44,741 nt of DNA. It comes from Myxococcales bacterium (GTDB lineage: Bacteria; Myxococcota_A; UBA9042). Where the stretch lies: positions 1 to 44,741 of the forward strand of contig JAGSHB010000027.1 of the NCBI GenBank assembly GCA_023954815.1, written 5' to 3'. The first letter of the stretch is position 1. Every line of letters begins with the position of its first letter. Positions 1 through 44,741 of the stretch are shown here, in pieces. A model generated the notes under the pieces. The model had not been told where the DNA came from. It worked only from the letters and a program-made list of their open reading frames with translations, and made no database searches. The translations under genes were made by a program, and so were the position numbers.

Positions 1-1935
1 AAAGGTGGCAATGACTGCAATGATGCGGACGCCAGTGTTTACAAGGGCAAGGCAGCTGAGGTCTGTGATAACAAGGATGACGACTGCAACGGTGTGACCG
101 ACAACGGCTGCGACGACGACAAAGACGGCCACTGCGACGCCAAGTTGGTGATGGGTAACCCGCTTTCCACCTTGTGCTCGAAAGGTACGGGCGACTGCGA
201 CGACTTCAACTTCGACGTTCACCCTGGCGCCACTGAAGTCTGCAACAACAAGATCGATGACGACTGCGATGGCAGCCAGAACGATGAAAATGCGGCTGGC
301 TGCTTGGACTTCTACTTTGACGCTGACAACGACGGCTTCGGTATCTCAGCGAAGAAGTGCCTCTGCACGGTGTCTGGCTTCTTCCGGGCCAAAGTTGCTG
401 GCGATTGCGGCGACAACAACACCGCGATCAAACCAGGTGCAACGGAGGCTTGTGACAACGTCGACAACGACTGCAACAACGTCGTCGACGACGAAAACGC
501 CACGGGCTGCAAGACGTACTACCTCGACAACGACGGCGACGGGTACGGCCTGGCCTTGGGCAAGTGCCTATGCAAGACGGCCAACAACTATACGGCCACC
601 AAGAAAGACGACTGCAATGACTCAGTGAAGGCAGTGAATCCAGGCCAGACCGAATTCTGCAATGACATCGACGACAACTGCAACGGCGCCATTGACGAGG
701 CCTGCAACAAAGACGGCGACGACTACTGCGATAGTTCCAAGAAGACTGTCGGCTTCCCCAACGTCTGCAAGAAGGGCGGCGGGGACTGCAATGATAACGA
801 TCCGAACGTGTCTCAGTCCGGTGCGGAGATCTGCGACGATGCGGACAACGATTGCGATGGCTCGACCGATGAGGGCTGCGACGACGACAACGATGATCAC
901 TGCGACGCCAACCTGAAGATCGTTGGTACGCCCAAGACCTGTTTGAAGGGCGGTAACGACTGCAACGACAGCGTGGTGGGCATCAATCCAAGCGCGGCCG
1001 AAGTCTGCGGAAACACGGTCGATGAGAACTGCAACGGCTCGTACAACGACGTCGGCGCGACCGGCTGCACGAATTACTACATCGACAAAGACAGCGACAC
1101 GTACGGCAAGAACGGCACGTTACCCAAGTGTATGTGCATCAAGGCTGGGGACTACACAGCCACTAAATCCGGTGACTGCGATGATGCGAACTACCTCATC
1201 AACAATGGCGTGGCCGAGCTGTGCGACGGCAAGGACAACGACTGCGACGGCAAGACCGATGAGGGTTGCGACGACGATCTAGACGGTTACTGCGACAGCG
1301 GGATGACGACAATCGGAACGCCAGCTGTGTGCCTCAAGGGCGGCGGCGACTGCAATGACTTGGTCAAAGCCATCAACCCCGCGGCGCAGGAAATCTGCGG
1401 CAACTCGGTGGATGAGAACTGCGATAACTCGCTCAACAGCAACGACGCCGCGAGCTGCACAACTTACTACTACGACGGTGACGGTGATGGCTTCGGCGTC
1501 AGCGTCTCGAAGTGCCTGTGCACGCCTGAGGGCGGCTTCAAGGCGACGAAGGCTGGCGATTGCGACGACACCAAGACGACGATCAACCCCGCGGCCAAAG
1601 AGGTGTGCGGTGACGGCCTGGACAACAACTGCAACGGCACTGTCAACGAAGTGAACGCCACGAACTGCATCAAGTTCTACAAAGACGGCGACAAGGACGG
1701 ATTCGGCGGAACGACATCTCAATGTCAGTGCGTGGCTGAGGGTGAGTTCTTGGCGACCACCTCAGGCGATTGCGACGACACCAACAACACGGTCAAGCCC
1801 GGCGGTAAGGAAATCTGCGACGCCATCGACAACAACTGCAACAGCAAGACCGATGAAGGCTGCGACGACGATGGTGATGGTCACTGCGACTTCCAGATGC
1901 AGATCACGCCGACCGCGACGTGCATCAAGAGCACG
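1..1935 (+). repeat. MopE-type Asp/Cys repeat block 1 (10 units)
   Basis: Ten tandem units of about 60 residues in the giant protein. Each has an Asp-rich turn (DGDG or DDDG followed by YCD/HCD), a G-DCND/DCDD element, an NP-A-E element and a C-x3-DN-C core. They match the 'putative metal-binding motif' found in MopE-like and other deltaproteobacterial secreted proteins. Asp and Asn at alternating positions are consistent with Ca2+-type ligation, but binding is inferred. Confidence 0.85.
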
Positions 1936-4900
1936 CCGAAGTGTGATGGCGTGACGCTGAATAACATCTGCTATCAGGCCTTCCCCATTCTGAAGACCTA
2001 CAGCTCTAGTCAGACGGCATGTAAGGCGCTCGGCGGTACACTGACACCCATCAACAGCCTGCAGGAGAACTCGACAGTTCGCTCGGCGGTGACGAAAGCG
2101 TGTGGATCGACCGCAGTTGCATGGATCGGCGCAGATGACTTGGCGCTGGAAGGGGTCATCAAGTGGCAGGCAGGCAACGCGTTCAACTACGCGAATTGGG
2201 CGGGCGGTAGCGCGAATAACACCGCGACCAACGATGCGCTGCAGATGTTGGCCAACGGTACGTGGTCGATGACTGCACCCGGCGTGTCGTCTTGCTACGT
2301 GTGCAAACTTGGCAAGGTGAACAACGGCAGCGGCGACGACTGCGACGACACCAACAAGCTCATCAGCCCCAGCGCGACCGAGGTCTGCGACGACAAGGAC
2401 AACAACTGCGACGGGGTCAAAGACGACAAGTGCGACAGCGATGGCGATGGGTACTGCAACAAGACGGCGACGGTCATCGGTAGTCCGTTGGTCTGCAACA
2501 AGGGCACGGGTGATTGCGACGACAGCAACAACACCGTCTTCCCGGGCAAGACCGAGATGTGCGACGGCGCCGACAACGACTGCGACGGACAGCTAGACGA
2601 AGGCTGCGACACCGACGGTGATGACTACTGCACGACGGCCATGGCTGTCGTAGGTACGCCCGCGGTCTGCCCCAAGGGCGGCGGGGACTGCCTCGATAGC
2701 AACAAGGCTGTAAACCCGGGCGCTACCGAAGTGTGCGGTGATAGCCTCGACAACAACTGCGCTGGCGGCGTGGACGAGATCTGCAATGACGGCGACGGTG
2801 ACGGCTACTGCAAGGGCAACCAGGCTCCGAGTACCGCTTGCCCGAAGGGTGGCGGCGACTGCAATGACAGCAACAAGGCTATCAATCCCGGCGCGAAGGA
2901 AGACTGCAGCACGGTCATCGACGATGATTGCAATGGTCTGACCAATGAGCAGGGCGCGCTGAACTGCAAAGAGTTCTACCCTGATGAGGACAAGGACGGC
3001 TTCGGCTACGGCTCCAAGAAGTGCATGTGCACGCAGTCCGGCGCTGAATCAGCGCTGGTTGGCGGTGACTGCAACGATACGGATGCCAACATCAACCCGA
3101 ACGCCATCGAGATCTGCGATGGCGTCGACAACACGTGCGCCGGCTCGATCGATAAGGGCTGCGACGAAGACGGCGATGACTTCTGCGCCGCTGGCATGCT
3201 CATCACCGACAACGTCGCCTGCCCGAAGACGGGTACCGCGGCAGGTCCGGGTTGCACGGTGAAGACACCGACCTACATCGGCACCGTTATCTCGATGAAT
3301 ACACGCAGCCACGGCGGCGGTTTCCACCCGAAACGCCAGGAGTACTGGTACCCGCAGTGGAGCGGTCAGTACATCTACCGCTACGATGTGAACTACAAGT
3401 ATCTGGGCTCGTTCTACGCCAACCAGTCGCAGATGATGGATGTCCAGGGTGACCTGACCGACGACGCTTGGTACTCAGCGAACTGGGGCTACAACACCAT
3501 CAGTCGCCGTGAGGGCATGAAGAACGTCGGCGCGACGTGGAACTACAACATCGGCAGCACCTCTGGTGCGGTCGGCGTTGATTCAACCTACGTCTACGGC
3601 ATGCGGCATAGCGGCAGCACGGTCTACGTACTCGCGCGCGCCACCGGCAAGCTCTCGCGGACGTTCAACCTCAATACGACGACAGGTTCGCTCTACGGTG
3701 GCGTGACGATTCATGAGGGCAAGCTGTACCGCAGCTCGTCCGACCGCTGGACCTATCGCTACGATCTGAACGGCACCCACGACGGGATGAAGTTCCTGGC
3801 TGCACCGTCCATCTACAACACGGCCTTTGACGGCAAGAAGTTGTGTTTCTCGGCCAACAGCTCTTCGGTGTACTGCTACGACTTGGGTCAGTACGACTGC
3901 AAGACTGGCGATGACTGCAAGGACACGGATGCGACGGTCAATCCGCTCGCTGAGGAGCTGTGCGACGACAAGGACAACAACTGTAACAGCCAGGTCGATG
4001 AGACCTGCGACAAGGACAACGACGGCTTCTGTTCATCGGACGCCAAGCTGCCCTTCGGCAACTGCTGCAGCGCTCACACTGGCAAGGGTTGTACCGTCAG
4101 CACCATCCAGAGTTGCCTGTGCGCTAAGCCGGGCTACGGGTACTGCTGCACAATCGCCTGGGACGCCAAGTGCGCTGCTGCAGTCAAGACCACTGGCTGT
4201 AACGCCTGCAACTACCCGTCGACCTGTCCGGCTGGTGGTAATGACTGCGACGATGGCACCAACTTGGTGAACCCCAAGGCCACGGAGTCTTGCGCGACCG
4301 AGGGCGACGATAACTGCGATGGCAAGAGCAATGACATCAACTCGCTCGGCTGCTCGAAGTTCTACCTTGACGCCGATGGCGACAAGTTCGGTGGCGCCTC
4401 CTTCAAGTGCATGTGCAAGCCGGAGGGCAAATACAACTCCACCGTGACGGGTGATTGCGACGACACCAATCCGGAGATCTACAACGGTCTGGCCGACGAG
4501 ATCTGCGACAACAAGGACAACAATTGCAACAGCGTCACTGATGAAGGTTGTGATGATGACGGCGATAAATTCTGCGACATCACCAAGATCGTCAAAGACA
4601 ACACGATCTGTCCGAACTCGCCGACCAGTAAGCCCACCTGTGGCAGTGAGTTGGTGTCCAAGGAAGGTTTGACGCCCGTCACCATCGGTCTCAACCACCG
4701 CAGCTACGGTGGTGGCTATCACGCCAAGCGCAACGAGTTCTGGTATCCGCAGCATGCGAGCAGCAACACCTACGTGTACCGCTACGAGCATGCCCCGCCG
4801 TACAAGCCGGTCGGATCGTTCAACAGCGGCCTGCCCTACATCCGTCAGATCACGAACGATGGCGTCACTGACGATTGGTTCGCCGCTCTCTACATTGGCT

Positions 4901-7900
4901 CTTCTACGGGCTCGATCGTTCGTATGAGCGGGCTGACCAAGACCAAGAAGTGGAACAGCTCCTCGACCACCAGCTACATGGGCGGCGTCGCCTACCACAG
5001 CGGCACGGTCTACTCGATGCGCTACAACGGCAACCGGGTCTACGCCCACAACGCCAGCAACGGTGTGCGGAACACGAGCAAGGAGTTCAACCTCAGCACC
5101 TACACGGGCAGCACCTACGGCATCGGCATCATCGGCGGCCACTTCTACCGCTCGAGTGACAACGCGTGGATCTACCGCTACGGCTTCACTGTTGGCAGCA
5201 AGGGCACGATGGAGGCGATTCGTATCAAACTGTCCCAGGCTGGCCATGCGGTTGCCGCAACGAAGGATCGGATGTGCTCGGCTTCCTACAACGGCATGAC
5301 CACTTGCTACGCACTGCCTGCGAGCAGTGAGAGCTACGTCGTCCGTGATACCCACGTCGCTAGCCGGAGCCACGGTGCTGGTTACCACCACTTCCGCAAA
5401 GAGTACTGGTACCCGCAGTGGACCAGCGGCTACACGACGGTCTATCGCTACAACAGCAAGCGGCAATACCTCGGCGCGTTCAACTCTGGACAGCGCTACA
5501 TGATGCAGGTCAACGGCGACCGCAAGGCTGACATCTGGTACTCGGCGAACTGGGGCCACAACACCATCACGCGTCGTGACGGCATCAAGCAGCAGACGAC
5601 GCCGACCTGGTCGCGCAACATCGGCAGCACGGCCGGCGGCGTCGCGACTGACGGCTCCTACGTGTATGGCATGCGTTCGTCAGGCCCGACGGTCTACAAG
5701 CTGAGCCGCGGCACGGGTGGCGTGGTCAGCACTTTCAACCTGAGCGGCTGGTACACAAACAGCCTCTACGGCGGATTGTTCTACCATAACAACCGCTTGT
5801 ACAGAGCCACCAGCAACAACTACATCGGCCGTTACCAGATGAACGGCAAGTTCGACAACCAGTACTTCCAGACCCACTCGTCGATCTACACGACTACGTG
5901 GGACGGCAAGCATGTCTGCGTGACCAGCAGTGGTGGCGACGACTACCTGTACTGCTACACGCTGCCGTCGAACAAGACGACATACTCACCCAATACCTAC
6001 AGCGCGGGTAACTACGCCTACACGTACGCCAAGTACTACAACATGAACACGCGCAGTCACGGCGGCGGCTACATGCCGAAGCAGAAAGAGTTCTGGTATC
6101 CGCAATGGTCGGGTACGGGCGTGTACCGCTACAACGACGCCGGCGGCTACTTGGGCTCGTTCAACCTGCCCTACGACCAGAATATGCAGCTGTGGGGTGA
6201 GGAAGACGGCACGTTCTACACCGCAAACTGGGGGCGCTACTACGCGCGCGGCTACAACGCCAATCGCTCCATCAAGTGGAACTACTACCACGGCTACTAC
6301 ATGGGCGGCATCGCGTGTGACGACGACTACTGCTACGTCATGCGGCACAACAACAGCACCGTGTGGGTGCTCAACCGAAGCAATGGTGGAACGGTGCGCT
6401 CCTACGGCTTGTCGGGTTGGGCTGGCTCCACCTTGTACGGCGGTCTAGCGATTCATGGCGACGGCCTCATCCGGGCCGCTTCGGGTCGCTACATCCGGAC
6501 GTTCAACAAGTACACAGGCACGGCACAGGGCATCTCGTTCCGGGCTCAGGTCTATCCCTACAACATGGCCTTCCGTAATGGTCAGATGTGCGTGTCAGCT
6601 AACAATACCGCGGTGTACTGCTACGACATTACCGACCAGACCGGCAAAGACACGCCGCAGCTGTACGGCACGTCGAGTACGCAGCACATCTCCAACTACA
6701 ACTGGAGTCACGGCAACGGCTACCACCCCTATTACAAAGAGTTCTTTAAGCCGAGCTGGGCCGGCGAGCGCGTCTACCGCTACAACCAGAACCATAACTA
6801 CGTGGGGCAGTTCGATAGTGGGCAGCCGCAGATGATGGGTATCGCTGGTGAGACCACCAACGACGATTGGTACTCGGCGAACTGGGGTTACAACACGATT
6901 CGCAAGCACGACGGCATGAAGCGTCGGACCCTGTGGACGCGCAATATCGGAACGACGGCGGGCGCGGTAGCAGTAGACGCGAACTACGTCTACGGTATCC
7001 GCAACGGCAACGCGACGATCTACAAGCTCAACAAGTCCAATGGCTCGGTGGCCAGCACGTTCAATATGACCGGCGGTAGCTACCAGACATCAACGACTTA
7101 CGGCGGCGCGGCCGTGATCGGTAGCAAGCTCTATCGTCTGGCCAACAACGGTTATGTCGAGCGGTATGATCTGGCAAGCGGCAAGTACGACGCGCTGACG
7201 CTGTACCTCGGCACCAGCAACTACGGCGGCACGTTCGACCCGGTCTCTCGTGAGTTGTGCAGTACGGCCAGCAACGACTACGGCAAGTGCGTGACTTTGC
7301 CAGAGAAGCCGGCCACTGGCGCCGGTGGCGCCAACACGGTCACCGGTATCGACACGAAAAGCTACGGCGGCGGTTTCCATACCTACTACAACGAGTACTG
7401 GTACCCCGAGTGGAACGGCTCGGACTCGACCTACGTCTACCGTTACGACATCAACGCGAAGTACTTGGGCCGCTTCAACTCGAAGCTGCGCAGTGTGATG
7501 CAGGTGGAAGGCGACAAGGAGCACACCGACTACTACGCCGTGACACACAACGGCAGCTCGACCTACTCGCGCGTCTATCGCCTCAAGGCAAAGTCGGCGA
7601 CGAAGGTCTGGACGAGCCCCTACATCCGCACCTATTGGGGAGGCATGGGTCTCGACCAGAACTACGTGTACTCGATGTACTACTCCAACAACCGCCACGT
7701 GTACGCCTACAATCGGACCAATGGCCAGCGCCGCACGGACAAGGAATTCGACCTGACCGGTGACTTCAACGGTGGCTCGACGTACGGCATTGCTATTCGC
7801 AACGGCAAGCTCTACCGCACCAACACGAGTCGGTGGGTCTACGCCTACGACATGGGCACGCACGCGCACACTGGCGTGAAGTTCGATACGGCCAATACAC

Positions 7901-10900
7901 CGCAGTCCGTGGCGCTCAACAGCAAGAACGAGCTGTGCATCACCAGCACGTCGTCACCGCAGTTGGTCTACTGCTACCCGCTCGCCAACACTGGCGCGAA
8001 CTGGCAGGCGACGACCTACACCGTGCCCACCCATGGCGAGGGCGCTGGCTTCCACAACTACCGTCAGGAGTTCTGGTTCAACAACTGGAGCAGCGGCACC
8101 ACGCGGATGTACCGCTACAACAAGAACAAGGTGGCCATCGGGCACTTCGATGTTCCCCAGCGCTACATCCGCCAGTCTTGGGGTGACACAGGTACCGACC
8201 ACTACTACACGGCCAACTGGAGCGACAGCACCATTATCAAGCGTGCCGGGGTGGGTGCAACAGCGACTTGGAGCCGCAACATTGGCGGAAACCCGGGCGG
8301 TGTGGCCGGTGACGACAAAGCGATCTACGCCATGCGCTACAACAGCACGACCGTGTGGCAGCTCAACAAGCTCAATGGCTCTATTACGCGTACGTTCAAC
8401 CTCAGTGGCGACTACTCCGGCAGTCTCTACGGTGGCTTGGCGGTCGCCGACGGCAAGCTGTTCCGCGGCAATACCAGCGCGTGGGTGTACCGCTACGACC
8501 TGCTGACGGGTATCCACGACAAAGTGAAGTTCACCACACTGACGGGCATCTATGGCTCGGCGTTCGATGGCTCCGAGTACTGCGTGCACAACTCGAGTTC
8601 GTCCAACCAGAAGCTGTACTGCTACACCATCGTGACCACGAACTGCACCTTGGGTAATGACTGCGACGACACGCAAGCCGCGGTGAATCCGGGTAATAAG
8701 GAGCTGTGCGACGACATCGACAACACCTGCTCGGGCTACATCGACAAGGGCTGCGATGACGATGGCGACGGCTACTGCGATTCGAAAATGACGACGTATG
8801 GCACGCCGAGTGTCTGTCCGAAGGGTGGTGGTGACTGCAACGACCAGAACGTCAACGAATCGCCCGCATCCGTCGAAGTATGCGACGCCAAGGACAACAA
8901 CTGCGACGGCGTCATCGACAATGAAAACGCCCAGGGTTGCTCGACCTATTACTACGACGGCTACAATGACGGCGTTGGCCTGACCAAGTCGACCAAGTGT
9001 CTGTGCAAGGCAGATGGGCTCTATTCGACGACCACGTCAGGCGACTGCGATGATACTTGCCAGACGTGCGCGCCGACGAAACCGGAGATCTGTGATGGCA
9101 AGGACAACGACTGCGACGCACCGTTGTTGCCTGCACCGACCCTGAAGACGACCAAGTTGACGTTCAATCGGACCGACCTGATTCGCTACGGCGCTTGCTG
9201 GCACAAATACCGCAAGGAGTACTGGTTCACCCATTGGTCATCGGCCTACATCTACCGCTTCAACACCAGCGGCACCTACGTTGGCTCGTTCCACACCGGG
9301 CACAACTCGATGATGGGGCTCGCCTGTGACGACGTGACGGACGATTACTACACGGCCAACTGGAACTACGGCAACGTCACCAAACGGCGCTGGGGTTCGA
9401 CATTGTGGTCGCGCGGTATCGGCGCCTACCCATCCGGCGTGGCGTATGACTCGGACACGGTCTACGCGATGAAGTACAACAGCAACTACACGACGTTGTA
9501 CAAGTTCGCGCGTAACAACGGGTCGCCGAAATCCAACGTGGTGCTCAATGGCTGGGGTCAGTGGAGCAGCAGCAGCACCTACGCTCCATACGATGGTGTA
9601 CAGGTGGTCAACGGCAAGCTCTGGCGGATCACGCAAAACCGCTACGCTGCACGCTATGACCTGACGACTGGCAAGTTCGACGGCTACTACTTCTACGTGT
9701 CGCCTGGCGGCAGCAGCGTGGGCCACACCTTCATGAAGGACGGCAAACTGTGCGTCGGTAGCTACAACCGCAACGACATCTACTGCTACACGTTGCCCGA
9801 CTCAAACCTCGGCTCACTGACGCGCAAAGTGACGATGAACACGTACTCACACGGTGGTGGTTACCATCCGAAGTACAGTGAGTACTGGTACAACAACTAC
9901 GGCAACTCAACGATTTACCGCTACGACCGCAATGGTGTGTCGCGCGGCTCGTTCAACGGTGGCCATGTCAACGTGCGGCAGCTCACGGCCAACGCCACGG
10001 AAGATGCCTACTACATGGTTCGATACGGTAGCAGCACGAGTACATCGTACGTGGTCAAGAACAAGGGCAAGACGTCGACCAAGGTTTGGCAGTATGCACC
10101 GACGACCTACTTGTCCTCTGTGTCGTTGTCAGGCGCGACGGTCTACACCCAGCGCTACGAGAGCAGTCAGCGTCGCATCTACAAGATTGCGGCGAGCACC
10201 GGAAAGTACTTGGGCTACTTCGATCTGACCGGATCCATCGGCGGCTACAACTACGGCGGATTGCTGGTGACGCAGGACAAGGTCTACCGCGCATCCAGCG
10301 ACGGTTGGGTGCGGCGTTACGACCTGAACACAAAGGCCTACGATGGGTTGCAGCTGTACTACGGCAACTACCACAGCAACTACAACTTGGCGTGGGACGG
10401 CAACGAGATGTGCTTGTCGAGCGGTAACTCCAACGTGTTCTGCTACCGGTTGACCAGCAATGGCGCGCTCGTCGATGAGGATTGCGATCCCGACGGCGAC
10501 GGCTACTGCGATCAGAACAAGGTCACCATTGGCACGCCAAAGGTCTGCCCGAAGGGCGGCGCGGACTGCGATGAGACCAGCAAGAGCATCAACCCGCAGG
10601 GCATCGAGATCTGTAACGGCAAGGACGAAAACTGCAACGGTGTGCTCGACGAGGGCGCGGACATCTGGTGCGAAGAGGGTAAGAACGCCCAGGCCAAGTG
10701 CATCGGCGGCAAGTGCAAGATTTACGCGTGCAACACCGATTATGTGGACTTGAACGGCCTGGGATCGGATGGCTGTGAGTGCTTGGACACCGATGGCTGG
10801 GAGCCCAACAACGCGTGCAACCAGGCGACGACGCTCGATACCAACCTGGCTGACACGGGCGGGTACCGCTACGTTACGGCTCGCCTGATCAGCTACACCG

Positions 10901-11508
10901 ATCAGGATTGGTACAAGTTCCGTGCAGTGGATAACACCGATTCGGGCACGGCTGTGTGCGATCGGTTCAACGTGCGTGTGCGCTTTGTGCAGAACCCGAG
11001 TAACGGTCTGCGCTTCGAGATCTATCGCGGAGCCTGCCCGGGCGGGAAGTACATGAAGGAAGCGCATAACCCGAATAACAAGGTGGATACTGCGGTGTGC
11101 TGCGGTCAGACCGACTTCAACTGGTTCACCAACTTCAAGGGCTACAAGCGCAACTACTACTCGTCGGGTTACTCGGAGTGGGGCGAGTGCAACTGCACGA
11201 CCTCTGGTTCACGCTACGATCGCTCACGTCAGGGTTGGAACTACGGGCCTTGGAATACGGGCTACGGCGGCAACGGCGCTGGTGGTCCCTATGGCCGCTG
11301 GAATGCGAGCTCAGGTGTGACCGATCGCAATACGAAGAGCCAGTCCTACGGGTACGACCACACTCGTTGTCACAACGACACGGCGTACTTCTACATCAAG
11401 GTGTACCGCGGCGCGTCGATCACGCAGTGCGGCGATTACCGTCTTGAGATCACCAATGGCGTCTACGGCGCACCCTCCAATGGGCGCACTGGTTACATGG
11501 TGAAGTAG
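1..11508 (+). CDS. Giant modular MopE-repeat / propeller-like surface protein (5' partial)
   Basis: The frame is open from base 1 to a TAG at 11506-11508, so the start lies outside the window and at least 3835 residues are encoded. It is a mosaic. MopE-type Asp/Cys repeats (short units such as DGDGYCD, GGDCND, EICDGKDNDCDG) occur at least 22 times. They are interrupted by a C-type-lectin-like domain (residues ~646-774), a Cys-rich CC..WD..C module (~1353-1404), and nine ~210-residue aromatic/Gly-rich modules (~1090-1299, ~1554-2880, ~3050-3485). A C-terminal region opens with a WEPNN motif and contains DQDWYKF, as in bacterial pre-peptidase C-terminal domains. MopE-type repeats are known to be putative metal-binding motifs of secreted proteins. 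I infer a secreted or surface, Ca2+/metal-stabilised adhesin- or sheath-like protein. No membrane anchor is visible at the C-terminus, and no signal peptide can be judged because the N-terminus is missing. Confidence 0.93.
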   Translation, partial: KGGNDCNDADASVYKGKAAEVCDNKDDDCNGVTDNGCDDDKDGHCDAKLVMGNPLSTLCSKGTGDCDDFNFDVHPGATEVCNNKIDDDCDGSQNDENAAGCLDFYFDADNDGFGISAKKCLCTVSGFFRAKVAGDCGDNNTAIKPGATEACDNVDNDCNNVVDDENATGCKTYYLDNDGDGYGLALGKCLCKTANNYTATKKDDCNDSVKAVNPGQTEFCNDIDDNCNGAIDEACNKDGDDYCDSSKKTVGFPNVCKKGGGDCNDNDPNVSQSGAEICDDADNDCDGSTDEGCDDDNDDHCDANLKIVGTPKTCLKGGNDCNDSVVGINPSAAEVCGNTVDENCNGSYNDVGATGCTNYYIDKDSDTYGKNGTLPKCMCIKAGDYTATKSGDCDDANYLINNGVAELCDGKDNDCDGKTDEGCDDDLDGYCDSGMTTIGTPAVCLKGGGDCNDLVKAINPAAQEICGNSVDENCDNSLNSNDAASCTTYYYDGDGDGFGVSVSKCLCTPEGGFKATKAGDCDDTKTTINPAAKEVCGDGLDNNCNGTVNEVNATNCIKFYKDGDKDGFGGTTSQCQCVAEGEFLATTSGDCDDTNNTVKPGGKEICDAIDNNCNSKTDEGCDDDGDGHCDFQMQITPTATCIKSTPKCDGVTLNNICYQAFPILKTYSSSQTACKALGGTLTPINSLQENSTVRSAVTKACGSTAVAWIGADDLALEGVIKWQAGNAFNYANWAGGSANNTATNDALQMLANGTWSMTAPGVSSCYVCKLGKVNNGSGDDCDDTNKLISPSATEVCDDKDNNCDGVKDDKCDSDGDGYCNKTATVIGSPLVCNKGTGDCDDSNNTVFPGKTEMCDGADNDCDGQLDEGCDTDGDDYCTTAMAVVGTPAVCPKGGGDCLDSNKAVNPGATEVCGDSLDNNCAGGVDEICNDGDGDGYCKGNQAPSTACPKGGGDCNDSNKAINPGAKEDCSTVIDDDCNGLTNEQGALNCKEFYPDEDKDGFGYGSKKCMCTQSGAESALVGGDCNDTDANINPNAIEICDGVDNTCAGSIDKGCDEDGDDFCAAGMLITDNVACPKTGTAAGPGCTVKTPTYIGTVISMNTRSHGGGFHPKRQEYWYPQWSGQYIYRYDVNYKYLGSFYANQSQMMDVQGDLTDDAWYSANWGYNTISRREGMKNVGATWNYNIGSTSGAVGVDSTYVYGMRHSGSTVYVLARATGKLSRTFNLNTTTGSLYGGVTIHEGKLYRSSSDRWTYRYDLNGTHDGMKFLAAPSIYNTAFDGKKLCFSANSSSVYCYDLGQYDCKTGDDCKDTDATVNPLAEELCDDKDNNCNSQVDETCDKDNDGFCSSDAKLPFGNCCSAHTGKGCTVSTIQSCLCAKPGYGYCCTIAWDAKCAAAVKTTGCNACNYPSTCPAGGNDCDDGTNLVNPKATESCATEGDDNCDGKSNDINSLGCSKFYLDADGDKFGGASFKCMCKPEGKYNSTVTGDCDDTNPEIYNGLADEICDNKDNNCNSVTDEGCDDDGDKFCDITKIVKDNTICPNSPTSKPTCGSELVSKEGLTPVTIGLNHRSYGGGYHAKRNEFWYPQHASSNTYVYRYEHAPPYKPVGSFNSGLPYIRQITNDGVTDDWFAALYIGSSTGSIVRMSGLTKTKKWNSSSTTSYMGGVAYHSGTVYSMRYNGNRVYAHNASNGVRNTSKEFNLSTYTGSTYGIGIIGGHFYRSSDNAWIYRYGFTVGSKGTMEAIRIKLSQAGHAVAATKDRMCSASYNGMTTCYALPASSESYVVRDTHVASRSHGAGYHHFRKEYWYPQWTSGYTTVYRYNSKRQYLGAFNSGQRYMMQVNGDRKADIWYSANWGHNTITRRDGIKQQTTPTWSRNIGSTAGGVATDGSYVYGMRSSGPTVYKLSRGTGGVVSTFNLSGWYTNSLYGGLFYHNNRLYRATSNNYIGRYQMNGKFDNQYFQTHSSIYTTTWDGKHVCVTSSGGDDYLYCYTLPSNKTTYSPNTYSAGNYAYTYAKYYNMNTRSHGGGYMPKQKEFWYPQWSGTGVYRYNDAGGYLGSFNLPYDQNMQLWGEEDGTFYTANWGRYYARGYNANRSIKWNYYHGYYMGGIACDDDYCYVMRHNNSTVWVLNRSNGGTVRSYGLSGWAGSTLYGGLAIHGDGLIRAASGRYIRTFNKYTGTAQGISFRAQVYPYNMAFRNGQMCVSANNTAVYCYDITDQTGKDTPQLYGTSSTQHISNYNWSHGNGYHPYYKEFFKPSWAGERVYRYNQNHNYVGQFDSGQPQMMGIAGETTNDDWYSANWGYNTIRKHDGMKRRTLWTRNIGTTAGAVAVDANYVYGIRNGNATIYKLNKSNGSVASTFNMTGGSYQTSTTYGGAAVIGSKLYRLANNGYVERYDLASGKYDALTLYLGTSNYGGTFDPVSRELCSTASNDYGKCVTLPEKPATGAGGANTVTGIDTKSYGGGFHTYYNEYWYPEWNGSDSTYVYRYDINAKYLGRFNSKLRSVMQVEGDKEHTDYYAVTHNGSSTYSRVYRLKAKSATKVWTSPYIRTYWGGMGLDQNYVYSMYYSNNRHVYAYNRTNGQRRTDKEFDLTGDFNGGSTYGIAIRNGKLYRTNTSRWVYAYDMGTHAHTGVKFDTANTPQSVALNSKNELCITSTSSPQLVYCYPLANTGANWQATTYTVPTHGEGAGFHNYRQEFWFNNWSSGTTRMYRYNKNKVAIGHFDVPQRYIRQSWGDTGTDHYYTANWSDSTIIKRAGVGATATWSRNIGGNPGGVAGDDKAIYAMRYNSTTVWQLNKLNGSITRTFNLSGDYSGSLYGGLAVADGKLFRGNTSAWVYRYDLLTGIHDKVKFTTLTGIYGSAFDGSEYCVHNSSSSNQKLYCYTIVTTNCTLGNDCDDTQAAVNPGNKELCDDIDNTCSGYIDKGCDDDGDGYCDSKMTTYGTPSVCPKGGGDCNDQNVNESPASVEVCDAKDNNCDGVIDNENAQGCSTYYYDGYNDGVGLTKSTKCLCKADGLYSTTTSGDCDDTCQTCAPTKPEICDGKDNDCDAPLLPAPTLKTTKLTFNRTDLIRYGACWHKYRKEYWFTHWSSAYIYRFNTSGTYVGSFHTGHNSMMGLACDDVTDDYYTANWNYGNVTKRRWGSTLWSRGIGAYPSGVAYDSDTVYAMKYNSNYTTLYKFARNNGSPKSNVVLNGWGQWSSSSTYAPYDGVQVVNGKLWRITQNRYAARYDLTTGKFDGYYFYVSPGGSSVGHTFMKDGKLCVGSYNRNDIYCYTLPDSNLGSLTRKVTMNTYSHGGGYHPKYSEYWYNNYGNSTIYRYDRNGVSRGSFNGGHVNVRQLTANATEDAYYMVRYGSSTSTSYVVKNKGKTSTKVWQYAPTTYLSSVSLSGATVYTQRYESSQRRIYKIAASTGKYLGYFDLTGSIGGYNYGGLLVTQDKVYRASSDGWVRRYDLNTKAYDGLQLYYGNYHSNYNLAWDGNEMCLSSGNSNVFCYRLTSNGALVDEDCDPDGDGYCDQNKVTIGTPKVCPKGGADCDETSKSINPQGIEICNGKDENCNGVLDEGADIWCEEGKNAQAKCIGGKCKIYACNTDYVDLNGLGSDGCECLDTDGWEPNNACNQATTLDTNLADTGGYRYVTARLISYTDQDWYKFRAVDNTDSGTAVCDRFNVRVRFVQNPSNGLRFEIYRGACPGGKYMKEAHNPNNKVDTAVCCGQTDFNWFTNFKGYKRNYYSSGYSEWGECNCTTSGSRYDRSRQGWNYGPWNTGYGGNGAGGPYGRWNASSGVTDRNTKSQSYGYDHTRCHNDTAYFYIKVYRGASITQCGDYRLEITNGVYGAPSNGRTGYMVK
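1936..2322 (+). other. C-type-lectin-like domain inside the giant protein
   Basis: About 129 residues with the order of landmarks of a C-type-lectin-like domain: an opening CDGV..NNICY, the helix SSSQTACKALGGTL, the ENSTV segment, AWIGADD, IKWQAG, YANWAGG, and a closing CYVCKL. Cys residues sit at the expected positions of the two conserved disulfides. The canonical WND Ca2+/sugar site is not intact (the region reads GTWSM), so carbohydrate binding of the classical type is doubtful. Confidence 0.75.
2323..3246 (+). repeat. MopE-type Asp/Cys repeat block 2 (5 units)
   Basis: Five further Asp/Cys units follow the lectin-like domain, with cores such as EVCDDKDNNCDG and EMCDGADNDCDG. Spacing and composition match block 1, so the lectin-like domain looks inserted in the middle of one continuous array. 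Confidence 0.82.
3268..3897 (+). repeat. Propeller-like module P1
   Basis: First of nine copies of a ~210-residue module. It opens with NTRSHGGGFHPK followed by EYWYPQWSG and a YRYD strand, runs through several strands ending in aromatic residues (YVYGMRH, TFNL, LYGG, WTYRYDL), and closes with VYCYDLG. Sub-repeats of ~40 residues suggest a five-blade beta-propeller-like fold. The fold is inferred from pattern only. I do not recognise a named family. Confidence 0.75.
3898..4656 (+). repeat. MopE-type block 3 (3 units) with a CC..WD..C insert
   Basis: Three Asp/Cys units (cores ELCDDKDNNCNS, ESCATEGDDNCDG, EICDNKDNNCNS). Between the first and second lies a Cys-dense insert at 4057-4212 (GNCCSAH, SCLCA, YCCTIAWDAKC). 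This resembles the small CC..C.C..CC..WD..C modules that recur in secreted Myxococcota proteins. Confidence 0.75.
4660..8640 (+). repeat. Propeller-like modules P2-P7 in tandem
   Basis: Six head-to-tail copies, starting near 4678, 5335, 6036, 6690, 7340 and 8017. Each opens with (N/S)-(R/W)-SHGGGY- or a variant, followed by E(Y/F)WYPQW and YRY, and each ends with CY-LP or a variant (TCYALP, LYCYTLP, VYCYDIT, CVTLP, VYCYPL, LYCYTI). The copies have diverged at most positions but keep the Tyr/Trp/Gly framework. This indicates old duplications under selection rather than recent slippage. Confidence 0.8.
8641..9146 (+). repeat. MopE-type block 4 (3 units)
   Basis: Three Asp/Cys units (cores ELCDDIDNTCSG, EVCDAKDNNCDG, EICDGKDNDCDA) separate propeller-like modules P7 and P8. 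The last unit is shortened after its core and passes directly into P8. Confidence 0.8.
9147..10455 (+). repeat. Propeller-like modules P8-P9
   Basis: Two more copies of the ~210-residue module. P8 opens with the divergent IRYGACWHKYRKEYW and ends IYCYTLP. P9 opens with NTYSHGGGYHPKYSEYW and ends VFCYRLT. They are followed by the last MopE-type unit. Confidence 0.78.
10465..11505 (+). other. C-terminal region: last MopE unit, EPN/PPC-like domain, Trp/Tyr/Gly-rich insert
   Basis: One final Asp/Cys unit (core EICNGKDENCNG) is followed by a Cys-bearing linker and a WEPNN...DQDWYKF segment. That pairing is typical of bacterial pre-peptidase C-terminal (PPC) domains. A ~65-residue insert at about 11140-11340 is rich in Trp, Tyr, Gly and Asn before the domain closes with YRLEITNG. 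No sorting motif such as a C-terminal PEP-CTERM or LPXTG signal is seen. Confidence 0.6.
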
Positions 11509-11519
11509 ACACGGTCTCA

Positions 11520-11588
11520 GACGGTGAGCACTGCCCTTCCGGGGATGGCTCACCGTCGACACGGTTCCGTGTCGGAGATGGCTCTCCG
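11520..11588. terminator. Three consecutive hairpins between convergent genes
   Basis: Hairpin 1 has a perfect 10-bp stem, 11520-11529 with 11548-11557. Hairpin 2 is a 7-bp stem, 11558-11564 with 11567-11573 (the 2-base loop would open by one pair in practice). Hairpin 3 is a 5-6-bp stem around 11574-11578 and 11583-11587. They fill the gap between the giant gene and gatB, so a transcription-stop role for both strands is plausible. There is no U-run. Confidence 0.4.
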
Positions 11589-11637
11589 GATCAGCAGCTC
11601 ACAATCAAAGTCGGAAAGAAGGCTTGCGGGCGGAATT

Positions 11638-13080
11638 CTAGCCGTCTAGGAGCGCTTTCAGCTTGGCGTTGACCACCTTGGCGTTGGCTTTGCCCTGCAA
11701 TTGACGCATCACCTGGCCTACGAAAAATCCGATCAGCTTGTGCTTGCCACTTCGGTAGGCGGCTACCTGACCTGGATTTGCGGCGATGATGGCAGCGAGC
11801 ATGTCGTCCAGTGCGCCATCGTCTTGTTCGATCAAGCCAGTATGGTCACGTGCGGATTCGAGGGCGTCGGCAAAGCTCGCATCGGCGGCGAATGCTGCGA
11901 CCAGCACGTCGGTCAGCATCTTGTTACTGAGCTTGCCGTCTCGCCACTGATCGTGAACTTCGGCCAGTTGAGTCATCGCTGTGTCGATGTCTGCCCAGGA
12001 GCGTTCGCTCTTGTTGAGCGCGCCTGCAAGCCGCCCGGTCAGAAAGCTCGCGAGGCTGCGAGCGCGCTCGGGGCTCTGATCTTGGCCGAGAGTCCGTTCA
12101 TAGCGATCGGCGGTTTCCGGGTCTTCACAGAGCAGGCGTGCCATCTCGGTATCCAAACCAAGGTCGCTCACAAACCGGCTCCGCCGCTGCGCAGGTAGCT
12201 CGGGAATCGTCGCCGCCCAGGCTGTGAGATCTTCAGCCGCAATCAGCAGCGGCGGCAGGTCTGGATCTGGGAAATACCGATAGTCGTGCGCCTGTTCCTT
12301 GCTGCGCATCGCGGCGGTACGACCCTTGTCTACGTCCCACAGGCGCGTTTGCTGGATGATGGTCTCGCCGGCGGTGATTTGGCGGATCTGGCGGGCGGAC
12401 TCATAGCCGATGGCGTCTCGAATCCCCCGAAATGAATTCAGGTTTTTGATCTCACAACGGGTACCCAGGGTGGTCTGGCCCACCCGGCGTACGCTGACGT
12501 TGGCATCGCAGCGAAAGGAGCCCTCTTCCAGGTTGCCGTCGTTGACCCCGATGTAGATCAGAATCGCCCGCAGCTCCTTGAGGTAAGCCACCGCTTCATC
12601 CGCTGAACGCAGGTCGGGCTCGCTCACGATCTCGATCAGCGGTACGCCGGCACGGTTCAGATCGACATAGCTGCCGCCAGCGCGATGGCTCGACTTCCCG
12701 GCATCCTCTTCCATGTGAATGCGCGTGATGCGGATACGCCGTGGGCCCTCACCCGCATCGATGTCCAGATGTCCTGCGAGACAGATCGGTTTGTCGAACT
12801 GCGAAATCTGATAGCCCTTGGGCAGATCTGGGTAGAAGTAGTTCTTGCGCGCAAAAACCGAGTGTCGCTGCACCTCGCAGTTGGTAGCGAGGCCCGCAAT
12901 CGCCGCCATGCGCACGGCTTCCTTGTTGAGGACAGGTAGGGCGCCGGGAAGGCCCAAACTCACCGCATCAACGTGGCTATTGGGGGCGCCGCCGAATGCC
13001 GCAGATGCCGGACCAAAGAGCTTACTCTCGGTGCGCAGCTGGGCGTGAACTTCCAGACCGATGACCAGTTCCCACGCCAT
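11638..13080 (-). CDS. gatB: Aspartyl/glutamyl-tRNA(Asn/Gln) amidotransferase subunit B
   Basis: 480 residues, the usual GatB length. GatB activates the side-chain carboxylate of Glu-tRNA(Gln) or Asp-tRNA(Asn) with ATP and transfers ammonia released by GatA. The N-terminus (WELVIGLEVHAQL) and the segments KNYFYPDLPKGYQISQ and RTGVPLIEI-like NRAGVPLIEIVSEPD are family signatures. The C-terminal helical tRNA-binding region (YqeY-like) is present. The ATG at 13080 overlaps the gatA stop by one base (TGATG); a GTG three bases upstream is less likely. It is the last gene of the co-directional run, so translation is probably coupled to gatA. Confidence 0.96.
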   Translation of the reverse strand: MAWELVIGLEVHAQLRTESKLFGPASAAFGGAPNSHVDAVSLGLPGALPVLNKEAVRMAAIAGLATNCEVQRHSVFARKNYFYPDLPKGYQISQFDKPICLAGHLDIDAGEGPRRIRITRIHMEEDAGKSSHRAGGSYVDLNRAGVPLIEIVSEPDLRSADEAVAYLKELRAILIYIGVNDGNLEEGSFRCDANVSVRRVGQTTLGTRCEIKNLNSFRGIRDAIGYESARQIRQITAGETIIQQTRLWDVDKGRTAAMRSKEQAHDYRYFPDPDLPPLLIAAEDLTAWAATIPELPAQRRSRFVSDLGLDTEMARLLCEDPETADRYERTLGQDQSPERARSLASFLTGRLAGALNKSERSWADIDTAMTQLAEVHDQWRDGKLSNKMLTDVLVAAFAADASFADALESARDHTGLIEQDDGALDDMLAAIIAANPGQVAAYRSGKHKLIGFFVGQVMRQLQGKANAKVVNAKLKALLDG

Positions 13081-14552
13081 CACTGGCCTCCTGCGATCGC
13101 CGCCTGAAGGGCAGCTGGGCCACTGAGCCGCTCCTGGCGTTGTTCTACGGCTGCGCCAACTTGAAACAGGGTGGTCTCCTTGAAGGAACCGGCGATGAGC
13201 TGCACCGCGAGCGGCAGCCCTTCATCGCCAAGCCCCACGGGAACGCTCATGGCCGGAAGACCGGCGAGGTTGGCGGCCGTGGTGTAGATGTCCATCTGAT
13301 AGGCTGCGATTGGATCGTGGGTATGCGCGCCCAGCGGCCAAGCGGCACTCGGCGCGGTGGGGCCAAGGATCACATCGCACGCAGACAACGCAGTCTGCAG
13401 ATCATCGTGGACCAAGCGCCGCACGCGACATGCGCGGTCGTAGTAGGCGTCGTAGTAGCCGGACGACAGGGCCCACGTACCCATCACGATGCGCCGCTGC
13501 ACTTCGGGACCAAACCCTTCGGCGCGACTCCGGGCATACAGCGTGTCCAGGGTGTCGCTGCTATGGAGCTCGGCCCTGTGGCCGTAGCGCACGCCATCGT
13601 AGCGTGCCAAGTTGGCCGAGGCCTCGCTCATGGCGATGAGGTAGTAGGCCGGCACAGCGAGGTGCGCGTGGGGGAGCTCGATAGCGGCCCCAGTGGCGCC
13701 AGCTGCAAGGAGCGCGTCGTACGTGGTCATCACCGCGCGGTGTACCTCAGGGCTCAATCCTGCGAGCCAGCTGTGGACGAGACCCACACGCAGCCCGGCC
13801 ACGGGCAACTCGCACGCTGCTTCGTAGTCGCCGATTGGCTCTGAGCGACTGGTGGCGTCGGCCGCACAAGGTCCCGCGATGACGGAGAACAGACGCGCGG
13901 TATCGCGTACCGTCGCCGCCATGGGGCCGACTTGATCGAGGGATGAGGCATAGGCCACGACACCTGAACGCGACACCCGCCCGTATGTTGGTTTGAGCCC
14001 AACCACCCCGCAAAATGCGGCCGGAAGCCGTACGCTGCCTCCCGTATCTGTGCCCAGCGAGCCATACCCGTAGCCCGCAGCCACCGCCGCTGCAGAGCCG
14101 CCAGACGAGCCGCCGGGAACCCGGTCGAGCCCCCATGGGTTGCGTACCGGTCCGGTCGCCGCGGTCTCATTGGTCGAGCCCATGGCGAACTCGTCCAAGG
14201 ACGTCTTTCCCAGCAGGACCGCCCCTGCTGCGCGTAGTCGGGCGATCACACTGGCGTCACGCGGCGCGACATAGCCCGCGAGCATGTTGGAGCCAGCGGT
14301 CAGGGGCTGGCCGCCGACTGCGATGAGATCTTTGATGGTGATGGGAACGCCAGCGAGCGGACCTATCGGTTGTCCCGCTGCGACCGCCTCATCGACTGCG
14401 GTTGCCTGGGCGCGCGCACCGGCTGCATCGACGTGCACCATGGCGTTGAGGTGAACGTCGGCCGATTCGATGCGCGCCAGCGCTGCGTTGGTCGCATCTA
14501 GCGCACTGAGGCTGCCGGCTGCGATGGCCGATGCGCATTCAATAAGCGTCAT
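13080..14552 (-). CDS. gatA: Aspartyl/glutamyl-tRNA(Asn/Gln) amidotransferase subunit A
   Basis: 490 residues, typical of GatA, an amidase-signature enzyme that hydrolyses glutamine to supply ammonia to GatB. The catalytic Ser-cisSer-Lys triad is visible as K74 (ITIKD), S149 (GGSSGGS) and S173 (GTDTGGS). The start chosen is the ATG at 14552, preceded by GGAG at good spacing. A GTG at 14576 would add eight residues and lacks support. It follows gatC by a short gap and overlaps gatB. All catalytic residues are present, so the enzyme should be active. Confidence 0.96.
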   Translation of the reverse strand: MTLIECASAIAAGSLSALDATNAALARIESADVHLNAMVHVDAAGARAQATAVDEAVAAGQPIGPLAGVPITIKDLIAVGGQPLTAGSNMLAGYVAPRDASVIARLRAAGAVLLGKTSLDEFAMGSTNETAATGPVRNPWGLDRVPGGSSGGSAAAVAAGYGYGSLGTDTGGSVRLPAAFCGVVGLKPTYGRVSRSGVVAYASSLDQVGPMAATVRDTARLFSVIAGPCAADATSRSEPIGDYEAACELPVAGLRVGLVHSWLAGLSPEVHRAVMTTYDALLAAGATGAAIELPHAHLAVPAYYLIAMSEASANLARYDGVRYGHRAELHSSDTLDTLYARSRAEGFGPEVQRRIVMGTWALSSGYYDAYYDRACRVRRLVHDDLQTALSACDVILGPTAPSAAWPLGAHTHDPIAAYQMDIYTTAANLAGLPAMSVPVGLGDEGLPLAVQLIAGSFKETTLFQVGAAVEQRQERLSGPAALQAAIAGGQ

Positions 14553-14578
14553 GGTCTGCTCCACGTTGCGAATCACAC

Positions 14579-14872
14579 CTAGCCCACGACCCGCGGAACC
14601 AGAAAATGGCCTTCAGCTTGAGCGGGCGCATTGGCCAGCGCTTCAGCTGCCGTCAGGTCACTACTGACGCGATCGCGCCGCAAGCCCATGGCGCCCTCAT
14701 GGGGGTGCGTCATCGGCGCAACATCGGAGACATCTACCGCCTGCAGCATGGAGACCCACGCGCGTACGCGCTCTAACTCAGCCGCCATGGCCTGCTGCTC
14801 AGCAGGCTCGAGGGCGAGACGGGCAAGCCGGGCCGCATCTGCCACAGCGGTTGCATCGATGGCATCACTCAT
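14579..14872 (-). CDS. gatC: Aspartyl/glutamyl-tRNA(Asn/Gln) amidotransferase subunit C
   Basis: 97 residues, the normal size of GatC, the small subunit that wraps GatA and stabilises the GatCAB complex. The pattern VADAARLARLALEP near the start, the ELERV helix and the DVAPMTHP segment are typical. The ATG overlaps the phosphomannomutase stop in an ATGA arrangement and has AGGAG about eight bases upstream. Presence of all three gat genes together suggests this organism lacks glutaminyl- and/or asparaginyl-tRNA synthetase; the window cannot show which. Confidence 0.95.
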   Translation of the reverse strand: MSDAIDATAVADAARLARLALEPAEQQAMAAELERVRAWVSMLQAVDVSDVAPMTHPHEGAMGLRRDRVSSDLTAAEALANAPAQAEGHFLVPRVVG

Positions 14873-16233
14873 GGCAGCAGCTCCTGACTGGCATCGGCGA
14901 TGGCGCCTTCAAGTTGGCTGCGGATCGCAGCGAGCGCCTCGTCAGAGTTCGCCTCACAACGCAGCACCAGCACGGGCCCGGTGTTCGACGCGCGCACCAA
15001 CCCCCAACCGTCGTCAAAGATCACCCGCGCGCCGTCGATATCGATGACCTCATGGTCGGCGGAAAAATGCGCTAGCACCCGCTCGACGACCCCAAATTTG
15101 ACGCCGTCCGGGCAGGGCAAACGTAGCTCTGGAGTCGACGAGGGGCTTGGTAAATCAGCCAATAAGCCGGAAAGTCGCTGCTCGGTTTGGGTCAAAATCT
15201 CCAGCAGACGACAGGTCGCGTAGGTCGCGTCGTCGTAGCCGAAGTAGCGATGTTTGTAGAAGATGTGACCGCTCATCTCGCCGGCGAGCAGCGCGCCTTC
15301 TTCCTTCATCCGGGCCTTGATCAGACTGTGCCCGACGCGGCTCATGATCGGCCGGCCGCCGTGGGCCGCGATGTCGTCAAAGAGGGTCTGGCTGCACTTG
15401 ACCTCGCCAACGATGGTGGCGCCTGGCTCCTCGGCCAAAAGCGCCCGCGACAAGATGACCATCAACCGGTCGCCCCAGATGATATTGGCTTGTTCGTCGA
15501 CCACGCCCACCCTGTCGCCATCGCCGTCGTATGCGACACCTAGATCAGCGCCATGGGCCAACACCGCAGCCTGCAAGTCGACGAGGTTTTCAGCGACGGT
15601 CGGATCTGGATGATGATTGGGAAAGAGGCCGTCTGGCTCGCAGTACAGGGCAACCACTTCACAGCCCAGCGCCCGCAAAAGCCCCGGAACAATCGGTCCG
15701 GTGGGGCCGTTGCCTGCGTCGATGACCACCTTGAGCCGCCGCTCGCCGAGAGCGATGTTGTCCTTGATCCAGGCCTCGTAGGCGGGACGAATGAGGTGCG
15801 TCTCTGTCGCGCCAGCGCCGCTGGTGAAGTCCTGGGTCTCGATGGCCTGCTTGAGGCGAACAATGGCCTCGCCGTGCAGAGAGCCGGCTTTCGTCACCAT
15901 CTTGAAGCCGTTGTCTGGCGCCGGATTGTGACTGCCGGTGACCATGATACCGCCGGCGACGTCGAGGGTCTCCGCTGCGAAGTAGAGCAGCGGGGTCGGG
16001 ACCATACCGACGGCGACCGTATCGCAGCCAGCCGCCGTCAGTCCGCCGATCAACGCGTCTCTGATGCGTTCGCTCGACAGCCGTGCATCCCAGCCGACCG
16101 CCACGCGGTGCAGCGCCGATGTGCGCTTGATGTGGCTGCCAAATGCGCGGCCGAGGTCATAGACGAGAGTGTCGGGCAGGTCGGTTTGGGCGACGCCGCG
16201 AATGTCGTAGGCACGAAAGATATGGGGGTTCAT
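14869..16233 (-). CDS. manB: Phosphomannomutase/phosphoglucomutase
   Basis: 454 residues, alpha-D-phosphohexomutase family, AlgC/ManB type. It interconverts mannose-6-P and mannose-1-P (often also the glucose phosphates) in the cytoplasm. The phosphoserine loop is TGSHNP with S101, the Mg2+ loop is DGDGDR, the sugar-specificity loop is GEMSGH, and the N-terminus IFRAYDIRG is diagnostic. The open frame extends upstream to 16605, but that part overlaps manC in another frame and shows no homology. The ATG at 16233 with GGAG eight bases upstream is the start. Directly downstream of the GDP-mannose enzyme gene, so the two act in sequence. Confidence 0.94.
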   Translation of the reverse strand: MNPHIFRAYDIRGVAQTDLPDTLVYDLGRAFGSHIKRTSALHRVAVGWDARLSSERIRDALIGGLTAAGCDTVAVGMVPTPLLYFAAETLDVAGGIMVTGSHNPAPDNGFKMVTKAGSLHGEAIVRLKQAIETQDFTSGAGATETHLIRPAYEAWIKDNIALGERRLKVVIDAGNGPTGPIVPGLLRALGCEVVALYCEPDGLFPNHHPDPTVAENLVDLQAAVLAHGADLGVAYDGDGDRVGVVDEQANIIWGDRLMVILSRALLAEEPGATIVGEVKCSQTLFDDIAAHGGRPIMSRVGHSLIKARMKEEGALLAGEMSGHIFYKHRYFGYDDATYATCRLLEILTQTEQRLSGLLADLPSPSSTPELRLPCPDGVKFGVVERVLAHFSADHEVIDIDGARVIFDDGWGLVRASNTGPVLVLRCEANSDEALAAIRSQLEGAIADASQELLP

Positions 16234-16258
16234 CAAGTCTCCGAAGCGCGCTGCGCTT

Positions 16259-17359
16259 TCACAACAAATCGGTGCGTCCGCTCTCGCGCAGGGCCGAGAC
16301 GATGGCGCGCACATCCTGCGAGCGCTCGACCGGCAAGGCCAACACCGCATCATCGGTAGCAACGACGGCCACCCCCTGCAAGCCGATGGCGGCGAGTAGG
16401 GGGCCGTCACTGACCAAGACGGAGTCGCGGCTACCCATGTTGAGCACGTCTCCCCGAATGAAGTTGTCTTCGCCGGCCGCTCGGTGGTCGAGCAAGCTGC
16501 GCCACGCGCCGACATCACTCCACTGCGCATCGAGTCGCACGCTGCGAAGATCGGTCCGATGCTCCATGACGCCATAGTCGATGCTAATCGATGGACACAG
16601 GGCAAATCGCTCGGTCAGCGCGGCGGCAAACTCATCGGTATCGAAGCGGCCTGCGCTCCCCGAATGCAGCGGCGCCAAGGCCTCAAACAGCTCCGGCAGG
16701 GCTTGCTCAATCGCTGCCATAGCCACGTCTGCACGCACGACGAACACGCCAGCGTTCCACAGGTGGCGCCCGCCCAGCAGGTAGTCCATCGCTGTTTCGA
16801 CGTCGGGTTTTTCGACGAAGCAGTCGACGGCCCACACCTCTGTCTCGGAATCGGATACCGGCTCGCCGAGCTCGATGTAACCGTAGCCGGTCTCCGGGCG
16901 GGTGGGTCCGACACCGAGGGTCACGATGTGGCCTGCGTCGGCTTGCTCGCATGCGGTAGACAGGGCCGACACAAAGCGTTCGGGCTGACCGATGTGGTGA
17001 TCCGCCGGCAGCAGCGCGATGATGGCATCCGGGTTCAACTGGGCCGCCACAATAGCCGCGAGGGCCATACACGGTGCGGTATTCCGGGCCATTGGCTCGC
17101 CGATGACTTGTGCTGGCGGCACGTTGGGAACGGCATTACGAACCGCATCGACCAGCCGCTCGGCGGTGATCACCACGGCGCGTTCGGGCGGACAGATTGG
17201 CGAGATTCGGGTCAGCGTCTCCGCCAACATGGTCTCCGCGCTTAACAGGGACAGCAGTTGTTTCGGGCGCGCCTTGCGGCTCAGGGGCCAAAATCGCGTG
17301 CCACTGCCGCCGGCCATGACGACAGGAAAGAGACGTTCCGTTGAGGGATGAGGCTGCAT
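16259..17359 (-). CDS. manC: Mannose-1-phosphate guanylyltransferase (GDP-mannose pyrophosphorylase)
   Basis: 366 residues. It makes GDP-mannose from GTP and mannose-1-phosphate. The nucleotidyl-transferase signature AGGSGTRFWPLSR...PKQ spans residues 16-34, the LLPADH motif binds the nucleotide, and FVEKP is the second signature. It lacks the C-terminal cupin-type phosphomannose isomerase domain of bifunctional ManC proteins. The ATG at 17359 is preceded by AGGAG; the upstream 26 codons in frame are rejected. Sits 25 bp ahead of manB, supporting a GDP-mannose supply unit for surface polysaccharide or glycosylation. Confidence 0.94.
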   Translation of the reverse strand: MQPHPSTERLFPVVMAGGSGTRFWPLSRKARPKQLLSLLSAETMLAETLTRISPICPPERAVVITAERLVDAVRNAVPNVPPAQVIGEPMARNTAPCMALAAIVAAQLNPDAIIALLPADHHIGQPERFVSALSTACEQADAGHIVTLGVGPTRPETGYGYIELGEPVSDSETEVWAVDCFVEKPDVETAMDYLLGGRHLWNAGVFVVRADVAMAAIEQALPELFEALAPLHSGSAGRFDTDEFAAALTERFALCPSISIDYGVMEHRTDLRSVRLDAQWSDVGAWRSLLDHRAAGEDNFIRGDVLNMGSRDSVLVSDGPLLAAIGLQGVAVVATDDAVLALPVERSQDVRAIVSALRESGRTDLL

Positions 17360-17375
17360 CGAGGAGCTCCTGCGC

Positions 17376-18035
17376 TCACGAAAGCGCCATGGTCCGTACG
17401 TCACCTGGGACGGTGATGGGGGCGCCGGTGCGCTCACGCACCTCGTCTACGGTCACGCCGGGTGCCAGCTCACGCAGCACGAAGGCGCCATTTTGGATAT
17501 CGAAGACGGCTAGATCCGTCACCACGCGATCGACACAGCGTTTGCCGGTCAACGGCAGGGTGCAAGCCTCGAGCAGCTTTGGATTTCCGCGCTTGTCGCA
17601 GTGGGTCATCGTCACGACCACGCGCTTAGCGCCAGCGACCAGATCCATCGCGCCGCCCATGCCTTTGACGACCTTGCCCGGGATCATCCAGTTGGCGATG
17701 TCGCCTTCCATGGACACCTGCATGGCGCCCAGCACCGTCAGATCGACGTGCCCGCCGCGGATCATCGCGAACGACTCCGCCGAGTTGAAGTACACCGAGC
17801 CGGGGATCTCGCTGATGGTCTGCTTGCCAGCATTGATGAGGTCCGCGTCTTCCTCGCCCTCGTAGGGAAACGGCCCAATGCCCAGCATCCCGTTCTCGCT
17901 CTGCAGGACGATGTCGATGTCGGTGGGCACGTGGTTGGCCACGAGGGTCGGAATGCCGATGCCGAGGTTGACGTAGAACCCGTCTTTCAGCTCCTCGGCG
18001 ACGCGGGCTGCAATTTGATCGCGATTGAGTGCCAT
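17376..18035 (-). CDS. scoB: 3-oxoacid CoA-transferase subunit B (orphan beta subunit)
   Basis: 219 residues, normal for the beta subunit of family I CoA transferases (ScoB/AtoA/PcaJ type), which move CoA between succinyl-CoA and a 3-oxoacid such as acetoacetate. The NLGIGIPT segment and the catalytic Glu in SENG (E47) are intact, as is the [14 protein letters not shown] region. The start is the ATG at 18035 with GGAG seven bases upstream. The odd point is that the alpha subunit, normally the immediate upstream neighbour, is absent. The gene before it encodes a HEAT-repeat protein. The partner may lie elsewhere, or the locus was rearranged. Confidence 0.9.
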
Positions 18036-18051
18036 GGTGTCTCCAGTGGGG

Positions 18052-19254
18052 TCAGGGAGCGGCGGTTGGCTTGCTGGCCGAACCATCGCCGGGCTTATCG
18101 TCGAGCCCAGCAAACTTTCGCCAAGCGGCCACATTGTCGCCCAGTCGCTCGCCGGTCAGGTTTTCTAGCGCGTACACCGCGTAGTTGGCAACCGGCTTGC
18201 GGCCCCGCTCCAACTCCCGAACGAGGGCCGGAACGACGGTCTTATCGTTGAGCTTGGGCAGGGTCTTCAAGATTTCGATACGGGCCGTGTTGTCGACTTT
18301 GCCGAAGATGCCCATGAGGGCCACCGCGGCGCCCAGCGGTTTGAGCGTAATCAGGGCTCGCATGAGCCGTGCGCGTTCATCGACAGATAGATCGAGCGCC
18401 AGCGCTGCGATGAGCACTTGCTGCTTCAGGGCCTTCATGGCTGCAGCCGAGTCGGCGCCATAACCCCGCAATCCCGGAGTCTTTAGTGCATAGATAACCA
18501 TGGGCTGCGTCCAGCGTGCCGGTGCGGCTGCGATGACACGGAGCGCGGCTCGACCAACTTGGTGAGCGGGGTGTTGCACAAGCCGAGCGGCCGTTGTGAG
18601 GCCTGCCTTTGGGTCGAGCTTGGCCAGGGCATTGAGCGCCGCTACCTGGGTGCGAACGAAGAGCTTGGGCGTCGATGCCAGCGATACGAGTGCGGGCACG
18701 GCCGACTTGTCCCCCAACGTGGTCAACCCGAATGCCGCCGCTGCCTGCAGCCGTGGGTGAGCCGTGTCCTTGAGCAGGGGCAATAGATGAGCGGCCGCTG
18801 GCTTGTGGCCAAGCATGGTCAGGCCCCCAATGGCCATCACTTGATGTGGCGGCTTGCCGGACTTGAGCAGCGTCATCAGCTCCGGAACCGCCTCCTTCGC
18901 ACCCCCGCGTGCTGCGGCGGCGAGCAGTTCGACGCGCGCCTCCGAGCCTGCGGGCTGCGCCAGTGCTGCCTTCAAAAGGGTCGGCCCGGCTCGTTTCCCC
19001 ATCAAGATGCCGAGTGCGACGCCAGCCTTGATGCGGTCCGCTGCTGTTGAAGTCGGTCCCTGGAGTACGTCTCGCAGTTCGGCCGCGGCGTCCACCGGAT
19101 TGGCGAGGGCGAGTTTGAGGGCGGGGCAAACGCTTTGATCGAGGCGCGCGCATGTCAAGAGATCGGCGCCGTCACCAGCCGTTGCCACGTTTGGCAGCAC
19201 CAGTAGGGCCAAGCTCAGTCCTGCGATGCGGAGATTGGCGCTGAGGGTCGTCAT
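18052..19254 (-). CDS. Secreted/periplasmic HEAT-repeat protein
   Basis: 400 residues with an N-terminal signal peptide (hydrophobic segment ~9-20, AxA-type cleavage near ATAG). The mature protein consists of about eight to nine HEAT-like helical repeats, with recurring units such as [28 protein letters not shown] and [22 protein letters not shown] solenoids serve as protein-binding scaffolds. No catalytic motif is seen. The ATG at 19254 has GGAG upstream; the longer frame to 19395 runs into the VWA gene and is rejected. It sits 107 bp after the VWA gene and 16 bp before scoB, and may be an accessory of the VWA/DUF4159 pair (inference). Confidence 0.82.
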
Positions 19255-19284
19255 TTGGCTGCTCCATCGTGGGGTACGCGCGGC

Positions 19285-19342
19285 GGCGAGTTTGCCTCGC
19301 CCGCGGCTGCGGCGTCCAGTTTCATGGCCGCTGGTGCGGCCA
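19285..19342 (-). terminator. Two hairpins between the VWA and HEAT genes
   Basis: Stem 1 pairs 19325-19331 with 19336-19342, a perfect 7 bp with a 4-base loop, lying 20-37 bases past the VWA stop on the minus strand. Stem 2 pairs 19285-19290 with 19296-19301. There is no U-run, so these may act as a weak terminator, processing site or mRNA stabiliser that sets off the HEAT-scoB-man-gat part from the VWA/DUF4159 part. Confidence 0.35.
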
Positions 19343-19361
19343 ACCATTCGCGGTGGAGGCG

Positions 19362-21521
19362 TCAGGTCAGACCCCACGAGCGCCGTAGCATCCATTCAGC
19401 GCTCAGGACAAGCAGGATGATGAGCGCCACCCATGCGCGGCTCCAAAGCGCAACGCGCTCGGTGACCATCGGGGCCGCGGTCACAACCGTCGGCACAGGC
19501 AGCTGTTCTGGCCGATTGCGCCAGTGCTGCCCTCCCGTCGTCTCGGCCAAGGTACGCAGTCGTTCTGGCGCGGCCTGGACCATGAGGTCTTCTGTCGGCC
19601 CCTCTGCGATGGCCATGACGACCTCCGCGGTGTGCCGCGTGCCAGCGTGTTGGGCACTGACCTGCAGTTGCCAGGGCCCGCCACGCCCGGCAATCCAAGA
19701 AAAAAGCGCCCGGCCGGCTGCGTCTGTGGTTGCAGTTGCGACCTTCACAGGCGGCTGTGATCGCGGGAGGCGCCCCGCCATCAGCGTCACCTGTACACCA
19801 GCTGCTGGGCGCTGGTCGGCTCCAATGAGGGTCGCCGTCAGCTTGCACCTGTCTCCAGGGATCCGCGCGCGCGTTTCAGCTTGTAGTCGCAGCGACACGA
19901 AGTCCGGGTCGCGGATCAACCAACCGCGCAGCTGTCTCAGCATGCGGTGGTAGCGGCGCGGCGAGGGCGCTGCTTCCCGCTCCGGAAAGGCCCAGGTCCA
20001 CAGGCTGTCAGTCGCAAAGACGGCTGTCCGCCCGCGTCCCTGGTGGCCCACGGTCAAGACGGGAGACTCTTCTGGCCCCTGGATCAAGACCGCCGCGTCA
20101 GCCCGCGGGTTCAGCCCCGTATTGTGACCCTCCAGCGTCAGGTCTGACCAGTTTCCAAAGCCTGGATACGATCGGGTGATGGGATGTGCCCTGCCGATCG
20201 CGGTCAAGCGCGGCGTGAACTCCCCCGGTCGCCAGCCGCCGTCGGTGGACTGACGCAGCTTGACCGGTAGCCACTGCGCCACCGAGCTATCGTCATAGCC
20301 GCCCGATACCAGCGCTTCGGGGCCGCCAACCACCAAAAATGAGCCACCGCCGGCAACCCACTTGCGCAAGCGCGGCATGAATCGCTCGATACCAAAGGGA
20401 GCAAAGTCAAAATCTGAGAAGATGACGAGATCAAAGTCCGCCATGGCCTCGCCAAAGAGTTGCTTCGTCGGAAACGGGATGAGGGTTGTGTCTTCCGAGC
20501 GCACGAATACACCGCCGCCGCGTCCTACCATGATGTAAAATGAGATGAGGTCGATGGTTGGGTCTGCCCGCAGATGACTGCGCAGAAATCGGGTGTCCCA
20601 GCTCGGGTGTCCGGCAAGATGGAGGATGCGGGTTCGGTCGCGAATCACCTCTAGGGGGCGATGGACGCGGTTGTTGGCGCGCGTGGCTTCGTCGGGCAAG
20701 GCGGTCACGGCCACACTGAGCACGTGAGCGCCCGTCGATTTTGGCTGCAGCTGCATTCGGGCAGTGCGTACGGTGCGGTCGTCTGGGAGCAGTCGCTGGC
20801 TCGCCACCGGGGTGCCGTCGAGTAGGGCGACTACGGTCAGCGGCTTGTCGGAGCGGCCGCTAATGTCGACCTCGACGGGCAGCGTATTGCGCACGAAAGC
20901 AAATGGGCTTGCGCGCACGGCGGCGATAGCAAGGTCCGTCACGGGTCGCTCGTCGGTCAGCGCGATGGTGTGGATGGCAATGCCAGCGGTGACCAGCCGC
21001 TCTCTCGCTTCGTCACTCAGCCCTCCGGCGAGTTGTGGGTCCAGCCCATCGCTGATGAGGACGACCGCGCCCACTCGGCTCACGCCCACCCTGTCGAGCG
21101 CGGCTTCAACGCCACCGACGAGGTCGGACGCTCCGCCCGCAGCACGCAGTTCAGTTGGATCAGCCAAGGGCGTTAGTTGGTCACCGACGCTGAACAAACG
21201 TGCGTTTGGCCCGAATTTCCGGGCGATGTGCTCAGCGCGCGCCCGTCTTCGACCATGGCCCATCGAACGCGATCCATCGATGAGCACAACCACCACGTGG
21301 TCTGGCGTTGTCGGGTGTTCCGTGACCCAAGTCGGCTGTAGAAAGACCGCCAGCAGCGCCAGGATCAGACCGCCGCGCAGCGCTAGAAGCGTAGCTCTCT
21401 TTCCTGGGTGAGGCAGATGGCGGAGGTTGCTCCAGGCCAAGATGAGCACGACGATCGCCAGGCTGAAGACCAGCAATCTGGGTGTCCAACCCCAGCTCTG
21501 TGTCCATTCAAGACGCGGCAC
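19362..21521 (-). CDS. VWA domain / glutamine-amidotransferase-like membrane protein
   Basis: 719 residues. Two N-terminal membrane segments (~15-31, ~43-62) are followed by a VWA domain whose MIDAS motif is D82-G-S-R-S, then beta-rich segments. A class I glutamine-amidotransferase-like region lies at ~300-430 (FSDFDF, WVAGGGSFLVVGG, SGGYDDS), as in the PF07090-type proteins encoded with VWA genes. Another beta-sandwich-like part and a C-terminal membrane segment (~694-712) follow. The start is a GTG at 21521, two bases after the DUF4159 stop. The architecture is close to that of the gene at 38828-41623, a paralogue in the MoxR operon. Probable envelope protein that binds partners through the metal site; no catalytic Cys is obvious in the amidotransferase-like region. 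Confidence 0.85.
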   Translation of the reverse strand: MPRLEWTQSWGWTPRLLVFSLAIVVLILAWSNLRHLPHPGKRATLLALRGGLILALLAVFLQPTWVTEHPTTPDHVVVVLIDGSRSMGHGRRRARAEHIARKFGPNARLFSVGDQLTPLADPTELRAAGGASDLVGGVEAALDRVGVSRVGAVVLISDGLDPQLAGGLSDEARERLVTAGIAIHTIALTDERPVTDLAIAAVRASPFAFVRNTLPVEVDISGRSDKPLTVVALLDGTPVASQRLLPDDRTVRTARMQLQPKSTGAHVLSVAVTALPDEATRANNRVHRPLEVIRDRTRILHLAGHPSWDTRFLRSHLRADPTIDLISFYIMVGRGGGVFVRSEDTTLIPFPTKQLFGEAMADFDLVIFSDFDFAPFGIERFMPRLRKWVAGGGSFLVVGGPEALVSGGYDDSSVAQWLPVKLRQSTDGGWRPGEFTPRLTAIGRAHPITRSYPGFGNWSDLTLEGHNTGLNPRADAAVLIQGPEESPVLTVGHQGRGRTAVFATDSLWTWAFPEREAAPSPRRYHRMLRQLRGWLIRDPDFVSLRLQAETRARIPGDRCKLTATLIGADQRPAAGVQVTLMAGRLPRSQPPVKVATATTDAAGRALFSWIAGRGGPWQLQVSAQHAGTRHTAEVVMAIAEGPTEDLMVQAAPERLRTLAETTGGQHWRNRPEQLPVPTVVTAAPMVTERVALWSRAWVALIILLVLSAEWMLRRSWGLT

Positions 21522-21523
21522 GG

Positions 21524-22318
21524 CTACTGCCCACGCCGGCGACGCAGCAGATGACCCACATGCGTGTGATCGTCCTTGTAGTCCAGACTGACCGCGTACA
21601 GGACCAAGTTGATGCCGAGGCGCCAGGCTTGCTCACGTTGATGCTCGCCGCCGGGCAGGACGGGCAACGCGTATCCACCGCTGCGCGCCCGAGAAAACGC
21701 GCCATGCAGATCATTTTGGCTGTACAAGACGGCCCATCGCTTGCCGATTTTTGCGCCCCACAGCACGGCCACATCTGCTCGTCGACCATGGGCGCTGCGC
21801 AACCGATAGAACGTGCGGTAGACGACGTCGTTGAGTGGGATCTTCACCAACGGTTGACCCGTCGCTCGCACGATCAACTTGCGGATGCTCTCGTCGAAGC
21901 GCCGACTCGGGCCGCTACGACCAATGTCATCCACAAGTAGCAAGCCGCCACGGGTCAAATGCGTCCGCAGGCGGGTCATCTGTGTCGTCGACGTTGACCC
22001 CAGCGCTCGGTTTCCAGCCAAAACCAACAGCGGAAATCGGAACAACTGTGGACTGTCCAGCTTCACCATCGCCGGTTCCTGAGCGATGCGAATACTGGTG
22101 CGCAAGCGGACTTCCTGGGCCCAAGACCGAAAGGCTGATCGTTGGGGCGTCGTGGCTCCCGGAAGGATCAGCTGGGCGAACTGTAGGGTTGAACGGGGGG
22201 GCGCCGCCGCGCTAGCGGGCATGCAGACAACACTCAACACAGCTAGTAACAACGCGGCTCCGCATGCGAGCCGCCGCGGGTAGCCAATCGGACGATGTGG
22301 GTTGGGACGCGACTTCAT
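21524..22318 (-). CDS. DUF4159 family protein (exported)
   Basis: 264 residues with a signal peptide (hydrophobic ~17-34, SASA cleavage region). Recognisable DUF4159 features are FQFAQL-like LQFAQLILPG near the N-terminus, FPLLVLAGNRAL, GGLLLVDDIGRSG, LWGAKIGKRWAVLYSQNDLHGAF and a C-terminal LGINLVLYAVS. DUF4159 has a class I amidotransferase-like fold and is usually encoded with MoxR, DUF58 and VWA genes. Here only the VWA partner adjoins it. The function is unknown; the neighbourhood points to a role in the same envelope system. Confidence 0.85.
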   Translation of the reverse strand: MKSRPNPHRPIGYPRRLACGAALLLAVLSVVCMPASAAAPPRSTLQFAQLILPGATTPQRSAFRSWAQEVRLRTSIRIAQEPAMVKLDSPQLFRFPLLVLAGNRALGSTSTTQMTRLRTHLTRGGLLLVDDIGRSGPSRRFDESIRKLIVRATGQPLVKIPLNDVVYRTFYRLRSAHGRRADVAVLWGAKIGKRWAVLYSQNDLHGAFSRARSGGYALPVLPGGEHQREQAWRLGINLVLYAVSLDYKDDHTHVGHLLRRRRGQ

Positions 22319-22362
22319 GGCAGCAGGCTAGCGGGTCGACGTCACTGGGGCCACCGGCTTGG

Positions 22363-22794
22363 TCAAGGTTGCGGCGAGGGGATTGCGCGTACGGTGCCCG
22401 CTGCGGTGACACACTGCTGAACGCGGTCGCAGACCTTGATCTTGAAGGCTTGGGTCGGGCCCGGTGTTCGCGGTCTGCCTGGCCCCACCAGGGCCAGATC
22501 GAAAGCCGTGGCGAGCCATGTGAGGTGGACGGTGGGAGTAAGAAACAGCCGCATGCCCTCTGGTCCCGACAGCAAGTGCCAAGTTGGCTGGCCCGCACCT
22601 GGGTCCAGTAGGGTCAGCGGCAGTTGCCACGGAACGCCCACCTCGGTCTCATACTGGCCAAGTGGCGCAAGGATGGGACCTGGCTGTTCAGTCGCACATC
22701 CGCCGGTGATGACGCTCACGGTCAGCCACACGCCCAGGAACCAAATGCTGCGGCGGTCGTGTCGTCGTCTTGCTTGGATCTTCCTCGGTGGCAC
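22363..22794 (-). CDS. Lipoprotein with an Ig/cadherin-like fold signature
   Basis: 143 residues from a GTG at 22794, which has GGGAG six bases upstream. An ATG at 22818 and a longer frame to 22899 would overlap the divergent neighbour. A hydrophobic segment (IWFLGVWLTVSVITGGC) ends in a lipobox with Cys. The mature part carries LPLTLLDPG...PTWHLLSGPEGM...LTWLAT, which resembles the putative Ig/dystroglycan-cadherin-like repeats of bacterial surface proteins (W/Y-L-x-P-x-GM, then a W strand). The two remaining Cys residues could form a disulfide. It lies 44 bp ahead of the DUF4159 gene and probably heads that operon. Confidence 0.7.
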   Translation of the reverse strand: MPPRKIQARRRHDRRSIWFLGVWLTVSVITGGCATEQPGPILAPLGQYETEVGVPWQLPLTLLDPGAGQPTWHLLSGPEGMRLFLTPTVHLTWLATAFDLALVGPGRPRTPGPTQAFKIKVCDRVQQCVTAAGTVRAIPSPQP

Positions 22795-22862
22795 TATGAC
22801 TCCCGCGCAGATCCCCATTTTGCCGCGCTCGCTGCCCGACCGTCCCCCGCTGGAGGCCCGCC

Positions 22863-24326
22863 ATGACATGCAACCGCAGCCTAACACCTTCGATCTCACC
22901 GGCGAGATCGCTCGCCGTTTGGGGGCTCACACTGTCACTCGTCTGGATGGTCGGATGCGGCAAGGATGAGGCCAAGAAGGCTCCTGCAAAGCCAAAGTCT
23001 GGCGCGACTCACGCCGCTGCCAAGGTTCCTGCGGGCAAGCCGGCGACAGATAAGAAGCCGACCCCACCCAAGCTGACCCTACCCGTCGCTAAGGTCATCG
23101 CTGCCCGTGTGACGGAACGTTGTGCGCTAGCAGGCAAAGAGAGTCCGCTGGACGCGCACGCGGTCGCGGTGGATCAGATTGCTGGCCGGCAGTACCAGGC
23201 GGTGACGCTCGCTGCGGTGAAAAAGGCCACAGCTGCCGGCGGCGATCCAGCATCACCCACGCCCAAAGCAGTCGTAGCCAAGGCCGAAGCAAAGAAAGTC
23301 GCCCCAGCTAAAGCTCCTGCGAAAAAGGACGACTCGGGTAAGGCAGCTGCCCCAAAGGCCGATGCCAAACCGGCCCCAGTGGGTCCCGACGCTGCGCCCG
23401 CAGGAACCACGCGAACCCCTGCCGGGCGGTTGAGCCCAGACACCGACGCCCAGCGCAAAATGATGCTCGCGTACCGAAAAGACGCCACGGCAGCTGAAAA
23501 ATGGCCTGCCTACAAGGCTCAGATCGACGCAGGCGCCAAGACCTGCCTATGGGCGCCGGAGCTCGGTCTGATTACGCCCAAGCTCGTCGACCGCTATGTG
23601 TCGACGTTCGTTGAGGTGACGTGTCTGCAAGAGAAACATCGCGGCGAGGGGGGCAAAATCGACGCGTCTGCGCATGCCCATGCCTCGGTCGCGGTGTTCA
23701 AGAAGCAGGGGTTTGGCGTGCGAGAGTTCGCCGAGCTCGGGCTGATCATGGGGCGTTTTGCGAACGTGCAGACCGATATGCACAAGGCGCGCGGCGAGCT
23801 CTGTCCCGATCCGCGCATCAAGGCAGCGGAGGAGGCGGCCAATGGCAGCTATGTAGGTCAGCTCAAAGGTAGCTTCGCGGCCCAGGTGAAGCTTACCGCA
23901 AAGAATGGCAAACTGACCGGCACGTTAACGGCAAAGCGCATCAAGGGGCGCAAGGGCGCGTTAACCATCCCGCTGGAGGGCATGATTCACGGTGCGCGAG
24001 TGCATCTCAATGGCGTCCAGGGTCAGGATTGGGTGCGTCTTGACTGCGACGGCGGCACAGCGAATCGCGGTTGCGGTTGGAGCGGCGAGGTCGGCTTCAA
24101 GAAACGCAAAGGCACGTGGACCTACAAGGCAGTGAAAACCAAGCCCGAGGCGCCGGTCGCTCCTGCTGCCACGGCGGAGGGCAAGCCGAAACCGCTGGGT
24201 AAGAAGGCGCCTGTACCTGCTGAGCCCAAGCCAGCGAAGATCGCCCCTGGCGCAGCGTCTCCCGAGCCAAAGGAGAAGATGGCTGGTGAGGCCCCATCCG
24301 CAGGGGAACCAGCGGCCGTCGAGTAG
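22863..24326 (+). CDS. Lys/Ala/Pro-rich lipoprotein with C-terminal beta domain
   Basis: 487 residues. The signal peptide ends in a lipobox (WMVGC, Cys ~33) followed by GKDEAKKAPAKP. A Lys/Ala/Pro-rich linker covers ~34-70 and ~130-200. The middle (~205-330) is helical with conserved-looking Cys residues. A beta-rich domain (~335-425: GSYVGQLKGSF, NGKLTGTLTAKRI, GCGWSGEVGFKKRKGTW) follows, and the C-terminus is again low-complexity. The start has GGAGG seven bases upstream. No named family is recognised. It is transcribed divergently from the Ig-like lipoprotein gene. Confidence 0.8.
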   Translation: MTCNRSLTPSISPARSLAVWGLTLSLVWMVGCGKDEAKKAPAKPKSGATHAAAKVPAGKPATDKKPTPPKLTLPVAKVIAARVTERCALAGKESPLDAHAVAVDQIAGRQYQAVTLAAVKKATAAGGDPASPTPKAVVAKAEAKKVAPAKAPAKKDDSGKAAAPKADAKPAPVGPDAAPAGTTRTPAGRLSPDTDAQRKMMLAYRKDATAAEKWPAYKAQIDAGAKTCLWAPELGLITPKLVDRYVSTFVEVTCLQEKHRGEGGKIDASAHAHASVAVFKKQGFGVREFAELGLIMGRFANVQTDMHKARGELCPDPRIKAAEEAANGSYVGQLKGSFAAQVKLTAKNGKLTGTLTAKRIKGRKGALTIPLEGMIHGARVHLNGVQGQDWVRLDCDGGTANRGCGWSGEVGFKKRKGTWTYKAVKTKPEAPVAPAATAEGKPKPLGKKAPVPAEPKPAKIAPGAASPEPKEKMAGEAPSAGEPAAVE

Positions 24327-24363
24327 TTGTCGAGAGCTGATCTTGGGCGGATAGCAGCGTGCT

Positions 24364-24388
24364 GCGACAGTAAATTCATTTACGCCGC
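24364..24388. terminator. Imperfect hairpin between convergent lipoprotein genes
   Basis: An A/T-cored 6-bp stem (24370-24375 with 24378-24383) is extended by a few imperfect G/C pairs (24364-24368 with 24384-24388). It lies midway between the two convergent stop codons (24326 and 24395), which fits a bidirectional terminator. No long U-run is present. Confidence 0.3.
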
Positions 24389-24394
24389 AAGCTG

Positions 24395-25789
24395 TTAGGG
24401 CCGTGGCGTGCGCCGGACTGGACCATCGGCCGGCTGCAGCACCACCCAACCTTCGAATAGGGTCTCCAGCACGAGTTGATGGGGCACGGCGCGGGCCGCC
24501 GTCACCTGCAAGCGGGTCGTGCGAATCTGTAGCGGCAGCTTTACCTGCCCCACCTTCAACGATGTCTGCAATTTGAGCAGGAGCGCACGTGCCTGCTGCC
24601 GAACCACCGACGTCGGCAGCGACAGTTCTTTGCGAATGGTCGCCTTGATTTTTGAGGCTTTGAGCGCCGCAGCGAGCCCACCAAGCCCATCATCCAGCGC
24701 GAGCGAGATCTGCGGCCGGACCAGGCCGATGCGTCCGGCTTCGACGCTCGGCTTGCCCCACACAATCAGCTCGCCCTCGATCTTTCGGCGATAGGAAATC
24801 CCAAGTAAGTGCCCCTGCGTGTGCCCATCCAGGCCGAGTCGGACCACCACCGCACCGCGGCTCGTATCGATCGTCACGCGCGTGATGACCACCTGCCCTT
24901 CCGGCCACTTGATCGGTTGTTTCAGCGCTTTTTTCAGCGCTACTTCGGCCCTGTCGGTGCTGAGCGCGATCGGCACAATAAGCCGAGACAGCCGGGGTTT
25001 GAGATCCAGCGTGGCTTCTACCAGGGGCGGGTGTCGGGCGGGTTTGTCTGGGCGGCACGGAAATTCGAGGGTTGGGTGGCCGGTGACCTGTGCTGCAAAA
25101 CGAAGGCGCTTAGCTTCCACCTGAGGTTGGCTCAACAAAATGGCGCTGGCTCGCGGTCGCAAACAGCCGCCGCCAGTCACTTTCAAGGCGCCGGTGAGCG
25201 CACCAGACCAGCTTCGCATGCGTTCCGGTAGTTTGATCCGGATTGCACCGACAGCCTGCTTGAGTTGTGCCGTTGCTTGCCCCCCTAGCCAAGCCCGCAG
25301 TTGATCGACCAGCACACGGCTGTTCAATGCGATGCGCCGCTCGGGGACCGTCACTTTGGCCTGCAGATCACGGATCGACAGCGTCGCATCCGGATTGAGT
25401 CGTGGTTTGCCGCACAGGGCCACGCGAGCGGCCAGCTTGCGCTGTAGTTTTCGGCCGAGCAGTTCGACTTCACCCAATGCCTCAAAAGGCACGTCGATAC
25501 ACAGAAGGTTATCAGCAGCTCGAATGAGCGCGCCTGTCCGTTTGCGAACCAGCAGCGTCCAGTTGGCGAAGCTGCTGTGTTGACCGAGCTTTTTCTCGGT
25601 CACGGAGATCTGGTCGGTGAGGCGCTGCAGCTGCCCGTACGAGAGCCCGACAGCGACCATCAATGTAGACTCAGCTGGCGACCGCACTTCCGCGCGCTTC
25701 CCAGGCAAGTCCGGCTCAGGGGCGCGAGCGTGCAAAGCGCAGCCAGATACGCACAGCACAAGAAAGGGAATCGCGATTCGCAAGGTCAT
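24395..25789 (-). CDS. DUF4403-like lipoprotein
   Basis: 464 residues from the ATG at 25789; a GTG at 25801 is an equally possible start and neither has a strong ribosome site. A short signal peptide ends in a lipobox (LVLCVSGC). The rest is beta-rich with long amphipathic repeats of the kind seen in DUF4403: SYGQLQRLTDQI near the start, SIRDLQAKVTVPERRIAL, and RLSRLIVPIALSTDRAEVALKKAL, which resembles the internal repeat of tubular lipid-binding (TULIP-like) folds. Envelope lipid handling is possible but unproven. It is followed closely upstream by the Cys-rich lipoprotein gene (21 bp gap), so the two are probably one operon. Confidence 0.72.
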   Translation of the reverse strand: MTLRIAIPFLVLCVSGCALHARAPEPDLPGKRAEVRSPAESTLMVAVGLSYGQLQRLTDQISVTEKKLGQHSSFANWTLLVRKRTGALIRAADNLLCIDVPFEALGEVELLGRKLQRKLAARVALCGKPRLNPDATLSIRDLQAKVTVPERRIALNSRVLVDQLRAWLGGQATAQLKQAVGAIRIKLPERMRSWSGALTGALKVTGGGCLRPRASAILLSQPQVEAKRLRFAAQVTGHPTLEFPCRPDKPARHPPLVEATLDLKPRLSRLIVPIALSTDRAEVALKKALKQPIKWPEGQVVITRVTIDTSRGAVVVRLGLDGHTQGHLLGISYRRKIEGELIVWGKPSVEAGRIGLVRPQISLALDDGLGGLAAALKASKIKATIRKELSLPTSVVRQQARALLLKLQTSLKVGQVKLPLQIRTTRLQVTAARAVPHQLVLETLFEGWVVLQPADGPVRRTPRP

Positions 25790-25822
25790 GTGACAGGCCA
25801 CTGGTCAAGGCTGCTCAAAGGT

Positions 25823-26953
25823 CTATTTCTGTTCTTTGAAGCAATAGCCGAGGTGATTCGGCCGTGGTTTGCCGTCGGCGTCCTTCAGTGGGTAGCAGGC
25901 GTCCCCAGCGGCGCAGCCGAATTCGGTGAGTTTGCCGCTGGTGTCGCACTTGCGCACACAGAGTGTCGCTTTTCCGCCGCTGACACAGGTGGTTGCCGCA
26001 TCACAGTCGATCAACTGGTCGCACGTCTGCAAAAGCCCTGTGTTGCCAGCAGATGCGCACGTCGGCGGGTCGTTCGCAACGCATTTATCCCCGGAGTTGC
26101 AGCCTTCATTCGACACCAGATTGCAGTGCTCAAGGGCGCAGAACCCCTGACCAGCTGGGAGGGTTTGCGGCGATTGCGCTTTGGGGCTGAGGTACTGTAG
26201 CGCCTGGCAGATATACGCTTCATCGCACTTTTCAGTGCCGGTCGCCGGGTTTTCTGTCGTGCCGATCACGCAAGCCCGAACGCAGGTCTGAGAGGTCTTT
26301 CCATCTTGAGATACCGCCGCGCAGATGCCCCCTACGACGCAGTGGCCCGAAGCCACACAAGACGCGCCAAGCTTGGCCTCCCCTGGGGAGAACGTCACCG
26401 TTTTCCCATCGACGACGGTGGTTAGTTTCTCGGTCTTGTCGATGCAGCGCGGTTCCACGCCGCCGACACATTTTTGCCCATCCTTACAGCCCTTGTTCGA
26501 CGCGGGGCTGCACTGCGGCGCGGAGCAATAGCCGAGATTGTGGGTACCGGCCGTCGTCACCCAGAGGCACGCTGACTGCTCAAGTTCTGAAATATTCTCT
26601 GCTTTTCCGATGTCTTTACAGCTGTTTGGTTTTCGAATGTCGCATCGACGCTGACAGGTTCGAACAAACTTGGCCCCTTCTAGGCACAGGTGATTGGGCG
26701 CGCAGTTTTCCTTGGTTTTACAGGCCCCGCCGTGGGTGACATCGCCGGCGTCTGTACAGAGCGGCTCGTCGATTCCGACGCAGGTTTGCCCAGCGGGGCA
26801 GCCTGAATCAGTAAGAATGTTGCAAGTCTCCGGATCGGAGGCAGAGCCCAACGGACCGCAGCTCGTCAAGCTGCAGCACAGGATGGACAACACGGCGGAG
26901 GCGAACTGGCCACGGGAGCTACGAGTCGAGCGAAAGACCTTCATGCTGGCCAT
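25823..26953 (-). CDS. Cys-rich lipoprotein with three EGF/dickkopf-like repeats
   Basis: 376 residues from the ATG at 26953; a second ATG is at 26944. The longer frame to 27313 overlaps the divergent hydrolase gene and is rejected. The signal peptide carries a lipobox (CCSLTSC). The mature part has about 30 Cys arranged in three ~110-residue repeats. Each starts with a GC(P/K/N)xGxxCVG-type unit (GCPAGQTCVG, GCKDGQKCVG, GCNSGDKCVA), followed by a P-x-C element and a C-x5-C-x5-C element. This type is common in Myxococcota outer-membrane lipoproteins of unknown function. Disulfides imply folding in the periplasm or at the surface. Confidence 0.82.
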   Translation of the reverse strand: MASMKVFRSTRSSRGQFASAVLSILCCSLTSCGPLGSASDPETCNILTDSGCPAGQTCVGIDEPLCTDAGDVTHGGACKTKENCAPNHLCLEGAKFVRTCQRRCDIRKPNSCKDIGKAENISELEQSACLWVTTAGTHNLGYCSAPQCSPASNKGCKDGQKCVGGVEPRCIDKTEKLTTVVDGKTVTFSPGEAKLGASCVASGHCVVGGICAAVSQDGKTSQTCVRACVIGTTENPATGTEKCDEAYICQALQYLSPKAQSPQTLPAGQGFCALEHCNLVSNEGCNSGDKCVANDPPTCASAGNTGLLQTCDQLIDCDAATTCVSGGKATLCVRKCDTSGKLTEFGCAAGDACYPLKDADGKPRPNHLGYCFKEQK

Positions 26954-27070
26954 GCTGGCCGATTCCGCGGTGGACTGCAAAGCGCCAGGGCTGCACATAT
27001 TTGGCCGCCTTGCCGAGACGCAAAGCCGGACATAGGCTGGCAGCGAATCCCGCAAGCGTTCGGAGTCCCC

Positions 27071-27934
27071 ATGGCAGACCAGCAGCATCAAGTAGCGACG
27101 GAAAACGGTCACCTGGTGACGGGTGACGGCATCAAGCTGGTGTGGCGCTGGGACCGACCTGAGCAGGCCGTCGGCACCGTGCTGATCGCTCACGGCTTCG
27201 GGGAGTACCTCAGGCGCCACACGCATGACGCGGACGCTTTCGTCGCTGCTGGGATCGCAGTGCTGCGCTACGACATGCGCGGTCATGGCAACAGCGGCGG
27301 TAAGCGCGGTCACGTCGACAGGTTTGCCGACTACATCTCAGATCTCAAGACGATGCTCACGCTGGCCCACGACAAAGGGACCGGGCCCGTTGCGCTCCTC
27401 GCCCACTCTCAGGGTGGTCTCATCGCAACCAAAGCGCTGCTCGCTGGCGCTTTGCCGGTCAAGGCTGTCGTGCTGAGCAACCCGGCGATTCACACCAAAG
27501 CGCATGTGCCCGAGTGGAAGAAATTTGCCGCCAAGATTCTGTCTCGCGGCCTACCCGGTTTCATCTTGCCGACCGGATTGCCAGCCACCGCGATCAGCCG
27601 AGATCCAGCTTCCGTTCGAGATTATGAGGACGATCCACTGATTTTCGGCAATGGTACCGCGCGTTGGGGATGGGAGTTCATGAGCGCTCAGCGCGAAGTC
27701 GAGCGCGAGAAGCTCACCATGACCGTTCCGCTCCTCGTGCAGCTCAGCACCGCCGATCAGATCATCGACGCGGAGTTCAGCCGCAGCTGGTACGCCACGG
27801 CGCAAGGCGATGATATTACGGTCACAGACTGGGCTGGCTTCTATCATGAGCTATACAACGAGCCACCAGACGAGCGGCAAAAAGTCCTCGCTGAACTCAC
27901 CGAATGGACCAAGGCTCGCCTGACCGCCGACTGA
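27071..27934 (+). CDS. Alpha/beta hydrolase, monoacylglycerol lipase/lysophospholipase type
   Basis: 287 residues, serine aminopeptidase S33/Hydrolase_4 family. The oxyanion-hole HG motif is H41-G42, the nucleophile elbow is AHSQGG with S113, the acid is D229 (STADQII) and the base H259 (FYHELYNE). All catalytic residues are therefore visible. Members hydrolyse monoacylglycerols or lysophospholipids; the exact substrate is not shown. No signal peptide, so cytoplasmic. The ATG at 27071 has a GGAG a few bases upstream. It precedes the kinase gene by 38 bp. Confidence 0.9.
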   Translation: MADQQHQVATENGHLVTGDGIKLVWRWDRPEQAVGTVLIAHGFGEYLRRHTHDADAFVAAGIAVLRYDMRGHGNSGGKRGHVDRFADYISDLKTMLTLAHDKGTGPVALLAHSQGGLIATKALLAGALPVKAVVLSNPAIHTKAHVPEWKKFAAKILSRGLPGFILPTGLPATAISRDPASVRDYEDDPLIFGNGTARWGWEFMSAQREVEREKLTMTVPLLVQLSTADQIIDAEFSRSWYATAQGDDITVTDWAGFYHELYNEPPDERQKVLAELTEWTKARLTAD

Positions 27935-27972
27935 GCGCGCGTCAGCTCCCCACGTCCTTGCCAGGAGCGCCC

Positions 27973-29808
27973 GTGCAGCGGGAGTTCGGTCGTTATCGTC
28001 TCGTACGCCATCTCGCTTCAGGCGGAATGGGAGAGGTGTGGCTGGCGCAGGCGGCGGGTGCAGCTGGCTTTTCCAAACGGGTCGTCATCAAGACCCTGCG
28101 TCCCGAACTGACCTCCGATCCGCGGCTGGTCGATCAATTCGTCGCCGAGGGGCAGCTGCTCGAACAGCTCGATCATCCCAACATCGCTCAGATCCTGGAC
28201 CTCGGCGTGCAAGACGACACGTGGTTTTTGGCCATGGAGTACGTCGAGGGCTTCGACCTGCGGGCGCTCTGTCGTGCTTTGCCGTCGCGCAAACTGACCG
28301 AGACACAGGTGCTCTGCATCTTGGCGATGGCGTCTCGTGCTTTGGCGCACGCTGGCACGCGCGTGGGTGCAGATGGCAGCCCGTTGGCCATCGTCCACCA
28401 CGATGTCACCCCGTCCAACCTCATGGTCCGGCGCGATGGTCACATCAAGCTAGTGGATTTTGGTGTGGCGCGGTCCGCGATCCGGGCCCATCTCGAGCCG
28501 GGTGCGCTGCGCGGGAAGCTGCCTTATTTGGCACCCGAACAGGTCAAATCACCTGTAGGCGTCGACGCAAGGGCGGACATCTTCGCCCTCGGCCTCGTCG
28601 CTGTGGAGCTGTTGTCTGGTGAGCGCGTCTTACAAGTCGCCGATCCTACCGGGCTTGAGATCGCTTGGGCTGGCCTGGCCGATCAGGTCTCAGGCCTGTG
28701 CGCAGGGATCGACCCACAGACGCGCGCGCTGCTGCAGTCGATGACCGAGCTGTCTCCCGCGGGCCGGCCAGTGGATGCTCAAAGCGTCAGTGACGCGGTG
28801 CGTTCCCGGCTTGGTGAGTTGGGCGTGTCCGACGTGGAGCGTCCGGTCGCCGAGATCATGGCGCCCGCGTTCGAACGGCTTGAAGCCGCAGCCAATGGAC
28901 TGAGTCAAACACTGGGCTCCCTCGTGGCTGCGAGCGCGAGCGCAGGGCCGGAAACGGGGACGGTGAGTCTCCCGGGGGTAGCGCCTTTGGGGCAATCCAT
29001 CTCGGCGGAGTCGCCCTGGCCCCAGGAGTCGGCGCTACCAGCCCTATCGCTTCTGACACCGGGACCAGGGTCCGTCCAGCACGCCGTGTCACCTGGCGCG
29101 GCAAGCGACGATCCCCACGCAGTTGTTGTAGAGGCCACAGCGCCCGGCGCCGGCGATACCGTTCCGACCGTGGAAGTTGCCTCGGATGATCCGCCGTCGG
29201 TGCCGCTACGGCGGCGTATTTGGCTGTTGATCGTAGCCGGGCTGCTCGCTGCAACTGCGCTGGGGTGGTGGCTGGGCACTCAAGGCACGGTCGAGTCAGC
29301 CGCTCCGGACCGGGCGAGGGAAGTCGCCCTTAAGCCGCGTGCTTCCGCAGCCCCACTCCCCGTCCCCGTCTCCAATCCAGCGGCCCCGGTGGCTGTGTCC
29401 GTGGCCCCTGAACTGGCTGCCGCCAAGGCGCCTATCGCCGCACCCGTGCCGCGTGCTGTCACGATGACGCGTCCGCGCCTAGCAGTGTCGCCGACGCCGC
29501 CGGCCCGCAAGGTGGGTGCAAAGCCAACGGGTCGCGGTACGGAACGACGGCGCCCTGCTCGCCGGCGCCCACCGCAAGGCGGGCTGATCTTCCGGGTGTT
29601 GCCGGTGGACGCTCAGGTGCGCGTCGACGGCCGACCTTGGCCGCATCGCTCCCCGAATGGTGTCTATCGACTCACGCTGTCCGTAGGAGACCACGCCATT
29701 GAGGTCCGCGATCACGCCACAGGCAAGCGACAGCGGCGCAAAGAGCGCGTGATTAAGGGCGTTCAGCGCCGAGTCGGTGGATTTACGCTCGCCAGATCGC
29801 TCCCCTGA
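27973..29808 (+). CDS. Membrane Ser/Thr protein kinase with C-terminal PEGA-like domain
   Basis: 611 residues from a GTG at 27973 with AGGAG seven bases upstream; an in-frame ATG at 27904 inside the hydrolase gene is less likely. PknB-like kinase domain ~8-270: glycine loop SGGMGEV (16-22), K40, catalytic loop H142-H-D144-V-T-P-S-N149, D162-F-G, and APEQ. A Pro/Ala linker leads to one membrane segment (~417-437). The extracytoplasmic part is Pro/Ala-rich and ends in a PEGA-like domain (VRVDGRPWPH, VGDHAIEVRD). The HHD in place of HRD makes it a variant, but the aspartate is kept, so activity is likely. It sits just before an FHA-sigma54 activator, a possible substrate. Confidence 0.9.
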   Translation: MQREFGRYRLVRHLASGGMGEVWLAQAAGAAGFSKRVVIKTLRPELTSDPRLVDQFVAEGQLLEQLDHPNIAQILDLGVQDDTWFLAMEYVEGFDLRALCRALPSRKLTETQVLCILAMASRALAHAGTRVGADGSPLAIVHHDVTPSNLMVRRDGHIKLVDFGVARSAIRAHLEPGALRGKLPYLAPEQVKSPVGVDARADIFALGLVAVELLSGERVLQVADPTGLEIAWAGLADQVSGLCAGIDPQTRALLQSMTELSPAGRPVDAQSVSDAVRSRLGELGVSDVERPVAEIMAPAFERLEAAANGLSQTLGSLVAASASAGPETGTVSLPGVAPLGQSISAESPWPQESALPALSLLTPGPGSVQHAVSPGAASDDPHAVVVEATAPGAGDTVPTVEVASDDPPSVPLRRRIWLLIVAGLLAATALGWWLGTQGTVESAAPDRAREVALKPRASAAPLPVPVSNPAAPVAVSVAPELAAAKAPIAAPVPRAVTMTRPRLAVSPTPPARKVGAKPTGRGTERRRPARRRPPQGGLIFRVLPVDAQVRVDGRPWPHRSPNGVYRLTLSVGDHAIEVRDHATGKRQRRKERVIKGVQRRVGGFTLARSLP

Positions 29809-29880
29809 ACCTGTCACCACCAGACGACATCCTCCCCGTGCACGCGTTGATCGTTGTATGGTCACGGTAGGGGAGTTCCC

Positions 29881-31263
29881 ATGGGCGACGGCGCCCGCTA
29901 TGTTCGGGCCATGGCCCACGCGACCCGCACACTCACGTCAGCGATGCCCGAGCGATTCACGCTCCCCAAGTACAAGCTGCGCGTGCTCGACGGCCCAGGC
30001 GCGGGCACGGAGCGCATCTGTGATCGCCGCTTGGTCTACGTGGGCTCCGCGCCCGACAACGACCTTGTGCTCGAAGATGCGGCCGCCTCTCGCTGTCACC
30101 TCAAGATAGAGGGCGAACGTCAGGGCTACCGGGTTCGTGATCTCAGTTCGAAAAATGGCACCTGGCTCGCCGGTAGTCGCCTCGTTGAGGCCGTGCTGAC
30201 CGGGGACACCACCCTGCGCATCGGCCAGACCCGCGTCGCCTTTGAGCTGCTCAGCGAAGTCCACGAGGTTGCCCTGTCCCTCGAGCCAAGATTCGGCGCG
30301 CTCATCGGCGCTTCCCGGGAGATGCGCGAGATTTTCGCCTTGCTTGCCCGGGTCGCCGGTGCGGATGTCACCGTGTTGGTTCAGGGCGAGTCGGGCACAG
30401 GCAAGGAGCTGGTGGCGGAGGCGCTGCACAGCCACTCCACCCGTGCGAACGGGCCCTTGGTCGTGTTTGACTGCTCCGCCGTGCAGCCCAATTTGATGGA
30501 GAGCGAGCTTTTTGGGCACGTGCGCGGCGCTTTCACCGGCGCGGTTGCCGCCCGCCAGGGGGCCATGGTCGAAGCCGACGGCGGCACGCTATTTCTCGAT
30601 GAGATCGGCGAGCTGAGTCTCGAGCTGCAGCCGAAGCTGCTGCGCGCGTTGGAAAAGCATGAAGTCCGCCAAGTCGGCAGCAATGAGCGCAAGCGGGTCG
30701 ATGTGCGGGTGGTGGCTGCGACCAATCGTGATCTCGCAGCCATGGTCAGTGAGGGCACGTTTCGGCAGGACCTCTTCTATCGCCTCAACGTCATCCGTGT
30801 CGTGCTGCCGCCGCTCCGCCGTCGCCCCGAGGATGTGCCCATTTTGGTGCAGCATTTCTTGGAGGAAGCCCAGGCGCGCTCCCAAGACAAGCGGCAGATG
30901 ACGGTGAGCTTCGAGACCATGCAGCAACTCCAAGCGCACGCCTGGCCGGGCAACGTCCGCGAGCTGCGCAACTACGTGACCCGCGCCACGGTGCTGTCGA
31001 GCGGCGCCGAACTTGAGATGCGCCTCGACACCCAACCGGTCACCGATCAGGGTTCCGGAGCGGGCGTGGATGTGCGCTACGACCTGCCGTTCAAAGACGC
31101 CAAGGCGCGGCTCATCGATGTGTTCGAGCGGACGTACTGGACCCGGGCTCTCGAAGCCCACGGCTGGAATATCTCAGCGACTGCCCGGGCGACTGGCCTG
31201 CATCGCAAGTCACTTGAGTACGTCATCAAAAAGCTCGACCTCAAGCGCCCCGCCAAGTCGTAG
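29881..31263 (+). CDS. FHA-domain sigma-54-dependent transcriptional activator
   Basis: 460 residues. FHA domain ~31-115 (GSAPDNDLVLED, ASRCHLKI, DLSSKNGTWL) binds phosphothreonine. The AAA+ sigma-54 interaction domain starts ~135, with Walker A GESGTGKE (169-176), GAFTGA (216-221) that contacts sigma-54, and Walker B-like LFLDEIGEL. A Fis-type helix-turn-helix closes the protein (ISATARATGLHRKSLEY). The ATG at 29881 has GGGGAG six bases upstream; the TTG at 29854 is rejected. FHA fused to a sigma-54 activator is common in Myxococcota. The preceding kinase could supply the phosphothreonine signal. Target promoters are not identified here. Confidence 0.92.
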   Translation: MGDGARYVRAMAHATRTLTSAMPERFTLPKYKLRVLDGPGAGTERICDRRLVYVGSAPDNDLVLEDAAASRCHLKIEGERQGYRVRDLSSKNGTWLAGSRLVEAVLTGDTTLRIGQTRVAFELLSEVHEVALSLEPRFGALIGASREMREIFALLARVAGADVTVLVQGESGTGKELVAEALHSHSTRANGPLVVFDCSAVQPNLMESELFGHVRGAFTGAVAARQGAMVEADGGTLFLDEIGELSLELQPKLLRALEKHEVRQVGSNERKRVDVRVVAATNRDLAAMVSEGTFRQDLFYRLNVIRVVLPPLRRRPEDVPILVQHFLEEAQARSQDKRQMTVSFETMQQLQAHAWPGNVRELRNYVTRATVLSSGAELEMRLDTQPVTDQGSGAGVDVRYDLPFKDAKARLIDVFERTYWTRALEAHGWNISATARATGLHRKSLEYVIKKLDLKRPAKS

Positions 31264-31659
31264 CCCAATTATCGCTACGATGGCTCGCGGCCTGGCTGGA
31301 TTCCGCCGGGAAGCCTAGCCAAGTTCGCGAAAAAGCCCTTAAAAACCGGGCGAACGTGGCCTTTGTCGGCTTTTTCTTCGCGATCTTCGTCATAACGGGA
31401 TGTCAACGAGCGGTAAGCTACGGTCAACAACGAGTAAGCTACGGTTAACCCGCACAGCGAGGATCGCAGGCCTATTGAGATAACCTCTGTAAACGATCGA
31501 CTGCGCCCCTCTGAGATCTCCAACATACCGAAAAAAATTGCCTTTCGATCGGAGCTTGTTACTTTGACTGCAGACGTCGGGCCCCATTTGGAAGCTCGAT
31601 TGGGCGATGGCGCCCAAAGGTATCCCCCCCGCGGCATCAGTCCGCGAACGGAGAATCAC
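31264..31659. other. Long intergenic region with tandem repeat and possible terminator
   Basis: 396 bases without a convincing gene. It holds a weak terminator candidate (stem 31330-31337 with 31368-31375, As then Ts, loop of 30), the 21-bp tandem repeat listed separately, and A/T-richer stretches near 31480-31565. No clear sigma-70 promoter stands out, although a TTGACT at 31564-31569 could be a -35 element without a good -10 partner. Confidence 0.5.
31402..31451. repeat. 21-bp tandem direct repeat, two copies plus a partial third
   Basis: Copy 1 spans 31402-31422 and copy 2 spans 31423-31443, identical at 17 of 21 positions with a shared TAAGCTACG core. A third partial copy begins GTTAAC. 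Period 21, about two helical turns, which would place any bound protein on one face of the DNA. It lies ~210 bases upstream of the small gene at 31660. Operator or iteron-like role is inference. Confidence 0.6.
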
Positions 31660-31935
31660 GTGTCGAAGACTAAGACCCAGATGACAACGCAGACTCAGAT
31701 CGATGTGGAACAAGGGTTGGCGACCGCCAACCTGAGTGCGCTCGAAGAACGGGCAGTGCGCATGCGCTACGGCCTCACCCTCGGCCTGGACGCAAAGCTG
31801 TCCTTCGCCGATGAGGCCCATCCCGAAGCTCGGCTACAGGTCGCCGAGGTCGAGCGGCGGATTATCGCTCACCTGCAGACCGACACCGATGCGCGCCGCA
31901 AGCAGGCCATCATCGAAGAGCTCCGCGAGATCTAG
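31660..31935 (+). CDS. Small stand-alone sigma-region-4-like protein
   Basis: 91 residues from a GTG at 31660 with GGAG seven bases upstream. Residues 28-39 (LEERAVRMRYGL) resemble the start of sigma-70 region 4 (typical L-x-x-RE-x-VLRMRFGI). Residues ~47-75 end in VAEVERRIIAHL, which resembles the IRQIEAKALRKL recognition-helix segment. The intervening helix is not a clean helix-turn-helix match, and regions 2 and 3 of a sigma factor are missing. It could bind RNA polymerase beta-flap or act as a regulator, but similarity is short. Standing alone with a long upstream region, it looks like an individually controlled gene. Confidence 0.65.
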   Translation: MSKTKTQMTTQTQIDVEQGLATANLSALEERAVRMRYGLTLGLDAKLSFADEAHPEARLQVAEVERRIIAHLQTDTDARRKQAIIEELREI

Positions 31936-31989
31936 CCACGTGCTGCGTCATTGTCTGACGATCGCAGCGCGCCGCTAGCCTTCTTCTCT

Positions 31990-32013
31990 ATTGGGGGGCT
32001 TTGAGCGCCCCCA
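31990..32013 (+). terminator. G/C hairpin after the sigma-4-like gene
   Basis: Left arm T-G-G-G-G-G then G-C at 31992-31999, right arm GC then G-bulge and CCCCCA ending near 32012, giving about eight pairs with one bulge and a short TTTGA loop. It lies ~55 bases past the stop. No U-run follows, so termination is plausible but not certain. Confidence 0.4.
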
Positions 32014-32159
32014 CGCTGCGCCAAGCCGCAGCTACCCCATCCCTGCAAATAACACTGCTAACGACCTACGCTCCGGTGAAGCCGGCAACGAGCGCGGTCT
32101 ACTAGCTCCACCAGAGCGCTCAGCGGCCCGGAGCGCTTGGGGTAAAGGCGCCTTTGGCC

Positions 32160-32188
32160 TTGACTCCGAGCACTACCTCGGGCATAGA
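32160..32188 (+). promoter_or_regulatory. Possible sigma-70 promoter of the 53-residue basic protein gene
   Basis: TTGACT (32160-32165) is followed after 17 bases by CATAGA (32183-32188), a 5/6 match at -35 and a weaker 3/6 match at -10. The start of transcription would be near 32195 with a ~38-base leader. Weak at -10, so uncertain. Confidence 0.35.
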
Positions 32189-32232
32189 CGGCGCCCCCTG
32201 GGAAGACCCAGGATTCCAGACGAGGTATTACG

Positions 32233-32394
32233 ATGGCGTCCCCTACCACGCAGACCAAGAAGATTCGCAAGCACAAGCGCCGCACCTGTGGTGCTGCCCG
32301 CAAGGCCATTCAGCGCCGCGATCACCGCCTCCAGAGCGAGAAGGTGCTCGAGAAGGCCCTCGGTGAGCCGATCTCGCTGCTGAAGACCCGCTAA
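32233..32394 (+). CDS. Small highly basic protein (53 residues)
   Basis: An ATG at 32233 with GAGG seven bases upstream opens 53 codons ending in TAA. About one-third of residues are Lys/Arg/His, concentrated in KKIRKHKRR and ARKAIQRRDHR. Size and charge recall small nucleic-acid- or ribosome-binding proteins of deltaproteobacteria, including a group of short 'KIRK...ARKA' proteins, but I cannot name the family. Codon usage is regular, the gene has its own likely promoter, and a strong intrinsic terminator follows 84 bases later. These points support it as a real, well-expressed monocistronic gene. Confidence 0.75.
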   Translation: MASPTTQTKKIRKHKRRTCGAARKAIQRRDHRLQSEKVLEKALGEPISLLKTR

Positions 32395-32478
32395 TTCGCG
32401 GCTTGGCGTCGTCCTACGGCTAGCCCGTCTACGATGCCACCTGGGGAGCTTGACCGGCCCCCCACCCAATTGAATCAA

Positions 32479-32520
32479 CAAAGAAGCGACCACGGCTTTC
32501 GGGCGGTGGTCGCTTCTTTG
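32479..32520. terminator. Strong intrinsic terminator, 15-bp perfect stem
   Basis: Bases 32479-32493 are the exact reverse complement of 32506-32520, with a 12-base loop. The stem has a G/C core (GCGACCAC) flanked by an A-run on the left and a T-run on the right, so it can work in both directions. It isolates the small basic protein gene from the MoxR operon. Confidence 0.9.
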
Positions 32521-32553
32521 CGTCTGTTTGCCGCCACTGAGGTTGCGTCTACC

Positions 32554-32669
32554 AAAGGAGGTCGCCATTGTCTCTCGGGGCGCCTCATCAGCTTGCGATT
32601 GAATCGTCTCGCTCGATTGCGCGTCTGTGCTGCAGTTGGTCGGAAGATCGGCACAAGTGCGCGGGTTAG
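32554..32669 (+). CDS. Possible 33-codon leader ORF with consensus Shine-Dalgarno
   Basis: AAAGGAGGT (32554-32562), a perfect complement of the 16S 3' end, is followed six bases later by TTG (32568) opening 33 codons to a TAG at 32667-32669. This is 17 bp before the ATG of the DUF4175-like gene and in another frame. The peptide has two adjacent Cys and a Trp (RLCCSW) but no recognisable family. The ribosome site is the best in the window, which is hard to explain without translation. It could be a leader peptide, or the true start signal of an unrecognised small protein. Confidence 0.4.
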
Positions 32670-32686
32670 ACCTTCAGCGGAGGACC

Positions 32687-34888
32687 ATGGCGACGGTCGG
32701 GCTATCGATGGGGCAAGCCAAGCGCACCGATGTGCGTCCTGGCCGCTTGGCGCCCGCTGATGGCGCCCGTCTATCCCGTCTTTTCAAGGTTTTGGCGCAA
32801 GTTCGGCAACGGATCTGGCTCCAGCGTACGGCCTCCCGCGCTGTGCGATTGCTGGCCCTCGGTACGATCATAGCCGCTTCCCAGATCGTGCTCATTCGCG
32901 CCGGCACGTTGACCGCCGCCATGGATGCAGACCTCGAGCTCGGCGCGTTGATCGCGGTGGGACTCGGCCTCGTGTGGGGCGCGGCCCACCGCCTCGGTTG
33001 GCGGGCATCTGCGCATCTGCTCGACAAGACGGCCAATGGCTACGATCGCGCGGCGACGGCGTTGGATCTCGTGGGCCAGCCGGCCGATCCCGCCTGGGTA
33101 TCGATTCAGGCGGAACGAGCGACCACGTGGGCCGAACAAGCCGACCTGCAACGCGCCTTGCCCTGGTCGTGGCCTCGGGGGACGGCGACGCTGCTGATTG
33201 CGATCGTGTGTGCAGCGCTGTCCTTTCTGGTTCCTCAGACGCTGCTTTTGGGGGTGGGCCAGCCTCAGCCTGCTGATGGCTTGGCGCTGTCCCTGCCGGC
33301 AGGGCCGCGCGCGTTTACCTCGGCGGCTGATCTTCTGGGCGCCGACGCGCTGACCTTGCTCAGGGAAGACGCCGCGATGCTTGAAACCGTGGCCCAGCAA
33401 GTGGAAGACCTGCCGACCAAGCGGTGGCTGAAAAAGGTGACAACTGTGATCCGCCAAGTTGAGCGCGGAGAGCTCGACAAACGCGACGCCCTCGCTCGTC
33501 TAGCCAAGCTGGAACAGGTCCGCCCGGGCGCTCAAGACAAGAACGGGTCTGATAGCGATCCCAAAGACACCAGCGGGGACAAGGTTGCTCCCCAGAGCGC
33601 GGAACAACGCAGTGAACAGGAGCGGCAGGCCGATCGCGCCGTCTCCGAGAAGGTCGTTAGCTCCCTCAAAGAAGCCATCAAGTCGGCCCCCAAAGGCGCC
33701 ATGCGAGACATGCTCAAGGCCGCCGCTGAGAAGAAGGACCTGGGGCTCATGGGCAAAATGCTCGAGAAACTCGCCCTCAAAGCGCAAAATGACATGGGCG
33801 ACAAAGAGCTGAGCAAGTGGATGAAGGTCGCTGAGAAATTCGCCAAGAACCTCGGTGACTACAAGGTGCCCAAGAAGTTCGACAAGCTGCAGCGACGGGT
33901 GCGCCGGCTGCAGGACAAGCGGCGCAAGCAGGGTGGGTTGGGGCAAGCCGACCGGCGGCGGCTGCAATCCCATCGCCGCAGTCTTCAGCAGCTCCGCAAA
34001 AAGCACGGTGACGTGCAGGCGGCGAAGTACCAGCTCAAGCGCCTGCAAAAGGAGGCCAAACGCGCGGCTTCTGAGCTCAGGCGGAGCCGGCAGCAGGCCA
34101 GTCGTCTCAAACGGAAGCGTGGCAAACGCGCCCAGCGGCAACTCAATCGCCAAAAAGCCCGCCAGCAGACCCGCCGAAGTCTCTCCCGGCAGATGCGGCG
34201 AGCCTCTAGCGAGATGCGGCGGCAGGGTCGGCAGCAGCGCAGTCGGCAGGCGCGGCGGATCGGTCAGCGGCGTCTCCGGGATCTGCGGGATACCCTGCGT
34301 CGATCGGGGAAGCGCAACACCGCCCGCAAGGATTTTGAGCGTCGTGCGCGCAGGCAGGCAAAGCGCTCCGGCAAGCAACGCACACACAAGAGACTGCCGA
34401 ACAAACCCTCGCAGGATCAGAGTCGCAAGGCCGCTGAACAACGGGCGAAAGCACGGAAGGCACAAGGGCAACGCGGGCAATCGCGCCGGAAAAACAAGGC
34501 GAGAGGCAAGTTTCGGCTCGGCCAGGGTGACATGCCGGATCGCACCCGCATGCGGATGATGCGGCAGCAGGGCAAACCAGGGCAGGGCCAAGGTCGGCAG
34601 CCCGGTCAGGGGCAACAGCCGGGGCAATCTGCGGGCGGCCCGAACCAGGGGCGGCGTAAGGCCATGGCGGCGGCGCGCACCGAAAAGGTCAAAGGTACCC
34701 ACGGCGAGGGGCCGAGCATCAAGAACGTCTTCACCGAGGCAGCCAAGCGCGGCTTTGCCAAACGCGGGTGGCAGAAGGTCTACGCCGACTACAGTGAAGT
34801 CGCTGAAGAGATGATGGAATCAGAGGGACTGCCGGTCGGGCGGAAGGCGCTGGTCAAGCGCTATTTTGAGTTGATTCGGCCGAGATAA
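32687..34888 (+). CDS. DUF4175-like membrane protein with a very basic coiled-coil region
   Basis: 733 residues from the ATG at 32687 (GGAGG three to four bases upstream); an internal ATG at 32708 is possible. Three membrane segments lie at ~47-68, ~80-102 and ~170-192. Between the second and third is a soluble stretch (HLLDKTANGYDRAATALDL) like that of DUF4175-type proteins encoded with MoxR operons. Residues ~225-390 are helical and charged. Residues ~395-650 are extremely Arg/Lys/Gln-rich with coiled-coil character, then Gly/Gln-rich. A conserved-looking tail (GEGPSIKNVFTEAAKRGF ... VKRYFELIRP) ends the protein. First gene of the MoxR operon. Confidence 0.8.
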   Translation: MATVGLSMGQAKRTDVRPGRLAPADGARLSRLFKVLAQVRQRIWLQRTASRAVRLLALGTIIAASQIVLIRAGTLTAAMDADLELGALIAVGLGLVWGAAHRLGWRASAHLLDKTANGYDRAATALDLVGQPADPAWVSIQAERATTWAEQADLQRALPWSWPRGTATLLIAIVCAALSFLVPQTLLLGVGQPQPADGLALSLPAGPRAFTSAADLLGADALTLLREDAAMLETVAQQVEDLPTKRWLKKVTTVIRQVERGELDKRDALARLAKLEQVRPGAQDKNGSDSDPKDTSGDKVAPQSAEQRSEQERQADRAVSEKVVSSLKEAIKSAPKGAMRDMLKAAAEKKDLGLMGKMLEKLALKAQNDMGDKELSKWMKVAEKFAKNLGDYKVPKKFDKLQRRVRRLQDKRRKQGGLGQADRRRLQSHRRSLQQLRKKHGDVQAAKYQLKRLQKEAKRAASELRRSRQQASRLKRKRGKRAQRQLNRQKARQQTRRSLSRQMRRASSEMRRQGRQQRSRQARRIGQRRLRDLRDTLRRSGKRNTARKDFERRARRQAKRSGKQRTHKRLPNKPSQDQSRKAAEQRAKARKAQGQRGQSRRKNKARGKFRLGQGDMPDRTRMRMMRQQGKPGQGQGRQPGQGQQPGQSAGGPNQGRRKAMAAARTEKVKGTHGEGPSIKNVFTEAAKRGFAKRGWQKVYADYSEVAEEMMESEGLPVGRKALVKRYFELIRPR

Positions 34889-34923
34889 GGCGAGTCGGTC
34901 CACTGTTGGACCGCGGGGGAAGC

Positions 34924-35925
34924 ATGACTGAGCACAGCACCATGGACGAGCAGCAGCTGCGCGAGAAGATCGCCTGGGTCTCCGAGCATACAGACGCGCT
35001 GCGCCGCACCATCGGTTCCGTCATCGTTGGGCAGAAAGAGGTGGTCGAAGGCGCCATGATTGGCCTGTTTGCCGGCGGTCATGTGTTGCTAGAAGGCGTG
35101 CCCGGCGTCGGTAAGACGATGTTGGTTCGCACGCTCGCTAGCGCCGTAAGCCTTGAATTTTCGCGGGTTCAGTTCACACCTGACTTGATGCCGACCGATA
35201 TTGTGGGCACCCACGTGCTCGGCGATGACGGCCGCGGTGGGCGCAGCTTCAACTTCCAGCAGGGGCCGATCTTCACGAACATTCTGCTCGCCGACGAGGT
35301 CAACCGCGCCACGCCGAAGACGCAGTCTGCGCTGTTGGAGGCCATGGCTGAGGGCCGGGTGACGGTCGGTCGGGAGACCCACCAGCTCGCCAAGCCGTTT
35401 TTCGTGATGGCGACCCAAAACCCCCTGGAGATGGAGGGCACCTATCCGCTGCCTGAAGCCCAGCTCGACCGCTTTATGTTCAAGCTCGACGTGCCCTTTC
35501 CTTCGCAGGAAGATCTCCACGAAATCGTCGCCCGCACCGTGCGTACCGAGACAACGGAGGTGGTGCCGGTGCTGCGAGGCGAGGACATTCTGGCGGTCCG
35601 AGAGATCGCCCTCGGCTGCCCCATCGCCCATCACGTGGTCGATCTGGCGATTCGGCTGGTGTCCGCTACCCATGGCCAGGCAGATGCGGCCAAAAAGTAC
35701 CTGCGTGCCGGCGCGAGTCCGCGTGCGGTGCAAGCCCTGATCATCGGCGCAAAGCTGCGAGCGCTCTTCGACGGGCGGACCAACGCCGCCCTGGAAGATG
35801 TACGGGAGCTCGCCACGCCCGTTCTTCGCCACCGGGTCCTGCTCAACTTTGACGCCGAGGCCGATGGGGTCAATCCAGCCCAGGTCCTCGAAGCGATCAT
35901 CTCCGAGGTCGAGCGCGGGACCTAG
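34924..35925 (+). CDS. MoxR family AAA+ ATPase
   Basis: 333 residues. Walker A GVPGVGKT (58-65), Walker B-like LLADEVNRATPKTQSALLEAM, the MEGRVTVG-like AEGRVTVGRETH segment, sensor 1 ATQNPLEMEGTYPLPEAQLDRF and the C-terminal lid are all present. MoxR ATPases act as chaperones that insert metal or cofactors or remodel protein complexes, working with VWA proteins that carry MIDAS sites. The ATG at 34924 has a GGGGGA site upstream. It lies 35 bp after the DUF4175-like gene and 51 bp before DUF58, in the standard operon order. Confidence 0.96.
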   Translation: MTEHSTMDEQQLREKIAWVSEHTDALRRTIGSVIVGQKEVVEGAMIGLFAGGHVLLEGVPGVGKTMLVRTLASAVSLEFSRVQFTPDLMPTDIVGTHVLGDDGRGGRSFNFQQGPIFTNILLADEVNRATPKTQSALLEAMAEGRVTVGRETHQLAKPFFVMATQNPLEMEGTYPLPEAQLDRFMFKLDVPFPSQEDLHEIVARTVRTETTEVVPVLRGEDILAVREIALGCPIAHHVVDLAIRLVSATHGQADAAKKYLRAGASPRAVQALIIGAKLRALFDGRTNAALEDVRELATPVLRHRVLLNFDAEADGVNPAQVLEAIISEVERGT

Positions 35926-35976
35926 CGTGCGACAGACACCGGGCACAACACTCCAGCATTTCTTGAGGCAAATCCC

Positions 35977-36879
35977 CTGAGCGACGCCATCCGCACAGAC
36001 CTGTTCGACGCCGCGTTCCTGAGAAGGATCGAGCACCTATCGCTGTTGGCGCGGCGTATGGCGTCGTCGGGTCAACGTGCCCAGCGGCGTGCCAAGAAAG
36101 TGGGCAGCGGCATCGAATTCGCCGATCACCGCTCCTACTCTCCAGGTGATGATCCCAGGCACATCGATTGGAAGGTCTTTGGCCGTTCTGAGCGTCTGTT
36201 GCTGCGACAATATGAGGAGGAGGAAGATCTCTCCGTCTACTTTCTCCTCGATCGCAGCTCGTCCATGGGTATGGCGCCGGTGGGTGAGCGCAGCCTGTTT
36301 GAGCGGGCGCTGCAGATCACCGCCGCGCTGAGCTACATCTCGCTGTCCAATCTCGATCGCGTCGCTGTGGTCCCATTTGCCGATCGTTCCGCCCGGCCGC
36401 AGCGACCTGTGCGCGGAAAGGGCCAGTTCTTCAGCATTTTGCGCCAACTCTCCGCGCTGGAGTTGGGCGGTCAGACCCACCTCAAGGCGGCCCTGCGGGA
36501 CTTTCCGCGCTATCGACCACGGCGTGGGTTGGTGGTGATTTTGAGCGACCTCTATGACGTCGAGGGTCTCGGTGACAGCCTGCGCTACCTTCGCCTCAAC
36601 GGCTTTGAACCCATGGTGGTGCAGCTGGGCGACGAACGGCTGTTTTCGTCCGATCACTGGGGCGATCTCGCCTTTGTCGACTGTGAGACGGGCGAACGTC
36701 GCGAGGTGACGCTGACCCCGGCCCTCCTGCGCGCTTACCACGAGGCATTCGAGCGCCTGTCGGCACGCGTCTCCGCGACGACACGGGAGGTCGGGGCGAA
36801 ATACCTACGAGTCGATGTCTCCGTACCCTTCGATGAAGTCGTGATGAAGCTCTTCCGGAGCGGAGGGTTTCTCGGGTGA
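35977..36879 (+). CDS. DUF58 family protein, probable CTG start
   Basis: 300 residues. The signature GSGIEFADHRSYSPGDDPRHIDW is intact (split here: GIEFADHRSY, SPGDDPRHIDW), followed by a VWA-like part with D92-R-S-S-S and SDLYD. DUF58 proteins partner MoxR ATPases. The nearest ATG/GTG/TTG start in frame is TTG 36046. Using it would remove the family-typical N-terminus (LFDAAFLRRIEHLSLLARR), which is encoded in frame upstream. Between the MoxR stop and 36046 there is no canonical start. A CTG at 35977 sits eight bases after TTGAGG, a good ribosome site. I therefore place the start there. The stop overlaps the next gene by one base. Confidence 0.88.
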   Translation: MSDAIRTDLFDAAFLRRIEHLSLLARRMASSGQRAQRRAKKVGSGIEFADHRSYSPGDDPRHIDWKVFGRSERLLLRQYEEEEDLSVYFLLDRSSSMGMAPVGERSLFERALQITAALSYISLSNLDRVAVVPFADRSARPQRPVRGKGQFFSILRQLSALELGGQTHLKAALRDFPRYRPRRGLVVILSDLYDVEGLGDSLRYLRLNGFEPMVVQLGDERLFSSDHWGDLAFVDCETGERREVTLTPALLRAYHEAFERLSARVSATTREVGAKYLRVDVSVPFDEVVMKLFRSGGFLG

Positions 36880-38831
36880 TGGGCGCCACCATGCCATGGC
36901 AGCAGTGGGCTACGCTCGGCGGTATCGTGCTGGGCGCTATCGCTCTTTTGTACCTGCTGCGGCCCCGGCGTCGGCAGGTTCAAGTGCCGTTCGGTGGGCT
37001 GTGGCAGGAGGTGTTGGCCAAGGCCGACGCCCGCAGTCTCGGTCAACGGTGGCGCCGGCTCTTGTCGTGGCTGCTGATGAGCTTGATCGCGTCCTTGCTG
37101 CTGAGTGCAATCGGTCTCGACCACCTGGGGTTGCAGGGGTGTAGCGAGCCGCCAAAGGTGACGCCGCGCCATACCGCCGTCATTGTCGATGCGTCCGCGT
37201 CGATGAAGACCCAAGACGGTGCCGCCCACATCGGCGGTCAGCGTTCCCGCCTGTCCGAAGCGAAGGAGCGCGCGCTGGCCGTGATCGCTGCTGCGCGGCC
37301 CGGGGAACAGATGCTGATCATGCGGGCATCGGGGCGGCTAACGACCCTGTGCGGGTGGACTACCGACAAGACGATTTTACGCAAGGCCGTCTCCGCGATT
37401 GAGGCGACCGACGGCGGGTTTGATCTCCAGCGGGCGTTGCATGCAGCGAGTGATGCGGTGATGGGGCGGGCGCATGCCCAGACCTTGGTGGTGACCGATG
37501 GCGGGCCGCCGACCCGCGATGTCAGCAGCCGTGCGGACGTCTCGTTTGTGATGGTGGGTCCGCTCCGTGACAGCGAGCGCAAGCATGGCACCGGCATCGA
37601 CAACTTGGCCGTGGAGCGGGTCAGCGTGCGGGCGCAGCCGGGCGATGCGGCGCGCGGCGTGTTGATGGTGAAAGTGCGCAATGACAGGGCTGGTCCGGTG
37701 ACGTGCCGGGTGGAGATCGCGGCGGACTCCGATGCGAAAACAGCAGCTGAATTCCAACAAAAAGTCCGCGCGGTCCGCACATTGGTCGTCCCAGCGGCTG
37801 GTCATGCGTGGCTACGTGTCAGCGATCTGGACCTGTCCGTCGGCCGATTTGCCGCGCGCGTGAGGCCGCCCGAAGATGCCGCCTGGCGGGACGTGGCCTC
37901 GTGGGACGACTGGGGCTTTTCGGTGTTGTCCGAACGTAAGCGCTTGGCGGTGCTGCTCGTCACAAAAGGCAATCTCTTCCTGGAAGCTGCCCTGATCGCG
38001 AATGATCGTTTCGTCGTCAAACGCATCGCGGCCGATGCGTACGACCCGAAGGCCAAGTGGCCAGGTATTGACGTTGTGGTCCTCGATCAAGTGCCCGATG
38101 GCCTACCGATTGGGCTACCCGGCTTGCGTTTGCAGTTGGCGCCGCCGCCGGGGGCCACGGCCGGATCGCTCCATGAAGCCGGGGATTTGGTGGTCCGCGA
38201 TCACGGTCATCCGGTCATGCGTGGGGTCACGTTTCACGACGCGAATCTCGATAAGGTGCGGCCCCTGCCGACGCTCGCCGGTGATGTGGTGTTGGCCGGC
38301 GAACGCAAAGGTGCAGCCGTGCTGATCGCCCGAGAAGATGAGGTGCGGTCGCTCGAATTTGGCATCGATCTGATGGAGACCGACCTGGGTGCGCGCTATG
38401 CCTTGCCCGTGTTCATGGGCAACGCTGTCGATTGGTTGGCGGGCGAAGAGGATGGCCTCTTGTCGGCGCTGGTCATGGGGCGCCCCTTTTCCGTGCAGGC
38501 GCCCGCCCGCTCAGCGGATTGGCGTTGGTCTGCGCCCGGTGCGAAGCCCGTACCCGCGCGCATGTCTGACTCCCATCTGGTCGGCACGACCGAAGTCCAA
38601 GGAATCCATCAATGGCACAGGCCCCAGGGCCAGCACGTGGCTAGGCCAACGCGCCTGCCCAAGACCGAAAAACCGGGGCTGGGCCGGGCTCCGAAGGCCC
38701 GGTGGCGCCAGCCGATTTTGCCCAAGAGCCCTGAGAAGACGCGCCTTCCGATCTGGATCTGGCTGCTGCTAGGCGGGCTCGGGCTCTTGCTTGTGGAGTG
38801 GCTGCTCTATCACCGTCGGAGGACTGTATGA
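36879..38831 (+). CDS. BatA-like N-terminal domain / VWA membrane protein
   Basis: 650 residues. Two N-terminal membrane segments (~9-27, ~63-82) match the BatA-type start (LYLLRPRRRQVQVPFGGLW). A VWA domain has the MIDAS-like D104-A-S-A-S and a VVTDGG strand. A long beta-rich middle and an amidotransferase-like region (~385-520) follow, then a Pro/Lys linker and a C-terminal membrane segment (~630-648). Start ATG 36879 overlaps the DUF58 stop (TGATG). The stop overlaps the next gene as ATGA. It is the inner-membrane part of the MoxR system, likely a substrate or partner of the ATPase. Confidence 0.88.
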   Translation: MGATMPWQQWATLGGIVLGAIALLYLLRPRRRQVQVPFGGLWQEVLAKADARSLGQRWRRLLSWLLMSLIASLLLSAIGLDHLGLQGCSEPPKVTPRHTAVIVDASASMKTQDGAAHIGGQRSRLSEAKERALAVIAAARPGEQMLIMRASGRLTTLCGWTTDKTILRKAVSAIEATDGGFDLQRALHAASDAVMGRAHAQTLVVTDGGPPTRDVSSRADVSFVMVGPLRDSERKHGTGIDNLAVERVSVRAQPGDAARGVLMVKVRNDRAGPVTCRVEIAADSDAKTAAEFQQKVRAVRTLVVPAAGHAWLRVSDLDLSVGRFAARVRPPEDAAWRDVASWDDWGFSVLSERKRLAVLLVTKGNLFLEAALIANDRFVVKRIAADAYDPKAKWPGIDVVVLDQVPDGLPIGLPGLRLQLAPPPGATAGSLHEAGDLVVRDHGHPVMRGVTFHDANLDKVRPLPTLAGDVVLAGERKGAAVLIAREDEVRSLEFGIDLMETDLGARYALPVFMGNAVDWLAGEEDGLLSALVMGRPFSVQAPARSADWRWSAPGAKPVPARMSDSHLVGTTEVQGIHQWHRPQGQHVARPTRLPKTEKPGLGRAPKARWRQPILPKSPEKTRLPIWIWLLLGGLGLLLVEWLLYHRRRTV

Positions 38832-41623
38832 GTCGCCGGCGTATCGCTGTGAGCGGGCTTTGGTTGCTTGTTGGCGCCCTCCTTTGGACGGCGGCATCGG
38901 TGCAGTTGCCCAAGCTAGTCGCGAGCTTTGAGGCCGCAGGCTGGCACCTTGCCAGGCCAAACTGGCTGCTCGCTGCGGGCGTCGCTTGGCTGGTTCCCCT
39001 CTTCGCTTTGGGCTCACTGACCGATTTGCCCCGCTGGCAGCAGGTGCTCCAGACGTTGGTTCGCATGACGTTGCTCATCCTGCTCGCGCTCGCATTGGCC
39101 GGTCCTCGGGCGCGAACCACCTCGCCGCGCGGCGTCCAAGTCATTCACCTCATCGATGTGTCTGCCTCGATGACGGCCGCGGATACGGCGCGCGCCCAGC
39201 AGCGCATCGTTGGCCAGCTGCGTCCACTGAAGCGTTTGCGCTCCGGCCGTTTTCAGTTGGGGGACCTCGATCCCACAACGGCCGACCTGCGGGTCGATGT
39301 GATTCGTTTTGATGGTCGGGCGTCTCGCCTGCCGTGGCCCGCCACGGTCGCCGCAGACCGGGACGTGCCGCCGCTCGAAGCGCTCCCGCAGTCGCGCAAT
39401 CTCAAGACAGCCCAAGCCACCGATTTGGAGGGCGCGCTGAACGTCGCGCTGGCCTTGAGCGACCCGCGCCGTATCGGTCACCTCGTCGTCTGGACGGATG
39501 GCGTTGAGACCCGGGGAGACCTCTCCGAGTTGACCAAGCCGCTACGCACCGCGGGGCTGCGTGTCCACATGCCGGCTGATTTTTCGGTGGCCCCGGCAGC
39601 TGAGGTGTTGGTAGAGCGCATCGACGTGCCCCAGACCCTGCGCGCCAACCTGCATTTTCCGTTGGCGATTCAGATTCGTTCGAGCCATCGGGCCGAGGCC
39701 CGCTGCACCGTGACGGGCAAGGGCGACATGCCCAAACCTGTGACCGTCAAGCTCCGGCCGGGTAGTCAAAAGGTGGCGCTTGGCCGGGTCCGCATCAAGA
39801 CCGGCGGTCACCATGAGCTGACTGCGGCCTGCAAGGTGATCAAGGGCACGGATAGGTTCGCCTCCAACAACAAGATCCGCGCCCGCGTCGTCGTGCAGCA
39901 ACGCCCGAAGCTGCTGTACATCGAGGGCGCTCGGGGCCAAGCCCGTTATCTCGCTCGCGCGCTGGAGAGCGACTTTGAGGTCGAAGTGCGCGATGCCTCG
40001 GGCGTTCCGCGCACAGTCAGCGACATGAAACGCTACGGCGCTGTGATTTTGTCGGATGTGGCGCGGGTCTCCTCCGCTGGCGTGCCGCAGGTCACAGAAG
40101 GCGACATGCGGGCCATGGGGCAGTACGTCAAAGCGGGCGGCGGCCTGCTGGTGCTCGGCGGCGAGAACAGCCTCGGCTCAGGCGGCTACCAAAATACCTG
40201 GCTCGACAAACACGTGCTGCCCGTGCGCATGGAGATCGACAGCGAAATTGAGCAGCCGTCCATCGCCATGGTGCTCGCCATCGACCGATCGGGCTCCATG
40301 AGCGGCGCCAAGATGGCGTTGGCCAAGGAAGCGGCGCGCGCAACGGCTGATGCGCTGGGTCACGAGGACAAGATCGGCGTCATCGCCTTCGACAACATCG
40401 CGCGCACGGTCGTGCGTTTGCAGCGCGCTGGCAATCGCTATCGCATCGCCACGAACATCGCCCGGATCAGCGCCGGCGGCGGCACACACATCTATCCGGC
40501 GCTGCAACAATCACTCACCGCACTGGAACGGGTCCGGGCCAAGGTCAAACACGTGATCTTGCTGTCGGATGGCCAGGCGCCCAGGTCAGGCATCGACGCG
40601 CTGGTCCGGCAAATGCGCCGAACCGGCATCACGGTGACGACGGTCGGCGTCGGAACGGCGGTTGATCGCTCCCTACTCGAAGCCATCGCCGATCGTGGCG
40701 GCGGTCGTTCCTATTTCACGGACCGGCCTGAGACCCTGCCGCGGATTTTTGTGCGTGAAACGCGTCAGCTCTCCGGTGAGACCGTCGTTGAAAAGAAAGT
40801 GCGTCCACGTCTGGTGCCCAAAGTTGGCAGAATCGACATGATTCGCGGTATCGACTGGCGCTACGGGCCTATTCTGATGGGGTTTTTGACCACAAAAGTG
40901 AAAAAGGGCGCGGAAGAGATCTTGCGGGTGTCCACGGGCCAACCCTTGCTGGTGCGTTGGCGGCTGGGACTCGGCAAGGTCACTGTGTGGACATCTGATC
41001 TAAAGAACCGCTGGGCCCACAAATGGATCGATTGGCCGGGCTACGCTGTGCTCGCGCGGCAGATGGCGCGCGATCTGCTCCAAGAAGAGATGGGCATGCG
41101 GCTTGTTGTGCAGCTCGCCCGCGAGCGAGACAGACTGCGGATCGCGGTGGACGCGGTCGACGAACAAGACAAATGGATGAAGGGGCTCGCCGGCACTGCT
41201 GACCTGACCCTGCCCGACGGCAGCAAGACTCGCCTCGACCTACCAGAAGTGGCGCTGGGTCGCTACGAGACCACCGTGCCGCTCAGCCAATTTGGGCCCT
41301 ACGACGTGCAGGTGAAGTTGCGCGCGACAGCTGTCAGTCCGGTCCTGGCCAGCGGCGGCGCCACGAGTGTGCATCCCTACCCGGAGGAGTTCCGCTTGGG
41401 CGCGTCGGATCTACGTGGTCTGCACGCCGTCGTCGCCGCCACGGGGGGTAAAACCGCCGCAAAACCAGTGGATTGGCGCGATCGTCAGGGTGGGAGCGTC
41501 AAGTCATGGCGGTGGCTGTGGCTCGACTTCGTTCGGCTGGCGCTGGTGCTGCTGCTCGTCGACATCGCCTTGCGTCGCGTGCGGATTGGCCGTGCCGCGC
41601 CGACGAGCTGGTATCGCAAGTAG
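38828..41623 (+). CDS. Double-VWA / glutamine-amidotransferase-like membrane protein
   Basis: 931 residues. Three N-terminal membrane segments (~8-27, ~46-64, ~75-95), a first VWA domain (D110-V-S-A-S), a beta-sandwich region, an amidotransferase-like region (~360-455, LLVLGGENSLGSGGY), and a second, better-conserved VWA domain (D486-R-S-G-S, GGGTHIYPAL, LLSDGQAP). The C-terminal beta part is followed by a membrane segment (~895-915). Both VWA domains keep the DxSxS metal motif. ATGA overlap with the preceding gene. A paralogue of the 19362-21521 gene, but with an added second VWA domain. Last gene of the MoxR operon. Confidence 0.9.
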   Translation: MSRRRIAVSGLWLLVGALLWTAASVQLPKLVASFEAAGWHLARPNWLLAAGVAWLVPLFALGSLTDLPRWQQVLQTLVRMTLLILLALALAGPRARTTSPRGVQVIHLIDVSASMTAADTARAQQRIVGQLRPLKRLRSGRFQLGDLDPTTADLRVDVIRFDGRASRLPWPATVAADRDVPPLEALPQSRNLKTAQATDLEGALNVALALSDPRRIGHLVVWTDGVETRGDLSELTKPLRTAGLRVHMPADFSVAPAAEVLVERIDVPQTLRANLHFPLAIQIRSSHRAEARCTVTGKGDMPKPVTVKLRPGSQKVALGRVRIKTGGHHELTAACKVIKGTDRFASNNKIRARVVVQQRPKLLYIEGARGQARYLARALESDFEVEVRDASGVPRTVSDMKRYGAVILSDVARVSSAGVPQVTEGDMRAMGQYVKAGGGLLVLGGENSLGSGGYQNTWLDKHVLPVRMEIDSEIEQPSIAMVLAIDRSGSMSGAKMALAKEAARATADALGHEDKIGVIAFDNIARTVVRLQRAGNRYRIATNIARISAGGGTHIYPALQQSLTALERVRAKVKHVILLSDGQAPRSGIDALVRQMRRTGITVTTVGVGTAVDRSLLEAIADRGGGRSYFTDRPETLPRIFVRETRQLSGETVVEKKVRPRLVPKVGRIDMIRGIDWRYGPILMGFLTTKVKKGAEEILRVSTGQPLLVRWRLGLGKVTVWTSDLKNRWAHKWIDWPGYAVLARQMARDLLQEEMGMRLVVQLARERDRLRIAVDAVDEQDKWMKGLAGTADLTLPDGSKTRLDLPEVALGRYETTVPLSQFGPYDVQVKLRATAVSPVLASGGATSVHPYPEEFRLGASDLRGLHAVVAATGGKTAAKPVDWRDRQGGSVKSWRWLWLDFVRLALVLLLVDIALRRVRIGRAAPTSWYRK

Positions 41624-41701
41624 CCCGACCTTCTCACCGGCACCGCAGGGCATCTCTAATGGGCGCAGCTAGGGGCAATCTGCGATCGTCTTGGCGCCGG
41701 G

Positions 41702-43684
<1,983 letters not shown>

Positions 43685-43824
43685 GATTTGGCTCCACGTG
43701 TGCATTTGGCGGCGGCAGATTCTGGGCCGGTTTGGCGCCGTGGGCCGCGATTGCCTGCGATGGCATAGCATAAGCTGCGGAGCTCGGTCGGAAGCTTGGA
43801 CGCTACAGCCCGGAAAACTTGAAG

Positions 43825-43853
43825 TTGACCCGTCGCGTCATGCTGCCTAGAGT
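43825..43853 (+). promoter_or_regulatory. Sigma-70 type promoter of the downstream lipoprotein gene
   Basis: TTGACC (43825-43830), a 17-base spacer, then TAGAGT (43848-43853). The -35 matches 5/6 and the -10 matches 4/6, with ideal spacing. Transcription would start near 43860, giving a ~90-base leader with a GTCAGG/CCTGAC hairpin (43894-43911). Confidence 0.6.
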
Positions 43854-43893
43854 CGCCCGTCCGAACTGCTCGCAATTTGAAATCGTCGTGGTG

Positions 43894-43911
43894 GTCAGGT
43901 AGGGGCCTGAC
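43894..43911 (+). other. Leader hairpin upstream of the small lipoprotein gene
   Basis: A perfect 6-bp stem (43894-43899 with 43906-43911) has a six-base loop. A second outer 6-bp pairing (43866-43871 with 43925-43930) could enclose it. No riboswitch class is recognised. It may affect mRNA stability or translation. Confidence 0.35.
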
Positions 43912-43948
43912 AGCAATGGCGATTGAGCAGAATAGGGGAGATAGACGG

Positions 43949-44140
43949 ATGCGCCGCCACCTGCAGCGGACTGGTCCGTGGATTGGAGTGACCTGCGCGT
44001 TGATTTTGTTCGTTGGCTGTACCGGCCGTATCGAACTGACCAGCGCTCCAGTGAAACCCAAGGCACAGGCTGCTACTGCGAAAGGCGTCGCTCCGCCAAA
44101 CACCGCCACCAAGGTCACCACGATGGTGCCAGGCGGTTAG
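43949..44140 (+). CDS. Small lipoprotein
   Basis: 63 residues. MRRHLQRTG, a hydrophobic stretch and a lipobox (ILFVGC) are followed by a short Thr/Ala/Pro/Lys-rich mature part. The ATG at 43949 is preceded by GGGGAG about eight bases upstream; the longer frame from 43877 is rejected. Too short for a folded domain, so probably a tether or linker-type envelope lipoprotein. Next lipoprotein gene starts 30 bp downstream. Confidence 0.7.
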   Translation: MRRHLQRTGPWIGVTCALILFVGCTGRIELTSAPVKPKAQAATAKGVAPPNTATKVTTMVPGG

Positions 44141-44170
44141 AGGCACCATGGGTGCCACGGGAGAAAGTAC

Positions 44171-44741
44171 ATGTCGCGCAACGTTTTCGGGCGGGTTACC
44201 GCCATCGCTGCAGTCGCACTCGCCCTCTCACTGACCGGCTGTGGCAAGAAGGAAGAGGCGAAGGCCGCTCCCGCCAAAGCTGAGGCCAAGAAGGGCGAAG
44301 CGAAGAAGGGCGAAGAGAAGAAGGCCGCCGAGGCAAAGCCTGCTGAGAAGAAGGCTGCCGAGGGCGAGAAGAAGGCCGAGGCCGGTGGCGATAACGTCGC
44401 TAAGGCAAAGGCACTCGTCGACAAGATGGCCGGCAAGATGGAAGAGATGCTCAAAGAGGTCGAGGGCGCCGGCGGCGACCAGGCCAAGATCAAAGCCATC
44501 GGCGAGAAGTTCAAGAAGTTCGCCGAGTCGAACAAGAGCGAGGGTGAGGCCCTGAACAAGGCCCTCAAGCCCGAAGAGAAGAAGACGGTTGACGAGTACG
44601 CTCGTAAGAAGATGGCGCCGCTCATGGGTAAGTTCATGGCCGTCATGATGAAGAATCGTCCGGCACCGGGTGGTGCTGCTCCGGCTGCCGCCGCTGCTCC
44701 GGGCGCCGCTGCCCCGGCCGCTGCTGCTCCAGGCGCCGCTG
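44171..44741 (+). CDS. Lys/Glu/Ala-rich lipoprotein (3' partial)
   Basis: Frame open from the ATG at 44171 (GGGAG eight bases upstream) to the end of the window, at least 190 residues. The signal peptide ends in a lipobox (LSLTGC) followed by GKKEEAKAAPAK and a ~45-residue Lys/Glu/Ala repeat. A helical part (~77-155, KALVDKMAGKMEEMLKEV, FKKFAESNKSEGEAL, EYARKKMAPLMGKFM) and then an Ala/Pro/Gly-rich tail follow. The beginning of the mature part resembles that of the lipoprotein at 22863-24326 (GCGKDEAKKAPAKP). The helical part suggests a coiled coil. Stop codon lies outside the window. Confidence 0.8.
   Translation, partial: MSRNVFGRVTAIAAVALALSLTGCGKKEEAKAAPAKAEAKKGEAKKGEEKKAAEAKPAEKKAAEGEKKAEAGGDNVAKAKALVDKMAGKMEEMLKEVEGAGGDQAKIKAIGEKFKKFAESNKSEGEALNKALKPEEKKTVDEYARKKMAPLMGKFMAVMMKNRPAPGGAAPAAAAAPGAAAPAAAAPGAA

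Follow-up and report, generated by a model that had tools for sequence, protein, structure and literature searches.

The use of CTG as a start codon in bacteria is already established, although annotated examples amount to 20 of ~85,000 genes (0.024%), according to figures quoted in PMC11983097. The rep genes of the IncFIB plasmids (P307, pO157, F) start at CTG, as demonstrated by N-terminal sequencing, and this codon works together with a good ribosome-binding site; its replacement by CTC abolishes function, the start is often misannotated 14 codons downstream at a GTG, and CTG was proposed to yield just enough protein (PMC11983097). In E. coli, expression from CTG was ~10x below expression from TTG (Hecht 2017 as cited in PMC11983097). 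When E. coli complexes assembled with the M1 initiator variant were examined by cryo-EM, the first-position partners on CUG proved too far apart for strong pairing; a lower stability of the CUG complexes was also seen with the wild-type tRNA (PMC11497404).

MoxR-type AAA+ ATPases beside VWA-type partners are known from the RavA-ViaA and NorQ-NorD pairs. A cell contains ~350 RavA and ~90 ViaA molecules (PMC3893208), and a NorQ hexamer (six subunits) binds one NorD (PMC9976466). The locus described here has the same arrangement; however, the partner is a DUF58 protein, and no CTG start is described for the known pairs in the passages cited. Like IncFIB rep, the DUF58 gene combines CTG with a good Shine-Dalgarno (SD) sequence (GGAGG in rep) and keeps both among relatives, and it is alike rep in all features that can be tested on sequence. 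Unlike rep, a plasmid replication gene with a proven start, it is chromosomal, belongs to an uncultured myxobacterium-like organism and is known from sequence comparison. We consider it a well-supported chromosomal case of a CTG start.

Start region of the DUF58 gene

The analyzed window, i.e., the whole stretch of 44,741 nt, is contig C54 of a draft genome (G000; 6.44 Mb, 314 contigs, 97% complete). The moxR translation contains the Walker A motif GVPGVGKT. The DUF58 protein, read from 35977, matches Pfam DUF58 (PF01882; E=2.2e-31, 109.2 bits against a gathering score of 23.4), carries a VWA-like signal (VWA_2, E=1.7e-9) and has the MIDAS motif DxSxS in the form DRSSS, found by inspection of the translation.

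Table 1. Features of the moxR-DUF58 locus (positions in the window)
Feature	Position	Strand	Details
moxR, MoxR-type AAA+ ATPase	34924..35925	+	ATG start, TAG stop 35923-35925; Pfam AAA_3 E=2.4e-63, AAA_lid_2
moxR-DUF58 gap	35926..35976	+	51 nt; sequence not conserved; without in-frame canonical start
Shine-Dalgarno core GAGG	35965..35968	+	spacer to CTG of 8 nt
CTG, probable DUF58 start codon	35977..35979	+	CTG in 3 of 3 congeners
DUF58 / VWA-like gene	35977..36879	+	300 codons plus TGA (36877-36879)
TTG, first in-frame canonical start	36046..36048	+	would remove conserved residues; no SD found near
VWA-domain gene	36876..38831	+	Pfam VWA_2 E=1.3e-13; GTG start overlaps DUF58 stop

The original prediction stated that ATG, GTG and TTG are absent between the moxR stop and TTG 36046. 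Sequence inspection confirmed this for the DUF58 frame, which is open from 35926 to its TGA; however, GTG 35927 and TTG 35963 are present in the +1 frame; this frame ends at TGA 35978-35980, a stop that overlaps the CTG. Of the TTGAGG predicted to lie at good spacing before the CTG, the spacing held, but the useful SD core is GAGG only. The predicted family-typical N-terminus upstream of 36046 was also found: family-conserved residues start ~5 codons past the CTG, and the segment DLFDxxFLxRxExLxLLARR, common to family members with ATG, GTG or TTG starts, is encoded between 35977 and 36046 or just beyond. The DUF58 gene therefore very probably starts at CTG 35977. In the predicted RNA structures the CTG is partly paired in G000 and G002, and folding of the start regions of the three congeners yielded no consistent hairpin across the start.

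Congeners and competing starts

The two nearest sequenced relatives, G003 and G002, share the CTG. Their DUF58 proteins are 86% (G003) and 81% (G002) identical to that of G000, with gene DNA identities of 78% and 75%. The start region reads GGAGGCTCCCC-CTG-AGC in G003, with the SD GGAGG 6 nt from the CTG, and GGAGTCTTCG-CTG-AGC in G002, with GGAG 6 nt from it, so that CTG AGC preceded by an SD at 6–8 nt (8, 6 and 6 nt) is present in all three congeners. The gap between the moxR stop and the CTG measures 51 nt in G000, 49 nt in G003 and 61 nt in G002, and the latter two gaps are free of ATG, GTG and TTG in every frame. Between its CTG and a conserved Ile, G002 carries two additional codons; its SD keeps the distance to the CTG and not to the Ile, which indicates the CTG, rather than the Ile codon, as the start.

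The first 23 aligned codons of the three congeners comprise 8 identical, 10 synonymous and 5 with amino-acid changes (18 of 23 identical or synonymous), a pattern similar to that of the rest of the gene (84 identical, 146 synonymous and 70 with amino-acid changes, out of 300); the region upstream of 36046 thus appears to be translated. Pairwise dN among the three ranges between 0.11 and 0.15 and dS between 0.86 and 1.19 (0.11 and 1.10 for G000 against G003), which indicates an intact gene evolving under purifying selection. Any substitution of the C in CTG yields a canonical start. Since the three species agree at 38 of 129 fourfold sites (29%), keeping this C is by itself statistically not strong.

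A gene finder blind to CTG would choose TTG 36046 or ATG 36058, the first in-frame canonical starts, and the upstream homology would then be a relic. We regard this as very unlikely: codons 6-22 are conserved at the protein level with synonymous changes and agree with relatives in the family whose starts lie further upstream, and no SD was detected close enough to serve TTG 36046. A start at codon 5 (35989), where the Ile codon is kept in the three congeners as ATC, ATT and ATC, has precedents in bacterial AUC/AUU starts (infC, rnhC in Listeria; PMC13068326). It is equally improbable, however, given an SD spacing of 20, 18 and 24 nt in comparison to 8, 6 and 6 nt for the CTG, and an Ile that is also conserved in many relatives starting upstream with ATG, GTG or TTG.

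An error in the sequence could mask a canonical start, either through a wrong base at 35977 or through an indel that has put GTG 35927 out of frame, and both the +1 frame opened by this GTG, running to TGA 35978, and the draft state of the assembly would fit. The same CTG in the separate genomes G003 and G002, with their gaps free of canonical codons, makes an error exceedingly improbable; the case raised in the original prediction, relatives with ATG or GTG combined with a read error, does not hold for the two closest relatives. Hardly any weight is given to DUF58 synthesis through moxR stop readthrough or through a frameshift fusion with MoxR. In G000 the moxR stop does share the frame of DUF58 and precedes the CTG by 17 codons, but in G003 and G002 it lies outside that frame and the gap length differs, so readthrough is not a shared mechanism; furthermore, no conserved peptide spans the gap. 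With CTG 35977 as the start, gene finders limited to ATG, GTG and TTG would shorten the DUF58 protein by ~23 residues in all three species.

Family-wide start codons and the level of DUF58 synthesis

We examined 106 DUF58 loci from many phyla (Myxococcales, Planctomycetota and others) that were testable for a canonical start. The automatic test flagged five of them: G000, G003 (twice), G002 and L049. In L049, inspection revealed a TTG immediately past the point where the alignment begins, and this locus was rejected as a CTG-type case. A canonical start before the homology is thus missing only in the three congeners, and a wider class search found no additional orthologues. More distant family members start DUF58 with ATG, GTG or TTG. 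G001, assigned to the genus of G000 but more distant and on a long branch (62% identity), starts DUF58 with ATG. In this locus (L007), a CTG directly precedes the ATG (GCC CTG ATG GCT). The G001 ATG may be a late replacement beside an older CTG.

A tree of 25 DUF58 proteins grouped the three CTG species with G001. Two changes are required, and the same count fits a replacement of CTG in G001 or a double gain; CTG accordingly arose within the genus of G000 and was either replaced in G001 or gained twice. The DUF58 start codon is labile in the family, with at least 11 changes on the tree. We compared moxR and DUF58 starts in 20 family loci, choosing each start by eye on the basis of its SD and location. 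ATG was the best candidate for moxR in 20/20 (ambiguous with GTG in L021) and the start of DUF58 in 6/20 (Fisher p=3e-6, for species that are not independent).

At the CTG, the 30S subunit would bind GAGG 8 nt before 35977, and the ordinary initiator tRNA would pair imperfectly with CUG through a first-position mismatch. We infer that initiation takes place at the CTG, presumably with formyl-methionine as the first residue (M-SDAIRTDLFD...), and at a low rate. The DUF58 protein would be expected to be scarce because CUG initiation is weak (PMC11497404; Hecht 2017 as cited in PMC11983097). Scarcity fits the difference in ATG use between moxR and DUF58, and by analogy it fits the ATPase excess in the studied MoxR/VWA pairs, DUF58 being neither NorD nor ViaA. 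A deliberate down-tuning of DUF58 is plausible on both counts. Of the original interpretation, the CTG start is upheld, and deliberate low-level synthesis is consistent with weak DUF58 starts beside moxR ATG.

The weak codon could have been retained since MoxR rings would require fewer DUF58 copies than MoxR subunits. CTG would then be a selected throttle, with ATG for moxR and CTG for DUF58 in one operon setting the MoxR excess, and related lineages would meet the same need via GTG or TTG; we put this reading, together with its extension to the relatives, forward tentatively. It competes with a neutral accident, in which the CTG start is real but derives from a single ancestral change that was not replaced and has no regulatory role; the CTG start itself is not at issue between them. 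A neutral origin, to which we give not quite an even chance, is favored by the share of unchanged fourfold sites, by the ATG of G001 and by the lability of the start codon on the tree. Against it, any change of the C would create a stronger canonical start, and none was fixed in the three species despite a dS of ~0.9-1.2; moreover, DUF58 starts are weak family-wide while moxR starts with ATG. Since proven bacterial CTG starts are few, a chromosomal CTG kept across species would be a useful test of whether weak starts set the ratios of MoxR and VWA partners.

Genome survey, translation apparatus and neighboring genes

We surveyed 891 kb with 524 called genes, made up of parts of 60 contigs together with the window and amounting to 14% of the genome. 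The filter required an in-frame CTG preceded by an SD, a distance of 12 or more codons from it to the first canonical start, and a positive coding score; it was used instead of a codon-usage screen, which is underpowered for 20-codon extensions. Only DUF58 passed, and a second SD-preceded CTG-start gene was not found among the 524 genes, a lower bound as the filter is blind to CTG starts with a canonical codon nearby. Comparison with G003 and G002 had pointed to two other apparent missing starts in the window (26807-27934, and 11638-13221 on the minus strand); both were rejected, having an ordinary ATG on inspection.

We found 40 tRNA genes, 30 typed loci covering most of them, with three tRNA-Met. 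One of these, L215, has a C1:A72 mismatch and a GGG:CCC stem, which we take to be the hallmarks of an initiator tRNA. The initiator tRNA looks standard and the translation apparatus ordinary; with no second case in 891 kb, the use of CTG looks gene-specific and not routine in this genome. As in infC and other genes with AUU or AUC starts, the rare start codon would lower initiation of DUF58. Unlike infC, which is controlled through IF3, feedback by IF3 on DUF58 is not implied, and infC of the three congeners (L115 in G002, L117 in G000, L118 in G003) has an apparent ATG start (MGFRRSRG...). An ATG is available for infC in several other family members too, unlike the AUU/AUC typical elsewhere. 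This family may lack the usual start-codon feedback by IF3.

The VWA gene downstream of DUF58 starts with GTG preceded by GGAGG in both G003 and G002. Its GGAGG sits within the DUF58 end, which suggests translational coupling between the two genes. Across the window and loci L003-L019, GTG is the usual start of this VWA gene, with GGAGG 9 nt upstream inside the DUF58 end. At the other end of the window, positions 1-11508 form one open frame of >3,800 codons that enters from the window edge.
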